Below are positions 1 through 64,000 of a stretch of 64,000 bases of DNA, piece after piece. The notes beneath the pieces were generated by a model. The model saw only the letters and a program-made list of their open reading frames with translations, did no database searches and had not been told where the DNA came from. Each line of letters opens with the position of its first letter. The stretch's first letter is position 1. The translations under genes were made by a program, and so were the position numbers. The stretch lies in NCBI RefSeq assembly GCF_900103455.1, contig NZ_FNHI01000002.1:248001-312000 (forward strand). Direction: 5' to 3'. The DNA is from Streptomyces wuyuanensis. GTDB taxonomy: Bacteria > Actinomycetota > Actinomycetes > Streptomycetales > Streptomycetaceae.

Positions 1-1344
<1,344 letters not shown>

Positions 1345-1470
1345 TACGGCCATTCCTCACTCGGCAGACGGCGGCTGGCATCCATTGGCAGCGCGCCCAC
1401 AAGCGTAAGACGCCCCCCGTCGTCCGGGCTTGTGAGGTAGGGCTCAGTTGGCGCCGGGGCCGGGTGGGGG

Positions 1471-1600
1471 GGTGGCGCGGGCCCCGCGGGGCGCGGGGTG
1501 CGGGGTGGCGTGGGGCCCGCCGGGGTGCGGGGTGCGGGGTGGCGTGGGGCCCGCCGGGGCGCGGGGTGCGGGGGTGGCGTGGGGCCCGCGCCCGGCGGGG
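1471..1600. repeat. Four imperfect G-rich tandem repeats, about 34 bp each
   Basis: The 372-base gap between the fumarase and the DUF1707 gene holds no gene. It contains about four head-to-tail copies of a unit beginning GGTGGCGTGGGGCCCGCCGG, at roughly 1471, 1504, 1538 and 1573. The last copy is truncated. The plus strand carries many runs of three to five G and could form quadruplexes. Function unknown. Confidence 0.75.
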
Positions 1601-1684
1601 ATGGTGCGCCGGCGCGTGGCGGTGGTGAGGGGCGCGTCGGTGCAGGGCCGGCGGATCGCGAGGGTGTCGCGCGCGGCCACTAGT

Positions 1685-1698
1685 CGCGATCTATCGCG
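1685..1698. promoter_or_regulatory. Palindrome CGCGAT-CT-ATCGCG in the DUF1707 promoter
   Basis: A perfect 6+2+6 inverted repeat lies 19 nt before the GTG start of the DUF1707 gene. A possible -10 hexamer TAGGGT follows at 1705-1710, six nt before the GTG, so the palindrome would sit in the promoter spacer and the transcript may be leaderless. The shape fits a repressor operator. The regulator is not identifiable from this window. Confidence 0.4.
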
Positions 1699-1716
1699 TT
1701 TCGCTAGGGTGTTGGT

Positions 1717-2418
1717 GTGGACCTCGACAAGCATGATTCCGCCGCCCCCGGCCGCCGACAGCCCCAGAATCCGGCCGCACCCGCCCGGCCCGCGGACCCC
1801 GCCGGGGCGATCCGGGCGTCCGACGCCGATCGCGACAGGACCGCGGACATCCTCAGGGAGGCCCTGGCCGAGGGCCGGCTCGACGCCGAGGAGCACGCGG
1901 AGCGGATCGACGCGGTCTACCGTGCCAAGACAGTCGGCGAGCTGGAGCCGGTCGTCCGCGACCTGCCCGCGAGCCGGCCGCCCCGCCAGGAGTCCGCGCC
2001 GTACGCGTACGGCCCCGAGGCCCCCGCCGGGCCCGCCGACAACCTCATCGCCGTCTTCTCCAGCTCCACCCGCAAGGGCCGCTGGCGGGTGGGGGCCCGT
2101 ACCCAGGCGTTCTCGCTCTTCGGCAACATCGAGATCGATCTGACCGAGGCCATGTTCGGGCAGCGGCTCACCGTCATCAACGCGACTTCGATCTTCGGCA
2201 ACGTGGAGGTCCGCGTCCCGGAGAACATCTCGCTGCGCGGCAGCGGTACCGGCATCTTCGGCAACTTCGAGGTGGTCACCCTCGAGTCGGCCGACCCGGA
2301 GGCGCCGATCGTGGTCGTCAACGGCTATTCCGTTTTCGGCAACGTGGAGGCCAAGCCGAAGCGCGGCAAGCGCATCGCGGACCTCCACGACCGGCTGCGC
2401 AAGCACCTGGGGCACTGA
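1717..2418 (+). CDS. DUF1707 (SHOCT-like) and DUF2154-like domain protein
   Basis: A 233-residue protein starting at GTG 1717. After a Pro/Ala-rich N-terminus (residues 1-30) comes a DUF1707 module at about residues 31-85, with the typical IRASDADRDRTADILREAL, EGRL and EEHAERIDAVYRAKT pattern. The C-terminal half (about 105-225) has repeated 'FGN(I/V)E' beta-strand repeats like those of cell-wall-active-antibiotic response proteins (DUF2154 type). No signal peptide or membrane segment is visible. DUF1707 proteins are common in Streptomyces and are thought to be envelope-associated or regulatory; the function here is inferred only from family membership. It is monocistronic, with a palindrome in its promoter. 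Confidence 0.8.
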   Translation: MDLDKHDSAAPGRRQPQNPAAPARPADPAGAIRASDADRDRTADILREALAEGRLDAEEHAERIDAVYRAKTVGELEPVVRDLPASRPPRQESAPYAYGPEAPAGPADNLIAVFSSSTRKGRWRVGARTQAFSLFGNIEIDLTEAMFGQRLTVINATSIFGNVEVRVPENISLRGSGTGIFGNFEVVTLESADPEAPIVVVNGYSVFGNVEAKPKRGKRIADLHDRLRKHLGH

Positions 2419-2464
2419 CCGGCGGGTGCGGGGGGAGCGGCCGCCCGCAGTTCCGGCCTTCGGA

Positions 2465-2483
2465 ACTCAGTGCCACTCAGTGC
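2465..2483. promoter_or_regulatory. Direct repeat ACTCAGTGC x2 upstream of the whiB-like gene
   Basis: Two identical 9-mers (2465-2473 and 2475-2483) lie 10 bp apart, one helical turn, about 75 nt before the whiB-like start. This spacing suits tandem binding of a regulator on one face of the DNA. No consensus is recognised. Confidence 0.3.
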
Positions 2484-2555
2484 ATAGGCGCGCGTACAGC
2501 GGGTAGGCCTTGCTGCATCGTCTCTCGCTCGCGAAGCCGTCGTCAGGAGTAGACC

Positions 2556-2906
2556 GTGCTGCAACTGCCGCATCAGCCCCTGCAGGTAGCCGTTCCGCCC
2601 CAGCGTTCTGCCGCTCGGGAAGATCAGGACGCGCCCTGGCACACGGAGGCGGTGTGCCGCCGGGACGAAGCCGGCCTGTTCTTCGCGCCCTCCAAGGAAC
2701 CGACGGCGGCGAGGCTCTCGCGGGAGGACGCCGCCAAGCGGGTCTGCGCCCGCTGTCCCGTGATGGTCGAGTGCCGGGAGCACGCGCTGCTCCAGCCGGA
2801 GCCGTACGGCGTTTGGGGCGGGCTCACCGCGGCCGAGCGCCGGGTCGTACTGGCCCGTCGCCGGCGGCGCGAGACGGAGATCAAGAAGGCGGCGTCGGCG
2901 GCCTGA
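2556..2906 (+). CDS. WhiB-family iron-sulfur transcriptional regulator
   Basis: A 116-residue Wbl protein. WhiB proteins bind a [4Fe-4S] or [2Fe-2S] cluster through four cysteines and act as redox- or NO-sensitive transcription factors, often with the principal sigma factor. Visible here are the first Cys in EAVCRRDEAGLFF, the CARC pair, a fourth Cys in VECREHAL, the family turn GVWGGLT and a basic tail (RRRRRE). The start is GTG 2556, eight nt after AGGAG. The position just upstream of a convergent glpX matches, from memory, S. coelicolor SCO5046 (wblI), but the subfamily should be checked. It is monocistronic. Confidence 0.92.
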   Translation: MLQLPHQPLQVAVPPQRSAAREDQDAPWHTEAVCRRDEAGLFFAPSKEPTAARLSREDAAKRVCARCPVMVECREHALLQPEPYGVWGGLTAAERRVVLARRRRRETEIKKAASAA

Positions 2907-2930
2907 CGGACACCACGGCACCCGGGCACG

Positions 2931-2977
2931 CGAGAGAGGGGCGCCCCCACCGCACATTGGGGGGCGCCCCTCTCTCG
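2931..2977. terminator. Bidirectional terminator between whiB-like gene and glpX
   Basis: A perfect 18-bp stem (2931-2948 with 2960-2977) around an 11-nt loop, placed between two convergent genes. It has no T-tract, as is usual in Streptomyces. Confidence 0.9.
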
Positions 2978-2999
2978 TGTGTCGCGTCCGCGTTCGGTG

Positions 3000-4031
3000 C
3001 TACTTGGCGCGGTCGAAGTCGATGGCGCTGTAGGCGCGCAGCTTCGACAGGCGATGGGTCGAGTCGATCTGCCGGATCGTGCCCGACTTGGAGCGCATGA
3101 CCAGCGACTGCGTGGTGGCGGTCGCGGAGCGGTAGCGCACGCCGCGCAGCAGTTCGCCGTCCGTGATGCCGGTCGCGACGAAGAACACGTTGTCCCCCCT
3201 GACCAGGTCGTCCATGAGGAGCACCCGGTCCAGGTCGTGGCCGGCGTCGAGGGCGCGCTGCCGCTCCTCCTCGTCCTTCGGCCAGAGCTTGCCCTGGATC
3301 GTCCCGCCGAGGCACTTGATCGCGCACGCGGTGATGATGCCCTCGGGCGTGCCGCCGATGCCCATCAGCATGTCGACGCCGGTGCCCTCGCGCACGGCCA
3401 TGATCGCGCCGGCGACGTCGCCGTCCGAGATGAACTTGATGCGCGCGCCCGTCTCGCGGATCTCCTTGACGATGCCCTCGTGGCGCGGGCGGTCCAGGAT
3501 GACGACGGTGACGTCCTCGGGGGAGGAGCTCTTCGCCTTCGCGACGCGGCGGATGTTCACCGAGACCGGGGCGTTGATGTCGACGAAGTCGGCGGCCTCG
3601 GGGCCGGTGACCAGCTTGTCCATGTAGAAGACCGCGGACGGGTCGAACATGGTGCCGCGGTCGGCGGCGGCGAGCACCGCGATCGCGTTCGGCATGCCCT
3701 TGGCGGTGAGCGTGGTGCCGTCGATCGGGTCCACGGCGATGTCGCACTCCGCGCCGGTCCCGTCGCCGATCCGCTCCCCGTTGAACAGCATCGGGGCTTC
3801 GTCCTTCTCGCCTTCGCCGATGACGACGACACCGTTCATCGACACGGTGCTGACGAGGGTGCGCATGGCTTTGACGGCAGCGCCGTCCGCGCCGTTCTTG
3901 TCGCCGCGGCCGACCCAGCGGCCGGCGGCCATGGCGGCGGCCTCGGTGACCCGGACGAGCTCCAGGGCGAGGTTGCGATCCGGGGCCTCGGGCGAGACCT
4001 CGAGCTGGGACGGAAGATGATGCTCGGTCAT
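3000..4031 (-). CDS. glpX: Fructose-1,6-bisphosphatase class II
   Basis: Hydrolyses fructose-1,6-bisphosphate to fructose-6-phosphate in gluconeogenesis. Class II (GlpX) is the main FBPase of actinobacteria. The protein is 343 residues, normal for the family. Metal- and phosphate-binding motifs are clear: [23 protein letters not shown] and [10 protein letters not shown]. The reading frame extends upstream to 4214, but ATG 4031 has an AAAGGTG ribosome site at the right distance and gives the usual N-terminus ([12 protein letters not shown]). It is convergent with the whiB-like gene and divergent from the DUF4245 gene. Confidence 0.96.
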
Positions 4032-4122
4032 CGGAGCGCACCTTTCTGTACGACGACGGCCGGATGAAGAGGGTGCTGTGACTCTATCGGTACGTCGACA
4101 AAATGAGCAGAGGGGCCCACGT

Positions 4123-4152
4123 TTGAGCAAACAACCTTGATGCGACGATAGT
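4123..4152 (+). promoter_or_regulatory. Candidate promoter of the DUF4245 gene
   Basis: TTGAGC (4123-4128), an 18-bp spacer, then GATAGT (4147-4152) resembles a principal-sigma promoter. It ends only a few bases before GTG 4156, and there is no ribosome site, so a leaderless transcript is likely. Confidence 0.45.
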
Positions 4153-4155
4153 GCG

Positions 4156-4710
4156 GTGGCAGGCAAGCGAGGCAACCAGACAGTGCGCGGAATGATCCAG
4201 TCGATGGCGGTCATCTGCGCATTCGCAGGCGTTATCTACTTCTTCATTCCGCACGACGACTCCCTGGACCCGACCCGGACCGTCGACTACAGCGTGGAGC
4301 TCACGACCGCACGCCGGGCGGCACCCTACCCGGTGGCGGCCCCGGCAGGGCTGCCCGCGGGCTGGAAGCCCACCTCGGTGACCTTCCGGCGCGACGAGGG
4401 CCACGCCTGGCACATCGGCTTCCTGGACCCCGACGGGCAGTACGTGGCGGTCGAGCAGTCGACGGAGCCGCCGCGGAAGTACGTCCCGAGGGTCACCCAG
4501 CAGGCGGCCCTGACCGAGCGCACCCAGCAGGTGGGCGGGGAGACCTGGCAGCGCTGGGAGGGCCCGAAGTACGACGCGCTGGTCCGCACCGGCAAGGGCT
4601 CGACGACGGTGGTGACGGGCACGGCCTCGTACGAGCGGCTCGCGCAGATGGCCGCGGCGCTCGAGTCGGAGTCCGGCGCCTCGCCGTCACCGGTTCCGTC
4701 CGCCTCCTGA
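4156..4710 (+). CDS. DUF4245 domain membrane-anchored protein
   Basis: A 184-residue protein with a short basic N-terminus, one transmembrane helix at about residues 13-31 ([18 protein letters not shown]), and an extracytoplasmic domain to about residue 170 typical of actinobacterial DUF4245. The extracytoplasmic domain ends in a Ser/Pro tail. The family is conserved next to glpX in Streptomyces and mycobacteria; its function is unknown to me. The start is GTG 4156 without a Shine-Dalgarno sequence. It is divergent from glpX across a 124-bp promoter region and terminates at the hairpin at 4906-4941. Confidence 0.85.
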
Positions 4711-4905
4711 CCCAGGCGTCAGCGGCCGGCGGGATCGTGCGCCCGCGTGCCCCGGTGCGCCCGCGTGCGCCCCGGCGCGGCGGGCGGGTCCACGGCCCCC
4801 GGCCGTCCGCGGGACCCGCGCGGCCGGGACGGTCGCCCCGGCCGGGCCGCCCCGGCGGCGTCCCGCATCCCGCATCCCGCGCGAGGAGGCTGCCGCCTGC
4901 ACGCG

Positions 4906-4941
4906 ACGAGGCCGCCGCACCGTTCGGTGCGGCGGCCTCGT
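4906..4941. terminator. Bidirectional terminator between DUF4245 gene and nitroreductase gene
   Basis: A 16-bp stem (4906-4921 with 4926-4941) around the tetraloop GTTC, between convergent genes. The rest of the gap 4711-4905 is very GC-rich non-coding sequence with a duplicated GTGCGCCCGCGTGC (about 4737 and 4757). I see no gene in it. Confidence 0.88.
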
Positions 4942-4960
4942 GCGGCCCCGGCAGCGCCGG

Positions 4961-5551
4961 TCAGACGGTCGTGACGACCTCGTCGAACGCCAGCCGCGGC
5001 GAACGCGGGAACCAGGCGTTCTCGCCCGGCTTGCCGATGTTGACGACCATCAGCGGGGTGTGGTCGTCGTCCAGGAACTCCTTCTGCACGCCGGCGAAGT
5101 CCAGGCCCGTCATCGGGCCGGCGGCCAGACCGGCGGCGCGGATGCCGACGATGAAGTACGCGGCCTGCAGCGCGGCGTTCAGCACCGCGGACCGCTCACG
5201 GACCGGGCGCTCCGCGAAGAACGCGTCCTTCGCCTGCGGGAAGTGCGGGAACAGCTCCGGCAGCTCCTCGTGGAACTCGTTGTCGGCGGCCAGGATCGCG
5301 ACCAGCGGAGCGGTGGCGGTCTTGGGCTGGTTGCCCTCGGACATGTGCTTCACCAGGCGCTCACGGGCCTCGGCGGAGCGGACCAGGACGACGCGCAGGG
5401 GCGACTGGTTGAAGGCGGTGGGGCCGTACTTGACCAGGTCGTAGATCGCCTGCACCTGCTCCTCGGTCACCGGCTCGTCGGTGAAGGTGTTGGCGGTGCG
5501 GGCCTGGCGGAAGAGGAGGTCCTGGGCTGCGGGGTCAAGAACGAGGGACAT
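4961..5551 (-). CDS. RutE-like nitroreductase / malonic semialdehyde reductase family
   Basis: A 196-residue FMN-dependent nitroreductase-fold protein of the RutE/HadB branch. Such enzymes reduce malonic semialdehyde or nitro and quinone substrates with NAD(P)H. Visible family features are YGPTAFNQSPLR near residue 50, a central region AALQAAYFIVGIRAAG and GPMTGLDFAGVQKEF, and the C-terminal NIGKPGENAWFPRSPRL. ATG 5551 (MSLVLDPAAQ) follows GGAAGG by 8 nt and is preferred to the more upstream ATG at 5575. It is monocistronic, with no rut pyrimidine-degradation genes nearby, so the physiological substrate is open. Its upstream region carries a repeated AT-rich motif. Confidence 0.87.
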   Translation of the reverse strand: MSLVLDPAAQDLLFRQARTANTFTDEPVTEEQVQAIYDLVKYGPTAFNQSPLRVVLVRSAEARERLVKHMSEGNQPKTATAPLVAILAADNEFHEELPELFPHFPQAKDAFFAERPVRERSAVLNAALQAAYFIVGIRAAGLAAGPMTGLDFAGVQKEFLDDDHTPLMVVNIGKPGENAWFPRSPRLAFDEVVTTV

Positions 5552-5630
5552 GCTGCGTACCTTCCGGATGAGCAAGATGAGCTGCGTGGGTCAAGCCGAG
5601 TCCTCACCGTACGATCGAGATAGATGAAAA

Positions 5631-5698
5631 TTCAACTAAATCGGATCCCGGGTGAGGCAAGTCACTCAACTTTCAATAACCCAACGTTCAACTAAATC
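5631..5698. promoter_or_regulatory. Repeated TTCAACTAAATC motif upstream of the nitroreductase gene
   Basis: Two identical 12-mers at 5631-5642 and 5687-5698 flank further related words (CTCAACTTTCAATAA). This is an unusually AT-rich island in a 72-75 percent GC neighbourhood. On the transcribed minus strand they read GATTTAGTTGAA, 80 to 147 nt before the start codon. They look like operator half-sites, possibly for a MarR-type redox regulator; none is encoded here. Confidence 0.4.
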
Positions 5699-5775
5699 TG
5701 GTCCGTGGTTATGCCCGCCCTGCCGACGAGGTCCGCCGGCCGGTAGCGCGGTCCCGCCCGGGGCGCCGCCGCGCG

Positions 5776-6063
5776 TCAGCCGTCCGTGTCGTCCTGGCCC
5801 CGGCGGCCGTCCGCACTCGCCGCGGTCCCGCCCGGTGCCTCCGGGCCCTCGGGCCCGTCCCGTTCCGCCAGCGCCGCGTCCAGCCGGGCGCGGGCGCCGT
5901 CGAGCCAGCGGCGGCACACCTTCGCCAGCTCCTCGCCGCGCTCCCACAGCGCCAGGGACTCCTCCAGCGTCGTGCCGCCCGCCTCCAGCCGGCGTACGAC
6001 CTCGATCAACTCGTCCCGTGCCTGCTCGTAGCCGAGCGCGCTCTCGTCGGTTCTCGCCGTCAT
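5776..6063 (-). CDS. xseB: Exodeoxyribonuclease VII small subunit
   Basis: A 95-residue protein whose residues 9-60 carry the XseB signature ([34 protein letters not shown]). It binds the XseA large subunit to form the single-strand-specific exonuclease VII of DNA repair. An acidic Gly/Pro tail follows. The frame is open to 6153, but ATG 6063 ([14 protein letters not shown]) gives the normal family length; an ATG at 6081 is an alternative. It lies 98 nt downstream of xseA on the same strand, consistent with an operon. Confidence 0.93.
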
Positions 6064-6161
6064 CTGCTCCACCCTGTGCATCCGCCTGTTGTCGTCCGGC
6101 CGCGCCCGCGCAGACCGCTTCCCCCCGGGGCCGGAGGTCCTGCCCGGCCCCACGGCGCCGA

Positions 6162-7373
6162 TCAGTCGCCGGCCACCCGGACCCGGAACTCGCCCTCGGC
6201 GACCCGCGCCCGCAACTCGTCGTCCGCCGACACCTCGCCGGCCGAGCGCACCACTGTGCCGTCCTCGCGCTGAAGTACCGCGTACCCCCGTTCAAGCGTC
6301 GCCGCGGGCGACAGCGCCACGACGCGCGCGAGCGTGTGCGACAGCTCGGAGTCCGCGCGGTCCAGCAGGTGCCCCAGAACCCGGCGGCTGCGGGCGACCA
6401 GGGCGTCCGTCTCGTGCTCGCGATCCTCCACCATCCGGTGGGGATGCTCCATGACCCGCCGGTGCAGACAGTGCTGCAGACCGCGTTCCTCCCGCTCCAG
6501 CAGGCCGCGGACCGTCCTCAGCGCACGGTCCCGCAGCCCCTGAACCCGGTCCAGCTCCTCACCGACGTCGGGGACGACCTTCTTCGCGGCGTCCGTCGGC
6601 GTCGAGGCCCGCAGATCGGCCACCAGATCGAGCAGCGGGGAATCCGGCTCGTGCCCGATCGCGGAGACCAGGGGGGTACGGCAGTCGGCGACCGCCCGCA
6701 CCAGTTGCTCGTCGGAGAACGGCAGCAGGTCCTCCACGCTGCCCCCGCCGCGCGCGACGATGATCACGTCCACCCCGGCGTGCTCGTCCAGCTCCTTCAC
6801 CGCCTGGATCACCTGCGGCACCGCCCGCACGCCCTGCACGGCGACGTTGCGCACCTCGAACCGGACCGCGGGCCAGCGCCGCCGCGCGTTCTCCAGCACG
6901 TCCCGCTCGGCCGCCGAGGCCCGGCCGCAGACCAGGCCGATCAGCTGCGGCAGAAACGGCAGCGGCTTCTTGCGGTCCGCCGCGAAGAGCCCCTCGGCGC
7001 CCAGCGTCCGCTTCAGCCGCTCCAGCCGCGCCAGCAGCTCGCCGATGCCGACCGGCCTTATCTCGACGGCCCGGAGCGAGAGCTGCCCGCGCGGGGCGTA
7101 CCATTCCGGCTTGGCGTGCACGACCACTCGCGCGCCCTCGGCGACGGCGTCCGCGACCGCGTCGAACACCTGTCGGTAGCAGGTGACGCTCACCGAGATG
7201 TCGTACGCAGGGTCGCGCAGCGTCAGGAAGACCACCCCGGCGCCCGGTCGGCGCGACAACTGGGTGATCTGCCCCTCGACCCAGACGGCGCCGAGCCGGT
7301 CGATCCACCCCCCGATGAGCCGCGACACCTCGCCGACGGGCAGGGGGGCTTCGGCTGACGTAGTGAGACCCAT
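6162..7373 (-). CDS. xseA: Exodeoxyribonuclease VII large subunit
   Basis: A 403-residue catalytic subunit of exonuclease VII. It has an N-terminal OB-fold DNA-binding domain (about 10-105, including [14 protein letters not shown]), a catalytic domain (about 110-310) with the conserved [17 protein letters not shown] and [17 protein letters not shown] segments, and an Arg-rich coiled coil before a C-terminal strand domain ([11 protein letters not shown]). ATG 7373 ([16 protein letters not shown]) gives family length, although the frame is open further upstream. It precedes xseB on the same strand; the APC permease gene lies upstream on the same strand. Confidence 0.95.
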
Positions 7374-7563
7374 GACCGCGAGCGTAACGGCAGCCTCCGA
7401 CACGCCCGGTCCGGCGACACCGCGGCCTCCGTGCCCGGGCGGTGACCACCGCTTCACGCCCGCCGGACGGAGTCCGCTCGGCAGGGCCCAAGGGCCCGAG
7501 GACCAAGGGCCGCCTGCGACGCCGAAGGGCTTCGCACGGCCGAGGGGCACCACGCACAGGCGC

Positions 7564-8949
7564 CTACGCGAAGGGCGGAGCCTCCCGCCGACCCCGCTGC
7601 GCCATCAGCACCAGCAGCCCCACCGCCAGCCACACCGCGCCGACCGCCTGGGCGGTCGGCGAGGCGGCCACGATCACCGCCACCGTCACCACCGCCCCGA
7701 GTGCCGGGATCAGCCCGTGCCGCCACCAGCTCGGTGGTCCGGCCGCACGCCGCACCACGAACCAGCCCACCACGCTGGCGTGCAGCAGGGTGAAAGCCGT
7801 CAGCGCACCGATGTCCACGACCGAGACCAGGAGGTCCAGCCCGTCGGCACGCCGCGCCGCCCAGAGCGCCGCTGCGGTCGTCACGCCGGCCGACACCAGC
7901 AGTGCCACGCGCGGCACGCCCCCGTCCGCGCGGGACAGGGCCCGCGGCAGCCGCCGGTCCCGGCCCATGGCGAACAGCAGCCGTCCTGCAGCCGCCTGCC
8001 CCGCCAGCGCGGCGAACGCCGCGCCGATCGCCTTGCTCGCCGCCACCAGGTCGTGCAGCCACTGCCCCACGGAGGCGTCGACGGCGTCGTAGAACGCGGA
8101 TCCCTGGCCCCGCGGGTCCGCCGCGAGCTGCGCCGAGGAGACGGGTTCCAGCAGCGCCACCAGATACGTCTGGACCATGAACAGGGTCCCCGCGAGCCCC
8201 AGGCAGAACAGCACCGCCCCGGCGACCTGCCGCGAGCCCCCCGTGACCTCCTCGGCGAACGAGGCGATCGCGTCGAACCCCAGGTAGGACAGCACCGCGA
8301 CCGACACCGCCCCGAGCACCGCCGCCGGCACGAAGTCGCCGTCCCCGGTCAGCGGTGACGCCCAGCCGCGCCGCGCGCCGTCCGTCACCAGCACCCGTGC
8401 CGCCGCGACCACGAACACCAGCAGGACCACCAGCTCCATCGCCAGGACCACCAGGCCGACGCGCGCGGCCGCCCGCACGCCCCAGAGGTTCAGCAGCGTG
8501 GTGACGACGACCGCCAGCGCCGTCCACACCCACCGGTCCACGGCCGGAACCAGGGCCTCCATCGCGATCCCCGAGAAGAGGTAGGCCACCGCGGGGATCA
8601 GCAGGTAGTCGAGCATCGCCATCCAGCCGGCGACGAAGCCCGGCGCCTCGCCGAGCCCCTTGCGCGCGTACGCGAAGACCGATCCGGCCATCGGCGCCAC
8701 CCGCACCATCTGTGCGTAGCTGTACGCCGTGAACGCCATGGCGACGGTGGCCACGAGGTAGACGAGCGCGACCGCACCGTGCGACTCGGCGTCGAGGGTC
8801 CCGAAGACGCCCACGGGCGCCATGGGGGCGATGAAGAGCAGTCCGTAGACGACCAGGTCCCGGAAGCCGAGGCTCCGGCGCAGCCGCGCGTGCGGACCGG
8901 TGCCGTTCCCGGGGGCATTCCCGGAGCCGGTGCCGCCGGTGCCCGTCAT
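7564..8949 (-). CDS. APC-superfamily amino acid permease
   Basis: A 461-residue, about 12-helix integral membrane transporter. A short Gly/Asn-rich N-terminus precedes [19 protein letters not shown], the first helix of the amino-acid/polyamine/organocation superfamily. Further family signs are [21 protein letters not shown] and the helix-8 region [22 protein letters not shown]. It probably imports an amino acid or amine by cation symport; the substrate cannot be told from sequence. ATG 8949 begins the protein. The open frame continues upstream to 10968, but that part is antisense to ispH and ppgK. Confidence 0.9.
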
Positions 8950-9062
8950 GGGAGCCTCCGTCCTCGTACGTCCCGCCTCGCGTCGTGGATCACCGGCGCG
9001 TGATCGCGAACGCGCACCAGTCTCAGCCCCGTGGGCGATCGTTGGGCCCTCCGGCGCGCCCT

Positions 9063-9068
9063 TACGAT
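9063..9068 (+). promoter_or_regulatory. -10 element (TACGAT) of ispH; leaderless transcript likely
   Basis: TACGAT ends exactly 7 nt before ATG 9076, which would put transcription initiation at or next to the start codon. No Shine-Dalgarno site is needed or seen, apart from a G-run too close to the ATG to act. Confidence 0.55.
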
Positions 9069-9075
9069 GGGGGAC

Positions 9076-10056
9076 ATGACTGCAACGAACGCCCGCCGCG
9101 TCCTCCTCGCCGCACCCCGTGGCTACTGCGCGGGCGTGGACCGTGCCGTGATCGCCGTGGAGAAGGCCCTCGAGCAGTACGGCGCGCCGATCTACGTCCG
9201 CCACGAGATCGTCCACAACAAGTACGTCGTGCAGACCCTCGAGAAGAAGGGCGCGATCTTCGTCGAGACGACGGACGAGGTGCCCGAGGGCTCCATCGTC
9301 ATGTTCTCGGCGCACGGCGTGGCCCCGGTCGTCCACGAGGAGGCCGCGGAGCGGAAGCTGGCCACCATCGACGCGACCTGCCCCCTGGTGACGAAGGTCC
9401 ACAAGGAGGCCGTGCGGTACGCGAAGGACGACTTCGACATCCTCCTCATCGGTCACGAGGGCCACGAGGAGGTCATCGGCACCACCGGCGAGGCCCCGGA
9501 GCACATCACCCTGGTCGACGGCCCGCAGGACGTGGACAAGGTCGAGGTCCGCGATCCGTCCAGGGTCGTCTGGCTGTCGCAGACCACGCTCTCCGTGGAC
9601 GAGACGATGGAGACCGTCGACCGGCTGAAGACCAAGTTCCCGCTGCTGGTCTCCCCGCCGAGCGACGACATCTGCTACGCCACGCAGAACCGCCAGATCG
9701 CGGTCAAGCAGATGGGGGCCGAGGCGGACCTGGTCATCGTCGTCGGCTCGCAGAACTCCTCCAACTCCAAGCGGCTCGTCGAGGTGGCCCTGGGCGCCGG
9801 CGCCCGCGACGCGCACCTCGTGGACTACGCGAAGGAGATCGACGAGGCCTGGCTGGAGGGCGTCTCGACCGTGGGCGTCACCTCGGGCGCCTCGGTGCCG
9901 GAGGTCCTGGTCGAGGAGGTCCTGGAGTGGCTGTCGCAGCGCGGCTTCGAGGACGTCGAGATCGTGAAGGCGGCCGAGGAGTCGATCACGTTCTCGCTGC
10001 CCAAGGAGCTCCGCCGGGACCTGCGCGCCGAGGCGTCGTCCCTCGTCGAGGACTGA
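9076..10056 (+). CDS. ispH: 4-hydroxy-3-methylbut-2-enyl diphosphate reductase
   Basis: Last enzyme of the MEP isoprenoid pathway; a [4Fe-4S] reductase making IPP and DMAPP from HMBPP. The 326-residue protein has the three cluster cysteines in the expected places: [11 protein letters not shown] (Cys18), [11 protein letters not shown] and [11 protein letters not shown]. It also has the substrate-binding [17 protein letters not shown] and [11 protein letters not shown] segments. ATG 9076 is chosen because a -10 hexamer lies 7 nt before it; ATG 9067 is an alternative adding three residues. It is divergent from the APC permease gene. Confidence 0.97.
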
Positions 10057-10164
10057 CCGTCCGGGCGGGGGACCGAAGGCCGGAGCGCTCCGCGGGGCCG
10101 GGTGGCATCTGGGGAAGTCCGGCGAAGGTCCTGCTGTCGGTGAGTGACGGTCAGCCCTTCCTCG

Positions 10165-10170
10165 TAACGT
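10165..10170 (+). promoter_or_regulatory. -10 element (TAACGT) of ppgK; leaderless transcript likely
   Basis: TAACGT ends 7 nt before ATG 10178, the same geometry as ispH, and there is no purine-rich ribosome site before the ATG. Confidence 0.5.
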
Positions 10171-10177
10171 TGTGTCC

Positions 10178-10921
10178 ATGAACGTCTTCGGAGTGGACAT
10201 CGGCGGATCGGGGATCAAAGGCGCCCCCGTGGACCTGGACCGCGGCGACCTCGCCGAGCCCCGCCACAAAGTACTCACCCCGCACCCGGCGGCGCCCGAG
10301 CCCGTGGCGGACTGCGTCGCCGAGGTGGTGCGGCACTTCGGATGGTCCGGCCCTGTCGGGGTCACCTTCCCCGGAGTGGTCACCGGCTCGGTCATCCGTA
10401 CGGCCGCCAACGTCGACAAGAACTGGATCGACGTCGACGCCGCCGAGCTTCTGCGTGAACGGCTCGGCATGCCGGTGACCGTGCTCAACGACGCGGACGC
10501 GGCCGGAGTGGCCGAGATGACCTTCGGCGCGGGCAAGGGCCGCAAGGGCACGGTGATGCTGCTGACCTTCGGTACGGGCATCGGCAGCGCGCTCTTCCTG
10601 GACGGCAGGCTCGTGCCGAACACGGAGCTCGGCCATCTGGAGCTGAACAACCACGAGGCCGAGAAGCGCGCGTCGACGAAGGTCAAGGAGGACGAGGGGC
10701 TGAGCTGGGAGCACTGGGCCCGCCGGGTCCAGAAGTACCTGGCCCACCTCGAGATGCTCTTCTCGCCCGAGCTGTTCATCATCGGCGGCGGGGTGAGCCG
10801 CAAGGCGGACAAGTTCGTTCCGCTCCTCCACCACATCCGGGCGGAGATCGTCCCGGCCCAGCTCCAGAACAACGCGGGCATCGTCGGAGCGGCGATGACG
10901 GCGGCGGCCGAGCACCGCTGA
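10178..10921 (+). CDS. ppgK: Polyphosphate glucokinase (ROK family)
   Basis: Phosphorylates glucose to glucose-6-phosphate using polyphosphate (often also ATP). It is a 247-residue ROK-fold protein. Motifs visible are the N-terminal phosphate loop FGVDIGGSGIKGAPVDL, the sugar-site VLNDADAAGVAEM, the phosphate-2 loop LTFGTGIGSALF and the glucose-contacting ELGHLELN. The actinobacterial PpgK pattern KVKEDEGLSWEHWARRVQKYL near residue 170 separates it from ordinary ATP glucokinases. ATG 10178 is preferred over GTG 10172 because of the -10 spacing. It is followed by two hairpins. Confidence 0.94.
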   Translation: MNVFGVDIGGSGIKGAPVDLDRGDLAEPRHKVLTPHPAAPEPVADCVAEVVRHFGWSGPVGVTFPGVVTGSVIRTAANVDKNWIDVDAAELLRERLGMPVTVLNDADAAGVAEMTFGAGKGRKGTVMLLTFGTGIGSALFLDGRLVPNTELGHLELNNHEAEKRASTKVKEDEGLSWEHWARRVQKYLAHLEMLFSPELFIIGGGVSRKADKFVPLLHHIRAEIVPAQLQNNAGIVGAAMTAAAEHR

Positions 10922-10969
10922 TCCCTGCCCGCCCGCCGGAATGACGGCGGGCGTCGACGGCGGACCACG

Positions 10970-11005
10970 GAAAGGCGCCCGTCACGGGACCGACGGGCGC
11001 CTTTC
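10970..11005. terminator. Bidirectional terminator between ppgK and the DUF6542 gene
   Basis: A perfect 14-bp stem (10970-10983 with 10992-11005) with an 8-nt loop. A smaller 7-bp hairpin (10932-10951) precedes it directly after ppgK. Confidence 0.88.
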
Positions 11006-11028
11006 CCCCGGATGCGGAGGGCGGTCGC

Positions 11029-11682
11029 TCAGGCGCGGCGGGGCGGCGCGGCAGGCCGGCGGGTACGGCGCCGGGTCGTCATCAGCCGGATCTTCCGCAC
11101 GGTCGCGATCAGCCCCGCGACGAGGGTGCCCCCGTACAGCCAGCCCGCCTGCACCGCCAGCGCGGTGACCACGGCCATGATCTGGACGCCGATGCCCCCG
11201 GACCCGCCGGTCCCCTCCGAACCGCCCGTGATCGGCAGCAGCCCCACGGCGAAGGCGATCGGCACGCTGATCGGCGCGGTGACCAGGTCGGCGCTCCGCA
11301 CCCAGAACGCGGTCAGGGCGCTGACCGGCAGGAACAGCACCCCGTACACGATGGCGGAGCCGTCGAACAGGAGCTGGTCGAGCGAGCCGATCACCAGCAT
11401 CAGAGTGCAGACGAACAGTCCGGCGCCCAGTCCCGTCAGCCGTGGGTTCGGCAGTCTGCGCAGGGCGGCCACCACCGGGGGGCCCTGACGCGCGGGCCGC
11501 GGGGCGGGCCGCTTCCCCGGCCGCTGCGGGGTGTCCGGCTGCCCCGGCCCGCCGGACCGGGCCGTGACCCGGTACACCGAGGCGCCCTCGATGAGGGCGC
11601 CCTTGGACAGGGGGGCCTGCTGCGAAAGAGGGGCCTGCGGCCGCGGCCGCCTCGACGGGGTACCAGTCCTTTGCTGCTCCAC
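11029..11682 (-). CDS. DUF6542 membrane protein
   Basis: A 217-residue protein with an 85-residue Pro/Arg-rich hydrophilic N-terminus followed by about four hydrophobic helices (roughly residues 88-107, 110-130, 133-155 and 172-195) and a strongly basic C-terminus (TTRRRTRRPAAPPRRA). The layout matches actinobacterial DUF6542 membrane proteins of unknown function that sit beside ychF. The start lies beneath CTGCTCCACGTG. It is convergent with ppgK and divergent from ychF. Confidence 0.75.
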   Translation of the reverse strand: MEQQRTGTPSRRPRPQAPLSQQAPLSKGALIEGASVYRVTARSGGPGQPDTPQRPGKRPAPRPARQGPPVVAALRRLPNPRLTGLGAGLFVCTLMLVIGSLDQLLFDGSAIVYGVLFLPVSALTAFWVRSADLVTAPISVPIAFAVGLLPITGGSEGTGGSGGIGVQIMAVVTALAVQAGWLYGGTLVAGLIATVRKIRLMTTRRRTRRPAAPPRRA

Positions 11683-11864
11683 GTGACCAACGTAGGTCGC
11701 GATGTGCGATCAGTACGTCACGGGACACGCCCTTTGGGTGAGCTTGGTCAAGAGTTCGAGACGTCGCACGCGTGACGTACTCGGGCGGCCCGCCCGTAAA
11801 CTGGGGGATCGGCCCACTCCCGGGCCCGGCCACCAGCCAGTCCTCACTCCAGGAAGTCGCCAAC

Positions 11865-12953
11865 GTGTCGCTCACGATCGGAATCGTCGGTCTGCCGAAT
11901 GTCGGCAAGTCGACCCTGTTCAACGCCCTGACCAAGAACGACGTGCTGGCGGCCAACTACCCGTTCGCCACCATCGAGCCCAACGTGGGCGTGGTCGGCG
12001 TCCCCGACGCCCGGCTCGGCAAGCTGGCCGAGATCTTCGGCTCGCAGCGGGTCCTGCCCGCGACGGTCGACTTCGTCGACATCGCCGGCATCGTCCGCGG
12101 CGCCAGCGAGGGCGAGGGCCTGGGCAACAAGTTCCTGGCGAACATCCGCGAGTCCGACGCGATCTGCCAGGTCATCCGTGCCTTCGAGGACGAGAACGTC
12201 GTCCACGTCGACGGCAAGGTCTCGCCGAAGGACGACATCGAGACCATCAACACCGAGCTGATCCTCGCCGACCTCCAGACCATCGAGAAGGTCCTGCCGC
12301 GACTCCAGAAGGAGTCCCGGATCAAGAAGGACGTGGCGCCGAAGGTCGCGGCGGTCGAGGCCGCCAAGGAGATCCTCGAGAGGGGCGACACCCTCTTCTC
12401 CCAGGGCATCGTGCAGGGCTCGGAGAACACCGAGCTGCTCCACGACCTGCACCTGCTGACCACCAAGCCGTTCCTCTACGTCTTCAACGTCGACGAGGAC
12501 GAGCTGACGGACGACTCCTTCAAGGACGAGCAGCGCGCGCTGGTCGCCCCGGCCGAGGCGATCTTCCTCAACGCCAAGCTGGAGGCGGACCTCGCCGAGC
12601 TCGACGAGGAGGACGCCATGGAGCTCCTCCAGTCCGTCGGCGCCGAGGAGCCCGGCCTCGCCACGCTGGCCCGCGTCGGCTTCGACACGCTGGGCCTGCA
12701 GACCTACCTGACGGCGGGCCCCAAGGAGTCCCGCGCCTGGACGATCAAGAAGGGCGCGACGGCCCCCGAGGCGGCTGGTGTGATCCACACCGACTTCCAG
12801 AAGGGCTTCATCAAGGCCGAGGTCATCTCCTTCGCCGACCTCGTCGACACCGGCTCGGTCGCCGACGCCCGCGCGGCGGGCAAGGCGCGCATGGAGGGCA
12901 AGGACTACGTGATGCAGGACGGGGACGTGGTGGAGTTCCGCTTCAACGTCTAA
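11865..12953 (+). CDS. ychF: Redox-regulated ATPase YchF (OLA1 subfamily)
   Basis: A 362-residue Obg-related P-loop protein that prefers ATP and associates with ribosomes. Features are the P-loop GLPNVGKSTLFNALT at residues 9-23, the switch region FVDIAGIVRGASEGEGLGNKF, NVDEDE in place of the GTP-specific NKxD (hence ATP preference), a coiled-coil insertion and a C-terminal TGS domain. The TGS domain contains KKGATAPEAAGVIHTDFQ. GTG 11865 after AGGAAG is chosen; it gives the exact family length. The upstream extension to 11772 is not supported. A strong terminator follows at 13142. Confidence 0.97.
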   Translation: MSLTIGIVGLPNVGKSTLFNALTKNDVLAANYPFATIEPNVGVVGVPDARLGKLAEIFGSQRVLPATVDFVDIAGIVRGASEGEGLGNKFLANIRESDAICQVIRAFEDENVVHVDGKVSPKDDIETINTELILADLQTIEKVLPRLQKESRIKKDVAPKVAAVEAAKEILERGDTLFSQGIVQGSENTELLHDLHLLTTKPFLYVFNVDEDELTDDSFKDEQRALVAPAEAIFLNAKLEADLAELDEEDAMELLQSVGAEEPGLATLARVGFDTLGLQTYLTAGPKESRAWTIKKGATAPEAAGVIHTDFQKGFIKAEVISFADLVDTGSVADARAAGKARMEGKDYVMQDGDVVEFRFNV

Positions 12954-13141
12954 CTCGACAGCGCCGAGCGCCCCGCCGAGGTCCTCAACTGGCGCATCGC
13001 CGCTCAGCCGAACCGGCGGACGCAAGCGGCTCGCAGGCAAAGCACCATCAGCGGCACATCAGCGGTCCGCCACGCCACACTCTCCGGCCACGCCAGTTCA
13101 TGAGGCCCGAAGAACGCGGTCGGCGCCGCTGACCCCGGTCA

Positions 13142-13172
13142 GATGCCCCGCCATGCGTAGTGGCGGGGCATC
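13142..13172. terminator. Terminator between ychF and the SUKH-like gene
   Basis: A perfect 12-bp stem (13142-13153 with 13161-13172) and 7-nt loop between convergent genes. The 188 bases between ychF and this hairpin hold no recognisable gene. Confidence 0.85.
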
Positions 13173-13181
13173 GAGTCGGGT

Positions 13182-13715
13182 TCAACGGCAAAGATTCATG
13201 ATGGTGTCGTCGAAGTCGGGAAACTCCTGTGCGGCCTGCGCGATGATCGTCGCTGCCGACGCGCGGCGGTCCGGAGCAAATTGCTCCGCGATGGCCGCCA
13301 GGTCGCGATTGACCCGGGGAGCCCAATCGGGCTCGGGCTCGTACGAGGCGGCTGCTTCCCACGGACCGAAGCCGTCAGCAAGCAGCCACAGAAAGCCACC
13401 CAGGTCGCGAGCGACGACGCCTGTTTCTCCTTCGGAGCCCAGAAAGACAACGGGCTGCTCTACCAGTTCCTGACCTGGACGAACCAGCCAGAACGCCGCG
13501 TTCCCGCCGGTGCCGTCCTGGCCAAATACGCGGAAGTCGTCGCCGTTCAGCTCGCCGTTGCCGGTCCACGCGCGAAACCACTCGGTGGTCTCATCGGCGG
13601 TCAGGAAGGACTCGTAGGGTTCGAAGTCGACACCGTCCTCGCCAATGCATTTGAGCCGGACCGCCATGGCAGCGGCGAGCGCGGCGGGGAACTGGCGATC
13701 TCCGTTCGCGGTCAT
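13182..13715 (-). CDS. SMI1/KNR4 (SUKH)-like protein
   Basis: A 177-residue soluble protein with no signal peptide. The middle (about residues 50-125) has the SUKH-like rhythm: a short FRVFGQDGTGGNAAFWLVRP strand pair, then PVVFLGSEGETGVVARDLGGFLWLLADGFGPWEA, which resembles the beta-hairpin plus FLxLLAxG helix of SMI1/KNR4 proteins. SUKH proteins often act as immunity proteins to polymorphic toxins. No toxin gene is adjacent, so this would be an orphan. ATG 13715 is preferred over GTG 13751. It lies between ychF and the accessory block and is probably not core. Confidence 0.6.
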   Translation of the reverse strand: MTANGDRQFPAALAAAMAVRLKCIGEDGVDFEPYESFLTADETTEWFRAWTGNGELNGDDFRVFGQDGTGGNAAFWLVRPGQELVEQPVVFLGSEGETGVVARDLGGFLWLLADGFGPWEAAASYEPEPDWAPRVNRDLAAIAEQFAPDRRASAATIIAQAAQEFPDFDDTIMNLCR

Positions 13716-13956
13716 GCGATGAGAGTAGCGATCGTTTGGGCTTGGCAGCACCGCCTGCTATCCATCCCAGCCGGCGCAGCGACTCGGCACCGTCAACTCA
13801 CTCAGCTGCACGAACAGCTTCGCTGCCCTCTCGTTCAGAGACTGAACGGGTGGAGGAGTCCGCCTGGCTCCAGGTACCTGCCCCAGGTGCGGCGCCGGTC
13901 CGGAATCCGCTGCACCGTACGCACCCGAGGGGCACCGTCACCGGATCGTCGATCCG

Positions 13957-14340
13957 TCGAAGGCGCCCTCCGGGCTGGGCTCGGCCACGTCGACGGCCAG
14001 ACCGAGGCCCTCCTCCACATCACCTACGCCCGCGCCTACGCCGCAGTCAACGAGAACACCTCGGCCGCGCGCCCTACTCGCCGCCGAAGACGCCCTCCTC
14101 CGAGACGACGGCCCCCAATCCAGTTACTCCCGCGTCAGCGGCACCGTGGCCAGCCACACCGCCCGAACCCTGACCGACCTCGCCGACCACATCGGCACCG
14201 AGCAGCAGCACCGAGACGCCCTCACCCGCTGGGATCCCCGAAACGTACAAGCGCGTCCACGCACTCACTTACGCCGACCTCGGCGACAGCCGCGCCGCCC
14301 GGGCCCGTGCTGACGAGGCCGTCGCCGCCTTCCTGGCAGG
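13957..14340 (+). pseudogene. Frameshifted remnant of an XRE/TPR-type regulator (C-terminal part)
   Basis: The plus strand encodes, with two frameshifts, the C-terminal half of the Streptomyces XRE regulators that carry a TPR-like region. Frame one reads GLGHVDGQTEALLHITYARAYAAVNENTSAAR (about 13971-14070). A 2-nt deletion near 14064-14073 moves to LLAAEDALLRDDGPQSSYSR...HRDALTRWDP (to about 14237). An extra C in the CCCC run near 14236-14239 moves to ETYKRVHALTYADLGDS...ADEAVAAFLAG (to 14340). The reading then ends without the family's last about 50 residues. The helix-turn-helix N-terminus is absent: 13716-13956 shows nothing recognisable. It is therefore truncated at both ends, which suggests a rearrangement junction near 14340, just before the biosynthetic cluster. 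Confidence 0.7.
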
Positions 14341-14522
14341 CGTCACGCATCCGGCGACTCCGAGGCTCGGCGAATTCCGCCCAAAGGAAGGCGAGTTGGG
14401 GTGCCAGAGGCGCTGCGGGCCGAGGCGCCCGAGGAGTGCTCGGGTCTGGCCCGACTTGCGAAGACAGCGCCGTACGGCGCGGTAACATCGCATTTCTTTG
14501 AGCAGTGACACGGGGAAGTTGT

Positions 14523-15356
14523 ATGTGGGGCGAAGAGCGCGGTACCGAACCCAAGGCGTCCAGTGGGTCCATCGCGGTGGACACGGCGGGACTCGCGGTC
14601 CTCCTGCGGAGCTGGCGCGCCCGTGCCGGGCAGCGACTCGGCCTGGGCAGCCCCCTGCCCCAAGTGGAAGTGGCCTCCGAACTCGGCATGAGCGAGCGGT
14701 GGTACCGCGAACTGGAACGCGGCTCGATCCCGCGTCTGGATCCCCGCGTACTGTCCCGTCTGGCGGACGTCCTGCGCCTCGACGCGGACGAACGTGCGGC
14801 GCTGCACTTCCACGCCTTCGGCGGCACCCCGTACGCAACCCCGTCCCGCTCCGGCCGCCCGGCCGACCGGCCCGCCCTCCAGCAGCTGGTCGACCGGCAG
14901 ATGCCGCGCCCCGCCTACGTGACCGACACCCGTTGGGACATCGTCACGCACAACAGCGCCATGGCCGAGTGGTTCCCCTGGGTCCTCGCCCAGGACGCCA
15001 ACCTCATCCGCTGGGCCCTGACCAGCCCGGAGGCCCGTGAGCAACTGGTGGACTGGTCCCGTCACGCGTACATCTACCTGGCCATGGTCCGCTTCGCCAT
15101 GGCCGAGCGCCCGGACGATCCGGGCCTCTCGGCGCTGCTGCACGAGATCCTCCAGGACCCCGCCTGCCGGCGCCTCTGGACAGAGCGGACGTGCATCGTC
15201 GGCAACCGCGACGGCCACCGCTTCCGGCTTCGCCTGCCGCACGTCGCCCCCGCGGTCATCGAAGTGGTGACGCAGGTCCTCCTGCCCGCCGGACACCCGG
15301 GACTGCGATTCGTCGTTCTCGGAGACGAGCCGTCGTCCCCGGCCGACGGCAACTGA
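14523..15356 (+). CDS. XRE-family regulator with MmyB-like ligand-binding domain (putative cluster regulator)
   Basis: A 277-residue protein. An N-terminal Cro/CI-type helix-turn-helix spans about residues 15-80 (LLRSWRARAG; QVEVASELGMSERWYRELERGS; LSRLADVLRLD). It is followed by an MmyB-like ligand-binding domain (about 100-270) with HNSAMAEWFPWVL, LIRWAL and a C-terminal FVVLGD. MmyB-type proteins are actinobacterial transcription factors whose PAS-like C-terminal domain binds a small, possibly fatty-acid-like ligand. ATG 14523 follows GGGGAAG; GTG 14505 is an in-frame alternative. It lies 187 nt upstream of the biosynthetic operon, with twin palindromes in between, so it is the obvious candidate to control that operon. 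Confidence 0.88.
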   Translation: MWGEERGTEPKASSGSIAVDTAGLAVLLRSWRARAGQRLGLGSPLPQVEVASELGMSERWYRELERGSIPRLDPRVLSRLADVLRLDADERAALHFHAFGGTPYATPSRSGRPADRPALQQLVDRQMPRPAYVTDTRWDIVTHNSAMAEWFPWVLAQDANLIRWALTSPEAREQLVDWSRHAYIYLAMVRFAMAERPDDPGLSALLHEILQDPACRRLWTERTCIVGNRDGHRFRLRLPHVAPAVIEVVTQVLLPAGHPGLRFVVLGDEPSSPADGN

Positions 15357-15393
15357 TTACACGCCACCGCAACCCGGGAATCAATACCCGGTG

Positions 15394-15446
15394 ACCGGCA
15401 AAGAATTGCCGGTGTCGATTCGAGTGTCACCGGCAAATCTTTGCCG
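15394..15446. promoter_or_regulatory. Two similar palindromes upstream of the biosynthetic operon
   Basis: Site 1 is ACCGGCAA-AGAA-TTGCCGGT (15394-15413). Site 2 is CGGCAAA-TC-TTTGCCG (15431-15446). Their centres are 35 bp apart. Both share the half-site CGGCAA. A TTGACA (15458-15463) lies just downstream as a possible -35, though no good -10 follows. They probably bind a dimeric regulator, most simply the adjacent XRE/MmyB protein. Confidence 0.55.
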
Positions 15447-15542
15447 ATCGGCAGGCATTGACAGAAGAAATGGCTTGCGGGTTTTCTCGATTCGCGAGGC
15501 GGTTCAAGCCGCCCAGTTCGAGAGAGAATCCGGAGACCGGCG

Positions 15543-16493
15543 TTGCAGGCGCTTATGAACATCGAGAAGGCAATCCTGGGACGGGGCGACTGGGATGCCA
15601 CCCGGCAGGAGGGCGCCGCAAGGCAGGACTCCACCGCCCGACCCGTCCGGCGCGTCGGCGTGGTGGGCTCGGGCACCATGGGCGGCGGCATCGCCGAACT
15701 GTGCGCTCTGCGCGGCCTGGACGTCCGGCTCGCGGTGTCCCGGGAGTCCTCGCTGGTCTCCGCGCCCCGGCGCCTCGCGGCGTCCCTGGACCGACGGGTG
15801 TCCAGGAACCAGCTCTCCGAGGCGGACCGGGACGCCGCGCTCTCCCGGGTCTCCGTCACCACCGACCTGGCGGACCTGGGCGACCGCCGGCTCGTGATCG
15901 AGGCCGTTCCCGAGGACGAGGACCTCAAGCTCGACCTGTTCACCACGCTCGACAAGGCCGTGGACCCGGACGCGATCCTGGCCTCGACGACCTCGGCCAT
16001 CACCATCACCCGGCTCGCACGTGCCACGGCACACCCCGGCCGGGTGATCGGGATGCACTTCTTCAACCCGGTCGTCTCGTTGCCGCTGGTGGAACTGGTC
16101 CCGACGCTTCTCACCGACCCGGCCGTCCTCCGGAGCGCGGAGACGTTCGTCGCCGAGACGCTCGGCAAGGAGCCGATCACGGCGGGGGACCGCAGCGGGT
16201 TCGTGGTCAACGCACTGCTCGTCCCGTACCTGCTGTCCGCCGTCCGCATGCTCGAATCGGGCTACGCGTCGACCGAGCACATCGACCGCGGAATGGAAGG
16301 CGGCTGCGCCCATCCCATGGGTCCCCTGCGGCTGTGCGATCTCATCGGTCTCGACGTCGTCGCGGCGGCTGCCGACGCCCTGTACGAGGAATTCAAGGAG
16401 CCGCTCTACGCTCCGCCGTCACTGCTGTCGCGCATGGTGGAATCCGGCCTTCTCGGCAGAAAGACCGGCCGCGGATTCTACGCGTACGCATAG
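15543..16493 (+). CDS. 3-hydroxyacyl-CoA dehydrogenase-like enzyme (first operon gene)
   Basis: A 316-residue NAD(P)-dependent oxidoreductase of the 3-hydroxybutyryl-CoA dehydrogenase family. The Rossmann motif GVVGSGTMGGGIAEL begins near residue 39, STTSAI and the catalytic-His GMHFFNPV lie in the middle, and the C-terminal helical domain has RSGFVVNALLVPYL, PMGPLRLCDLIGLD and GRKTGRGFYAY. An extension of about 35 residues precedes the Rossmann fold. TTG 15543 is chosen because GGAG lies 7 nt before it and because the resulting MQALMNIEK resembles the start of the next protein; ATG 15555 would be 19 nt from the ribosome site. It may set the oxidation state of a beta-position carbonyl in the cluster's product. 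The substrate is unknown. Confidence 0.85.
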   Translation: MQALMNIEKAILGRGDWDATRQEGAARQDSTARPVRRVGVVGSGTMGGGIAELCALRGLDVRLAVSRESSLVSAPRRLAASLDRRVSRNQLSEADRDAALSRVSVTTDLADLGDRRLVIEAVPEDEDLKLDLFTTLDKAVDPDAILASTTSAITITRLARATAHPGRVIGMHFFNPVVSLPLVELVPTLLTDPAVLRSAETFVAETLGKEPITAGDRSGFVVNALLVPYLLSAVRMLESGYASTEHIDRGMEGGCAHPMGPLRLCDLIGLDVVAAAADALYEEFKEPLYAPPSLLSRMVESGLLGRKTGRGFYAYA

Positions 16494-16536
16494 CTCACGA
16501 GGCGCCACCGTCCCACGGATTTTGAGGAACACACGC

Positions 16537-17748
16537 ATGCACGCGTACATGAACATCAAGAAGTCGGCGCGGATAAGCCACGACTTCTGGGAGACCACCA
16601 CAGAGGCCGGCATGTTCGACATCGTCGCGGCCGGTCTGGGCGAGGGACGGCACAGGTCGCTGGCCGACGGCCACGAGTTCGTCAACATGTCCTCGTACTC
16701 GTACCTCGGCCTGGACACCCATCCGAAGATCGTCCAAGGCGCGATCGACGCCGTGAGGGCGGAAGGAGCGCTCAACACCTCGACCTCCCGGATGCGGATA
16801 CGCTTCGCCGCGCTCAGGGATGCCGAGGACGCCCTGTCGGAGTTGTTCGACGTGGAGGCCGTGACCGTGGCCTCCTGCGCCGCGGCGGCCTGGGCGAGCC
16901 TGCCCCTGCTCGCCTCCGGACTCCTCACCGACGGCACGCCGCCGTTGATGGTCTTCGACAAGAACGCGCACTTCTGCCTCAACGCGATGAAGCCGAACGT
17001 CGCCGACGAGGCCCCCCTCACCACCATCCGGCACAACGACGTCGACGCCCTCGAAGACCTCTGCAGGCAGCACCCCCAGGTCGCCTACATCGCCGACGGC
17101 GTGTACAGCACCGGTGGGAAGGCGCCCGTCGAGGAGCTGCTCCGACTGCAGGAGAAGCACGGCCTGTTCCTGTTCTTCGACGAGGCCCACGGCATCTCCA
17201 CCGTCGGCGAGCGCGGCCGCGGAGCGGTCCTGGAGACCATGGGCGGGATCAACGACCGGACCCTGATCATCACATCCCTCAACAAGGGCTTCGGCGCATC
17301 GGGCGGTGCGATCTTCCTCGGCCGCAAGGGCTCACCTGCGCGGCGCGACGTCGCCCTGCGCAACGGCGGCCCGCTGATGTGGTCGCAGAGGATCAACACC
17401 GCCGGTCTCGGTGCCGTGCTGGCCTCGGCCGAACTGCACCGCTCGGACGAACTCCCGTTGCTCCAGCGCCGGCTCCAGCGGAACATCGACCTGTTCGACA
17501 GCCTGCTCCCGACCGGGCTGAGCGGCGACGGACTGCCCATCCGCTTCGTGGACATCGGCTCCGAGGACGCGACCGTCCGTCTGGCGCAGGCGCTCCTGGA
17601 GCGGGGCTACTACGCCTCGCCCATCTTCTTCCCCGTCATCGCCCGCGGAAAGGCCGGCCTGAGGCTGATGCTCCGCGCGAACATGAGCGCCGCCGAGATC
17701 GAGGACTTCTGCAGGCAGCTCAAGGAACTGAGGGACCGGCATGTCTGA
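16537..17748 (+). CDS. Alpha-oxoamine synthase family PLP enzyme (AONS/ALAS/SPT fold)
   Basis: A 403-residue fold-type I PLP enzyme of the family that decarboxylatively condenses an amino acid with an acyl-CoA (BioF, 5-aminolevulinate synthase, serine palmitoyltransferase). Visible motifs are the N-terminal VNMSSYSYLGL, the substrate loop region NTSTSRMR, the PLP Asp/His of FFDEAHGISTVGERGRG, and the Schiff-base lysine in ITSLNKGFGASGGAIF. The closing segment is PVIARGKAGLRLMLRANMS. ATG 16537, 8 nt after GAGGA, gives MHAYMNIKK. It lies 43 nt after the dehydrogenase gene and overlaps the exporter gene by 8 nt. No biotin or haem genes adjoin, so a specialised alpha-amino-ketone product is inferred. 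Confidence 0.88.
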   Translation: MHAYMNIKKSARISHDFWETTTEAGMFDIVAAGLGEGRHRSLADGHEFVNMSSYSYLGLDTHPKIVQGAIDAVRAEGALNTSTSRMRIRFAALRDAEDALSELFDVEAVTVASCAAAAWASLPLLASGLLTDGTPPLMVFDKNAHFCLNAMKPNVADEAPLTTIRHNDVDALEDLCRQHPQVAYIADGVYSTGGKAPVEELLRLQEKHGLFLFFDEAHGISTVGERGRGAVLETMGGINDRTLIITSLNKGFGASGGAIFLGRKGSPARRDVALRNGGPLMWSQRINTAGLGAVLASAELHRSDELPLLQRRLQRNIDLFDSLLPTGLSGDGLPIRFVDIGSEDATVRLAQALLERGYYASPIFFPVIARGKAGLRLMLRANMSAAEIEDFCRQLKELRDRHV

Positions 17749-19000
17749 GGCCCGGTCCAGGGGTACGTCCCGGACGGCCGCGGCGCAGCCCGACGTGCCC
17801 GCATCCGAGCCGGAGCGCCGAAAGCCGGAGCGCCGCACCATGCTCGTCGGCTGTCTGCTCGTGTTCACCGCGCAGATGGCCACGACCGTCTACCTGCCCT
17901 CCCTCCCCGCGGTCCAGCACGACCTCGGCGTGTCCCGCAGCTTCGCCGCGCTGTCGGTGTCCCTCTTCGTCATCGGCGCGGCCGCGCCCGTCGTGCTGTG
18001 GGGGCGTGCGGCGGACCGGTACGGGCGGCGTGCCTCGGTGCTCGCCGCACTCGTGCTGTTCGTCGCCTCCAGTGCACTGCTGGCGCTCAACACGTCCGCG
18101 TGGGGGCTGCTCGTGCTGCGCTCCGTACAGGGCATCGGCGCCGGAGGCGCGGCCATCATCGCGCGCATCTTCGTACGGGACCTCGGCGGTGGCGACGCGC
18201 TCGCCCGTCGCCTGTCGGTGCTGTCGATCGCCTTCGTCACCGCCCTCGGCGGCGGGCAGTTCCTGGGCGGTCTCATCGGGACCTACGCCCACTGGCAGGC
18301 CGGATTCGTCGTCCTGGCCATGGTGGGGACCGTCGGCGCGCTCGGTGCGGCGACACTGCCCCTGCACCCCGGGCAGGGCCGCGCCGAACAGACCGGCATG
18401 GTCCGGATCTACCTGCGCATCCTGACGGTGCCGGCGTTCCTGAAGCCCACCGTCGCCGGCGGGCTCGGCTTCGCCACGATCGTCCTCCTCCAGGAGGTCG
18501 CACCCTTCGTCTTCCAGCACCACTTCGACCTGAGCGTGGACGCCTACGGCAATGTGGGGCTGCTCTTCGGGCTGGCCTACTTCGCGGGCGCGGTCATGGT
18601 GAACCGGCTGGTCGCCTCCGCCGGGTCGAGCCGGCTGATGCGGATCGGCGCCCTGATCATGACGGGCTCCGGTCTGCTGCTGATCGTCCTGTGGCTGCTG
18701 CCGGGCGTCCCGCTCACGGCCGCGCTCGTGGTGTTCACCGCCCTGTACTGCGCCGTCACCTTCGGGCAGGCGGCGCTCTTCCCCAGCAGCATGGCCGTCG
18801 CGGTGAGCGCCGTGAAGGACCACGGTGCCTACGCCGTCGCGCTGTGCGGGTTCCTCGCCCAGTCGATCGCAGGCGTCGTGGCGACCTTCGCCGTCCTCCT
18901 GCACACCAACCTCGTCTGGGCGGGCGTCGCCGCCGCGCTCAGCGCGCTGGCCTACGCCCTCGTACGCCGTGACGCCTCCAATCCGACCGGAAACCGATGA
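17741..19000 (+). CDS. MFS drug:H+ antiporter-like exporter (DHA1/Bcr-CflA type)
   Basis: A 419-residue, 12-helix major facilitator. A 33-residue charged N-terminus precedes helix 1. The loop 2-3 signature appears as LWGRAADRYGRRASVLAA, and motif C-like residues occur in LSIAFVTALGGGQFLGGLIG. The resemblance to Bcr/CflA drug-resistance exporters (YLPSLPAVQHDLGVS after helix 1) suggests export of the cluster product. The start ATG 17741 overlaps the upstream stop by 8 nt, and its stop overlaps the next ATG by 4 nt (ATGA), so the operon is translationally coupled. Confidence 0.9.
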   Translation: MSEARSRGTSRTAAAQPDVPASEPERRKPERRTMLVGCLLVFTAQMATTVYLPSLPAVQHDLGVSRSFAALSVSLFVIGAAAPVVLWGRAADRYGRRASVLAALVLFVASSALLALNTSAWGLLVLRSVQGIGAGGAAIIARIFVRDLGGGDALARRLSVLSIAFVTALGGGQFLGGLIGTYAHWQAGFVVLAMVGTVGALGAATLPLHPGQGRAEQTGMVRIYLRILTVPAFLKPTVAGGLGFATIVLLQEVAPFVFQHHFDLSVDAYGNVGLLFGLAYFAGAVMVNRLVASAGSSRLMRIGALIMTGSGLLLIVLWLLPGVPLTAALVVFTALYCAVTFGQAALFPSSMAVAVSAVKDHGAYAVALCGFLAQSIAGVVATFAVLLHTNLVWAGVAAALSALAYALVRRDASNPTGNR

Positions 19001-20601
19001 CGACACTTCGCTCCCGTATCGACACCTCGTCCGAGGTGTTCCAGCGCAATGCCGAAGCCTTCGAGGGCAAGCGGCAGATCATCGCCGAAGCCCGGGCCGC
19101 CGCCATCGCCGGCGGGGACGCCCGAGCCCATCGCCGCCACGCCGAACGCGGCAAACTCACGGCGCGCCGACGCGTCGTCGAGCTGCTCGACCCCGGCACC
19201 CCGTTCATGGAGATCGGGCAGCTGGCCGGCCACGACGTGTACGACGAGCCCGTTCCCTCGGCCGCCTTGATCACCGGAATCGGTGTCGTCGGCGGCCGGC
19301 CCGTCATGGTCTTCGCCAATGACGCGACCGTGAAGGGGGGAACGTACTTCCCGCTCACCGTGCAGAAGCACCTGCGCGCCCAGAAGATCGCCCGCGAGAA
19401 CGGCCTGCCGTGCGTCTACCTGGTCGATTCGGGCGGCATCTACCTCCCCTTGCAGGAGGACCTGTTCCCCGACGAGTACCACCTCGGGCGCATCTTCCGG
19501 AACATCGCCGAACTCTCGGCGCTCGGGCTGCCCCAGATCGCGGCCGTCATGGGCTCGTGCACCGCGGGAGGCGCCTACATCCCCGCGATGTGCGACGAGG
19601 CGGTCATCGTCCGGGGCAACGGCACGATCTTCCTCGGCGGTCCCCAACTGGTCCGTGCGGCCACGGGCGAGGTGGTCGACGCAGAGACCCTCGGCGGGGC
19701 GGATCTGCACACCCGGGTCACGGGTGTCGCCGACCACCTGGCCGAGAACGACGAACACGCCCTGGAACTGGTACGGGACATCGTCCGCCGCACCGGCCCC
19801 GGCACGGTTTCGGCACCGCCGCGGAGCCCCAGACCGCCGCTGTACGACCCGGCCGAGCTGCCCGGCATCCTGAGCGCCGACCTCCGCGAGCCCATCGCGG
19901 CCCGCGAGATCCTGGCGCGGCTGCTCGACGGCAGCGAGTTCGCCGAGTACCGCGCCCGGTACGGCCCCACCCTCGTGTGCGGCACGGGACATGTCGGCGG
20001 CTATCCGGTCGGTGTGGTGATCAACGACGGGGTGCTGTTCCCGGAGAGCGCGCAGAAGGGCGCGAACTTCATCGAGTTGTGCGCCCAGCGCGACATCCCG
20101 CTGCTCTTCCTGCACAACATCAACGGCTTCATGGTCGGCGCCGAGTACGAGGCCGACGGAATCGCCAAGCACGGCGCGAAGCTCGTCAACGCCGTCTCGT
20201 GCGCCAAGGTGCCCAAGTTCAGCCTGGTGGTCGGCGGAAGCTTCGGTGCGGGCAACTTCGCCATGTGCGGCAGGTCCATGGGCCCGCGGCTGATGGCCAT
20301 GTGGCCGAACGCCAAGTCCACCGCCGTGGGCGCGGAGCAGACGGCGACGGTGATGGCGCTGATCCGCGGCGACCAGCTCGCCAAGGAAGGGAAGACCCTC
20401 TCCGCCGAGGAGGAGGAGTCGATCAAGCGCCCCATCATCGAGACGTACGAGCGGCAGTCCCATCCGCTGTACTACGCCGCCAGGCTGTGGGTGGACGCCG
20501 TGGTGGACCCGACCGACACCCGTGAATGGCTGACGCTCTGTCTGGCGACCGCCGCGGACGCCCCCCAGCAGGAGACACGCTTCGGCGTGTTCAGGATGTG
20601 A
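18997..20601 (+). CDS. Acyl-CoA carboxylase carboxyltransferase (beta) subunit, methylcrotonyl-CoA-carboxylase-like
   Basis: A 534-residue biotin-dependent carboxyltransferase with two crotonase-like halves. Sequence style is that of MCC/geranyl-CoA carboxylase beta subunits rather than propionyl-CoA carboxylase: KGGTYFPLTVQKHLRAQKIA, YLVDSGGIYLPLQEDLFPD, AAVMGSCTAGGAYIPAMCDE, FLGGPQLVRAATGEVV and GGADLHTRVTGVADHLAEND. The second half has FLHNINGFMVG and VVGGSFGAGNFAMCGRS. It partners the alpha subunit encoded 6 nt downstream. The other leucine-catabolism genes (acyl-CoA dehydrogenase, enoyl hydratase, HMG-CoA lyase) are absent, so a cluster-specific substrate is inferred. Confidence 0.93.
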   Translation: MTTLRSRIDTSSEVFQRNAEAFEGKRQIIAEARAAAIAGGDARAHRRHAERGKLTARRRVVELLDPGTPFMEIGQLAGHDVYDEPVPSAALITGIGVVGGRPVMVFANDATVKGGTYFPLTVQKHLRAQKIARENGLPCVYLVDSGGIYLPLQEDLFPDEYHLGRIFRNIAELSALGLPQIAAVMGSCTAGGAYIPAMCDEAVIVRGNGTIFLGGPQLVRAATGEVVDAETLGGADLHTRVTGVADHLAENDEHALELVRDIVRRTGPGTVSAPPRSPRPPLYDPAELPGILSADLREPIAAREILARLLDGSEFAEYRARYGPTLVCGTGHVGGYPVGVVINDGVLFPESAQKGANFIELCAQRDIPLLFLHNINGFMVGAEYEADGIAKHGAKLVNAVSCAKVPKFSLVVGGSFGAGNFAMCGRSMGPRLMAMWPNAKSTAVGAEQTATVMALIRGDQLAKEGKTLSAEEEESIKRPIIETYERQSHPLYYAARLWVDAVVDPTDTREWLTLCLATAADAPQQETRFGVFRM

Positions 20602-20607
20602 CGAAGA

Positions 20608-22593
20608 ATGCTCAAACGAGTCTTGATCGCGAATCGCGGCGAGATAGCCCGCCGCATCGCCCGCACCTGCCGTCGTCTCGACATCGAGTACGTGGCCGTG
20701 TACTCCGACGCCGACCGGGCGGCGCCCCATCTGGCGGGCGCCGTCGAGCGCGTGCGCATCGGCCCGGCGGCCGCCGCCGACAGCTACCTGAACATCGAGT
20801 CGATCGTCGACGCGGCGCTCCGGTCGGGCTGCGACGCGGTACATCCCGGCTACGGGTTCCTGTCGGAGAACCACCACTTCGCATCCGCGGTCGCCGACGC
20901 CGGTCTGGTCTTCATCGGCCCGGACGCCGCGATGATCGCGGCCATGGGGGACAAGGCGACGGCCAGGGCCCTGATGGCCGAGGCGGGCGTCCCCGTCCTG
21001 CCCGGCTCCGAGGACGCCACCGAGTCGGTCGACCGGCTCGTCGCCGACGCCCGCCGCATCGGCTACCCGGTGATCCTCAAGCCCGTGGCCGGCGGCGGCG
21101 GCAAGGGCATGCGGGTGGTCGAGGACGAGGCGGACATGGCCGACGCCGTGGCCGAGGCCGTTCGTCTGGGCCGCGGCAACTTCGGGGACGGACGGCTCCT
21201 GGCCGAGCGCTATGTGCCGCGCCCCCGCCACATCGAGGTCCAGGTGTTCGGGGACACCCATGGCGCCCTCGTCCATCTGTTCGAGCGGGAGTGCTCGCTC
21301 CAGCGCCGTCATCAGAAGATCGTCGAGGAGGCTCCCGCGGCCGGCCTCGCAGCCGAGGTCCGTACGGCGCTGCTCGAAGCCGCCGTGCGCGGCGCCAGGG
21401 CCCTGGGGTACGTCAACGCCGGCACCTTCGAGTTCATCCTGGACACCGACGGCCGGTTCTACTTCCTCGAGGTCAACACGCGCCTCCAGGTCGAGCATCC
21501 GGTCACCGAGGAGATCACCGGCGTCGACCTCGTCGAGTGGCAGCTGCGCGTGGCCGCCGGGGAGCATCTGCCGCTCGCCCAGCACGAGATCACCGCCACC
21601 GGGCACGCGGTGGAGTGCCGGGTGTACGCCGAGGACCCGGAAGCGGGGTTCCAGCCCGCTCCCGGGCGGGCGGACGTCGTCGAATGGCCCGCCGACGCGG
21701 TTCACGTGCGCGTGGAGGCCGCCTTCGACACGTACGGCGACGTCCCCGCCTTCTACGACCCCATGATTGCCAAGCTGGTCGCCCGGGGCCACGACCGCGT
21801 GTCGGCCCTTCGGCGGCTGGCCGATGCGGCCCGCACCACCAAGGTCGTCGGCCTGACCACGAACCTCGGCTTCGTGGCGGACCTGCTCCGGGACACCCGG
21901 GTCGTCGCGGGGCGCGTCGACACCCACCTGGTCGACGCGTTCGTCGCGGACACGCCGCCCCGCGGAAGCTCGGCCGTGGCCGCCGCGTGCGCGGCGGCGA
22001 TGGAGGTGCCGCCCAAAGGGGACCCCGCGGCCTCTCCGTGGACCGGCACGGTCGGGCCGCTGGATCGCCCGGCCCTGGACTCCGGCGCACCGCTGGGCCG
22101 GGTCGTCCTGCGCGCCGGCGGCGAGGAGCTGGAGGCCCGGCTCACAGGAGTTCACGGCGGCGCGGTGGACGTCACGGTGCACGACAGGACGTTCCGCGTC
22201 ACCGTCTCGCACCGCGACGGGCTGTTCAGGGGCGTGGTGGGCGACCAGAGGTGGGTCGGGCTCCGCGTCGCCGACCGCTTCGAACTGGTCGTCGACGGTC
22301 GGCGGACGGAGCTGACCGCCAGGACGCACGCCGAGAGCGGCGCCGAGGCGGTCGACGACGTCGTGCGCTCGCCCATGCCGGGCACGGTCGTCGCGCTGTC
22401 CTGCGCGGTGGGCGACACGGTCGAGGAGGGGGAGGTGCTCATGATCGTCGAGGCCATGAAGATGGAGAACCGCATCCTCGCCCCGCTCGGCGGAGTGGTC
22501 GAGGAGATCAGGTGCGCCCTGCACGGCACGGTGTCGGCCGACCAGGTCCTCGTCGTTCTGGCACCCGGGACGGAGACCGACCCCGGCGCCTGA
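20608..22593 (+). CDS. Acyl-CoA carboxylase biotin carboxylase/BCCP (alpha) subunit
   Basis: A 661-residue fusion of biotin carboxylase (about 1-445) and biotin carboxyl carrier domain (about 590-655), the layout of MCC and acyl-CoA carboxylase alpha subunits. The N-terminus is LIANRGEIARRIARTCRR, the ATP-grasp Gly loop is KPVAGGGGKGMRVV, and the metal-binding segment is FYFLEVNTRLQVEHPVTEEITG. The biotinylated lysine is in VEAMKMEN near residue 620. ATP, bicarbonate and biotin give carboxybiotin, which the beta subunit transfers to an acyl-CoA. It is the last gene of the operon, with a terminator 260 nt downstream. It depends on a biotin ligase encoded elsewhere. Confidence 0.95.
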   Translation: MLKRVLIANRGEIARRIARTCRRLDIEYVAVYSDADRAAPHLAGAVERVRIGPAAAADSYLNIESIVDAALRSGCDAVHPGYGFLSENHHFASAVADAGLVFIGPDAAMIAAMGDKATARALMAEAGVPVLPGSEDATESVDRLVADARRIGYPVILKPVAGGGGKGMRVVEDEADMADAVAEAVRLGRGNFGDGRLLAERYVPRPRHIEVQVFGDTHGALVHLFERECSLQRRHQKIVEEAPAAGLAAEVRTALLEAAVRGARALGYVNAGTFEFILDTDGRFYFLEVNTRLQVEHPVTEEITGVDLVEWQLRVAAGEHLPLAQHEITATGHAVECRVYAEDPEAGFQPAPGRADVVEWPADAVHVRVEAAFDTYGDVPAFYDPMIAKLVARGHDRVSALRRLADAARTTKVVGLTTNLGFVADLLRDTRVVAGRVDTHLVDAFVADTPPRGSSAVAAACAAAMEVPPKGDPAASPWTGTVGPLDRPALDSGAPLGRVVLRAGGEELEARLTGVHGGAVDVTVHDRTFRVTVSHRDGLFRGVVGDQRWVGLRVADRFELVVDGRRTELTARTHAESGAEAVDDVVRSPMPGTVVALSCAVGDTVEEGEVLMIVEAMKMENRILAPLGGVVEEIRCALHGTVSADQVLVVLAPGTETDPGA

Positions 22594-22853
22594 CGGGCAC
22601 GACGGCCCGGGGCGTGCACGCCCGCTCGCCGGCGCGCGGCCGCCGGTCGTCCGCCCTGCCCCGTGCCGGAAGCGTGCCGGGTTACGGACCCGGGAGACCA
22701 GCCGGGACGCGACGGCCGAGGACAGCGTGCCGGGGTGTGCCGAACGGATGGGCCGCATCCGCGCGGAGCGAAGCCGTGCGTCGGGACCTCCGCTCCGGCG
22801 AGGTGACCGAACCTCCACCGCACGCCGGGTGATCGTCGGGCCTGCAGGCCGCA

Positions 22854-22883
22854 AAGGGCCGGCTCCCGATGGAGCCGGCCCTT
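22854..22883. terminator. Bidirectional terminator after the biosynthetic operon
   Basis: A perfect 13-bp stem (22854-22866 with 22871-22883) and CGAT loop between convergent genes. The remaining gap 22594-22853 holds no recognisable gene. Confidence 0.88.
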
Positions 22884-22923
22884 CGCCGTCACCCGGCACG
22901 TTGGGGCCCGGGCCCGAGCCGGG

Positions 22924-24045
22924 TCAACCGCCCGGTGCCACCCCCGTCTTGGCCCCCGCCCCGCACAGCGGCACCACCGCCGTGCGGCCCTCCAGGCCGT
23001 GTGCCCGGATCGCGGCCCAGCAGGCCGCGCCCGTGGGCTCGACGAACAGGCCGCGGGCGGCGAGGTCGAGCTGGGCGGCGCGGATCTGGTCGTCCGTCAC
23101 CGTGTGGAAGGTGCCGCCGCCGGCGCGGACCGCGGAGAGGATCCGGCGGGCCCGGGGCGGGGCGGGGACGGCGATTCCCTCGGCGAGGGTGGGCACCGCC
23201 GTTGACGGCGTGATGTCGTCCGCGCCGGCGTGGAACGCGGAGGCCAGCGGCGCGACCGCGGCCGCCTGGACCGCGACGAGCGCGGGGCGCTCCGCGATCA
23301 GCCCGTGGGTGTGCAGTTCCTCGACGGCGAGATGCGCGCCGAGCAGCAGGGTGCCGTTGCCGGCGGGCAGGACCAGCGCCTCGGGCAGGCTGCCGCCGAG
23401 GTCCTCCCACACCTCGTACACGTAGGTCTTCGTGCCGTGCAGGAAGTACGGGTTGTGGACGTGGGAGGCGTAGAAGACCCCGTCCTCGTCGGCTGCCGCG
23501 CGTGCGGCGCGTGCGGCCGTCTCCCGGTCGCCGGGCACGAGTTCCGGGCGGGCGCCGTGCGCGGTGATCTGCTCGATCTTCTTCGGGGAGGTCGCGGCCG
23601 GGACGTACACGGTGCAGTCCAGGCCGGCGCGGGCGCAGTACGCGGCGATCGACGTGCCCGCGTTGCCGCTGCTGTCGGCGATCACGCGCCGGGGCTTCAG
23701 ACGGCGGGCGAGTTCGGCGAGCATCACCGCTCCGCGGTCCTTGAACGACAGGGTCGGCATCAGGAAGTCGAGCTTCGCGGTCACCGTGCCGGTGAGCGGT
23801 ACCAGCGGGGTCCGGCCCTCGCCGAGCGAGACGGCTCCCGGGCCGCCACCCGTGGCCTCCGTCGCGGCGAGCGGCAGCGCCTCCTCGTACCGCCACAGCG
23901 AATTGGCCCTCCCCGCGAGGGAGTCGAGCGGCACCGGGGCCGCCGCGAAGTCGAGGTCCCAGGGGCCGTGGCACCGCGGGCAGCGCCAGGCGAACGACTC
24001 GACCGGGGACCGCACGTCGCACATCGGGCACTGATAGTCCGTCAT
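22924..24045 (-). CDS. Threonine synthase-like PLP enzyme with N-terminal zinc ribbon
   Basis: A 373-residue fold-type II PLP enzyme. It starts with a rubredoxin-like zinc ribbon (CPMC ... CPRC, residues 5-25), as found in archaeal and actinobacterial threonine synthase relatives. A catalytic core follows: the PLP lysine in TLSFKDRGAV, the Asn-containing SSGNAGTS phosphate region and the glycine loop PAGNGTLLLG. The C-terminal LCGAGAKTG is also family-like. It may be threonine synthase proper or a paralogue acting on another O-phospho or O-acyl amino acid; no hom or thrB is adjacent. ATG 24045 is chosen, although its ribosome site is weak. It is convergent with the biosynthetic operon and divergent from the subtilase gene. 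Confidence 0.85.
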   Translation of the reverse strand: MTDYQCPMCDVRSPVESFAWRCPRCHGPWDLDFAAAPVPLDSLAGRANSLWRYEEALPLAATEATGGGPGAVSLGEGRTPLVPLTGTVTAKLDFLMPTLSFKDRGAVMLAELARRLKPRRVIADSSGNAGTSIAAYCARAGLDCTVYVPAATSPKKIEQITAHGARPELVPGDRETAARAARAAADEDGVFYASHVHNPYFLHGTKTYVYEVWEDLGGSLPEALVLPAGNGTLLLGAHLAVEELHTHGLIAERPALVAVQAAAVAPLASAFHAGADDITPSTAVPTLAEGIAVPAPPRARRILSAVRAGGGTFHTVTDDQIRAAQLDLAARGLFVEPTGAACWAAIRAHGLEGRTAVVPLCGAGAKTGVAPGG

Positions 24046-24236
24046 GTGATCCAGGATGGCAGTTGTGTGGCACACGTGTTACGGGCCGTCCCGAACTCTT
24101 GTGGGATTCCTATGGATCAGCCAATCTTTCGGACGGTAGCGGCATGGCGATTCGCGGGCACCCACCGCGTTGTCATTGTCATGTTCCTGCCGCATTCCCC
24201 CACAGCAACGCACCACCAATGAGGAGGATCCCTCAC

Positions 24237-25811
24237 ATGTCCGTGATGCGTAACTCGCGGCGAAGACTGTCCGCGGCCAGCGCGATAGCCGTCGCCGCCC
24301 TGGCACTCGGTGCCGCCTCCGCCCTCCCGGCCACCGCGGCAGAGCCCGCCCCGGTGGGCGTGATCGAGAACGCGGGCGCCCCCGGTGCCATCCCCGGCAG
24401 CTACATCGTCACCCTCGACGAGTCGGCCGCCGACGCCGGTTCCAAGGCGGGCAAGGACCTCGCCGCGGAGTACGGCGCCAAGATCAAGAAGACGTACAGC
24501 TCCGCCCTCAACGGATACGCCGTCGAGCTCTCCGAGGCGCAGGCCAGGAAGTTCGCCGGGGACCCCGCCGTCGAATCCGTCGTGCAGAACCGGGTGTTCA
24601 CCATCTCCGGCACCCAGCCGAACCCGCCCTCCTGGGGCCTGGACCGCATCGACCAGCGCGCGCTGCCGCTCGACCAGAGCTACACCTACCCCGACTCCGC
24701 GGGCGAGGGCGTCACCGCGTACATCATCGACACCGGTGTACGGATCACCCACAGCGACTTCGGTGGCCGCGCCTCGTACGGCTACGACGCCATCGACAAC
24801 GACAACACGGCGCAGGACGGCAACGGCCACGGCACGCACGTCGCCGCCACGGTCGCCGGCGGTGCCTACGGCGTCGCGAAGAAGGCGAAGGTCGTCGGCG
24901 TCCGGGTGCTCAACAACTCCGGTTCCGGCACGACCGCCCAGGTCGTCGCGGGCATCGACTGGGTGACGCAGAACGCGGTCAAGCCGGCCGTCGCCAACAT
25001 GAGCCTCGGCGGCGGCGTCGACACGGCGCTGGACACCGCGGTCCGCAACTCCATCGCGTCCGGCATCACCTACGCCGTGGCGGCGGGCAACAGCGGCGCC
25101 AACGCCTCCAACTACTCCCCGGCCCGGGTGACCGAGGCCATCACCGTCGGCTCCACGACCAGCACCGACGCGCGCTCCAGCTTCTCCAACTACGGCAGCG
25201 TGCTGGACATCTTCGCGCCGGGCTCGTCCATCACGTCGGCGTGGAACACCAGCGACAGCGCGACCAACACCATCTCCGGCACCTCGATGGCCACCCCGCA
25301 CGTCGCCGGTGCCGCCGCCCTCTACCTGGCGGACAACCGGACGGCCACCCCGGCACAGGTGTCCTCGGCACTGACCACCGCGGCGACCCCGAACGTGGTC
25401 GGCAACCCGGGTTCCGGCTCGCCGAACCGGCTGCTGTACGTCGGAGGCGGCACGACCACGCCGCCCGGGCCGAAGTTCGAGAACACCGCCGACTACCCGA
25501 TCAGCGACAACGCCACCGTGGAGTCGCCCGTCACCGTCAGCGGCATCGCGGGCAACGCGCCCGCCGCGCTCCAGGTGCCGGTCGGCATCGTGCACACCTA
25601 CATCGGTGACCTCCAGGTCCAGCTCATCGCCCCGGACGGCACCGCGTACACGCTGAAGTCGTACGGCACCGGCGGCAGCAGCGACAACATCAACACCACG
25701 TACACCGTGAACGCCTCCTCGGAGGTCGCGAACGGCACCTGGAAGCTGCGGGTGAGCGACAACGCCCGCTACGACACGGGCCGGATCGACGCCTGGGGCC
25801 TCCAGTTCTGA
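24237..25811 (+). CDS. Secreted subtilisin-family serine protease with I9 prodomain and P domain
   Basis: A 524-residue secreted protease. A signal peptide covers about residues 1-35 ([20 protein letters not shown], then an ATAAEP cleavage site). An inhibitor-I9 propeptide (about 50-118, [10 protein letters not shown]) precedes the S8 catalytic domain (about 130-400). The catalytic triad is Asp in [14 protein letters not shown], His in [12 protein letters not shown] and Ser in [13 protein letters not shown]. The C-terminal part (about 418-524) is a proprotein-convertase P domain (beta sandwich; [16 protein letters not shown]). ATG 24237 has a strong GAGGAGG site. It is monocistronic with a terminator directly after. 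It likely degrades extracellular protein or acts in developmental protease cascades. Confidence 0.96.
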
Positions 25812-25857
25812 CTCCCGCAGTGCCGGACCGTGCCGGTCCGGAGCCCGACCAGCAGTG

Positions 25858-25886
25858 AGGGGCGGCCGCGCCGAGCGGCCGCCCCT
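25858..25886. terminator. Terminator after the subtilase gene
   Basis: A perfect 11-bp GC stem (25858-25868 with 25876-25886), 7-nt loop, followed by TCC. Confidence 0.82.
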
Positions 25887-25981
25887 TCCGCGTATTCCGG
25901 ATGTCCGCCGCACGGCCGCCACCGTATGATCCGCTGATCCGCGCAGATGTTCGCATGATCTTCACAAGGAGCGCCGCACCC

Positions 25982-27196
25982 GTGGAACCGTCGTCGCAGG
26001 GATGGACGCCTCCGGGCGGACCCGGCCCGGCGCAGCCGCCCGCCCCGTCGCCGCAGCCTGCGCCGGCGGCGTACCCGTACCCGACGCCGGCGGGCGGGCC
26101 GCCGGGCATGCCCTATCCGCCCTACGGCGCGCTGCCGCGGCGGCCCGCCACCAACGGCTTCGCCATCGGCTCCCTCGTCACGGGAATCGTGTGCTGTCTG
26201 CCCCCGCTCGGCCTCGTCCTCGGGCTGATCGCGCTGGCGCAGATCAAGAAGAGGGGGGACGAGGGAAGGGGCCTGGCGATCGCCGGCACCGTGCTCTCCG
26301 TCATCAGCACGATCCTCATGACCGTCGCGTTCGCCACCGGCACCGTCGGCGAGGCGTGGGACGGCTTCCGGAAGGCCGCCCGCGAGAGCGCGGCGGCGGA
26401 CTCCACGTTCGACCTGCGGACCGGGCAGTGCTTCGACACCCCGGGCCGTGGCCTGGAGGACGAGGAGGAGGCGGAGTCCGTCCGGACCGTGGACTGCGAC
26501 AGACCCCACGAGGGCGAGGTGACGGGCACCTTCCCGCTCGACAGGTTCGACGAGTGGCCCGGGCAGAAGGCCGTCGAGACCGAGGCGGAGCGGCGGTGCG
26601 AGGACATCAACAGCGGCTACACGCTGGACTGGTGGGCCGTACCGGAGACGGCGGAGCCGTACTACTACATGCCGACGAGGGACAGTTGGCGCTTCGGCGA
26701 CCGCAAGGTCGCCTGCGCCCTGGCGAGCGCCGGCCCCAAGCTCGAGTCGTCCGTCCGCAGCGACCGGACGACCCTCGACCCGGCACAACTCGCCTATCTG
26801 GAGGGCGAGCTGGCCGTCGACACGGTCTGGTGGGAGGAGCCGGAGGAGCTCTTCGAGGACGACCCGGAGGCCAACCGCGCCTGGGCCGAGCGGATGGCGC
26901 GGACGCTGGACACCGAGGCCCGTGAACTGCGCGCGGGGCCCTGGCCCGCGGCCGCCCGCAAGCACGCCCTGGCCCGCGCGAAGGAGTACGACACGGCACG
27001 CCGCCATTTCGGCCGGGCGGCGGCGGCGCAGGACGAGGACGGCTTCTGGGACGCCACGTCGGAGGCGGGCGACGCCTTCCGCCAGAAGACCGAGATCGCC
27101 GTCCGGTCCGCCCTGGGGCTGGCCACGGAGCCCCCGGAGGAGCCCGGCGACCCCGAGGACGAGGACCCGCTGCCGAGCGAGGACACGACGGTCTGA
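25982..27196 (+). CDS. DUF4190 membrane protein with septum-formation-like domain
   Basis: A 404-residue protein. A Pro/Ala/Gly-rich cytoplasmic N-terminus (1-55) precedes two hydrophobic helices (about 58-80 and 90-115: NGFAIGSLVTGIVCCLPPL, IAGTVLSVISTILMTVAFA), the DUF4190 arrangement. The extracytoplasmic part (about 140-245) has a cysteine pattern (TGQCFD, TVDCDRPHEGEV, RRCEDIN, VACALAS) like the 'septum formation' domain of actinobacteria. The Glu-rich C-terminal half is predicted helical. GTG 25982 after AAGGAG is preferred to the more upstream start. The envelope role is inferred. A 16-bp tandem repeat overlaps the stop codon. Confidence 0.78.
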   Translation: MEPSSQGWTPPGGPGPAQPPAPSPQPAPAAYPYPTPAGGPPGMPYPPYGALPRRPATNGFAIGSLVTGIVCCLPPLGLVLGLIALAQIKKRGDEGRGLAIAGTVLSVISTILMTVAFATGTVGEAWDGFRKAARESAAADSTFDLRTGQCFDTPGRGLEDEEEAESVRTVDCDRPHEGEVTGTFPLDRFDEWPGQKAVETEAERRCEDINSGYTLDWWAVPETAEPYYYMPTRDSWRFGDRKVACALASAGPKLESSVRSDRTTLDPAQLAYLEGELAVDTVWWEEPEELFEDDPEANRAWAERMARTLDTEARELRAGPWPAAARKHALARAKEYDTARRHFGRAAAAQDEDGFWDATSEAGDAFRQKTEIAVRSALGLATEPPEEPGDPEDEDPLPSEDTTV

Positions 27197-27243
27197 CGAC
27201 ACGACGGTCTGGCGACGCGGCGGTCTGGCGACGCGGCGGTCCC
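27182..27243. repeat. Four 15-16-bp tandem repeats spanning the stop codon
   Basis: Units of the form CGACRCGRCGGTCTGG occur at 27182-27196, 27197-27212, 27213-27228 and 27229-27243. The first encodes the last residues and the TGA stop; the others are non-coding. They were probably generated by slippage. Confidence 0.8.
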
Positions 27244-27335
27244 AGGCGCATCGCCCCGCGGTGCGTCGCGGGCGGCGGGCGCCGGCTGCTGTGCGTGTGC
27301 CGGGCTCCCGCCGCCCACGAGCGGGTGAGGGAGGG

Positions 27336-28670
27336 TCAGCGGCCCCTCAGACCCCGGTCGACGGCCGTGATGAGCTCCCCGTCCGGCGTGTCCCCGTCCA
27401 GGGACCAGAACATCGCGCCGCCGAGCCCGCGATCACGGACGTACGCGCTCTTGGTGCGCAGCACCTGCGGGTCGTCGTACGTCCACAGCGTGGTGCCGTC
27501 GAAGAGCCAGGCGTGGCCGTTCCGGCGGTCGCGGTGGAGCGTGTAGGTGCCCGAACCGGCGAGCTTCTTGAGGGCCTTGTAGTCCTCGTACCCCGCCGCC
27601 CAGGTGGCCGGAGCGGGTGCGCTCGCCGGCTGTCCGAGGCCGTCGCCGCCGCCGGTGACGCCCGTCCAGCCCTGGCCGTAGAACGGGATGCCCATGACCA
27701 GCTTCCGGGCGGGAGCCCCGCGGCGCAGCCAGTCGCGCACGGTCCGGTCCACGCTGTAGTCGTCCCGTGCGTGGAGGGCCGACTGCTGCGCGGTGGTCTT
27801 CTCGCCGGAGACGTGGAAGTCGTAGCCCTGGAGGGTCACGAAGTCCAGATCGCGCATGATCCGGGGAACCTCGAAACCGGCGTCGATCTTGGCGGCGGCC
27901 GCCGGGACGAACGCCGTCAGTTCGTAGTGCTTGCGCTTCTTCAGGGACCTGCCGTACGCGTCGAGCTGAGTGCGGAACTCCCGTACCAGTGCGGTGAAGT
28001 TCCGTTTGTCCTCGGGCCGGTACACGGTGTCCGTGTCGCCCTCCGACCCCGGCCACTCCCAGTCGAGGTCGATGCCGTCGAAGACTCCGGCGGCCGCCCC
28101 GGCCCCGCCGCGCGCGCCGTCCACGGGCAGATCGCCCTTGATGTACAGGTCGAGGCAGGAGGCCACGAACGCCTTGCGCGAGGCGGGGGTCCGGGCCGCG
28201 TCGGAGAAGTGCGTGGACCAGCTCCAGCCGCCGAGCGAGATCAGCACCTTGAGACCGGGGTGCTTGGCCTTGAGCTCGCGCAGTTGGTTGAAGTTGCCCG
28301 CGAGTGGCTGCTCGGCGGTGTCGGCGACGCCGTCGACCGAGGCCGCCGCGTCCAGGGGACGGGCGTAGTCCGCCCAGGCGTCGGCCTCTCCGGGCACATT
28401 GCCGGTGAAGCACTTGCCGTCCGCGCTCACGTTGCCGAACGCGTAGTTGATGTGCGTGAGCTTCGCGGCGGTGCCGCTGGTGTCCAGGTCCTTCACCTGG
28501 AAGTTCCGTCCGTACACGCCCCATTGGGTGAAATAGCCGACGCGTTTGTGGGCGTGGGGCGCGGGTGGGCGGCCGTGGCCGGTGCCGGCCGCGGCCGCCG
28601 GGGCGAGCGGGGCGAGGAGCGCGAGCGAGGCGGCGGCGATGGTCAGCCGGGCAAGGGTTCTTCGGCGCAT
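27336..28670 (-). CDS. Secreted family 18 chitinase
   Basis: A 444-residue secreted glycoside hydrolase. A signal peptide spans about residues 1-27 (MRRRTLARLTIAAASLALLA, Ala-rich cleavage region). A GH18 TIM barrel follows with the substrate strand KVLISLGGWSWSTHFSDA and the catalytic motif FDGIDLDWEWPG (DxxDxDxE; Glu as acid). The family's YDFHVSGEKTT, MGIPFYGQGW and closing MFWSLDGD are also present. No carbohydrate-binding module is visible. ATG 28670 is placed 9 nt after AGGA; ATG 28679 overlaps the ribosome site. A DasR-type dre site lies about 80 nt upstream, consistent with induction by chitin and N-acetylglucosamine. It is divergent from the GntR gene. Confidence 0.95.
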   Translation of the reverse strand: MRRRTLARLTIAAASLALLAPLAPAAAAGTGHGRPPAPHAHKRVGYFTQWGVYGRNFQVKDLDTSGTAAKLTHINYAFGNVSADGKCFTGNVPGEADAWADYARPLDAAASVDGVADTAEQPLAGNFNQLRELKAKHPGLKVLISLGGWSWSTHFSDAARTPASRKAFVASCLDLYIKGDLPVDGARGGAGAAAGVFDGIDLDWEWPGSEGDTDTVYRPEDKRNFTALVREFRTQLDAYGRSLKKRKHYELTAFVPAAAAKIDAGFEVPRIMRDLDFVTLQGYDFHVSGEKTTAQQSALHARDDYSVDRTVRDWLRRGAPARKLVMGIPFYGQGWTGVTGGGDGLGQPASAPAPATWAAGYEDYKALKKLAGSGTYTLHRDRRNGHAWLFDGTTLWTYDDPQVLRTKSAYVRDRGLGGAMFWSLDGDTPDGELITAVDRGLRGR

Positions 28671-28747
28671 GAGGCTCATTCCTGTGCGTGTGCCGGAGGG
28701 CTTCCAGGGGCGGTCGTGCTGCCGTGCGCGTACGCGGAGAAAGGTAT

Positions 28748-28759
28748 TGGTCTGGACCA
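28748..28759. promoter_or_regulatory. dre-like site (putative DasR operator) of the chitinase gene
   Basis: TGGTCTGGACCA matches the core of the DasR responsive element, TGGTCTAGACCA, at 11 of 12 positions. It lies 78 nt upstream of the chitinase start, the usual place in Streptomyces chitinase promoters. It could also affect the divergent gntR-type gene about 170 bp away. Confidence 0.7.
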
Positions 28760-28928
28760 TTGCGGTCAAGGATTCGATGCACGTCCGTGCGAAGCCCGAT
28801 GCCCTACCGGAGGTAATCGACCACCCCTCCGGCGGTAATTACTGCTCGTGATGCATTGGCCCATGCTTGCGAGGATCAACCGTCGGTTGCCACGCTGTTG
28901 CTGTCTGTCAACCTGTTGGGAGTGGCCA

Positions 28929-29681
28929 GTGACATTCGGTGAGCAGCCCGCCTATCTGCGCGTTGCGAGCGACCTCCGCCAGAAGATCGTCAGTGGCTCG
29001 CTGCCGCCGCACACCCGCCTTCCCTCGCAGGCCCGGATCCGCGAGGAGTACGGGGTCTCGGACACCGTGGCGCTGGAGGCGCGGAAGGTGCTGATGGCCG
29101 AGGGGCTGGTGGAGGGGCGTTCCGGCTCGGGGACGTACGTGCGGGAGCGGCCGGTGCCGCGGCGCGTCTCCCGCTCGGGCTACCGGCCGCCGTCCGGTGC
29201 CAATCCCTTCCGGCAGGAGCAGGCCGCCGAGGGCGTCCGAGGCACCTGGGAGTCGAGCAGCGAGCAGGAGCCGGCGAGTGCGGCCGTCGCGGGCAGGCTG
29301 GGAGTCGCCCCCGGCGACCGCGTGATGCGCACGAGATACGTCTTCCGGGACGCCGGCGAGCCGACGATGCTCTCCACCTCGTGGGAGCCGCTCTCGATCA
29401 CGGGCCGCACGCCGGTGATGCTGCCCGAAGAGGGGCCGCTCGGCGGCTGCGGCGTCGTCGAGCGGATGGGCGCCATCGACGTCGTCGTGGACAACGTGGT
29501 GGAGGAGGTCGGCGCACGGCCGGGGCTGGCGGAGGAACTGCTGACCCTCGGCGGGGTGCCCGGCCATGTGGTGATGGTCATCCAGCGCACCTACTACGCG
29601 TCGGGTCGTGCCGTCGAGACGGCGGACGTGGTGGTTCCGGCGGACCGCTTCCGGATCGCGTACCACCTTCCGGTGCGCTGA
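28929..29681 (+). CDS. GntR/HutC-family transcriptional regulator
   Basis: A 250-residue regulator. The N-terminal winged helix-turn-helix (about 8-75) shows the GntR pattern AYLRVASDLRQKIVSGSLPP, LPSQARIREEYGVSDTVALEARKVLMAEGLVE and GSGTYV. The C-terminal UTRA/HutC effector domain (about 100-248) includes MRTRYVFRDAGEPTMLSTSW and a closing DVVVPADRFRIAYHLP. GTG 28929 follows GGGAG by 6 nt; upstream codons back to 28848 are unlikely. It is not DasR itself as far as I can judge. Its target is unknown, and the divergent chitinase gene is one possibility. Confidence 0.9.
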   Translation: MTFGEQPAYLRVASDLRQKIVSGSLPPHTRLPSQARIREEYGVSDTVALEARKVLMAEGLVEGRSGSGTYVRERPVPRRVSRSGYRPPSGANPFRQEQAAEGVRGTWESSSEQEPASAAVAGRLGVAPGDRVMRTRYVFRDAGEPTMLSTSWEPLSITGRTPVMLPEEGPLGGCGVVERMGAIDVVVDNVVEEVGARPGLAEELLTLGGVPGHVVMVIQRTYYASGRAVETADVVVPADRFRIAYHLPVR

Positions 29682-30370
29682 CTCCGGGTGTCCCCGCCCG
29701 CGGTGCGCCGGCCCGCGGAGTGCGGGGCGCCGATGCGCCGGTCTCCGTGGCGCGGAGACCGGTGGCGTCCCCCGTGGGGGCGTCCCGCCTCCCCGCCTCG
29801 GGTCCCGGGTGCTCGCCTGCGAAGTGCGCGCAGCGCGGGGCGCGTTGACGAGCTCAGGTCGGGCCGAGGCGGCCGGTGTGGCCCCTGCCTGCTCGGCCTG
29901 CCCCGGCTCGCTCCGTTCGCCCCTCCCCTGGGCGGTCCTCTTCCCGTACGCCCCTCGTGCGCTCGGTCTCGCGCCCGCCGAGGGCGTCGACCCCGCCGTG
30001 GCGTCTCCCGCCCGTCGGCAACCGCTGATCGCCGGTCACCGTTCACAGCCGGCCCGGGCCCGGGCCCGGGCTGCGGGAGTGCGGAGAAGTCTCACGGCAG
30101 TTCGTCGCGGCCGGACTCACTTCGCTGCCCTGCCTGTTGACGCCCCCGGCGCCGACGGGCGAGAGGCGGCTCGGCCGTCTCGTCGGCGTCCGGCCGGGCC
30201 CACTTCCGCAGAAAGCCGACCGAGACGCCGGCGAGCTGCTCCGTTGACGAGCAGCAGCCGGGCGCCGTCCGCGAGGCCGTACCCGGCGCGGCCGCCCGCT
30301 CGCCGTGCCGCCCGGCGGACGCCGAAGGTGGCGGAATCCGCCGGGCGAAGCGTCCTGCGGCGGCATGATG
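29682..30370. other. Gene-poor GC-rich region
   Basis: About 690 bases with no ORF that has family resemblance, a ribosome site or convincing codon structure. Frames on both strands give low-complexity Arg/Ala/Pro translations. It includes a run of self-complementary CCCGGG units near 30052-30071. A degenerate gene cannot be excluded, but I cannot name one. Confidence 0.5.
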
Positions 30371-30400
30371 GAGGGGCGCACTCGGCCAAGTGCGCCCCTC
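30371..30400. terminator. Hairpin at the end of the gene-poor gap
   Basis: A perfect 11-bp stem (30371-30381 with 30390-30400) around an 8-nt loop. It is followed by an AT-richer stretch (30400-30490) that may be the promoter of the next gene. Confidence 0.6.
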
Positions 30401-30547
30401 GTATATGAGGGGACGCTGGCCGGATCCGTCTCTCTTCGTAAAAAGACATATCCGCTGAGTAAAGGTCAGGCGTAAGCTCGGGCATATGCAGACTGCGGTT
30501 TCCTGGGGATCGTTAGAGAAGTGCAGGCCGGCGGCGGGAGAGGCGCG

Positions 30548-30730
30548 ATGACCGACGGTGGCACGATGCTGCCCTGGCTGGTGATTCGCCAGGACGACAA
30601 CGGCAATCGCTATCGCGTGGGCAGGTACGCCACAGAGGACGAGGCGCAGAAGGTCGCGGACAGCCTCGGTGACCGGGGGCACGAGCAGCTCTACTGGGTC
30701 GAGCGCATGGGGCAGACCGCGCCCTCCTGA
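30548..30730 (+). CDS. Small SPOR-like protein
   Basis: A 60-residue protein beginning MTDGGTMLPWLVIRQDDNGN at ATG 30548, six nt after GGGAGAGG. The sequence has the strand-helix-strand rhythm of a single SPOR-type module (WLVIRQ, RYRVGRYATEDEAQKVADSL, LYWVERM). SPOR proteins bind denuded peptidoglycan, but this one has no signal peptide or membrane segment, so that role is doubtful. Similar tiny proteins are common in Streptomyces. The next gene on the same strand is NUDIX. Confidence 0.8.
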   Translation: MTDGGTMLPWLVIRQDDNGNRYRVGRYATEDEAQKVADSLGDRGHEQLYWVERMGQTAPS

Positions 30731-30801
30731 GCGGGGCCGGCGGTCGCCGCACCGGGGCCGGGCGTGCGCCCGCGGGCCGGAGCGCCCCTCGCCGGGCGGG
30801 T

Positions 30802-30807
30802 TACGCT
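30802..30807 (+). promoter_or_regulatory. -10 element (TACGCT) of the NUDIX gene; leaderless transcript likely
   Basis: TACGCT ends 7 nt before ATG 30815, the same geometry as ispH and ppgK, with no ribosome site. Confidence 0.5.
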
Positions 30808-30814
30808 CCCGCGC

Positions 30815-31243
30815 ATGACAGATCGTGTGAAAGCCCGCGTCGTGGTGGCCGGGGCCCTCTACGACCGGGGGCGTCTGCTCGCCGCGCGCCGCAGCGCACC
30901 GCCCGAGTTCGCCGGACGCTGGGAGCTGCCGGGCGGCAAGCTCGAACCGGGCGAGTCCCCCGAGGAGGCCCTCGTCCGCGAGCTGCGCGAGGAGCTGGGT
31001 GTGGAGGCGGAGCCGGTCGAGCGGGTCCCCGGCGAGTGGCCGCTGGGCCCCGGCTATGTGCTCCAGGTCTGGACGGCGCGGCTGATCTCGGGTCAGCCGC
31101 GCCCACTGGAGGACCACGACGAGCTGCGCTGGCTCGCCGTCGACGAACTGGACGCCGTGGACTGGCTGCCCCAGGACCGTCCCGCCGTCGAGGAGGCCGT
31201 GCGCCGTCTGCCGCGGGACCGGCCGGGGAGCGCACGCGGCTGA
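30815..31243 (+). CDS. MutT/NUDIX hydrolase (CTP pyrophosphohydrolase-like)
   Basis: A 142-residue NUDIX enzyme with the complete box GGKLEPGESPEEALVREL followed by REELGV (GX5EX7REUXEEXGU) at about residues 38-60. Sequence and length resemble MutT/NudG-type nucleoside-triphosphate pyrophosphohydrolases that clean oxidised nucleotides from the pool. The C-terminal LRWLAVDELDAVDWLPQDRP is typical of the MutT/NudG group. The start is ATG 30815, without a leader. Confidence 0.93.
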   Translation: MTDRVKARVVVAGALYDRGRLLAARRSAPPEFAGRWELPGGKLEPGESPEEALVRELREELGVEAEPVERVPGEWPLGPGYVLQVWTARLISGQPRPLEDHDELRWLAVDELDAVDWLPQDRPAVEEAVRRLPRDRPGSARG

Positions 31244-31367
31244 ATTCCTACGCCGTTCGTGCCACCGCACGCCCCTCTCGGGGATACGCCGCACTAAATA
31301 TCGGGTATGTCCTGATTGCCGCCCCAAAGTGGACGGGATTCCGTGGCAGGTCCGGGAAGTGGTCGGC

Positions 31368-31787
31368 GTGATCGACACCGAAGGCGCATGCGCCGAGTGG
31401 ACCTTCCCTGCCGAGCCGGACGCCGCGCGTTCCGCCCGCCACGCCGTCCGCGACGCCCTGCGGAAGTGGGGCCTCGAGCCCGCCGTGGTCGATGTGACGG
31501 TCCTCCTGGTCAGTGAGCTGGTGACCAATTCCCTTCGGTACACCTCCGGGCCCATCGGGGTGCGGCTGGTCCGGCCGGTCGTCGACGGGTCGGTCCCGCC
31601 GCGACCCCCCGCGCTGCTCGTGGAGGTCTCCGATCCGCTTCCGGATCCGCCCCTGGAACGCCCCGCGGGGCCCGATGACGAGGGCGGACGCGGTCTCCAG
31701 CTGGTGGCGTGTGCGGCTCGCCGCTGGGGGACGCGACGCGGCAGAGCGGGCAAGACCGTGTGGTTCGAGCTGCCCCTGCCTGGTTAG
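31368..31787 (+). CDS. Anti-sigma-factor-kinase-like ATP-binding protein (HATPase_c)
   Basis: A 139-residue single GHKL ATPase domain of the RsbW/SpoIIAB type. N box LLVSELVTNSLRY near residue 45, a shortened G1 region around VEVSDPLPDPPL, and G2 DEGGRGLQLV then KTVWFELPLPG. Such proteins phosphorylate or sequester partners in sigma-factor partner switching. GTG 31368 follows GGGAAG by 8 nt. It closely resembles the C-terminal domain of the phosphatase encoded 148 nt downstream. Confidence 0.87.
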   Translation: MIDTEGACAEWTFPAEPDAARSARHAVRDALRKWGLEPAVVDVTVLLVSELVTNSLRYTSGPIGVRLVRPVVDGSVPPRPPALLVEVSDPLPDPPLERPAGPDDEGGRGLQLVACAARRWGTRRGRAGKTVWFELPLPG

Positions 31788-31934
31788 GAGTGTGGGGGGA
31801 CGACGATCACTGCGTGCTCGGCTCAAAACGAACGAGACCGTGCTGTGATCGTGAACGCCGTGCCGCCAGGCGCCGTAGTGCTGAATACTGCGGGCATGGC
31901 CGGTCCGGTGCGGTGAGCTGGAGGGGACGGTCGC

Positions 31935-34577
31935 GTGAGCGAGATACCTGAGACGGCGAGCGGCGTGGTGTGGCAGAGCAGTCCGCCCGGCTCCATTTAC
32001 GACTACATCAAGGTCGCGTCGTTCTCGATCGGCCCTGACGGGCTGGTCGACCAGTGGAGTCGGCGTGCCGCCGAGCAGTTCGGCATCTGTGCCGAGGACG
32101 TCAGGGGCAAGGACCCGGTCGACGTCTTCATCCCCTCGGAACTCCGCCCGCGAGGTCACCGCAAGGTCGCCGAGATCCTGGACGGCAAGGAGTGGACGGG
32201 CCTCGTCCCCTTCCGCCTGCCGGGCGAGGGCGGCGCGCACGGGCTGGCCGAGGTCTACGTCATGCCGAGCGAGACGGAGAACGGCGAGCGTGCCGCGCTC
32301 TGTATCGTCGTCGACGTACGCGCCCTACGGCGGATCGAGACGGATCTCGCCGCTTCGCAGGCGATTTTCGGTCAATCTCCTTTTGGCTTCCTCCTGTTCG
32401 GTACCGACCTCACCGTGCTGCGCGCCAACGAGCGTTTCGCGACGGTCTTCGGCGGCGTCGCCGAGGACCACCGCGGACGGACCGTGTACGACTACCTCTC
32501 CCGCCCCGAGGCGGATCGGATGACCGCCGCCCTCCAACGGGTGCTGGAAACCGGGGAGTCGGTCACCGACCTCCAGATCGTCGGCAGCGCCCCCGGCAGC
32601 TCCGACCGGCGGCACTGGGCGGTCAACCTCTACCGCGTGCACAGCGGTTCCGGCCGGCCCGTCGGGGTCGCGGGGCTCGGCATCGATGTGACCCGCCGCC
32701 AGATCGCGGCCCGCGAGGCGGCCAGCGCCCGCCGCAACCTCGCCCTGCTCAACGAGGCCAGTGCCCGCATCGGCAACTCCCTCGACCTGGAGACCACCGC
32801 ACGCGAACTCCTCGACGTCGCCGTCCCCGGGTTCTGCGACCTTGCCGCCGTGGACCTCTACCAGGGGCTGCTCACGGGCGAAGAGGCCCCACCCGGACGC
32901 TGGGGCCCCGCCCGGCCCGAGAGCTACGGCGGCAGCGCCGAGCTGCGCCGGGTCGCCTTCGCCAGCACCGTGTCCGAGAGCCTGCTCGGCGGCGCCTCCG
33001 GGGCGGGTACACCGGCCAGCCCCCAGGTCGGCGCGGTCCACCACTACCCCTTCAGCTCCGCCTGCTCCGACGCCCTGCGCACGGCCAGGGTCCGCGCCAT
33101 CCCCGGCGAGGAGGGCAGCCTCGTCCAGTCCACGCTGGCCGTGCCGATGGTCGCCCACGACACGGTCGTCGGTCTCGTCCAGTTCTCCCGGGCCAAGGGC
33201 AGCGAGCCCTTCGGCGAGCGGGACCGGGCACTCGCCGTCGAGCTCGCCGCACGTGCCGCGGTCTGCATCGACAACGCCCGCCTCTACCGCCGTGAGCACG
33301 AGCGCGCCCTGATCCTCCAGCGCAGCCTCCTGCCGCCCGGCGACCCGGAGGCCGCCGGTCTCGACATCGCCTGCCGCTATCTCCCGGGCAACACGGCCAC
33401 CGAGGTCGGCGGCGACTGGTTCGACGTCATCGAACTCCCCGGCCACCGCACCGCCCTCGTCGTCGGCGACGTCATGGGGCGGGGACTGCGCGCCGCCGTG
33501 GCCATGGGCGAACTGCGGACCGCCGTACGGACGTTGGCCCTCCTGGACCTGGAGCCCGCGGAGGTGCTCTCCGCGCTCGACGAGATCGCCCGCGGACTCG
33601 GCACGCCGAGCGGGGCCCAGCAGGCCTCCAGGGTCGCCCACAAGTCCCGCGGGCCCGAGCTCTCCGAGGTCTACCTGGCGACCTGCGTCTACGCCGTGTA
33701 CGACCCGGTGACCCGGCGCTGCACCTTCGCCAACGCCGGCCATCTGCCGCCGGTCCTCGTCGAGCCGGGCGAGGAGGCGTTGATGCTCGACGTGCCGCCA
33801 GGGATGCCGCTCGGGGTGGGCGGCGAACCCTTCGAGGAGGTCCAGGTGGAGCTTCCGGAGGGCGCGCTGCTCGCGCTGTACACCGACGGGCTCGTCGAGT
33901 CGCGCGACCATCCTCTGGACGAAGGGCTCAGTGCCTTCCGCCGCGCCCTGACCGAGCCGGCCCGCTCCGTGCCGGAGCCCCGTTCCCCCCACGGCCCCGC
34001 GGGCGGACCGGGCGGCGGGACGCCCGACGCCCTCGAAGGCGGATCCCGCTCGCGTTCGCTCGAGGACGTCTGCGACCACGTGCTCGCCACCCTCGACACC
34101 CGGCACGGCGAGGACGACATCGCGCTGCTGATGGCCCGTATCCAGGGCCTGGCGAGCGAGGCCGTGGGGGACTGGCGGCTGCCGCGCGAACCGCGGTCCG
34201 TGGGACGCGCCCGCGAGCTGGCCCGGGCCCAGCTCAGCGCCTGGGACCTCGACCCGCTCGTCGACACGGTCGAACTGCTCGTCAGCGAGTTGGTCACCAA
34301 CGCCCTGCGCTACGGCGAGGGCGAGATCCGGCTGCGGCTGCTGCGCGACCGCACCCTCGTCTGCGAGGTGTGGGACGCGGGTCTCGTGCAGCCGCGGCGC
34401 CGGCGGGCACGGGACACCGACGAGGGCGGCCGGGGCCTGCAACTGGTCGGTCTGCTGAGCGCCGCCTGGGGCTCCCGCCGGACGCCCCGGGGCAAGACCG
34501 TGTGGTTCGAACTCGCCCTGCCCGACGGGGACTCGACGGCCGAGCCCAGCGTGGAGCAGCTCCTGAGCATGTTCTGA
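31935..34577 (+). CDS. PAS-PAS-GAF-SpoIIE phosphatase-HATPase regulator
   Basis: An 880-residue multidomain signalling protein. PAS domain 1 is at about residues 20-130, PAS 2 at about 135-255 (FGQSPFGFLLFGTDLTVLRANERFATVFG), GAF at about 270-450, PP2C/SpoIIE phosphatase at about 460-735 and a GHKL ATPase at about 745-865. Phosphatase metal-site residues appear in TEVGGDWFDVIELPG, VVGDVMGRGL, LLALYTDGLVES and GEDDIALL. ATPase N and G2 boxes are LLVSELVTNALRY and DEGGRGLQLVGLL. These proteins dephosphorylate STAS anti-anti-sigma factors and phosphorylate or bind them, linking a sensed signal to sigma-factor release. GTG 31935 follows GGAGGGGAC. No membrane segment. Confidence 0.93.
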   Translation: MSEIPETASGVVWQSSPPGSIYDYIKVASFSIGPDGLVDQWSRRAAEQFGICAEDVRGKDPVDVFIPSELRPRGHRKVAEILDGKEWTGLVPFRLPGEGGAHGLAEVYVMPSETENGERAALCIVVDVRALRRIETDLAASQAIFGQSPFGFLLFGTDLTVLRANERFATVFGGVAEDHRGRTVYDYLSRPEADRMTAALQRVLETGESVTDLQIVGSAPGSSDRRHWAVNLYRVHSGSGRPVGVAGLGIDVTRRQIAAREAASARRNLALLNEASARIGNSLDLETTARELLDVAVPGFCDLAAVDLYQGLLTGEEAPPGRWGPARPESYGGSAELRRVAFASTVSESLLGGASGAGTPASPQVGAVHHYPFSSACSDALRTARVRAIPGEEGSLVQSTLAVPMVAHDTVVGLVQFSRAKGSEPFGERDRALAVELAARAAVCIDNARLYRREHERALILQRSLLPPGDPEAAGLDIACRYLPGNTATEVGGDWFDVIELPGHRTALVVGDVMGRGLRAAVAMGELRTAVRTLALLDLEPAEVLSALDEIARGLGTPSGAQQASRVAHKSRGPELSEVYLATCVYAVYDPVTRRCTFANAGHLPPVLVEPGEEALMLDVPPGMPLGVGGEPFEEVQVELPEGALLALYTDGLVESRDHPLDEGLSAFRRALTEPARSVPEPRSPHGPAGGPGGGTPDALEGGSRSRSLEDVCDHVLATLDTRHGEDDIALLMARIQGLASEAVGDWRLPREPRSVGRARELARAQLSAWDLDPLVDTVELLVSELVTNALRYGEGEIRLRLLRDRTLVCEVWDAGLVQPRRRRARDTDEGGRGLQLVGLLSAAWGSRRTPRGKTVWFELALPDGDSTAEPSVEQLLSMF

Positions 34578-34580
34578 AAC

Positions 34581-34625
34581 CCGAGGGGCGGGCGGTCCGC
34601 ACGGCCGGCCCCGCCCGCCCCTCGG
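34581..34625. terminator. Bidirectional terminator between the SpoIIE gene and sdhB
   Basis: A perfect 15-bp stem (34581-34595 with 34611-34625) and 15-nt loop between convergent genes. Confidence 0.88.
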
Positions 34626-34662
34626 CGAGACGTCCGTGCCCGGGCACGGACGGGAGGCAGTG

Positions 34663-35442
34663 CTACGTCGTGCGCTCGTCCCGGCGCCGGATCCTGCTGC
34701 CCAGCCACACCAGCGGGTCGTACTTCCGGTCGACGGCGCGCTCCTTGAGCGGGATCAGCGCGTTGTCCGTGATGTGGATTCCCTCGGGGCACACCTCGGT
34801 GCAGCACTTGGTGATGTTGCAGTAGCCCAGACCGTGCTCCTCCTGGGCCGTACGCCTGCGGTCGAGGCCCGACTCGGCCGCGGCGTCCAGCGGGTGCATG
34901 TCGAGCTCGGCCACGCGCATCAGGAAGCGCGGTCCGGCGAAGGCCGTCTTGTTCTCCTCGTGGTCACGCACCACATGGCAGGTGTCCTGGCACAGGAAGC
35001 ACTCGATGCACTTGCGGAACTCCTGGGAGCGGTCCACGTCGATCTGCTGCATCCGGTACTCGCCCGCCGCGACACCCGGCGGCGGCACGAAGGACGGCAC
35101 TTCCCTGGCCTTGGCGTAGTTGAAGGACACGTCGGTGACCAGGTCGCGCACCACCGGGAAGGCGCGCAGCGGGGTGACCGTGATGGTCTCGGCGCGGTCG
35201 AAGACCGACATGCGGGTCATGCACATCAGCCGCGGACGGCCGTTGATCTCCGCGCTGCACGAACCGCACTTGCCCGCCTTGCAGTTCCAGCGGACCGCGA
35301 GATCACCCGCCTGGGTGGCCTGCAGCCGGTGGATGATGTCGAGGACGACCTCGCCGTCGTGGACCTCGACCGTGAAGTCCTCGAGGTCCCCGCCGTCCTG
35401 GTCGCCCCGCCATACCCTGAACCGAGCGTCGTACGTGCTCAT
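34663..35442 (-). CDS. sdhB: Succinate dehydrogenase iron-sulfur subunit
   Basis: A 259-residue electron-transfer subunit. The N-terminal ferredoxin domain binds [2Fe-2S] through CKAGKCGSC plus a distal Cys (RLMCMTRM). The C-terminal domain has CIECFLCQDTC and CNITKCCTEVCPEG for the [4Fe-4S] and [3Fe-4S] centres. It passes electrons from SdhA flavin to the membrane anchor. ATG 35442 overlaps the sdhA stop by 4 nt (ATGA), so the two are translationally coupled. It is the last gene of the operon. Confidence 0.96.
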   Translation of the reverse strand: MSTYDARFRVWRGDQDGGDLEDFTVEVHDGEVVLDIIHRLQATQAGDLAVRWNCKAGKCGSCSAEINGRPRLMCMTRMSVFDRAETITVTPLRAFPVVRDLVTDVSFNYAKAREVPSFVPPPGVAAGEYRMQQIDVDRSQEFRKCIECFLCQDTCHVVRDHEENKTAFAGPRFLMRVAELDMHPLDAAAESGLDRRRTAQEEHGLGYCNITKCCTEVCPEGIHITDNALIPLKERAVDRKYDPLVWLGSRIRRRDERTT

Positions 35443-37391
35443 TCGTACAGCTCCTCTTCGGCGAGGTACTTGACCAGCTCTTCCTTCTCGAAGAGGGAGA
35501 GCAGGTCGTGGCGGATGGGCTCGGTGGTCTTCCGGGCGAGGTCGATCTGGCCGCGTACGGGGTCGGCGGCCGGAGCGCCGGGTTCCACCGGTCCGAAGGA
35601 CATGGCGCGGTCGGTGAGACGGCACAGCAGATTGATCCGCCGCCACTCGCGCTCCATCGCGGGGCAGTCCTCGCGGGTGTGGCCGCCGCGGCTCTCGGTG
35701 CGCTCCAGGGCGGAGCGGGCGATGCATTCGCTGACCAGCAGCATGTTGCGCAGGTCCAGGGCGAGGTGCCAGCCGGGATTGAACTGGCGGTGGCCCTCCA
35801 CGCCGGCCCTCCGGGCGCGGACCCGCAGATCGGCGAGCTTCTTCAGCGCCTGCGCCATCTCGGACTCCCGCCGGATGATGCCGACCAGGTCGTTCATCGT
35901 CTGCTGGAGCTCCTGGTGGAGCGTGTACGGGTTCTCCGGCGGTGCGTCCGGCTCGGGACCCTCGGCGCTGAAGGGCCGCAGCGCCTCCGCCGCGGCCGCG
36001 TCGATCTGCTCCTCGTCGACCGCGGGCCGCGCACCCGCGAGGCCCGCGGCGTACTCGGCGGCGTGCAGTCCGGCGCGCCGCCCGAAGACCAGCAGATCCG
36101 AGAGGGAGTTGCCGCCCAGGCGGTTGGAGCCGTGCATGCCGCCGGCGACCTCGCCCGCCGCGTACAGGCCGGGCACGCCGATCGTGGCCGCCGTGTCCGA
36201 CTCGACCGCGATGCCGCCCATCACGTAGTGGCAGGTCGGCCCGACCTCCATCGCCTCCGCCGTGATGTCCACGTCCGCCAGCTCCTTGAACTGGTGGTAC
36301 ATGGACGGCAGCCGGCGCTTGATCACCTCGGCCGGCATCCGGGTCGAGACGTCCAGGAACACCCCGCCGTGCGGAGAGCCGCGGCCCGCCTTCACCTCGG
36401 CGTTGATGGCCCGGGCGACCTCGTCCCGGGGGAGCAGCTCGGGAGGACGCCGGTTGTTGTCCGGGTCCTCGTACCAGCGGTCGCCCTCCTCCTCCGTCTC
36501 CGCGTACTTCTCCTTGAAGACGTCAGGGACGTAGTCGAACATGAACCGCTTGCCCTCGGAGTTGCGCAGCACCCCTCCGTCGCCGCGCACCGACTCGGTG
36601 ACGAGGATGCCCTTCACCGAGGGCGGCCAGACCATTCCGGTCGGATGGAACTGCACGAACTCCATGTTCAGCAGCGGCGCCCCGGCGAGCAGCGCCAGCG
36701 CGTGCCCGTCGCCGGTGTACTCCCAGGAGTTGGAGGTGACCTTGAAGGACTTGCCGATCCCTCCGGTGGCCAGCACGACCGCCGGTGCCTCCAGCACGAA
36801 GAAGCGGCCGGACTCGCGCTCGTAGCAGAAGGCGCCCGAAACCCTGTCGCCGTCCTTGAGCACCCGGGTCACCGTGCACTCCTGGAAGACCTTCAGCCGG
36901 GCCTCGGGGTCGCCGACCTCCCGCTCGTCCTCCTGCTGGAGCGAGACGATCTTCTGCTGGAGGGTCCGGATCAGTTCCAGTCCGGTCCGGTCGCCGACGT
37001 GCGCCAGCCGCGGGTACTCGTGGCCGCCGAAGTTGCGCTGGGAGATCTTCCCGTCCTTGGTGCGGTCGAAGAGCGCGCCCCAGGTCTCCAGCTCCCAGAC
37101 GCGGTCGGGGGCCTCCTGGGCGTGCAGTTCCGCCATCCGCCACTGGTTGAGGAACTTCCCGCCGCGCATGGTGTCGCGGAAGTGGACCTGCCAGTTGTCG
37201 TGGGAGTTCACATTGCCCATGGAGGCGGCGATCCCGCCCTCCGCCATCACGGTGTGGGCCTTGCCGAACAGGGACTTGCAGATCACGGCCGTACGGGCGC
37301 CCGCCTCACGCGCCTCGATGGCGGCCCGCAGCCCCGCACCACCCGCGCCCACGACGACAACATCCCACTGCTGCCGTTCGAGCTCAGTCAT
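35439..37391 (-). CDS. sdhA: Succinate dehydrogenase/fumarate reductase flavoprotein
   Basis: A 650-residue FAD-linked catalytic subunit. The Rossmann motif VVVGAGGAGLRAAIEA is at residues 11-26 and the covalent-FAD histidine is in GKAHTVMAEGGIAAS. Substrate-site residues occur in QFHPTGM, in the conserved RGDGGVLRN segment, in HYVMGGIAVE and in GSNRLGGNSLSDLLVFGRRAG. ATG 37391 follows GGGGAAAGGTG at good distance; the open frame further upstream overlaps sdhC. The acidic tail (EKEELVKYLAEEELYE) precedes sdhB. It oxidises succinate to fumarate. Confidence 0.96.
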   Translation of the reverse strand: MTELERQQWDVVVVGAGGAGLRAAIEAREAGARTAVICKSLFGKAHTVMAEGGIAASMGNVNSHDNWQVHFRDTMRGGKFLNQWRMAELHAQEAPDRVWELETWGALFDRTKDGKISQRNFGGHEYPRLAHVGDRTGLELIRTLQQKIVSLQQEDEREVGDPEARLKVFQECTVTRVLKDGDRVSGAFCYERESGRFFVLEAPAVVLATGGIGKSFKVTSNSWEYTGDGHALALLAGAPLLNMEFVQFHPTGMVWPPSVKGILVTESVRGDGGVLRNSEGKRFMFDYVPDVFKEKYAETEEEGDRWYEDPDNNRRPPELLPRDEVARAINAEVKAGRGSPHGGVFLDVSTRMPAEVIKRRLPSMYHQFKELADVDITAEAMEVGPTCHYVMGGIAVESDTAATIGVPGLYAAGEVAGGMHGSNRLGGNSLSDLLVFGRRAGLHAAEYAAGLAGARPAVDEEQIDAAAAEALRPFSAEGPEPDAPPENPYTLHQELQQTMNDLVGIIRRESEMAQALKKLADLRVRARRAGVEGHRQFNPGWHLALDLRNMLLVSECIARSALERTESRGGHTREDCPAMEREWRRINLLCRLTDRAMSFGPVEPGAPAADPVRGQIDLARKTTEPIRHDLLSLFEKEELVKYLAEEELYE

Positions 37392-37408
37392 CGGTGAGCA
37401 CCTTTCCC

Positions 37409-38227
37409 CTAGAAGAAGCGCGGATCGGCGAAGGCGCCGGAGGCGAGCAGGTAGACGTAGAAGTCGGCGAGCGCGACGCTGATCAACGACGTCCAGGCGA
37501 GCAGCATGTGACGCTCGTTCAGCTTGCCGACGAAGCCCCACAGCCGGTAGCGGACCGGGTGCTTGGAGAAGTGCCGCAGCCGTCCGCCGATGATGTGCCG
37601 GCAGGAGTGGCAGGACAGGGTGTACGCCCAGATCAGCACGATGTTGACGAGGAAGACCAGGGTGCCGAGGCCCATGTGGCCCCAGGCGTAGTTCTCGTCG
37701 CGGAAGGCGAGCACCGTGTCGTAGGTGAGGATGCCCGCCACCGGCAGCGCCGCGTAGAAGAAGTAGCGGTGCATGTTCTGCAGGATCAGCGGGAAGCGGG
37801 TCTCACCCGTGTACTTCGCGTGCGGCTCGGCGACCGCGCAGGCCGGGGGCGAGGCCCAGAAGCCCCGGTAGTAGGCCTTGCGGTAGTAGTAGCAGGTCAG
37901 CCGGAAGCCCAGCGGGAAGATGAGGATCAGCAGCGCGGGGGACAGGCCCCACCAGCTGCCGAAGATCTCCCAGTTCGGGCCGCCCTTCATCGGGACGCAG
38001 TTCTCGGCGAGACAGGGTGAGTAGAACGGCGAGACGTACGGCGCCGCGTAGTAGTCGCTGTTCGAGAAGGCCCGCCAGGTCGAGTAGACGATGAAGGCGA
38101 GCAGACCGCCGGCGGTCGCGGCGGGCGCGAGCCACCAGCGGTCGGTCCTGAGGGTACGGGTGGCGATGGCGGCGCGCGTGGCGCCGCGTACGCCTGTGTC
38201 GGTATGAGGTTCGGTGCCTGTGGCCAA
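37409..38227 (-). CDS. sdhC: Succinate dehydrogenase membrane anchor (single five-helix type)
   Basis: A 272-residue membrane protein with about five transmembrane helices (roughly residues 33-52, 92-112, 150-170, 185-207 and 243-265). This is the Sdh1-type single anchor of actinobacteria rather than a separate SdhC and SdhD pair. Histidines in LQNMHRYFFY and SCHSCRH may ligate haem or quinone-site groups. The periplasmic loop has CLAENCVPM. TTG 38227 is chosen because AGGAG lies 5 nt before it (protein begins LATGTEPHTD, with fMet in practice). The frame is open upstream, but it overlaps the small protein gene at 38236. Confidence 0.88.
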   Translation of the reverse strand: MATGTEPHTDTGVRGATRAAIATRTLRTDRWWLAPAATAGGLLAFIVYSTWRAFSNSDYYAAPYVSPFYSPCLAENCVPMKGGPNWEIFGSWWGLSPALLILIFPLGFRLTCYYYRKAYYRGFWASPPACAVAEPHAKYTGETRFPLILQNMHRYFFYAALPVAGILTYDTVLAFRDENYAWGHMGLGTLVFLVNIVLIWAYTLSCHSCRHIIGGRLRHFSKHPVRYRLWGFVGKLNERHMLLAWTSLISVALADFYVYLLASGAFADPRFF

Positions 38228-38235
38228 CGAAGCTC

Positions 38236-38466
38236 CTAGGGCGCGTGCCGGTCGCGCGCACCCAGGCCTTCGTCGTCCGAGTCCGTCCACAGCGAACTGT
38301 CGTACGGGGTGTCGGGAATGGTGACCAGGTCTTCGGGGCGGCCGGCCGGCTGGGTCCGGGGTGCGTCCTCCCGCTTGTGCGCGAGGCTCCGCTCCAGCCG
38401 TTCGACCGTTCGGGTCAGGTCGTCGAGACGGCGCTTGACGTCCGTCAACTCGTCCTGCAGGGACAT
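38236..38466 (-). CDS. Small coiled-coil protein, first gene of the sdh operon
   Basis: A 76-residue protein starting MSLQDELTDVKRRLDDLTRT at ATG 38466, seven nt after GAGGG. Residues 1-30 form a heptad-like coiled coil (LTDVKRRLDDLTRTVERLERSL); the rest is acidic and disordered, with a YDSSLWTDSDDEG segment. It lies 8 nt before the sdhC start, so it is almost certainly co-transcribed with sdhCAB. Function unknown. It could be an assembly factor or a small accessory subunit of this Sdh type. Confidence 0.7.
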   Translation of the reverse strand: MSLQDELTDVKRRLDDLTRTVERLERSLAHKREDAPRTQPAGRPEDLVTIPDTPYDSSLWTDSDDEGLGARDRHAP

Positions 38467-38769
38467 GAACTGCCCTCACTTCCGCGGTCGCGGTGGCATG
38501 CGGGTGTCTGGGGATGTCCCCCAGAGGGCTGTGTGTGCGCCTGCGAGTGTCGCGCGTCACATCCCTGCTTGTGAAGGCGTGTGCACCGATTCGCGCCACG
38601 CGCCACCCGTTAGGGGCTGCCCGTTGGGCCGCATGGGTGGGGTTTTCGGTCCGCTCCGCCGTGTCTGCGCCGCACCCCGGCCTCCGTCCTTTTCAGTGAA
38701 GTCGCAATAGGTGTGATCATCTCCAAAGCCCATCAAAGACCCAACTAATCGGACGAAGGGGTACACGTC
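38467..38769. other. Divergent promoter region, sdh operon / solute-binding protein gene
   Basis: A 303-base spacer with no gene. It must hold promoters for both directions. An AT-richer stretch at 38700-38750 (CAATAGGTGTGATCATCTCC) precedes the plus-strand gene. I see no clear operator. Confidence 0.6.
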
Positions 38770-41184
38770 ATGTCCGAGGTCGACGCCCCACGCGGGAGGA
38801 CGTGCTCCCGTACGCCCTGCTTCCGCATCTCCCGGTCCCGGTCCGGCCGCTCCCGGACCCTGCGCTCGGTGGCACTGCTCACGAGCGGGGTGCTCGTCCT
38901 GCCGGTACTGGCCGGCTGCACGTCGGAGGAGGGCGGCTCCGAGGCCGTGGCGGTCCCCGCGGACATCGGCCACGCAGGGCGCAACCAGGTCGAGCAGGGC
39001 GGCACGCTGAGGTGGGCCGTCGACTCCGTACCCACGACGCTCAACGCCTTCCAGGCCGACGCGGACGCTGCCACGGCCCGGGTCGCCGGCGCCGTGCTCC
39101 CCTCCCTCTTCACGCTGGACCAGCGCGGCCGCCCGCAGCTCAACCCCGACTACCTGGAATCGGCCGAGCTCGTCGACCGCGAGCCCAAGCAGGTCGTCCT
39201 CTACAAGCTCAACCAGGAGGCCGTCTGGACCGACGGCCGGGAGATCGGCGCACCGGACTTCGTCGCCCAGTGGAGGGCTCTCAGCGGCAAGGACTCGGCG
39301 TACTGGACCGCGCGCAACGCCGGCTACGAGCGCATCGAGAACATCGAGCGCGGCAAGAACGACCTGGAGGTACGGGTCACCTTCGCCAGGCCGTACGCCG
39401 ACTGGAGATCGCTGTTCTCCCCGCTCTACCCGAAGGAGACGACGGGCAGCCCGGCCTCCTTCAACGACGGGGCCCGCACGGAGCTGCCGGCGACCGCGGG
39501 GCCCTTCGCCCTGCAGAAGATCGACAGCGATGACGGCACCGTCACGCTCGTCCGCAACCCGCGCTGGTGGGGGGACCCGGCCAAGCTCGACTCGCTCGTG
39601 CTGCGGGCCGTGCCGCGCGACCGGCGTGCCGCGGCGCTCGCCACGGGCGCCGTCGATCTGGCCGAGATCGACCGGGGCGTGGCGGACCGCATCGCCGTGG
39701 CGCAAAAGGACACGGGCGGCGGCAGCGGCCCCGGGGCCGCGTCGGCGGAAGCGGGGGAGTCCGGCGGCGGTACCCAGCAGGAACGTTCCGCCGGGAGTGC
39801 CGGGGAGGAGACGGGCGGGGATGGGCTGCTCGCGCGGGAGCGCGGAGACGCAGGGCTGACGAGGTTCAGCAGCGACCAGACTGCGCTGCGCGGATTCGTC
39901 GTCCGCAAGTCCCTGGAGCCCGCGTACACCCAGCTCGCGCTCAACGGGGAGTCGGGTCCGCTCGCTGACGAGCGGGTGCGGCGTGCGGTGGCCCGGGCGC
40001 TGGACCGCCGCGAGCTCGCCGAGACCGTACTGAAGCCCCTCGGACTGCCCGCGAAGCCCGTCGGGAGCCACCTGGCGCTCGCGGGACAGTCCGCGTACGC
40101 GGACAGCAGCGGCGCGCTCGGCGGCCAGGACACGGCGGAGGCGCAGGCGCTGCTCGCCGACGCGGGGTGGACCAGGGAGGGTGCACGGTCGGCCGAGTCC
40201 GGTACGAAGGCGGGGCCCGAGAAGAGCCCCGCGGCAGGAAGCCCGGCCGCGGAGAGCCCGGCGGCGGGGAGCAGCCCGACGGCGCAGAGCCCGGCGGCCG
40301 GGACCCCGTCAGCGCAGAGTCCGGCGGCGCAGAGCCCCTCCGCGGGAGGCTCGCCTTCCGCCGGCGGCTCGGGTGCGCCCGGCGCGTCGCAGAGCCCGCC
40401 GGCCGCGGGCGGTGCCCGTACCGGTGCCGCCGGCACGGCGGCCACCGGCACCGGCGGGGACGACAAGCCCGGCGCCGCACGCCCTGCGGCCGCCCCGCTC
40501 GGCAGCGACGGGGACAAGGCGATGCCCGAGGCGTACCGGCGTGAGGGCGGGGTCCCGGGCGCCTATGCGCCGGTCGGCACCAGAGCCCCGGGGCGGAACC
40601 CGGTCGCGGGACCGCTCGGCAAGGACGGCAAGCCGCTCAGCCTCCGCTTCGTCCTCCCCTCGGGCCCGGGCTCCGAGTCGCTGCGCACGGTCGGGGACCG
40701 GATCCGCAGGATGCTGGACGGGGTCGGCATCCACACCGAGGTGAAGAAGGTCGCCGAGGACAGCTTCTTCAAGGACCACATCGCGTCGGGGCACTACGAC
40801 CTCGCCCTGTGGTCCTGGCCGGCCACGGCCTACCCGGCGACCGACGCCCGTCCGATCTACGCCAAGCCCGAGCCCGCGACGGACGGCTCGCTGCTGGTGG
40901 AGCAGAACTACACCCGGGTCGGTACGGACCGCATCGACCAGCTCTTCGACGAGGCGGTGTCCGAGCTGGACGAGAGGAAGGCCCGGGACCTGATGAAGCA
41001 GGTCGACGCCCGGATCTGGGCCGCGGCGGCCTCCATCCCCCTCTACCAGCGTCCCGAGCTCGTGGCCGCGAAGCGCGACCTGGCCAACGCGGGGGCGTTC
41101 GGCTTCTCGGCCCCGCGCTACCAGGACATCGGCTTCGTCAAGGCGAAGCCGGCGCACGGAGCCGGGCCGGCCACGGCGGAGTAG
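38770..41184 (+). CDS. Orphan ABC solute-binding lipoprotein, family 5, with disordered inserts
   Basis: An 804-residue extracytoplasmic peptide-binding-type protein, about 250 residues longer than usual. The basic N-terminus leads to a lipobox (LPVLAGC, Cys at about residue 50). Family 5 signatures follow: GGTLRWAVDSVPTTLNAFQAD, VWTDGREIGAPDFVAQW, ALNGESGPLADERVRRAVARALDR and late VEQNYTRVGTDRIDQLFDEA. Two low-complexity stretches interrupt the fold: a Gly/Ser/Glu insert (about 315-355) and a Ser/Pro/Ala/Gln repeat region (about 465-590, repeated SPAAGSPAAESPAAG and SPAAQSPSAGG). No permease or ATPase genes adjoin, so it may share those of bldK 3 kb away or another system. Confidence 0.88.
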   Translation: MSEVDAPRGRTCSRTPCFRISRSRSGRSRTLRSVALLTSGVLVLPVLAGCTSEEGGSEAVAVPADIGHAGRNQVEQGGTLRWAVDSVPTTLNAFQADADAATARVAGAVLPSLFTLDQRGRPQLNPDYLESAELVDREPKQVVLYKLNQEAVWTDGREIGAPDFVAQWRALSGKDSAYWTARNAGYERIENIERGKNDLEVRVTFARPYADWRSLFSPLYPKETTGSPASFNDGARTELPATAGPFALQKIDSDDGTVTLVRNPRWWGDPAKLDSLVLRAVPRDRRAAALATGAVDLAEIDRGVADRIAVAQKDTGGGSGPGAASAEAGESGGGTQQERSAGSAGEETGGDGLLARERGDAGLTRFSSDQTALRGFVVRKSLEPAYTQLALNGESGPLADERVRRAVARALDRRELAETVLKPLGLPAKPVGSHLALAGQSAYADSSGALGGQDTAEAQALLADAGWTREGARSAESGTKAGPEKSPAAGSPAAESPAAGSSPTAQSPAAGTPSAQSPAAQSPSAGGSPSAGGSGAPGASQSPPAAGGARTGAAGTAATGTGGDDKPGAARPAAAPLGSDGDKAMPEAYRREGGVPGAYAPVGTRAPGRNPVAGPLGKDGKPLSLRFVLPSGPGSESLRTVGDRIRRMLDGVGIHTEVKKVAEDSFFKDHIASGHYDLALWSWPATAYPATDARPIYAKPEPATDGSLLVEQNYTRVGTDRIDQLFDEAVSELDERKARDLMKQVDARIWAAAASIPLYQRPELVAAKRDLANAGAFGFSAPRYQDIGFVKAKPAHGAGPATAE

Positions 41185-41806
41185 CGCCTCCCGGCGCCGT
41201 CCGCCGGGGCCCGCCCGCGGCCGCCTCGGCGGACGGCATACGGAGCGATCGTGAGGGCCCGGGCGTCCGGGGCCCGGCGGGCCGGTCGGATCTCGGGGCC
41301 TCGGGGCCCCTGCCCGGGAACGGGAGATCTTCGTGCCGCCGGGCGGCGTACCGGCCCGTCCGTCCTGTACGGGGCGTCCCGGGACCACGGGCGCGGCTCG
41401 TGCCGAGGGCCCCGGACCCCGGTCGCGGCCGGGGCCCGGCCGCAGTGCCCGTGCCGTGTCCGGCGGCTCGGTGCCTCTGTGCCGTGCCGTGTCCGGCGGC
41501 TCCGGGAGCCCTGCGCGGTGCCGTGTCCGGTCCGGTCGATCCCGTCCCGTTCCCGCCGCCTCGGAGCCGCGTCGTCGAGCGTTCTGGAGCGGAACCTTCC
41601 GCTCCAGTGATCCGGACCTCAGAAGCAGCTCAATTCCCTTGCCTGCCGGTGCTCCCGGCGGGCAAGGTCGTTCCGGGTCGGATCGGGCCGGGAAGCCCTC
41701 TGCGCGGCGGCCCCGTACCATGGACACAGCCGTGGCGCGTCCGCCCGGCGGGCGTAAGAGGAAACAGACGCCGCATCCCACGATCCGAGAGAAGCGCAAG
41801 CCACCC
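41185..41806. other. Non-coding region upstream of typA, with a triple direct repeat
   Basis: A 620-base gap without a recognisable gene. GTGCCGTGTCCGG occurs at 41451, 41484 and 41518; the first two copies extend to GTGCCGTGTCCGGCGGCTC. The period is 33-34 bp. The rest is GC-rich. The typA promoter is presumably in the last 200 bases. Confidence 0.6.
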
Positions 41807-43714
<1,908 letters not shown>

Positions 43715-43754
43715 ACCGTCCGGTTCCGGACATCGGGACCAGACCGACCGTGAC

Positions 43755-43791
43755 GGCCCGGGAGACCCCGCTCGAGGGGGTTTCCCGGGCC
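43755..43791 (+). terminator. Terminator after typA
   Basis: A 15-bp stem with one G-T wobble (43755-43769 with 43777-43791) and a short loop, followed by GTTTCC. Confidence 0.8.
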
Positions 43792-43873
43792 GTTTCCGTG
43801 CGCGCCCCCGTCTGGGAGACTGCGGGTGCCCGGTCTGTCCGCCCTGTCCGTCAACAGATTTTCCTGCGCCACT

Positions 43874-43890
43874 CGTCCGACTATCGGACG
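43874..43890. promoter_or_regulatory. 17-bp palindrome CGTCCGA-CTA-TCGGACG upstream of bldK
   Basis: Perfect 7-bp arms around 3 nt, about 650 nt before bldKA, at the edge of an AT-richer stretch (43890-44040) that probably contains the operon promoter. It is a candidate operator or a small structured leader element. Confidence 0.4.
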
Positions 43891-44185
43891 TAGCTCACCG
43901 GAAACCTGTATTAACAGTCCGTTTCGCGCGTGTCTGTCTGCGATCCCTTTGTCCGAATTTTGGGCGTCTGGGGCGGAGTGATGTTGCCAAAACGAGATGC
44001 TTTAAGTGTGGTTTACAGCCCGAACTTACCTAATAGTTGGCTTCACTGAGCTCGGGTCAACGGGTCACGCGCTGTGGGGAGCGCCGACTCACGAGCACAC
44101 GGGGCACGGATCTCGCCGTCAGGGGTGTCGGCGTTGTCATGTGCCCACCCTTGCAGTGAATACGTGGACTCATGAGGAGGAACCC

Positions 44186-44296
44186 ATGCGCGGTGCCACG
44201 AGCACCAGTGGGCTCGGGTCGTCGAAGATGGCTCGGACGACCGGTTTGCAGCGCACGTCATCCGGTCCGGTCGCCGGCAGCGGCCGGCGAATCTGA
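44186..44296 (+). other. 36-codon ORF with strong ribosome site in the bldK leader
   Basis: ATG 44186 lies 5 nt after GAGGAGGAA, the best Shine-Dalgarno sequence in the region. It opens a 36-residue reading frame (begins MRGATSTSGLGSSKM) ending 241 nt before bldKA. The start resembles that of the second system's binding protein (MRGAAHVTRA). It may be a leader peptide or the remnant of a solute-binding-protein gene. The surrounding 43792-44537 contains no larger gene. Confidence 0.4.
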
Positions 44297-44537
44297 GACC
44301 CGGTCAACCGCTCGGCTCGCGTTCCTTGGGGGGATCCACCCCAACCTGACGCTCTTCGCAGTCGCCCTGCCCACGGGAGAACCCGTGCGGTGGCGCGGTG
44401 TCACTGCCGTGCCCGTCTTCAGGTGACGGGCAGGCAATCGGCGAGACCGTCACGCAGCACGCCGGAACGGGCCATACGCCCGGTCATCTACGCGCGCAGG
44501 ACCGCGGGTCACCCGACACCCGTGAATGGACACCATC

Positions 44538-45587
44538 ATGACCAGTCCAATTGAGATCGAGGGCGAGACCGCCTCTGTCGCCTTGGACAAGGAGACCGCT
44601 GCCGGCAACGACGGCGCGGACAAGGACCAGGACAAGAAGGAGCTCACCGGCCGGTCGCCAGGCCAGCTGATGTGGACGCGCTTCAAGCGCGACCGCACGG
44701 GCATGATCTCCGCCTGTGTCGTGCTCTTCTTCTTCGCCGTCGCCGCGCTGGCCCCGGTGATCTCGGCGGTGTACGGCAAGAACCCGTACACGCTCTACGC
44801 GCAGGAGCCCGACTACCCGTTCCTGCTCGACGACTTCGCCATGCCCAACGGTCCGTTCGGCGGCGTCTCGGGCGAGTTCTGGTTCGGTGTCGAGCCCAAC
44901 CTGGGCCGTGACGTGTTCACCATGCTGATCTACGGCATGCGCACGTCGCTGTTCATGGCGCTGGTTCTGACGTTCCTCTGCGTGGTGACCGGTGTCATCA
45001 TCGGATTGATCGGCGGCTACTTCGGCGGCAAGGTCGACTACTGGCTGGGCCGGATCACGGACTTCTTCCTGTCCTTCCCGAACCAGCTGTTCTTCATCGC
45101 CTTCATGCCCGTCGTGACCGCGCTGTTCGTCTCCCCGACGGACGAGACGCCGACCTACCTCCGGGCGGTCGCGATCATCCTGGTGTCGTGGTTCCTGGGC
45201 TGGATGGGCATGGCCCGTCTGGTGCGCAGCTCGGTACTCTCCCTGCGCGAGCGGGAGTTCGTCGAGGCGGCGAAGGTCTCCGGAGCCCCTCGGTCGCGGA
45301 TCGTGTTCAAGGAGATCCTGCCGAACATCGTCACTCCCATCCTGGTGCAGGGCACGTACATGCTGCCCAGCGCCATCCTCAACATCGCATTCCTCTCGTA
45401 CGTGGGTGTCGGCTTCGTCGAGCCGACCCCCGACTGGGGCCGCATGTTCGCCACGGGCGCCAAGCTCTACGAGCTGGACCCGGCCTTCATGTTCTTCCCC
45501 GGTGTCGCGATGGTGATCTTCGTCCTGGCCTTCAACCTCCTCGGTGACTCGGTCCGGGACGCGTTCGACCCCAAGACCGGACGGTGA
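44538..45587 (+). CDS. bldKA: Oligopeptide ABC transporter permease BldKA
   Basis: A 349-residue DppC/OppC-type inner-membrane permease. A 45-residue charged N-terminus, helix 1 (ISACVVLFFFAVAALAPVI), a periplasmic loop, then five further helices. The EAA cytoplasmic loop appears as EFVEAAKVSGAPRSRIVFKEILPNI. It is the first of five genes in the exact bldKA-E order (permease, binding lipoprotein, permease, ATPase, ATPase). In S. coelicolor the system imports a peptide signal needed for aerial mycelium. ATG 44538 is used; ATG 44526 is an equally possible start, as neither has a strong ribosome site. Confidence 0.9.
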   Translation: MTSPIEIEGETASVALDKETAAGNDGADKDQDKKELTGRSPGQLMWTRFKRDRTGMISACVVLFFFAVAALAPVISAVYGKNPYTLYAQEPDYPFLLDDFAMPNGPFGGVSGEFWFGVEPNLGRDVFTMLIYGMRTSLFMALVLTFLCVVTGVIIGLIGGYFGGKVDYWLGRITDFFLSFPNQLFFIAFMPVVTALFVSPTDETPTYLRAVAIILVSWFLGWMGMARLVRSSVLSLREREFVEAAKVSGAPRSRIVFKEILPNIVTPILVQGTYMLPSAILNIAFLSYVGVGFVEPTPDWGRMFATGAKLYELDPAFMFFPGVAMVIFVLAFNLLGDSVRDAFDPKTGR

Positions 45588-45596
45588 CGTCCACGT

Positions 45597-45619
45597 GCGA
45601 GGGCAGCTGCCGCCCTCGC
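45597..45619 (+). other. Hairpin between bldKA and bldKB
   Basis: An 8-bp stem (45597-45604 with 45612-45619) with 7-nt loop inside the 98-nt bldKA-bldKB spacer. It may stabilise or modulate the operon mRNA. Confidence 0.45.
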
Positions 45620-45685
45620 GCCGGGCAACCGGACGGCCAGGCAGCTCTTCTGGATAACAACCGACAGGTAGGTGCAACGAGCATC

Positions 45686-47482
45686 ATGAATGCCATTCGA
45701 TCGCGCTCCGCACGCGCTGTAGTCGTCGCGATGGCGGCCGGCTCGCTGGCGCTGACCGCTTGCTCCGGCAACAGCGGCAAGAACGCCAAGGACGAGTCGA
45801 AGTCCCAGGCTGACGCCTCGGCCCAGTCGAAGCCGGTTGCCTACGGTGACGCTGCCGCCTCCAACGGCCCGGCTGCCGAGGTCCCGGGTGCCAAGCCCGG
45901 CGGCACCATCAACGTCTACGCCCAGTCGGACATGACCCACATGGACCCGGGTCAGATCTACGTCAGCGACGCCGGCCAGTTCGCCAACCTGATCCACCGC
46001 GGTCTGACCAACTACCAGGAGGACGACAAGGGCAACCTGACCGTCGTCGGTGACATCGCCACCGACTCCGGCAAGTCCTCCAACGGCGGCAAGACCTGGA
46101 CCTTCACCCTGAAGGACGGCATCAAGGACGAGGACGGCAACGCCATCACGTCCGCCGACGTCCGCCACTCGATCGAGCGCCTGTACGCGAAGCACATCTT
46201 CGACGGCCCGTCGTTCGTCCAGTCGTGGCTCTCCGGCAACGACTACCGCAAGGCGCTGCCGGACGGCCCGTACAAGGGCAAGCACCTGCCCGACACGGTC
46301 CTCGCGACCCCGGACGCCAAGACGGTCGTCTTCAACTTCAGCCAGCCGCGCCCGGACCTGCCGCAGGCCCTGGCCATGGCCGGTTACGCCATCGTTCCGC
46401 AGAAGGCGGACACGAAGGAGAAGTACGACAAGGCCCCCAAGGCCCTCGGCCCGTACAAGATCGCCGAGTACAAGGCCGGCAAGTCCCTCAAGCTGGTGAA
46501 GAACACCAACTGGGACCCGAAGACGGACGCCGTGCGCCACCAGTACGTGGACGGCTACAACTTCACCACCACCATCGACCCGGTCAACCAGACCAAGCGT
46601 CTGATCGCCGACCAGGGCGACGCCAAGAACGCCATCCAGTTCTCGGACCAGGTCGACACGGACCAGATGCAGGCCGTGATCACCAACCCGAAGGTGAACG
46701 CCCGTACGGTCAAGGGCTACCAGCCCTACGTCTGGCAGCTGACCTTCAACCTGGACCGCATGAAGGACAAGAAGGTCCGTGACGCCATCGCGCACGCGAT
46801 GCCGAGCGCGGCCATGGTCCAGGCCGACGGTGGCAAGTATGGCGGTGAGGTCGCCGGTGGTCTGTTCGCCCCGACCCTGCCGGGCTTCGACAAGAGCTAC
46901 GACCCGTTCGGCAAGCTGAAGAAGCCCAACGGTGACCTCGACAAGGCCAAGGAGCTGCTGAAGGAGGCGGGTGTCAAGGAGGGCACGAAGCTCACCTACG
47001 CCTACTCCAACACCCCGCGTGGCCAGAAGCAGCAGGTCATCATCAAGACCGCGCTGGCCAAGCTCGGCTTCGACGTCCAGGCCAAGGAGATCGACCGGGC
47101 CGCGTACTACGAGACCATCGGCAAGATCAAGAACCCGTACGACCTGTACATGACCGGCTGGGGCCAGGACTGGTCCTCCCCGTCCACGGTCGTCACCCCG
47201 GTCTATGACGGTGGCCTGATCTCCGACGGTGCCTCGAACTACTCCCACATCAACGACCCCAAGGTCAACGCCCTCATCCAGGAGGCGCTGAAGCTTGAGC
47301 CGCAGGCTGCGGCCAAGAAGTGGGAAGAGGCCCACCACCGCATCGTCGAGGAGATCAACCCGGCCGTCCCGGTCTACTACTCCAAGATGGTCCAGCTGTT
47401 CGGTTCGAACATCGGCGGCGCCAAGTACAGCACCGAGTCGAGCTACATCGACATCAACGACCTGTACCTGAAGCAGCCGTAA
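45686..47482 (+). CDS. bldKB: Oligopeptide-binding lipoprotein BldKB
   Basis: A 598-residue family 5 solute-binding lipoprotein. The signal sequence MNAIRSRSARAVVVAMAAGS leads to lipobox LALTAC with Cys near residue 26, followed by a Lys/Ser-rich linker. The binding domain starts GGTINVYAQSDMTHMDPGQ. Further family features are KTWTFTLKDGIKDEDGNAITSADV, NAIQFSDQVDTDQM and the C-terminal INPAVPVYYSKM. It is the receptor that captures extracellular peptide and delivers it to BldKA/BldKC. Codon choice is strongly biased, consistent with high expression. It is flanked by hairpins on both sides. Confidence 0.94.
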   Translation: MNAIRSRSARAVVVAMAAGSLALTACSGNSGKNAKDESKSQADASAQSKPVAYGDAAASNGPAAEVPGAKPGGTINVYAQSDMTHMDPGQIYVSDAGQFANLIHRGLTNYQEDDKGNLTVVGDIATDSGKSSNGGKTWTFTLKDGIKDEDGNAITSADVRHSIERLYAKHIFDGPSFVQSWLSGNDYRKALPDGPYKGKHLPDTVLATPDAKTVVFNFSQPRPDLPQALAMAGYAIVPQKADTKEKYDKAPKALGPYKIAEYKAGKSLKLVKNTNWDPKTDAVRHQYVDGYNFTTTIDPVNQTKRLIADQGDAKNAIQFSDQVDTDQMQAVITNPKVNARTVKGYQPYVWQLTFNLDRMKDKKVRDAIAHAMPSAAMVQADGGKYGGEVAGGLFAPTLPGFDKSYDPFGKLKKPNGDLDKAKELLKEAGVKEGTKLTYAYSNTPRGQKQQVIIKTALAKLGFDVQAKEIDRAAYYETIGKIKNPYDLYMTGWGQDWSSPSTVVTPVYDGGLISDGASNYSHINDPKVNALIQEALKLEPQAAAKKWEEAHHRIVEEINPAVPVYYSKMVQLFGSNIGGAKYSTESSYIDINDLYLKQP

Positions 47483-47499
47483 CACCGGCTCACGGCTGA

Positions 47500-47539
47500 C
47501 CCGTGGGGGTGCGCGCCAGGCGGAGCGCACCCCCACGGG
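47500..47539 (+). terminator. Strong intercistronic hairpin between bldKB and bldKC
   Basis: A perfect 15-bp stem (47500-47514 with 47525-47539) and 10-nt loop, 18 nt after the bldKB stop and 50 nt before bldKC. It sits inside the operon, so it is more likely an attenuator or 3'-end protector that keeps BldKB in excess over the membrane components than a complete terminator. Confidence 0.75.
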
Positions 47540-47589
47540 ACATGAACCCCTCACCGCCCCGCCGCTTCCGAAGAGAGCAGCTTCCCGCC

Positions 47590-48567
47590 ATGCTTCAGTT
47601 CCTCATCCGCAGGCTGACCGGCGCCGTCGTGATCATGTTCCTGATCGGCGCGTTCACGTTCTTCCTGTTCTACACAATCCCCCAGGACTTCGCCGCGCTC
47701 TCCTGCGGCAAGAACTGCAGCCCGGAGAACCTCGCGGTCATCCGCGAGAACCTCGGCCTCGACAAGCCGATCTGGACGCAGTTCTGGGACTTCATGGTCG
47801 GAATCGTTGCCGGCCGGGACTTCCCCGTCGGTCACTGTGACGCTCCCTGTCTCGGGGTCTCCTTCCACACCGGTGACTTCGTGTGGGACTCCATCATCGA
47901 CCGCTTCCCGCTGACGCTCTCGCTGACCGTCGGTGGTCTGGTGATCTTCCTGGTCCTGGGCCTCGGCTCGGGTCTGCTCGCCGCCTGGAAGCGCGGCACC
48001 TCGCTCGACAAGGCCGTCAGCGGCGCCTCCATGGTGCTCAGCTCGTTCCAGATCTACTTCCTGGGGCCGATCGTCCTTGGCATCTTCGTGTACAGCACCG
48101 GCTGGCTGGAGAGCCCCAAGTACGTTCCGTTCTCGGACGATCCGGCGGCCTGGGCTCTGGGCCTGCTGATCCCCTGGGCCGTCATGGCCACGATCTTCAC
48201 CGCGCAGTACACGCGTATGGCGCGCTCCACCATGATCGAGCAGCTCCAGGAGGAGCACGTCCGCACCGCCCGGGCCAAGGGCATGCGCCAGCGGTACGTC
48301 TTCTTCCGGTACGCCTGGCGCGGTTCGCTGACCCCCATCGTCACCATCCTCGGCATGGACCTGAGCGGTCTCCTCGCGGGTGCCGTGGTCACCGAGTTCA
48401 CCTTCGACCTGGCGGGCATCGGCCGTCTCGCGGTGGACTCGTCGCTGACCAAGGACCTGCCGCTGACGATGGGCGTGATGCTGTTCGGAGCCTTCTTCAT
48501 CCTGCTCCTGAACATCCTCGTGGACCTCGCCTACGCCTACATCGACCCGCGCGTGCGCCTCGCCTAG
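47590..48567 (+). CDS. bldKC: Oligopeptide ABC transporter permease BldKC
   Basis: A 325-residue DppB/OppB-type permease with about six helices. It opens with MLQFLIRRLTGAVVIMFLIG and the family's NLGLDKPIWTQFWDF segment. The EAA loop is EEHVRTARAKGMRQRYVFFRYAWR. Two extra cysteine pairs occur in the periplasmic loop (SCGKNCSPE and HCDAPC), a possible disulfide-bonded feature. ATG 47590 has only a weak ribosome site (GAGAGC). It pairs with BldKA to form the channel. Confidence 0.93.
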   Translation: MLQFLIRRLTGAVVIMFLIGAFTFFLFYTIPQDFAALSCGKNCSPENLAVIRENLGLDKPIWTQFWDFMVGIVAGRDFPVGHCDAPCLGVSFHTGDFVWDSIIDRFPLTLSLTVGGLVIFLVLGLGSGLLAAWKRGTSLDKAVSGASMVLSSFQIYFLGPIVLGIFVYSTGWLESPKYVPFSDDPAAWALGLLIPWAVMATIFTAQYTRMARSTMIEQLQEEHVRTARAKGMRQRYVFFRYAWRGSLTPIVTILGMDLSGLLAGAVVTEFTFDLAGIGRLAVDSSLTKDLPLTMGVMLFGAFFILLLNILVDLAYAYIDPRVRLA

Positions 48568-48577
48568 GAGAACGACC

Positions 48578-49639
48578 GTGACCACAATGACCAAGACCGA
48601 AGACACACCGGCCCCGACCGGGCCGGAGGCCTTCCTCTCGGTCCGCGACCTGCGGGTGCGGTTCTCCACCGAGGACGGCATCGTCAAGGCGGTGGACGGG
48701 CTCTCGTTCGACGTCGAGCGGGGCAAGACCCTCGGCATCGTGGGCGAGTCGGGCTCCGGCAAGTCCGTGACGAACCTGACCGTCCTCGGACTGCACAACC
48801 GCAAGACCACCGAGATCGACGGCGAGATCGTCCTGGACGGCCAGGAACTGACCGGCGCGTCCGAGAGGGAGCTGGAGAAGCTCCGCGGCAACAAGGTCGC
48901 GATGATCTTCCAGGACCCGCTCACCGCGCTGTCGCCGTACTACACCGTGGGCCGGCAGCTCTCCGAGCCGTTCATGAAGCACCGCGGGGCCTCCAAGAAG
49001 GAGGCGAAGGCCCGGGCCATCGAGATGCTCGACAAGGTCGGCATCCCCCAGCCCGCACTGCGCTTCAACGACTACCCGCACCAGTTCTCCGGCGGTATGC
49101 GCCAGCGCGCGATGATCGCCATGGCGCTGATGTGCGACCCGGACCTGCTGATCGCGGACGAGCCCACCACGGCGCTCGACGTGACCGTGCAGGCCCAGAT
49201 CCTCGACCTGCTCAAGGACCTCCAGCAGGAGTTCGGGTCGGCGATCATCTTCATCACCCACGACCTGGGCGTCATCGCCAACATGGCCGACGATCTGCTC
49301 GTGATGTACGCGGGACGGGCGGTGGAGCGCGGCAGCGTCCGCGAGGTGCTCCGGGCGCCCCAGCACCCGTACACCTGGGGTCTGCTGAGCTCCATGCCGC
49401 GTCTGGGCGGGGACACCGGCGAGTCGCTGGTGCCGATCCCGGGTTCGCCGCCCTCGCTGCTGAACCCGCCCACCGGCTGCCCCTTCCACCCGCGCTGCGC
49501 CTTCACCGACCAGGTCACCGGCGCGTCGTGTTCGGGTGAGCGGCCGTCGCTGGGCGCGGGGCGCGCGGCCGCGTGCCACCTCACGGGGGAGCAGAAGCAG
49601 ACCATATTCATCGATCAGATCAAGCCCCGGCTGGGCTAG
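48578..49639 (+). CDS. bldKD: Oligopeptide ABC transporter ATPase BldKD
   Basis: A 353-residue DppD/OppD-type ATPase. Walker [11 protein letters not shown] (near residue 52), Q-loop [11 protein letters not shown], signature [12 protein letters not shown], Walker [13 protein letters not shown], switch His in ITHDLGV. The C-terminal oligopeptide-transporter domain carries a Cys set ([21 protein letters not shown]), which in this family can bind an iron-sulfur cluster. GTG 48578 lies 10 nt after the bldKC stop, preceded by AGGAG. Confidence 0.95.
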
Positions 49640-49653
49640 GGAGACGCAGAGAC

Positions 49654-50772
49654 ATGAGCGAGAACGTCACTCTGCCGAAGCAGCAGGGACCCACCGACAA
49701 GCCCGCGGGCGAGCCGCTGCTCACCGTCGAGGGCCTGACGAAGCACTTCCCCATCTACGGCGGCTTTCCCTTCAAGCGCCAGGTGGGTGCCGTCAAGGCG
49801 GTGGACGGGGTCGACCTGACCGTGCACGCCGGTGAGTCCCTCGGCCTGGTGGGCGAGTCCGGCTGTGGCAAGTCCACGACCGGCCGGCTGATCACCCGGC
49901 TGATGGAGCCGACCGCCGGAAAGATCACCTACGCCGGCCGGGACATCACCCGCGCGAACCGCAAGCAGCTCGCGCCGGTCCGGTCCGAGATTCAGATGAT
50001 CTTCCAGGACCCGTACTCGTCGCTGAACCCGCGGCAGACCGTCGGCACCATCATCAAGAGCCCGATGGAGGTCAACGGCATCAACCCGCCCGGCGGGCGT
50101 GAGAACCGGGTGCGGGAACTGCTGGAGACCGTGGGTCTCAACCCCGAGCACTACAACCGCTTCCCGCACGAGTTCTCCGGCGGTCAGCGGCAGCGCATCG
50201 GTGTGGCCCGGGCCCTGGCCCTGGAGCCGAAGCTGATCGTCGCCGACGAGCCGGTCTCCGCGCTGGACGTGTCCATCCAGGCGCAGGTCGTCAACCTGCT
50301 GCAGAAGGTCCAGGACGAGCTGGGCATCGCCTTCCTGTTCATCGCCCACGACCTCGCGGTCGTGCGGCACTTCTCGCAGCGCGTGGCCGTGATGTACCTG
50401 GGCAAGGTGATGGAGGTCGCGGACCGCGACTCGCTGTACAACCGGCCCCGTCACCCGTACACGCACGCCCTGCTCTCGGCGGTGCCCGAGGCCGACGTGG
50501 ACACCGGAAAGAAGGAGCGCATCCGCCTCGCCGGTGACGTGCCCTCCCCGGTGAACCCGCCGTCCGGCTGCCGCTTCCGCACCCGCTGCTGGAAGGCGCA
50601 GGACAAGTGCGCGACCGAGGAGCCGCCGCTGGTGCAGATCTCCGGGAACCGCGAGGGTCACCTGACGGCCTGCCACTTCCCGGAGGAGCCTTCGACCGAG
50701 GCCCGCACCGAGGACGTCGTCATGGACCCGGCGCTCGCGGCGCTGGAGGAGGAGCACGGCTCCGACGACTGA
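49654..50772 (+). CDS. bldKE: Oligopeptide ABC transporter ATPase BldKE
   Basis: A 372-residue DppF/OppF-type ATPase. N-terminal [21 protein letters not shown] (family marker), Walker [13 protein letters not shown]-loop [11 protein letters not shown], signature [12 protein letters not shown], Walker [13 protein letters not shown], switch His in IAHDLAV. The C-terminal Cys motif is [15 protein letters not shown] and ACHF. It forms a heterodimer with BldKD. It starts 14 nt after bldKD and ends the operon, followed by a T-tract terminator. Confidence 0.95.
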
Positions 50773-50800
50773 CGGTCGGGCCGCGCAAGGCCGGACCAGG

Positions 50801-50845
50801 AACCACCCCCGCCGCCCCGAAGGGCGGCCGGGGTGGTTCTTTTTG
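50801..50845 (+). terminator. Rho-independent terminator of the bldK operon
   Basis: A 17-bp stem with one mismatch (50801-50817 with 50822-50838), AAGA-type loop, followed by CTTTTTGG. It is one of the few terminators here with a real T-tract. Confidence 0.92.
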
Positions 50846-51047
50846 GTGGCCACCGGATTCCCCGCCGGCAGGGGGTCCCCCATCGCGGCATAGTCGGCTC
50901 GAGGTGAAGTGATGTGAGCAAGCGTGGCGTCAACTCCTGTGTGATTGCAGGTGGTTGGGTGCCGGATCGATCGAGTGGGAAATTCCGGATCCGGCCCGCC
51001 GCGCCCCCGCTCGACCATTCGGCCCAACCGGGGTTCTCCCGGGTGTC

Positions 51048-51082
51048 GTGCAAGTGCACCGGTCCCCGCCTCGGGCGATAGT
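51048..51082 (+). promoter_or_regulatory. Candidate promoter/operator of the second peptide transporter
   Basis: Palindrome GTGCA-AG-TGCAC (51048-51059) is followed 17 nt later by a -10-like GATAGT (51077-51082), 37 nt before the binding-protein start. The palindrome would overlap the -35 region, a typical repressor position. The rest of the gap 50846-51047 shows no gene. Confidence 0.4.
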
Positions 51083-51119
51083 GGCCCCACGAAGGTCCCG
51101 GTCGCCGAGGAGGCACTCC

Positions 51120-52745
51120 ATGCGCGGAGCCGCTCACGTCACCCGGGCCGCCTGCGCGGTCGCCGTCGTTCTCGCGGCCGGTGCCTGCGGCGGCGGCGGA
51201 GCCCCGGCCGGCGGGCCCGACGGGATCGTGTCGTCCTCCTGGGGGGATCCCCAGAACCCCCTCGAACCGGCGAACACCAACGAGGTCCAGGGCGGCAAGG
51301 TCCTCGACATGATCTTCCGGGGCCTGAAGCGCTACGACCCGAAGACCGGCGAGGCCGAGGACATGCTCGCCGAGCGGATCGACACCACCGACTCCGTCAA
51401 CTTCACCGTTGCGGTCAAGAGCGGCTGGACCTTCTCCAACGGCGAGCCCGTGACCGCGAAGTCCTTCGTCGACGCCTGGAACTACGGCGCGCATCTGAAG
51501 AACAACCAGCGCAACGCCTACTTCTTCGGCTACATCGAGGGCTACGACCAGGTCCATCCCGCCTCCGGGCAGCCCACCGCGCAGACCATGTCCGGCCTGA
51601 AGGTGACGGGCGAGCGGACGTTCACCGTCAAGCTCACCCAGAAGTTCTCCACCTGGCCAGAAACCCTCGGGTACGCGGCGTTCGCACCGCTGCCGAGCAG
51701 CTTCTTCTCCGACCACGACGCCTGGCTGGCCCGCCCCGTCGGCAACGGCCCCTACGCCGTCGACAGCTACACCAGGGGCTCGCAGATGTCCCTGCGCCGC
51801 TGGGACGGCTATCCGGGTGACGACAAGGCGCGCAACGGCGGTGTCGACCTGAAGGTCTACACCGACAGCAACACCGCCTACACCGATCTGACGGCGGGCA
51901 ACCTCGACCTGGTCGACGACGTGCCGGCGTCCCAGCTCAGGAACGTCGAGGCCGACCTCGGCGGCCGGTACATCAACACCCCGGCCGGCATCATCCAGAC
52001 CCTCGCATTCCCCTACTACGACCCGGACTGGAACAAGCCCGGCCAGGAGAAGGTCCGCCGGGGCCTGTCGATGGCGATCAACCGGCAGCAGATCACCGAC
52101 AGGATCTTCCAGCGGACCCGGACCCCCGCCAAGGACTGGACGTCCCCGGTCCTCGGTCCCGACGGTGGCTTCGACGCGGCGCTGTGCGGCGACTCGTGCG
52201 CGTACGACCCCGCCGGGGCGAGGAAGCTGATCGCCGAGGGCGGTGGTATCCCGGGCGGCCAGGTCAAGATCACGTACAACGCCGACAGCGGCTCCCACAA
52301 GGAGTGGGTCGACGCCGTGTGCAACTCCATCAACAACGCGCTCGGCAACGACCGCGCCTGCGTCGGCAACCCCGTCGGCACCTTCGCCGACTACCGCAAC
52401 CAGATCACTCAGTCGAAGATGAGCGGCCCCTTCCGGGCCGGCTGGCAGATGGACTACCCGCTCATCCAGAACTTCCTCCAGCCGCTCTACTACACCAACG
52501 CCTCCTCCAACGACGGCAAGTGGAGCAACAAGGACTTCGACCGGCTGGTCGACCAGGCCAACGCCGAGGCCGACCCCGCCAAGGCGATCGAGACCTTCAA
52601 ACAGGCGGAGGGCGTCGTGCGGGACCAGATGGCCGCCATCCCGCTCTGGTACCAGAACGGCAGCGCCGGCTACTCCGAGCGGATCTCCAACGTGTCCCTG
52701 AACCAGTTCAGCGTCCCCGTCTACGAAGAGATCAACGTCGGCTGA
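51120..52745 (+). CDS. Oligopeptide-binding lipoprotein, second ABC system
   Basis: A 541-residue family 5 solute-binding protein. Signal sequence MRGAAHVTRAACAVAVVLAA with lipobox AAGACG (Cys at about residue 23), then DGIVSSSWGDPQNPLEPANT. Family features are WTFSNGEPVTAKSFVDAWNY, the central QEKVRRGLSMAINRQQITD and C-terminal AAIPLWYQNGSAGYS. ATG 51120 follows GAGGAGG. It is the first gene of an operon permease-permease-ATPase-ATPase, so its order differs from bldK, where the binding protein is second. From memory it corresponds to SCO5117. Substrate: probably di- or oligopeptides. Confidence 0.92.
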   Translation: MRGAAHVTRAACAVAVVLAAGACGGGGAPAGGPDGIVSSSWGDPQNPLEPANTNEVQGGKVLDMIFRGLKRYDPKTGEAEDMLAERIDTTDSVNFTVAVKSGWTFSNGEPVTAKSFVDAWNYGAHLKNNQRNAYFFGYIEGYDQVHPASGQPTAQTMSGLKVTGERTFTVKLTQKFSTWPETLGYAAFAPLPSSFFSDHDAWLARPVGNGPYAVDSYTRGSQMSLRRWDGYPGDDKARNGGVDLKVYTDSNTAYTDLTAGNLDLVDDVPASQLRNVEADLGGRYINTPAGIIQTLAFPYYDPDWNKPGQEKVRRGLSMAINRQQITDRIFQRTRTPAKDWTSPVLGPDGGFDAALCGDSCAYDPAGARKLIAEGGGIPGGQVKITYNADSGSHKEWVDAVCNSINNALGNDRACVGNPVGTFADYRNQITQSKMSGPFRAGWQMDYPLIQNFLQPLYYTNASSNDGKWSNKDFDRLVDQANAEADPAKAIETFKQAEGVVRDQMAAIPLWYQNGSAGYSERISNVSLNQFSVPVYEEINVG

Positions 52746-52775
52746 CGCACCCGCCCCGGACCCGAGGAGCGCTCC

Positions 52776-53699
52776 ATGGGACGTTATGTGATCCGGCGTC
52801 TGCTCCAGATGATCCCGGTGTTCGCCGGAGCCACGCTGCTGATCTTCCTGATGGTCAACGTGATGGGCGACCCCATCGCCGGGCTCTGCGGCGAGCGGGA
52901 GTGCGACCCGGCCACCGCGGCCCAGCTGCGCAAGGAGTTCGGCCTCGACAAGCCCGTCTGGCAGCAATACCTGACCTACATGGGCAACGTCTTCACCGGG
53001 GACTTCGGCACCGCCTTCAACGGGCAGCCGGTCACCGAGCTGATGGCGGACGCCTTCCCGGTGACCATCCGGCTCACCCTCGTGGCGATCCTCTTCGAGG
53101 TCGTCATCGGCATCGGCCTCGGCGTGGTCACCGGGCTGCGCCGCGGGCGTCCCGTCGACACCGGCGTCCTGCTGGTCACCCTGGTCGTGATCGCCGTCCC
53201 GACCTTCGTCACCGGACTGCTGCTGCAACTGCTGCTCGGGGTGGAGTGGGGCTGGATCCGGCCGTCCGTGTCCTCCGAGGCCCCGCTCGGCGAGCTGATC
53301 GTGCCGGGACTCGTCCTCGCCGCCGTCTCCCTCGCCTACGTCACCCGGCTCACCAGGACCTCCATCGCCGAGAACCGGCGCGCCGACTACGTCCGCACGG
53401 CCATCGCCAAGGGGCTGCCGCGCCGCCGGGTCATGACCCACCATCTGCTGCGCAACTCGCTCATCCCCGTGGTCACGTTCATCGGTGCCGACATCGGCGC
53501 CCTGATGGGAGGGGCCATCGTCACCGAGCGGATCTTCAACATCCACGGCGTCGGCTACCAGCTCTACCAGGGCATCCTCCGCCAGAACACCCAGACCGTC
53601 GTCGGCTTCGTGACGGTGCTGGTGCTGGTGTTCCTGCTGGTGAACCTGCTCGTCGATCTGCTGTACGCCGTACTCGACCCGAGGATCCGCTATGCCTGA
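52776..53699 (+). CDS. Peptide ABC transporter permease (DppB type)
   Basis: A 307-residue permease with six helices. N-terminus MGRYVIRRLLQMIPVFAGAT is diagnostic of the DppB/OppB group, and EFGLDKPVWQQYLTYMGNVF follows in the periplasmic loop. The EAA loop is ADYVRTAIAKGLPRRRVMTHHLLRN. Its start is 30 nt after the binding protein gene with GAGGAGC. It overlaps the next permease gene by 8 nt. Confidence 0.94.
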   Translation: MGRYVIRRLLQMIPVFAGATLLIFLMVNVMGDPIAGLCGERECDPATAAQLRKEFGLDKPVWQQYLTYMGNVFTGDFGTAFNGQPVTELMADAFPVTIRLTLVAILFEVVIGIGLGVVTGLRRGRPVDTGVLLVTLVVIAVPTFVTGLLLQLLLGVEWGWIRPSVSSEAPLGELIVPGLVLAAVSLAYVTRLTRTSIAENRRADYVRTAIAKGLPRRRVMTHHLLRNSLIPVVTFIGADIGALMGGAIVTERIFNIHGVGYQLYQGILRQNTQTVVGFVTVLVLVFLLVNLLVDLLYAVLDPRIRYA

Positions 53700-54672
53700 G
53701 GCCCAGTACGACGACGGGCGGGCCATCGCACCGACCGGTGGCGGCGGCGCCATGGACCTCGCCACGGCCGAGGGCGAGACGCTGGAGAAGGCACCCGCGG
53801 CTCCGCCCGGACCGGGCCCCGCGGGCAGACCGCGCAGCCTCTGGTCCGACGCCTGGCACGACCTGCGCCGCAACCCCGTCTTCGTGATCGCGTCGCTCGT
53901 CATCCTCTTCCTGGTGGCCATCTCGATCTGGCCGCAGCTGATCGCCTCCGGCAACCCGCTCGACTGCGATCTCGCCAAGGCCCAGCAGGGCTCCCAGCCC
54001 GGCCATCCCTTCGGCTTCGACGGCCAGGGCTGCGACGTCTACACCCGGACCGTCTACGGGGCGCGCACATCGGTGACCGTCGGCGTCTGCGCCACCCTCG
54101 GCGTGGCCCTCCTCGGGTCCGTCCTCGGCGGCCTCGCCGGGTTCTTCGGCCGGGCGCCGGACGCGCTGCTGTCCCGGCTCACCGATGTCTTCTTCGCCAT
54201 CCCGGTCGTCCTCGGCGGACTGGTGCTGCTGTCCGTCGTCACCAGCAACACCGTCTGGCCGGTGATCGGCTTCATGGTGCTGCTGGGCTGGCCGCAGATC
54301 TCCCGCATCGCGCGCGGTTCGGTCATCTCCGTCAAGCAGAACGACTACGTGCAGGCCGCCCGGGCCCTCGGCGCCTCGTCGGCGCGGCTGCTGCTGAGGC
54401 ACGTCATGCCGAACGCCGTCGCGCCGGTGATCGTCGTGGCCACCATCGCGCTCGGGACGTACATCTCGCTGGAGGCGACCCTGTCGTACCTCGGCGTCGG
54501 GCTGCGACCGCCCACGGTCTCCTGGGGCATCGACATCTCCGCCGCGTCGCCCTACATCCGCAACGCCCCGCACATGCTGCTCTGGCCGGCCGGCGCGCTC
54601 GCCGTCACCGTGCTCGCGTTCATCATGCTCGGCGACGCGGTGCGTGACGCCCTCGACCCCAAGCTGCGCTGA
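53692..54672 (+). CDS. Peptide ABC transporter permease (DppC type)
   Basis: A 326-residue permease of the DppC group. A 55-residue hydrophilic N-terminus, helix 1 VFVIASLVILFLVAISIWP, and EAA loop NDYVQAARALGASSARLLLRHVMPN. The C-terminus FIMLGDAVRDALDPKLR is typical of the group. The start overlaps the upstream stop by 8 nt, implying translational coupling. Confidence 0.94.
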   Translation: MPEAQYDDGRAIAPTGGGGAMDLATAEGETLEKAPAAPPGPGPAGRPRSLWSDAWHDLRRNPVFVIASLVILFLVAISIWPQLIASGNPLDCDLAKAQQGSQPGHPFGFDGQGCDVYTRTVYGARTSVTVGVCATLGVALLGSVLGGLAGFFGRAPDALLSRLTDVFFAIPVVLGGLVLLSVVTSNTVWPVIGFMVLLGWPQISRIARGSVISVKQNDYVQAARALGASSARLLLRHVMPNAVAPVIVVATIALGTYISLEATLSYLGVGLRPPTVSWGIDISAASPYIRNAPHMLLWPAGALAVTVLAFIMLGDAVRDALDPKLR

Positions 54673-54683
54673 GGAGCACCGCC

Positions 54684-55733
54684 ATGAGCCCCGACACTCC
54701 GCCCGACGGCCCCGGTACGCGGGAGCGGGCGCCCGGCATCCCGCCGGCCGGCCCCGGCACGCTGCTCGAAGTGCGGGACCTGCGCGTGGAGTTCCGTACC
54801 CGGGACGGGGTCGCGAAGGCCGTCGACGGCGTCTCCTGGTCCGTCGCCGCGGGCGAGACCCTCGCCGTGCTCGGCGAGTCCGGGTCCGGTAAGTCCGTCA
54901 CCGCCCAGGCCGTCATGGGCATCCTCGACACCCCGCCCGGCCGGATCACCGGCGGGGAGATCCTCTTCCGGGGTCGGGACCTGCTGAAACTGAAGGAGGG
55001 CGAACGCCGCAGGATCCGCGGTGCCGGCATGGCCATGGTCTTCCAGGACGCGCTGTCCTCGCTGAACCCGGTGCTGACCGTCGGCGACCAGCTCGGCGAG
55101 ATGTTCACCGTGCACCGGGGCATGTCGCGGAAGGACGCCCGGGCGAAGGCCGTCGAGCTGATGGACCGGGTCCGGATCCCGGCCGCCGCGGAGCGGGTCG
55201 GCCAGTACCCGCACCAGTTCAGCGGCGGAATGCGCCAGCGCATCATGATCGCGATGGCGTTGGCCCTGGAACCGGACCTGATCATCGCCGACGAGCCCAC
55301 GACCGCCCTGGACGTGACCGTGCAGGCGCAGGTGATGGACCTCCTCGCCGAACTCCGCCGCGAACTCGGCATGGGGCTCGTGCTCATCACCCACGACCTC
55401 GGTGTCGTCGCGGACGTCGCGGACCGGATCGCCGTGATGTACGCGGGCCGGATCGTCGAGACCGCCCCGGTCCACGACCTCTACAAGGCCCCGGCCCATC
55501 CGTACACCCGCGGACTGCTCGACTCGATCCCCCGCCTGGACCGCAAGGGGCAGGAGCTGTACGCCATCAAGGGCCTGCCGCCGAACCTGACGGCCGTCCC
55601 GTCCGGCTGCGCCTTCCATCCGCGCTGTCCGATGGCCCGGGACGTGTGCCGGACCGACGAGCCGGACCTGTCCGAGGTGAGCCGCGACCGCGGGAGCGCC
55701 TGCTTCTTCTGGAGGGAGTGCCTCCGTGGCTGA
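54684..55733 (+). CDS. Peptide ABC transporter ATPase (DppD type)
   Basis: A 349-residue ATPase. Walker [13 protein letters not shown]-loop [11 protein letters not shown], signature [12 protein letters not shown], Walker [13 protein letters not shown], switch ITHDLGV, and C-terminal Cys motif [15 protein letters not shown]. It begins 11 nt after the upstream stop and overlaps the next gene by 8 nt. Confidence 0.95.
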
Positions 55734-56793
55734 GCCGACCCGGCCGACCGAGCCGATCATCGAGGTGCGCGGCCTGTACAAGCACTATCCGCTCACCCGG
55801 GGCGTCGTGATCAGGAAGCAGGTGGGGGCGGTCAGGGCGGTCGACGGAGTCGACCTCGACCTGTTCGCCGGCGAGACGCTCGGCGTCGTGGGCGAGTCCG
55901 GCTGCGGGAAGTCCACCCTCGCGAAGCTGCTGGTCAACCTGGAGAGGCCGACCCGCGGGTCCATCCGCTACAAGGGCGAGGACATCACCCGGCTGTCGGC
56001 GCGGGCGCTCAAGGCCGTGCGGCGCAACATCCAGATGGTGTTCCAGGACCCGTACACCTCGCTGAACCCCCGGATGACCGTCGGCGACATCGTCGGGGAG
56101 CCGTACGAGATCCATCCCGAGGCGGCGCCGAAGGGCGACCGGCGGCGCCGGGTCAGGGAACTGCTGGACGTCGTCGGTCTCGACCCCGAGTACGTCAACC
56201 GCTACCCGCACCAGTTCTCCGGGGGCCAGCGCCAGCGCATCGGCATCGCGCGGGGCCTGGCACTGCGGCCGGAGGTCATCGTCGCGGACGAACCCGTGTC
56301 CGCCCTCGACGTGTCCGTCCAGGCGCAGGTCGTCAATCTGCTGGAGCGGCTGCAGGGCGAGTTCGGCCTCAGCTACGTGTTCATCGCCCACGACTTGTCG
56401 ATCGTCCGGCACATCTCGGACCGGGTCGCGGTGATGTACCTCGGGCGCATCGTGGAGACCGGCAGGGACGCCGAGATCTACGACCACCCCACGCACCCGT
56501 ACACCCAGGCCCTGCTGTCGGCCGTGCCGGTGCCCGACCCCTCGGTCCGCGAGCGGCGCGCGGCCGCCGGCGGGAACGGCGGGCGCATCATCCTCTCCGG
56601 CGATGTGCCCTCGCCGACGAACGTCCCGTCCGGCTGCCGGTTCCGTACGCGCTGCTGGAAGGCGCAGGAGCGGTGCGCGCGGGAGGAGCCGGAGCTGGCG
56701 GTGCCGGAGCGGTTCCGGGAGGCGGTGGGTCCCGCCCGGCACGACTCGGCGTGTCACTTCGCCGAGGAGAGGTGCGTGGTGCCGTCCGACTGA
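55726..56793 (+). CDS. Peptide ABC transporter ATPase (DppF type)
   Basis: A 355-residue ATPase beginning at GTG 55726. Family marker [16 protein letters not shown], Walker [14 protein letters not shown]-loop [11 protein letters not shown], signature [12 protein letters not shown], Walker [14 protein letters not shown]-terminal [15 protein letters not shown]. It completes the second transporter and is followed by a GC-rich gap with a hairpin. Confidence 0.95.
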
Positions 56794-56986
56794 AGCCCGT
56801 TGTGAAAACGGCTCCGTCCGCCCGCAGGGCGGGGTCTGCGGCGTCTGGTGCGTGCGATGGCAAGACGGAGGATCATCCTCGTACTGGACGTACTTGGATG
56901 ACTCCGACAACGCGGCGAGCGTGCCAGGCGTCGCGGGCCGGGAGGGACCTTCACGACACGCCCCGGCGGCCGGCGGAGGACTGACG

Positions 56987-57014
56987 GCCCCGCCCCGGAA
57001 GGCGCGGGGCGGGC
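56987..57014. terminator. Hairpin between the second transporter operon and the acyltransferase gene
   Basis: About 10 bp of GC stem with one bulge, between convergent genes. The gap 56794-56986 shows nothing else clear. Confidence 0.6.
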
Positions 57015-57024
57015 GCCGGCGGAC

Positions 57025-57645
57025 CTACCTCAGGGCCTCGGCCGTCTCCCGGCGCATGATGGCCAGCCGGGCCTTCTTCTCCGGGAGGAACACCTCGGGC
57101 AGGTCGACCTCCGGAAGCACGATCTCCGGGCCGAGTTCGAAACCGGTGCGCCGCAGCCGGTCGATGGCCCTGCCGTTGCGGACGTCCGGCTCGGCGACGA
57201 TCCGCCGCACCTGCGGGTCGGCAAGCACATGACCGACGAGCACCCTGAGCATGGCGGCGGTGAATCCGGGCCGCTGCTTTCCCTTCGCCGGGCCGATCAT
57301 CAGGTGGACGCCGATGTCGCCGGGTTCGACCTCGTAGCACTCGCTGACCCGGTCGGCTTCCGGCTCGTAGGTCTGGAAGAGCATCACGGGCTCGTCGCCG
57401 AGGACGATCAGGAAGGCGTGGTGCGTGGTGAGCGAATCCAGGTGCTCGTAGATCTCCCGCACCTCTTCGCGGCTCGTCTCGCGCATGCCCCAGAAGCGGG
57501 CCCTCTCCTCGCTGACCCAGGAGTGGACGACGTCCGCGTCCCGTGCCGGGTCGAGGCGCCGCACGTGCACGGTACCCACTCCGTCGACGGTCTCCCGGTA
57601 CAGCGCCTCGGCGCCGTCCGATCTGGCGGAGGCCTCAGTGGTCAT
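57025..57645 (-). CDS. AlcB/IucB-type GNAT acyltransferase (siderophore biosynthesis)
   Basis: A 206-residue GNAT protein of the group that acylates hydroxylamines in hydroxamate siderophores (AlcB, RhbD, DesC). Features: VHVRRLDPARDADVVHSWV, RARFWGMRETSREEV near residue 60, the acyl-CoA/substrate core VMLFQTYEPEADRVSECYEVEPGDIGVHLMIGP, then FTAAMLRVLVGHVL and VAEPDVRNGRAIDRLRRTGF. No other siderophore assembly gene (decarboxylase, monooxygenase, NIS synthetase) is adjacent, so it may modify a siderophore made elsewhere. The start ATG 57645 overlaps the acylase gene end by 11 nt, and it is co-transcribed behind the iron box. Confidence 0.85.
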   Translation of the reverse strand: MTTEASARSDGAEALYRETVDGVGTVHVRRLDPARDADVVHSWVSEERARFWGMRETSREEVREIYEHLDSLTTHHAFLIVLGDEPVMLFQTYEPEADRVSECYEVEPGDIGVHLMIGPAKGKQRPGFTAAMLRVLVGHVLADPQVRRIVAEPDVRNGRAIDRLRRTGFELGPEIVLPEVDLPEVFLPEKKARLAIMRRETAEALR

Positions 57646-59728
57646 GTCTCTCCTCGGTGCGGTGCTCGGGGGTGAGCAGGTCGAAGTCGGTGACGACGGG
57701 GACGAATTCGCCGCGCAGCCACAGCGGCAGCTGGTCGCGGTGGTGGGCGGCGCCCGGGATGCCCCGGGCGCCCAGCGGGACCACCCAGAGGCTGTCCTCG
57801 CGCCGGGCGAGGTCCCAGACATAGCGGGCGGAGGGCCCGCGCGCACTCAGGTCCGTGACGCCCGGGACGCTGGAGGTGGCCAGCACGCAGTCGTGGTCGC
57901 CGGGCAGTCCGGGCCACTCCTCGCCGTCGGGAGCGGGCAGGGCCTGCCAGGGCGCGAGCCGGTGGCGCTCGCCCCAGGTGGTCTCCGGCCCGCCGGCCTC
58001 GGCGACCTCGTCGACGGCGGCACGGACGAGCGCCGCGCGGTCGATCCCGGGCAGCCGGTCGGTCGTGAGCAGGGTCTCCAGGGCGTATCCGATCTTCGCC
58101 GGCAGGTAGAGCCAGGGCAGGAAAACCTCGGGGTAGCCGAACGGGCGGCTCAGCGGCTCCAGTTCGGGGTGGGCCGCGAGCCGGCGCACGACAGCCGAGC
58201 GGACGGCGGCGAACAGCGCGGCGTCGGAGCTGCCGGCCTCCATCCGGCGGTCCCACGCAAGCAGCCGGGACCGGAGCTCCGAGGCGCCGGGGGAGAGCCG
58301 GTCCTCGTCCAGGGCGGCCACCAGCTCCAGCAGGGGGGCGGCGGACGCCAGCCAGGTGTCGGTGTGGACGGCCGCCATCCCGGGCGCCGTCCAGCTCTTC
58401 GACTCCCGCAGCAGCGCGGCGATCCGGTCGGCCCGGTGCGGAGGTGCGAACTCCACTCCCAGGGGGGTCGCGATGCCACGGGCGTTGGCCATCACGGCGA
58501 TGTCCCCGACCTCGGCTCGGGGCGTCTCGTGCCACCCCTGCCAGTCGTGCCCGTGCTCCCAGGCGGGCACGACCCGCAGCCGGTTGTCCTCGTGCCGCAC
58601 CGGTACGCTTCCGGCGACCCGGTGCAGCAGCCCGCCCTCGGTGTCCGCGGCGTGCACGACGTTGACCGGTTCCGCCCACTGGTCGAAGGCCCGGTCCACG
58701 TCGCCGACGGTACGGGCACGCAGGAGCGCGGGGATCGCCTCGAAGCCGAGGGCCGCGGTGACCCGGGGCGGGTAGCGGAGGCTGATGGCCTCCGACCCCG
58801 TGCCGATTCCGTCCGCCGCCGGGGCGTCCCCGGCGATCACCGGGCCGCGGCCGGTCTCGATCACGTCGACGGTGACCGGGTCGCCGCCCGCCACCTCGAT
58901 CGTCTCCCGGTGGTGGGTGGCGGGGCCCCAGCCGTCGGGGCCCTCCGCCTCGATCCGGTCGCCGGTGCGCCGGAGGCGCTCGCGGTACAGGTCCTGGTAG
59001 TCGGACATGGCGTTGGTGATGGCCCAGGCCACGGAGCCGGTGTGGCCGAAGTGGGCGAGTCCGGGGACGCCGGGCACGGCGAGTCCGACGACGTCGACGC
59101 CCGGGCACACCAGATGGATCTGCTGGTAGACACCCGGGTCCTCGATGAAGCGGTGCGGGTCGCCGGCGATCAGCGGCGCTCCGGTCTCCGTCCGCCCGCC
59201 GGCGACGAGCCAGCCGTTGCTGCCCGAGGTGCCGGGACCGTCCGTGGCGAACAGCGTGATCAGGTCGTCGCCGAGCCGTCGCGCCACCTCCTCCCGCCAC
59301 AGCTTGGTCGGGAAGCCGGCGAACAGGATGTGGGTGGCGATCCAGATGCCGAGGGGCACCCAGGGCTCCCAGCGGCCGGGTTCGAGGCCGGTGGCGGCGA
59401 ACTCGGGCGCGTTCCCGGCGCCTTCGGCGAGGCCGTCGTTGACCCCCTCCGCATAGGCACCCACCCAGGCCGCCGTGTCGGCGTCCAGTGCCGCGTGGCA
59501 GCGCCGGGCCGTGTCCTCGAGCCGGGACTGCCGGGCGAACCGGTCCCAGGCGACGGCGTCCGCGCCCAGGAAGGCGGCCGTCGTGCCCCGCACCCGGTGC
59601 CGTTCGACCTCGATCTGCCAGGCCCGGTCGGTGGCGGCGTTCCGCCCCTGGGCGCGGGCCAGTTCCAGGGCGCTGGAGGCGCGCAGATGCGGGATGCCCC
59701 AGGCATCCCGGTAGACCTCGGTCGTCAC
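57635..59728 (-). CDS. Penicillin acylase family Ntn hydrolase, cytoplasmic
   Basis: A 697-residue N-terminal-nucleophile amidase. Alpha-chain-like part (about 1-165) starts TEVYRDAWGIPHLRASSALE and includes GRNAATDRAWQIEVERHRVRG. The predicted autocleavage/nucleophile Ser lies in GTSGSNGWLVAGGRTETG. The beta-chain part has LIAGDPHRF, GLAVPGVPGLAHFGHTG and VAWAITNAMSDYQDLYRE. Unlike secreted penicillin or AHL acylases, there is no signal peptide, so it should act in the cytoplasm. It starts at GTG 59728, 31 nt from the iron box, and is coupled to the acyltransferase. The context suggests N-acyl cleavage of a siderophore or precursor; the substrate is inferred. Confidence 0.88.
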   Translation of the reverse strand: MTTEVYRDAWGIPHLRASSALELARAQGRNAATDRAWQIEVERHRVRGTTAAFLGADAVAWDRFARQSRLEDTARRCHAALDADTAAWVGAYAEGVNDGLAEGAGNAPEFAATGLEPGRWEPWVPLGIWIATHILFAGFPTKLWREEVARRLGDDLITLFATDGPGTSGSNGWLVAGGRTETGAPLIAGDPHRFIEDPGVYQQIHLVCPGVDVVGLAVPGVPGLAHFGHTGSVAWAITNAMSDYQDLYRERLRRTGDRIEAEGPDGWGPATHHRETIEVAGGDPVTVDVIETGRGPVIAGDAPAADGIGTGSEAISLRYPPRVTAALGFEAIPALLRARTVGDVDRAFDQWAEPVNVVHAADTEGGLLHRVAGSVPVRHEDNRLRVVPAWEHGHDWQGWHETPRAEVGDIAVMANARGIATPLGVEFAPPHRADRIAALLRESKSWTAPGMAAVHTDTWLASAAPLLELVAALDEDRLSPGASELRSRLLAWDRRMEAGSSDAALFAAVRSAVVRRLAAHPELEPLSRPFGYPEVFLPWLYLPAKIGYALETLLTTDRLPGIDRAALVRAAVDEVAEAGGPETTWGERHRLAPWQALPAPDGEEWPGLPGDHDCVLATSSVPGVTDLSARGPSARYVWDLARREDSLWVVPLGARGIPGAAHHRDQLPLWLRGEFVPVVTDFDLLTPEHRTEERHDH

Positions 59729-59758
59729 ACTGTCCCCACTCTCCTGCTGGACAAGCCT

Positions 59759-59777
59759 TTAGGTTAGGCTGACCTAA
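59759..59777. promoter_or_regulatory. Iron box (DmdR/IdeR operator) in the divergent promoter
   Basis: TTAGGTTAGGCTGACCTAA is a near-perfect match to the Streptomyces DmdR1 iron box TTAGGTTAGGCTCACCTAA (one base different). It lies 30 nt before both flanking genes. Both the acylase-acyltransferase unit and the SIP gene should be repressed by iron. Confidence 0.92.
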
Positions 59778-59807
59778 CCTTACTGGGCGCATGGGGAGGA
59801 GACAGCG

Positions 59808-60551
59808 GTGGGGCATGGCTGGGAGGGCGTGGTCCTCAAGCTGTTCCGGGGCAAGGACTTCGAGTTCACGGTGACGGGGGCGGAGCAGGTCACCGACCAC
59901 TACCGCCGGGTGCACCTGACCGACGGCGGCATGCTGGCGGCCACCGGAGTGCACCCCACGATGTGGGTGCGCCTCTGGTTCGACGACGCGGGCAAGCCGC
60001 ACCAGCGGGCCTACACCCTCGTCGACCCCGATCCGGCCGCGGGCACGTTCAGCATGGAGTTCGCGCTGCACGACGGCCGCGCCAGCGAGTGGGCGCGCAA
60101 CGCCAAGCCCGGCGACAGGATCGACGCCACTCTGCAGGGCACCGGGTTCACCGTGCCCGACCCGCTGCCCCCGCGGCTGTTCGTGATCGGAGACCCGGCC
60201 TCGCTGCCCGCCGTCAACTCCCTGCTCGACGCCATGCCCGAGGTGCCCGCCACCATATGGTTCGAGACCCAGCACGAGTCCGACGCCGAGCTGCCCCTCC
60301 GGGCCGGCGCCGACCACCACGAGCTGCGGCGGGTGCCGCGACAGGACGGCGGGGCCGCCCTCGTGGCGGAGGTCAAGGCCGCGCTGCCCGGACTGCTCGG
60401 CGACGACCGGTCGGACGCCTTCGTCTGGATCGCCTGCGACACGGCGACGACCCGGACCCTCACCGCGTACCTCCGCAAGGAGCTCGGCCTGCCCAAGGAC
60501 CGGGTCAGCGCGCTCGGGTACTGGCGGCCGGAGAGCCCCAAAACACGATAA
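59808..60551 (+). CDS. Siderophore-interacting protein (FAD-dependent ferric-siderophore reductase)
   Basis: A 247-residue SIP/ViuB-type flavoprotein. N-terminal FAD-binding barrel with HPTMWVRLWF, the FAD motif RAYTLVDPDPAAGTFSMEFALH and the SEWARNAKPGD segment. The C-terminal NAD(P)H domain is LPPRLFVIGDPASLPAVNSLL, VWIACDTATTRTL and GYWRP. It reduces ferric siderophore complexes in the cytoplasm to release iron. GTG 59808 is 8 nt after GGGGAGGAG. It is directly downstream of the iron box. Confidence 0.95.
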   Translation: MGHGWEGVVLKLFRGKDFEFTVTGAEQVTDHYRRVHLTDGGMLAATGVHPTMWVRLWFDDAGKPHQRAYTLVDPDPAAGTFSMEFALHDGRASEWARNAKPGDRIDATLQGTGFTVPDPLPPRLFVIGDPASLPAVNSLLDAMPEVPATIWFETQHESDAELPLRAGADHHELRRVPRQDGGAALVAEVKAALPGLLGDDRSDAFVWIACDTATTRTLTAYLRKELGLPKDRVSALGYWRPESPKTR

Positions 60552-60650
60552 GTGACCATCAATTTCTTTAACATCCAGGCAACTTGACCGAAGCCGCACC
60601 GATATACGGACGCGTCACGCTGAACTGCGTACGGCCGTGCGGGTGCCGTA

Positions 60651-60683
60651 GACCGGCCGGGGCGCATCCTGCCCCGGCCGGTC
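60651..60683 (+). terminator. Terminator after the siderophore-interacting protein gene
   Basis: A perfect 13-bp stem (60651-60663 with 60671-60683) with 7-nt loop. The right arm sequence is partly duplicated at 60692-60705. The rest of 60552-60842 holds no gene. Confidence 0.82.
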
Positions 60684-60842
60684 GTGCGCCCTGCCCCGGC
60701 CGGTCGACCTCCCGGGCCGCGGGTCGGCCGTACTGGGGGCCACCGGACCGGTCGTCCCGCGGGGCCACGGTTCGGCGGGCGCGCCGTGCGGGCCGTGGGA
60801 GGGCCCTTGTCCGCCCGGCGGGAGCCGTGGAACATCGCTCCC

Positions 60843-62003
60843 GTGACACTGACGCGGGGATCCAGGGCCACGGGCTTTGCGCTGTGCGCCGCACTGGCGG
60901 CGATCACCGCCTCCTGGATCGTCCGTGATCTCCGCGCGGCCGACGGTCCCGCCGCCCTCTGGTGGTTCTGGGCAGGCGACGGCCGCACGCTGCTCTCCGC
61001 ACGGCAGCTCACCACCACACTCCACGATCCGCTGCTGCTCGTCGGCTACGCCGTGGCGGGCTTCGCCGCGGGGCGTTCGCGGGTCGCAGCGGGGGCGCTG
61101 GTCGCCGCCGCCGTCGTCACGCTCGCCGTGCGGCTGCCGGGGCTGTGGCTGCTCAGCGCGCACTGGATGGACCTCAGGGCGACCGGTGAACTGCGCGGCC
61201 GGGCGCTCGTGTCCGTCTTCACCGCACTCGCCGTCGCCGTGGGGCTGATCATCACGGTGGCGGCCGGGCGGCGGCCCGCCGATGCCCCGTACCGCGCGGC
61301 TGAGCACGGCACGGCGCCGTACGGTACGGCCCCGCACCAGAGGTCCTCGTACGGCACGGCCCCGCACGGCGGCGGGCCGCCCGCGGCGGGGGCTGCGCGC
61401 CCGCGCCGAGGGGCCCTGCTCACCGCCTTCGTGCTGCTCACCGCCGCCGCGGCGGTCCGGGCGGCGTGGGAGCTGTACTGGACGGCCCAACTCCCCGGAA
61501 GTTCCTACGCGGGGCGCTTCACCGGCCGGGCCGATCTGCTGCTGCCGCTGCTGGGCGCACCGCCGGGCTGGCTCAACACGGCCGTCGTGGCGCTCTCGCT
61601 CACCGCCGCGGGGGGCGTGCTCTTCCGGGCGTCCGTCGCCCGGCCGCTGGGGCTGGCCGCCGCCGGACTGCTGACGGCGAGCGGCATCTCGGGCATCGCG
61701 CTGTCCGTGCGCCTGGACCTGCTCGACCACTTCGGCGCGCTGCCGGCCGTGGACCGGCTCACCGTCGGCAGCTGGGTCTTCGAACTCGCCGCGGGCGTAA
61801 TCACGCTCGGTGTCCTGGCGCGCGGGGACGCAGCGGCGGGGCCGTCGGTCGCGGAGCGGCTCCGCCCCGGGTTCTGGGACCGGGAGCGGGGGACTGGCCG
61901 GCCCGGGGCCGAGGTAACTGGGCACCGGGATGGGGGGCCTCACGACCTCGGTGCAGGGGGCGCCGGCCTCGGGCCGCCGCCCTCATCGCCGCCGGGCCGG
62001 TGA
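60843..62003 (+). CDS. Polytopic membrane protein of unknown function
   Basis: A 386-residue membrane protein with about seven hydrophobic helices in two blocks (residues about 8-27, 58-78, 82-105, 118-142, then about 192-215, 240-300 and 310-335). A low-complexity loop with the repeat SYGTAPHGG/PYGTAPHQR (about 150-185) separates them, and a Gly/Arg-rich cytoplasmic tail follows. I recognise no family. GTG 60843 is the most plausible start (VTLTRGSRATGFALCAALAA); the open frame extends upstream without hydrophobic or family character. It is convergent with the S9 peptidase gene. Confidence 0.6.
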   Translation: MTLTRGSRATGFALCAALAAITASWIVRDLRAADGPAALWWFWAGDGRTLLSARQLTTTLHDPLLLVGYAVAGFAAGRSRVAAGALVAAAVVTLAVRLPGLWLLSAHWMDLRATGELRGRALVSVFTALAVAVGLIITVAAGRRPADAPYRAAEHGTAPYGTAPHQRSSYGTAPHGGGPPAAGAARPRRGALLTAFVLLTAAAAVRAAWELYWTAQLPGSSYAGRFTGRADLLLPLLGAPPGWLNTAVVALSLTAAGGVLFRASVARPLGLAAAGLLTASGISGIALSVRLDLLDHFGALPAVDRLTVGSWVFELAAGVITLGVLARGDAAAGPSVAERLRPGFWDRERGTGRPGAEVTGHRDGGPHDLGAGGAGLGPPPSSPPGR

Positions 62004-62093
62004 ACCCCGGGGCGCCCGAACACCGCCCCACCGGACCCGCCGTTCGGCCGTCCCTCTGCCGACCGCGGCGGCCGGCGGCACCGGACCGGCGGC

Positions 62094-64000
62094 TCAGGCC
62101 ATGCCGAGAGCGCGCTTCAGGAACTCCACCTGGAGCAGCAGGAGGTTCTCCGCCACCTGCTCCTGGGGCGTCATGTGTGTGACGCCGGTCAGCGGGAGCA
62201 GTTCATGGGGGCGTCCTGCGGCGAGCAATGCCGAGGACAGTCGCAGGCTGTGTGCCACCACCACATTGTCGTCCACCATCCCATGGATGATCATCAACGG
62301 CCGGGCGGGCTCGGCAGGATCGGTGAGTCCGTCGTCCGTGACGAGGGAGTTGGCCGCGTACGACTCGGGCCGCTCCTCCGGGAGGCCGAGGTAGCGCTCC
62401 GTGTAGTGGGTGTCGTACAGCCGCCAGTCGGTGACCGGGGCGCCGGCGACCGCCGCGTGGAAGACGTCCGGCCGGCGCAGTACCGCGAGCGCCGCGAGAT
62501 AGCCGCCGTAGGACCAGCCCCGGACGGCCACACGGCCGAGGTCGAGCGGGAACCGGTCGGCCATCGCGTGCAGCGCCTCGATCTGGTCCTCCAGAGTGAC
62601 CAGCAGATCGCCCTTGATCGCCTTCTCCCAGCCGGGGGAGCGGCCGGGGGAGCCGCGTCCGTCCGCGACGACCACGCCGAAGCCCTGGTCGGCGAACCAC
62701 TGGGAGGTGAGGTGCGGATGGTGAGCGGCGACCACCCGCTGGCCGTGCGGCCCGGCATAGGGATCCAGCAGAACCGGAAGTGGACCGTCCGATTCCTGAT
62801 AGTTGTGCGGAAGCAGCACGGCGCACGGAATTCGCCGTGCGCCCCCTTCGAGGAGCTGTGCGCGGGAGGAAATGACCGGCTCCTCCGCGTATGAAGTGAT
62901 CGTGGTGACCGGTTTGCCCTCCCTCAGCACCTGGACCACCGAGCCGGCCGCCATCCCGGGCCGCGCCGATGCCAGCACCGTCACCGCCCCCGAACGCACC
63001 GCCCCGTGCACCCCCGCGCCCTCCGAGACCCGCACGGCCCCCCGCTCGTCGACCCGGTACACATGGATCTCGCCGACTTCCGGATCCGCCGCCGTCTCGC
63101 CGGCCGACGCCGAGACCAGTACGTCCGATTCGCCGATGTCCAGTACCGCCCTGACGTGCAACTGCGGCCCCGTCAGCAGCCGGTCGCCCATCGCCAGCAC
63201 CCGGGCCCCGCCCTCGTCCGCGATCCGCACCAGCCGCCCGTCCGGCGCCCATGCAGGCACCCCGGCGGACAACTCGACCCACGCCGGGTCCTCGTCGACG
63301 TGCACCGTGCGCGTGGCGCCGCTCTCCGTGTCCACGGCGAGATGCAGCGCCGTGCGCTGGTCCCGGGTCTGCACGAGCAGCAGCGGCGCGCCGGCCGACG
63401 ACCAGTGCACCCGCGCCAGGTACGGATACCGCGCCCGGTCCCAGACCACCTCGGTGCGCGCACCGTCGAGCCCGACGAGCAGCAGCCCCACCTCGGCGTT
63501 CGGCGTCCCGGCCGAGGGGTACGCCGCCTGCGCCGGCTCCCGGTCCGGATGCGCCGGGTCCGCGGTCCACCAGCGCCGCACGGGGGAGTCGTCCACCCGC
63601 GCCACCAGCAGCCGGTCCGACCCGGGCGACCACCAGAAGCCGCGTGAACGGCCCATCTCCTCGGCCGCGACGAACTCCGCCACTCCGTACGACGTGTGCT
63701 CGTCGTCCGGCTCGGCGAGCGCCCGGTCCCCCTCGCCCTCCGCGCCGACGACGCGCAGCGCGCCGCCCGCCGCGTAGGCCACGAGACGCCCGTCCGGCGA
63801 CGGCCGCGGGTCGATCACCGGCCCGGCGACGGGCAGTTCACGCGCCGTGCCGGCCCGCAGCTCCGCCGTGAACAGCCGCCCGGACAGGGCGAAGGAGGCC
63901 AACTCCGCCTCCCGGTCCACCGCGTAGGCGACGATGCCCCCGGACCCCTCGCGACTGCGCTCCCGCCGAGAGCGCTCCTCCGGCGACAACTCCTCGTCCT
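62094..64000 (-). CDS. S9 (prolyl oligopeptidase/DPP-IV-like) peptidase, 5' end off the right edge
   Basis: At least 635 residues of a serine peptidase. The N-terminal part is a beta-propeller (repeated 'SPDGRLVAY', 'WSPGSDRLLVARVD', 'APDGRLVRIAD' blades); the C-terminal alpha/beta hydrolase domain carries the triad Ser in VRGWSYGGYLAAL, Asp in IHGMVDDNVVVAHS and His in LTGVTHMTPQEQV. A YAGPHGQRVV segment is typical of DPP-IV-like members. No internal start is convincing and the frame stays open to base 64000 (residues DEELSPEERSRRE), so the true start lies outside. Likely cytoplasmic peptide turnover. It is convergent with the membrane protein gene. Confidence 0.93.
   Translation of the reverse strand, partial: DEELSPEERSRRERSREGSGGIVAYAVDREAELASFALSGRLFTAELRAGTARELPVAGPVIDPRPSPDGRLVAYAAGGALRVVGAEGEGDRALAEPDDEHTSYGVAEFVAAEEMGRSRGFWWSPGSDRLLVARVDDSPVRRWWTADPAHPDREPAQAAYPSAGTPNAEVGLLLVGLDGARTEVVWDRARYPYLARVHWSSAGAPLLLVQTRDQRTALHLAVDTESGATRTVHVDEDPAWVELSAGVPAWAPDGRLVRIADEGGARVLAMGDRLLTGPQLHVRAVLDIGESDVLVSASAGETAADPEVGEIHVYRVDERGAVRVSEGAGVHGAVRSGAVTVLASARPGMAAGSVVQVLREGKPVTTITSYAEEPVISSRAQLLEGGARRIPCAVLLPHNYQESDGPLPVLLDPYAGPHGQRVVAAHHPHLTSQWFADQGFGVVVADGRGSPGRSPGWEKAIKGDLLVTLEDQIEALHAMADRFPLDLGRVAVRGWSYGGYLAALAVLRRPDVFHAAVAGAPVTDWRLYDTHYTERYLGLPEERPESYAANSLVTDDGLTDPAEPARPLMIIHGMVDDNVVVAHSLRLSSALLAAGRPHELLPLTGVTHMTPQEQVAENLLLLQVEFLKRALGMA

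Follow-up and report, generated by a model that had tools for sequence, protein, structure and literature searches.

The window, the whole 64,000-nucleotide stretch of Streptomyces wuyuanensis DNA analysed here, contains an operon of five tightly packed genes (HCDH-OAS-MFS-CT-BC; 15543-22593, plus strand) that lies behind a regulator gene and twin palindromes. The first gene (15543..16493, +) encodes a 3-hydroxybutyryl-CoA dehydrogenase-type enzyme (HCDH; PF02737 and PF00725, NF005875). It begins with a TTG that has a well-placed GGAG upstream, and a TTG occurs at a similar place, as judged by eye, in the upstream sequences of three related loci (L009, L010, and L011). The HCDH stop at 16493 is separated by a gap of 43 nt from the ATG at 16537 of the gene for a PLP-dependent alpha-oxoamine synthase of the PRK07505 subfamily (OAS; 16537..17748, +; NF005697); this reading frame opens at TTG 16522, and ATG 16537 was taken as the start. 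The OAS gene overlaps by 8 nt (17741-17748) with the gene for a Bcr/CflA-like (DHA1) efflux pump (MFS; 17741..19000, +; PF07690), which in turn overlaps by 4 nt (18997-19000) with the gene for a carboxyltransferase (beta) subunit of the MCC/GCC lineage (CT; 18997..20601, +; PF01039). Six nucleotides separate the CT stop at 20601 from the ATG at 20608 of the gene for the alpha subunit, a biotin carboxylase with a C-terminal biotin carrier domain (BC; 20608..22593, +; PF00289, PF02786, PF02785, and PF00364) and a biotin site, EAMKMEN, at residues 615-621. Upstream of the operon lies the gene for an XRE-type HTH_31 regulator with an MmyB-like ligand-binding domain (14523..15356, +; Pfam HTH_31 and MLTR_LBD); its reading frame opens at GTG 14505, and ATG 14523 was taken as the start. 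The reading frames of the regulator and the five operon genes are all present and uninterrupted. An earlier note on this DNA had described the five genes with these overlaps and gaps, the twin palindromes, and the XRE/MmyB regulator, all of which are borne out by the coordinates and the Pfam matches.

The two operator-like palindromes, ACCGGCAAAGAATTGCCGGT (15394..15413) and ACCGGCAAATCTTTGCCGAT (15429..15448), are the only places in the window that fit the pattern with up to three mismatches; shuffled windows contained a mean of 0.19 matches, and one of 100 shuffles reached two. Across the 8.04 Mb genome, the pattern is matched at six places when up to two mismatches are allowed, and only the operon pair matches with none or one; the reversed control pattern matched four places. 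The palindromes were found again upstream of related operons, and the regulator lies near the OAS gene in 13 of the 35 loci of the synteny table. A sigma-70 promoter scan of 15300-15700 gave no match. The regulator may act on the operon through the two palindromes as putative operators.

The OAS matches NF005697 with 531 bits (cut-off 342) as well as PF00155, and contains the PLP-site motif SLNKGFG with Lys 250; its scores against the alpha-oxoamine synthase (AOS) equivalog models BioF, Kbl, SPT, ALAS, and CqsA all fall below cut-off. Its nearest characterised relative, and nearest PDB match, is Alb29 (PDB 8XHA), to which it is 52% identical. By the criteria of the family it is thus a true alpha-oxoamine synthase relative, in agreement with the earlier note. 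The OAS relatives form one clade of 37 sequences (support 0.80), which is sister to the Alb29 clade. Residues 361, 363, and 378 are Glu, Asp, and Arg in all five Alb29-type sequences, whereas all 37 cassette OASs have Ser or Pro, then Ile, Leu, or Val, and then Met at these positions, and none has the E/D/R set. The cassette enzymes therefore do not belong to the L-Glu-using Alb29 type, and L-Glu cannot be assumed as their substrate; as a candidate amino acid it is unsupported by the three residues.

The synteny table covers 35 loci and omits L035, in which genes could not be called, L045, whose matches were in many pieces, L069, a remnant, and L074, for which the annotation was used, as well as four duplicates (L119, L122, L124, and L125, which duplicate L032, L014, L020, and L027, respectively). 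Genes of the relatives were called with a simple in-house caller, and flanking genes were annotated in part; the CT of L031 and the BC of L022 each matched in two pieces. The same carboxylase pair adjoins the OAS gene in 33 of the 37 clade members, namely 31 of the 35 table loci (a count that includes the CTs of L034 and L036, which at 59% are under the 60% label cut-off), L035, and the Pantoea locus L074. Gene order is kept in the nearest relatives. The family has a sparse, scattered distribution (10 of 394 Streptomycetaceae), and the association between OAS and carboxylase spans Actinomycetota and Pseudomonadota such as Chromobacterium and Pantoea, in the last of which the cassette is present on a plasmid. 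The gene set is thus found in actinobacterial genomes, where the earlier note had proposed to search for it, but is not confined to them. Distances between OASs and between CTs are closely correlated (r 0.949, 32 loci), a value reached by none of 2000 permutations. These comparisons of sequence and gene order support the view that the gene set is not accidental but constitutes one conserved functional unit, as had been predicted. Four loci (L018, L026, L040, and L123) have an OAS that falls within the clade (a node of 24 members with support 0.997), and no cassette-type CT was found in any of the four genomes. In three of these loci a divergent acyl-CoA dehydrogenase stands in for the carboxylase, which is therefore not indispensable. 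The acyl-CoA dehydrogenase of L018 scores 63 bits against a generic ACAD and 54 bits against a glutaryl-CoA dehydrogenase, scores that do not assign it to the glutaryl-CoA type.

Among PDB chains, the CT matches 9tps best (662 bits), followed by the MCC-beta chains 3u9r (660) and 8j4z (623), and 4q0g also ranks among the nearest; the GCC chain 5ikl scores 437 bits, and chains named propionyl-CoA carboxylase (PCC) other than 9tps reach 248 bits or less, mostly 241 or less. The alignment of the CT with Pseudomonas aeruginosa MCC-beta begins at residue 3 and runs to the end, including the N-terminal extension, and according to PMC4673880 the N-terminal helix is missing from PCC-beta. It thus shows both marks of the MCC/GCC lineage, the extension and a closer similarity to MCC/GCC than to PCC, except that the top chain, 9tps, is named as a PCC-beta. 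The depositors' names of 9tps (propionyl-CoA carboxylase beta subunit) and 4q0g (acetyl-/propionyl-CoA carboxylase AccD1) speak against a gamma-carboxylase; PMC4673880 notes that such names are often wrong, and that carboxylation by the MCC/GCC lineage takes place at the gamma carbon of alpha,beta-unsaturated acyl-CoAs. CT and BC are best read as an enoyl-CoA gamma-carboxylase, which belongs to the MCC/GCC lineage but to a group of its own. The 35 cassette CTs group together in a tree that yielded no support value for the node uniting them alone, and they join AtuA-linked catabolic CTs (support 0.885), not MCC-like ones. A second, MCC-like CT with 58% identity is located elsewhere in the genome of the window, and a second CT of 55-59% was found in all nine cassette genomes among the ten searched. 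The assignment to an MCC type in the earlier note therefore holds as regards lineage, on both the PDB scores and the alignment, and the data support an enzyme distinct from the other MCC-like carboxylase of the genome. At the position that distinguishes MCC from GCC, which aligns with residue 191 of human MCC-beta if the numbering of PMC4673880 is matched correctly, the window CT has Leu163, neither Gly nor the Phe of methylcrotonyl-CoA carboxylase proper. Leu, Phe, or Ile occupies this position elsewhere in the cassette group, and the size of the acyl group may therefore vary within it.

This similarity to MCC-beta raises the possibility that the enzyme is a dedicated methylcrotonyl-CoA carboxylase on the leucine side of metabolism, with 3-methylglutaconyl-CoA as the acyl donor. 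Alb29, the nearest characterised OAS, uses 3-methylcrotonyl-CoA. There is a precedent for the entry of 3-methylglutaconyl-CoA into secondary metabolism, in caprazamycin (PMC9636800). However, the genome already has its other MCC-like CT, the cassette CTs form a group separate from the MCC-like enzymes, and a leucine route has no use for thiolase, KAS III, or HCDH; among the genes scanned around the operon, no leucine-catabolic neighbours were found. We consider this explanation distinctly improbable. The nearest outgroup of the cassette CTs is encoded in operons that look catabolic, with AtuA/CaiB or AtuA/TRAP-transporter genes, and the operon of the window might likewise degrade an acyl-CoA, with the OAS being incidental. 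The co-divergence of OAS and CT argues against this, as do the resemblance of the window pump to drug-efflux pumps, an operon with neither an acyl-CoA ligase nor a downstream breakdown gene, and the L-amino-acid ligases present in 12 of the 35 loci, which indicate biosynthesis. A purely catabolic role accordingly deserves very little credence. A gamma-carboxylase that supplies the OAS remains our preferred reading, and a link to biotin is also seen in L021 and L022, where a BioY gene follows the operon.

The HCDH exceeds the cut-off of NF005875 (419 bits against 319) and contains the motif HFFNP; its nearest PDB match is 6hrd, and its nearest paralogue in its own genome is 56% identical. It is found near the OAS gene in 15 of the 35 loci and was not found nearby in the other 20. 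Further acyl-CoA-building genes near the OAS are KAS III (6 of 35), fadA and fadB (Pantoea), and a thiolase that fits the 3-oxoadipyl-CoA thiolase model over cut-off (Chromobacterium); the fit of this thiolase speaks for a C6 diacid and not for acetoacetyl-CoA. Among the annotated neighbours, an enoyl-CoA hydratase part occurs only in the Pantoea FadB. Because relatives carry these genes or have no HCDH, the HCDH more likely serves acyl-CoA supply than the product side. The proposal in the earlier note that the dehydrogenase sets the oxidation level is revised accordingly. A product-side role would suit a scheme in which CT and BC make malonyl- or methylmalonyl-CoA, the OAS condenses it with an amino acid to form a 4-amino-3-oxo acid, and reduction of the 3-oxo group by the HCDH gives a 4-amino-3-hydroxy (statine-like) acid. 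Reduction of a 3-oxo group is, by family assignment, 3-hydroxyacyl-CoA dehydrogenase chemistry, the HCDH gene is adjacent, and the PCC name of 9tps is in keeping with such a carboxylase. On the other hand, the CT is nearest to MCC-branch chains, every cell has malonyl-CoA so that a dedicated carboxylase would add little, more than half of the loci have no HCDH near the OAS, and the substrates of the HCDH family are CoA esters, while CoA is lost in the OAS reaction. This scheme is, in our judgement, unlikely.

All 35 loci encode an MFS pump, and these pumps fall into two distinct types; that of the window scores 131 bits against TIGR00710, below the cut-off of 200.9. An exported product could be a small chelator that is re-imported via ABC transporters in a staphylopine-type fashion. 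Nocardia operons continue into an SBP_bac_5 importer, whose binding protein in L033 scores 213 bits against TIGR04028, 187 against NikA, and 148 against CntA, all below cut-off, and Pantoea fadA is adjoined by two ABC permeases and an ATPase. Related permeases lie at 168-2035 in the Amycolatopsis locus L015, and the window itself encodes a pair of importers of the SBP_bac_5 type (44526-50772 and 51120-56793). However, the window importers are at least 22 kb past the operon with unrelated genes in between, and importers of this type are common in Streptomyces. Staphylopine-type systems are defined by an opine dehydrogenase and a nicotianamine synthase-like enzyme, and neither gene was found in the window operon. 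The SBP_bac_5 and TonB receptor genes that neighbour the Trinickia locus (L032), the latter of which was considered as an uptake gene, are convergent, and their products are nearest to DppA and to heme receptors, respectively, both below cut-off; the pair is therefore probably an unrelated heme locus. The chance that the operon makes a metallophore appears slim.

We tentatively favour a self-contained, pathway-specifically regulated operon that makes a small amino-ketone acid through enoyl-CoA gamma-carboxylation, condensation by the OAS, and export, a reading that may prove correct although we do not hold it with confidence. The HCDH, together with a housekeeping enoyl-CoA hydratase, would convert a 3-oxoacyl-CoA, acetoacetyl-CoA in the simplest case, via the 3-hydroxyacyl-CoA to an enoyl-CoA such as crotonyl-CoA. 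To judge from its lineage, the biotin-dependent carboxylase would then add CO2 to the gamma carbon to give a glutaconyl-type dicarboxylyl-CoA, which the OAS would condense with an L-amino acid to an alpha-amino ketone carrying a distal carboxylate, with loss of CoA and the amino-acid CO2. The reaction class of this step is well supported by the enzyme family, and the substrates are predicted. The product would be a longer, unsaturated relative of 5-aminolevulinate, probably exported by the Bcr/CflA-like pump; in relatives, an ATP-grasp L-amino-acid ligase may append an amino acid to yield a ketomemicin-like pseudopeptide. It is also conceivable, if doubtful as a whole, that a gamma-carboxylase of catabolic ancestry serves the OAS solely, leading to unsaturated 5-aminolevulinate homologues or pseudopeptides, and that the cassette moved between Actinomycetota and Pseudomonadota while the supply genes (HCDH, KAS III, thiolase, FadAB, and acyl-CoA dehydrogenase) were swapped and the OAS stayed constant.

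A scan of the operon and of ten flanking genes found no ketosynthase, condensation/adenylation module, or carrier protein, in keeping with the original description of a cluster free of PKS and NRPS. The loci thus make up a coherent cross-phylum family of small clusters, for which no product was found, and the family adds a searchable rule: a clade OAS with either a carboxylase or an acyl-CoA dehydrogenase next to it. Should the gamma-carboxylation step prove right, a catabolic carboxylase lineage would be linked to alpha-amino-ketone natural products, and the predicted compounds, which resemble 5-aminolevulinate or peptides, could affect the metabolism of tetrapyrroles or peptides. Because the operon is only 7 kb, the pathway question is directly testable.

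The HCDH-OAS-MFS-CT-BC set is not described among the matches listed in the open-access literature, which accords with the earlier note, to whose author no natural product assigned to the set was known; nor, among the papers found, is its carrier-protein-free logic, and published accounts of Pantoea natural products contain no matching gene set in the parts available. With gene order kept in the nearest relatives and no described pathway found, neither of the two outcomes that the earlier note had named as refuting its reading was observed. Alb29, from the albogrisin pathway of Streptomyces albogriseolus, performs a decarboxylative condensation of L-Glu with an acyl-CoA (PMC11906848 and PMC10230504), and the comparison with the cassette covers the OAS. 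Ketomemicin (ktm) is a pseudopeptide whose AOS-based pathway has neither PKS nor NRPS and includes an ATP-grasp ligase, and PMC11943689 lists its genes as aldolase, AOS, dehydratase, ATP-grasp ligase, amidinotransferase, and dehydrogenase, with no biotin carboxylase. In the cassette groups B and C an ATP-grasp ligase likewise accompanies the OAS, although this is of the LAL_C2 type as opposed to PGM1 in ktm, and the window set of five genes is not a ktm cluster. The nearest characterised enzymes also include a ketomemicin-type KtmB, from a ktm-like cluster of Salinispora (L172), which shares 44% identity with the window OAS. A 282-aa gene in the L172 cluster matches no Pfam family, which leaves its amidinotransferase unconfirmed, and a PF02274 search found a single match per genome in three genomes, none on the contigs of L172 or the second ktm-like cluster, L173. 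Salinispora and Streptomyces OAS relatives with 44-48% identity, such as L054, had been candidates for KtmB; of 25 sequences so grouped, three (L054, L047, and L067) were rejected by their neighbours: a cupin/JmjC gene lies upstream of L054 and L047, and an HpcH aldolase and an ornithine-cyclodeaminase gene lie downstream of L054 and L067. The stand-alone AOS DynZ of dynaplanin, which is likened here by description only, is proposed to couple arginine with a phenylacetyl group; two genes suffice, and the accessible text describes neither a carboxylase nor an HCDH. This comparable AOS cluster was missed by antiSMASH (PMC9239090), a parallel to the suggestion in the earlier note that standard cluster finders could miss the operon. 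Finally, the cassette carboxylase has its architecture and lineage in common with MCC/GCC but differs from them in its setting, because in its operons an OAS takes the place of leucine or terpene catabolism.

In the window genome (8.04 Mb), the operon and its regulator gene are flanked by genes for a YchF-type GTPase and a PALP-fold enzyme. An XRE/MmyB-like regulator (REG, 14523-15356) precedes five co-directional genes, the last ending at 22593, which by Pfam and NCBIfam encode a 3-hydroxybutyryl-CoA dehydrogenase type protein (HCDH), a PRK07505-type oxoamine synthase (OAS), a Bcr/CflA-like MFS pump (NCBIfam score below that model's cut-off), a carboxyltransferase (CT) and a biotin carboxylase with a carrier domain (BC). 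The spacing claimed in the earlier note (43-nt gap, 8-nt overlap, 4-nt overlap and 6-nt gap) agrees with our measurements, and all catalytic motifs sought in the operon enzymes are present. A subtilase gene, with an I9 propeptide and a C-terminal proprotein-convertase P-domain, lies at 24237-25811. Operator-like palindromes, ACCGGCAANNNNTTGCCGGT, occupy 15394-15413 and 15429-15448 with zero and one mismatch, respectively. Across the whole genome, six places matched the pattern with at most two mismatches and only the two operon palindromes with at most one; the reversed control pattern gave four matches. Among loci in other genomes (L-numbers), the strict pattern places a palindrome between REG and HCDH in L009 (two copies), L011, L012 and L013, and degenerate copies, judged by eye, occur in L010, L037, L121 and L020-L022; none was seen within the stretches inspected of L014 and L120, where the regulator is placed downstream. 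The twin palindromes and their recurrence in relatives are compatible with a putative pathway-specific regulator.

One pattern-based scan of an 84,980-species collection with the OAS as query returned 65 loci. Within the Streptomycetaceae, the OAS was found at E <= 1e-140 in 10 of 394 genomes, the window's own counted, and an additional cassette locus lies on a Pantoea agglomerans plasmid. A search of 399 genomes from the order of Paraburkholderia L030 added no locus, because the sole match (1/399) was L030's own genome. The OAS tree groups 37 sequences in a single clade (support 0.80), sister to the five-member clade of Alb29, the albogrisin OAS (support for the pair, 0.83). Synteny was counted at 35 loci with genes called by our own gene caller: all 35 carry an MFS pump, which belongs to one or the other of two distinct types, CT and BC occur together near the OAS at 31 (the table itself holds CT 29 and BC 31, the CTs of L034 and L036 being present at 59%), HCDH at 15, the regulator at 13, an ATP-grasp ligase at 12, KAS III at six and an acyl-CoA dehydrogenase at three. 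The uninterrupted order OAS-MFS-CT-BC is found at 20 of these loci and the complete order REG-HCDH-OAS-MFS-CT-BC at seven. Once Rhodococcus L035 and Pantoea L074 are counted, a carboxylase accompanies 33 of the 37 clade OAS, and OAS and CT distances correlate across 32 loci (r 0.949; highest of 2000 permutations, 0.384). In Streptomyces sp. CC228A (L069:9892-10546), only regulator and OAS fragments were found, representing a decayed cassette copy or an assembly fault.

The window CT scores 660 and 623 bits against the methylcrotonyl-CoA carboxylase (MCC) beta chains 3u9r and human 8j4z, 645 bits against AccD1 (4q0g) and 437 bits against geranyl-CoA carboxylase (5ikl). Chains named propionyl-CoA carboxylase beta reach at most 241 bits, with the single exception of the top PDB match, 9tps (662 bits), a propionyl-CoA carboxylase per its depositors. 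PMC4673880 distinguishes two lineages, carboxylating saturated acyl-CoAs at the alpha carbon and alpha,beta-unsaturated ones at the gamma carbon; the marks it gives are the N-terminal helix, an insertion of three residues, and Phe as against Gly, and it describes wrong names as frequent among these carboxylases. The window CT has both the N-terminal extension and the insertion, the latter missing from the 45% CT class (L106-L109), and in our alignment its Leu aligns with human MCC-beta Phe191; this position is Leu, Phe or Ile, and never Gly, in 35 cassette CTs. In a tree of 52 CTs, these 35 and the AtuA-linked catabolic L076 and L077 form one group (0.885) separate from the MCC-like CTs; the cassette-only node carries no support value. 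Of ten genomes searched, all nine cassette genomes hold a second CT (55-59%) beside the cassette CT (61-79%), and the tenth, L041's, which is not a cassette genome, gave no CT match; the other CTs elsewhere in the window genome stand at 58% and 45%. The operon CT/BC is therefore, on sequence grounds, a dedicated carboxylase, which most probably belongs to the gamma-carboxylating lineage.

Variant A (REG-HCDH-OAS-MFS-CT-BC) comprises the window, L009-L013 and L037 (Streptomyces, Kitasatospora, Microtetraspora), and variant A' (REG-OAS-MFS-CT-BC) comprises L020-L022, of which L021 and L022 also have HCDH followed by BioY downstream. Variant B (HCDH-OAS-CT-BC-ligase-KAS III-MFS2, the last being the second pump type) occurs in Amycolatopsis L015-L017, in Actinospica L019, and in L025. 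Variant C (acyl-CoA dehydrogenase-OAS-ligase-MFS2) occurs in L018, L026 and L040; in L123, OAS-ligase-MFS2 is followed by a type III CoA-transferase closest to mesaconyl-CoA isomerase (402 bits; cut-off 725). None of the four genomes of L018, L026, L040 and L123 holds a cassette-type CT (best matches 54-56%; two control genomes, 74-76%). Besides its cassette OAS, L026 (Nocardia crassostreae, 1899-11233) has a distant second one (35%) further upstream; genes for a DAO-type oxidoreductase and an aminotransferase and a UDP-sugar dehydrogenase-like gene separate the two. The Chromobacterium locus carries an AraC-type regulator, an EamA transporter, a beta-keto acid cleavage enzyme type (304 bits vs cut-off 382), an alpha/beta-hydrolase and a thiolase of 3-oxoadipyl-CoA type, followed by OAS-MFS-CT-BC. 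In Actinomadura L023/L024, an SBP_bac_3 gene lies upstream (Pfam for L023, same cluster in L024), and in Pantoea, fadA and fadB are divergent from OAS-MFS-CT-BC. On that plasmid (L074:3694-5217), two separate minus-strand ORFs, not one, occupy the position of a binding-protein gene, with two ABC permease genes on one side and fadA on the other.

The sequence itself establishes which gene families and motifs are present, that their linkage is conserved and that there are operator-like sites; all substrates and the product are inferred. In the best reading, HCDH and a housekeeping hydratase would supply an enoyl-CoA, which CT/BC would convert to a glutaconyl-type diacid-CoA; the OAS would join this to an amino acid in a CO2-releasing condensation, and the pump would export the product. 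A supply-side role of HCDH is favoured because other loci pair the OAS with thiolase, FadAB or KAS III, which are acyl-CoA-building or beta-oxidation enzymes. Certainty is limited by variant C, which lacks the carboxylase and whose acyl-CoA dehydrogenase is too divergent for assignment, and by the thiolase of Chromobacterium, which suggests a C6 diacid. A dicarboxylyl-CoA or an unsaturated acyl-CoA would be the acyl donor common to the variants, but glutaconyl-CoA itself is a proposal. The window also contains two adjacent SBP_bac_5-type ABC importers of oligopeptide/dipeptide type (44526-50772 and 51120-56793; binding-protein genes at 45731 and 51120, each with permeases and ATPases). That the product is a metallophore or otherwise re-imported seems very improbable: SBP_bac_5 importers adjoin the Trinickia and Nocardia loci, the Nocardia operon running on into one, and ABC permeases adjoin the Pantoea locus, but the window importers lie at least 22 kb from the operon.

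The closest characterised relative of the window OAS is Alb29 (PDB 8XHA; 52%), whose acyl donor is 3-methylcrotonyl-CoA. Residues 361, 363 and 378 are Glu, Asp and Arg in 5/5 Alb29-clade OAS and in 0/37 cassette OAS, whose pattern resembles that of other clades. Alb29 uses L-Glu, according to the available portions of PMC11906848 and PMC10230504; because this residue set is absent from the cassette clade, L-Glu should not be assumed as the cassette OAS substrate. A KtmB (ketomemicin-type OAS) of one ktm-like Salinispora cluster is 44% identical to the window OAS. A separate alpha-oxoamine synthase (AOS) group in Salinispora and Streptomyces (44-46%; L054:9177-13067, L067:11230-13118, L047:9117-9980) has a cupin/JmjC gene immediately upstream of the OAS (L054 and L047 checked) and HpcH aldolase and ornithine-cyclodeaminase genes downstream (L054 and L067 checked); the group is not that of ketomemicin. 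In Mycobacterium L043, L044 and L071, an OAS relative (46%) is followed by a conserved gene run including an ATP-grasp ligase, which in L043 exceeds the cut-off for PRK07206 and scores 192 bits, below cut-off, with the dapdiamide synthase model. An Alb29-clade OAS lies in a Rhodococcus plasmid cluster (L075:8998-19206) with a 2OG-Fe dioxygenase, a PGM1-type ligase, an aminotransferase, a carrier protein, an acyl-CoA dehydrogenase, an AMP-binding protein and an NRPS, and many rhizobial plasmids (Rhizobium, Sinorhizobium) encode OAS relatives at about 45-51% identity.

In the accessible portions of the stand-alone AOS literature found, no AOS is described as being supplied by a biotin carboxylase of its own. 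For 3-methylglutaconyl-CoA as a substrate of a secondary pathway, caprazamycin is a precedent, termed the first report in the abstract of PMC9636800. Although the operon lacks the defining ktm gene set of ketomemicin, and the residue pattern of Alb29 from albogrisin is absent from the window-type OAS, the operon resembles in its working the stand-alone AOS pathways of albogrisin, ketomemicin (PMC11943689) and dynaplanin (PMC9239090), as far as the accessible parts of these sources describe them.
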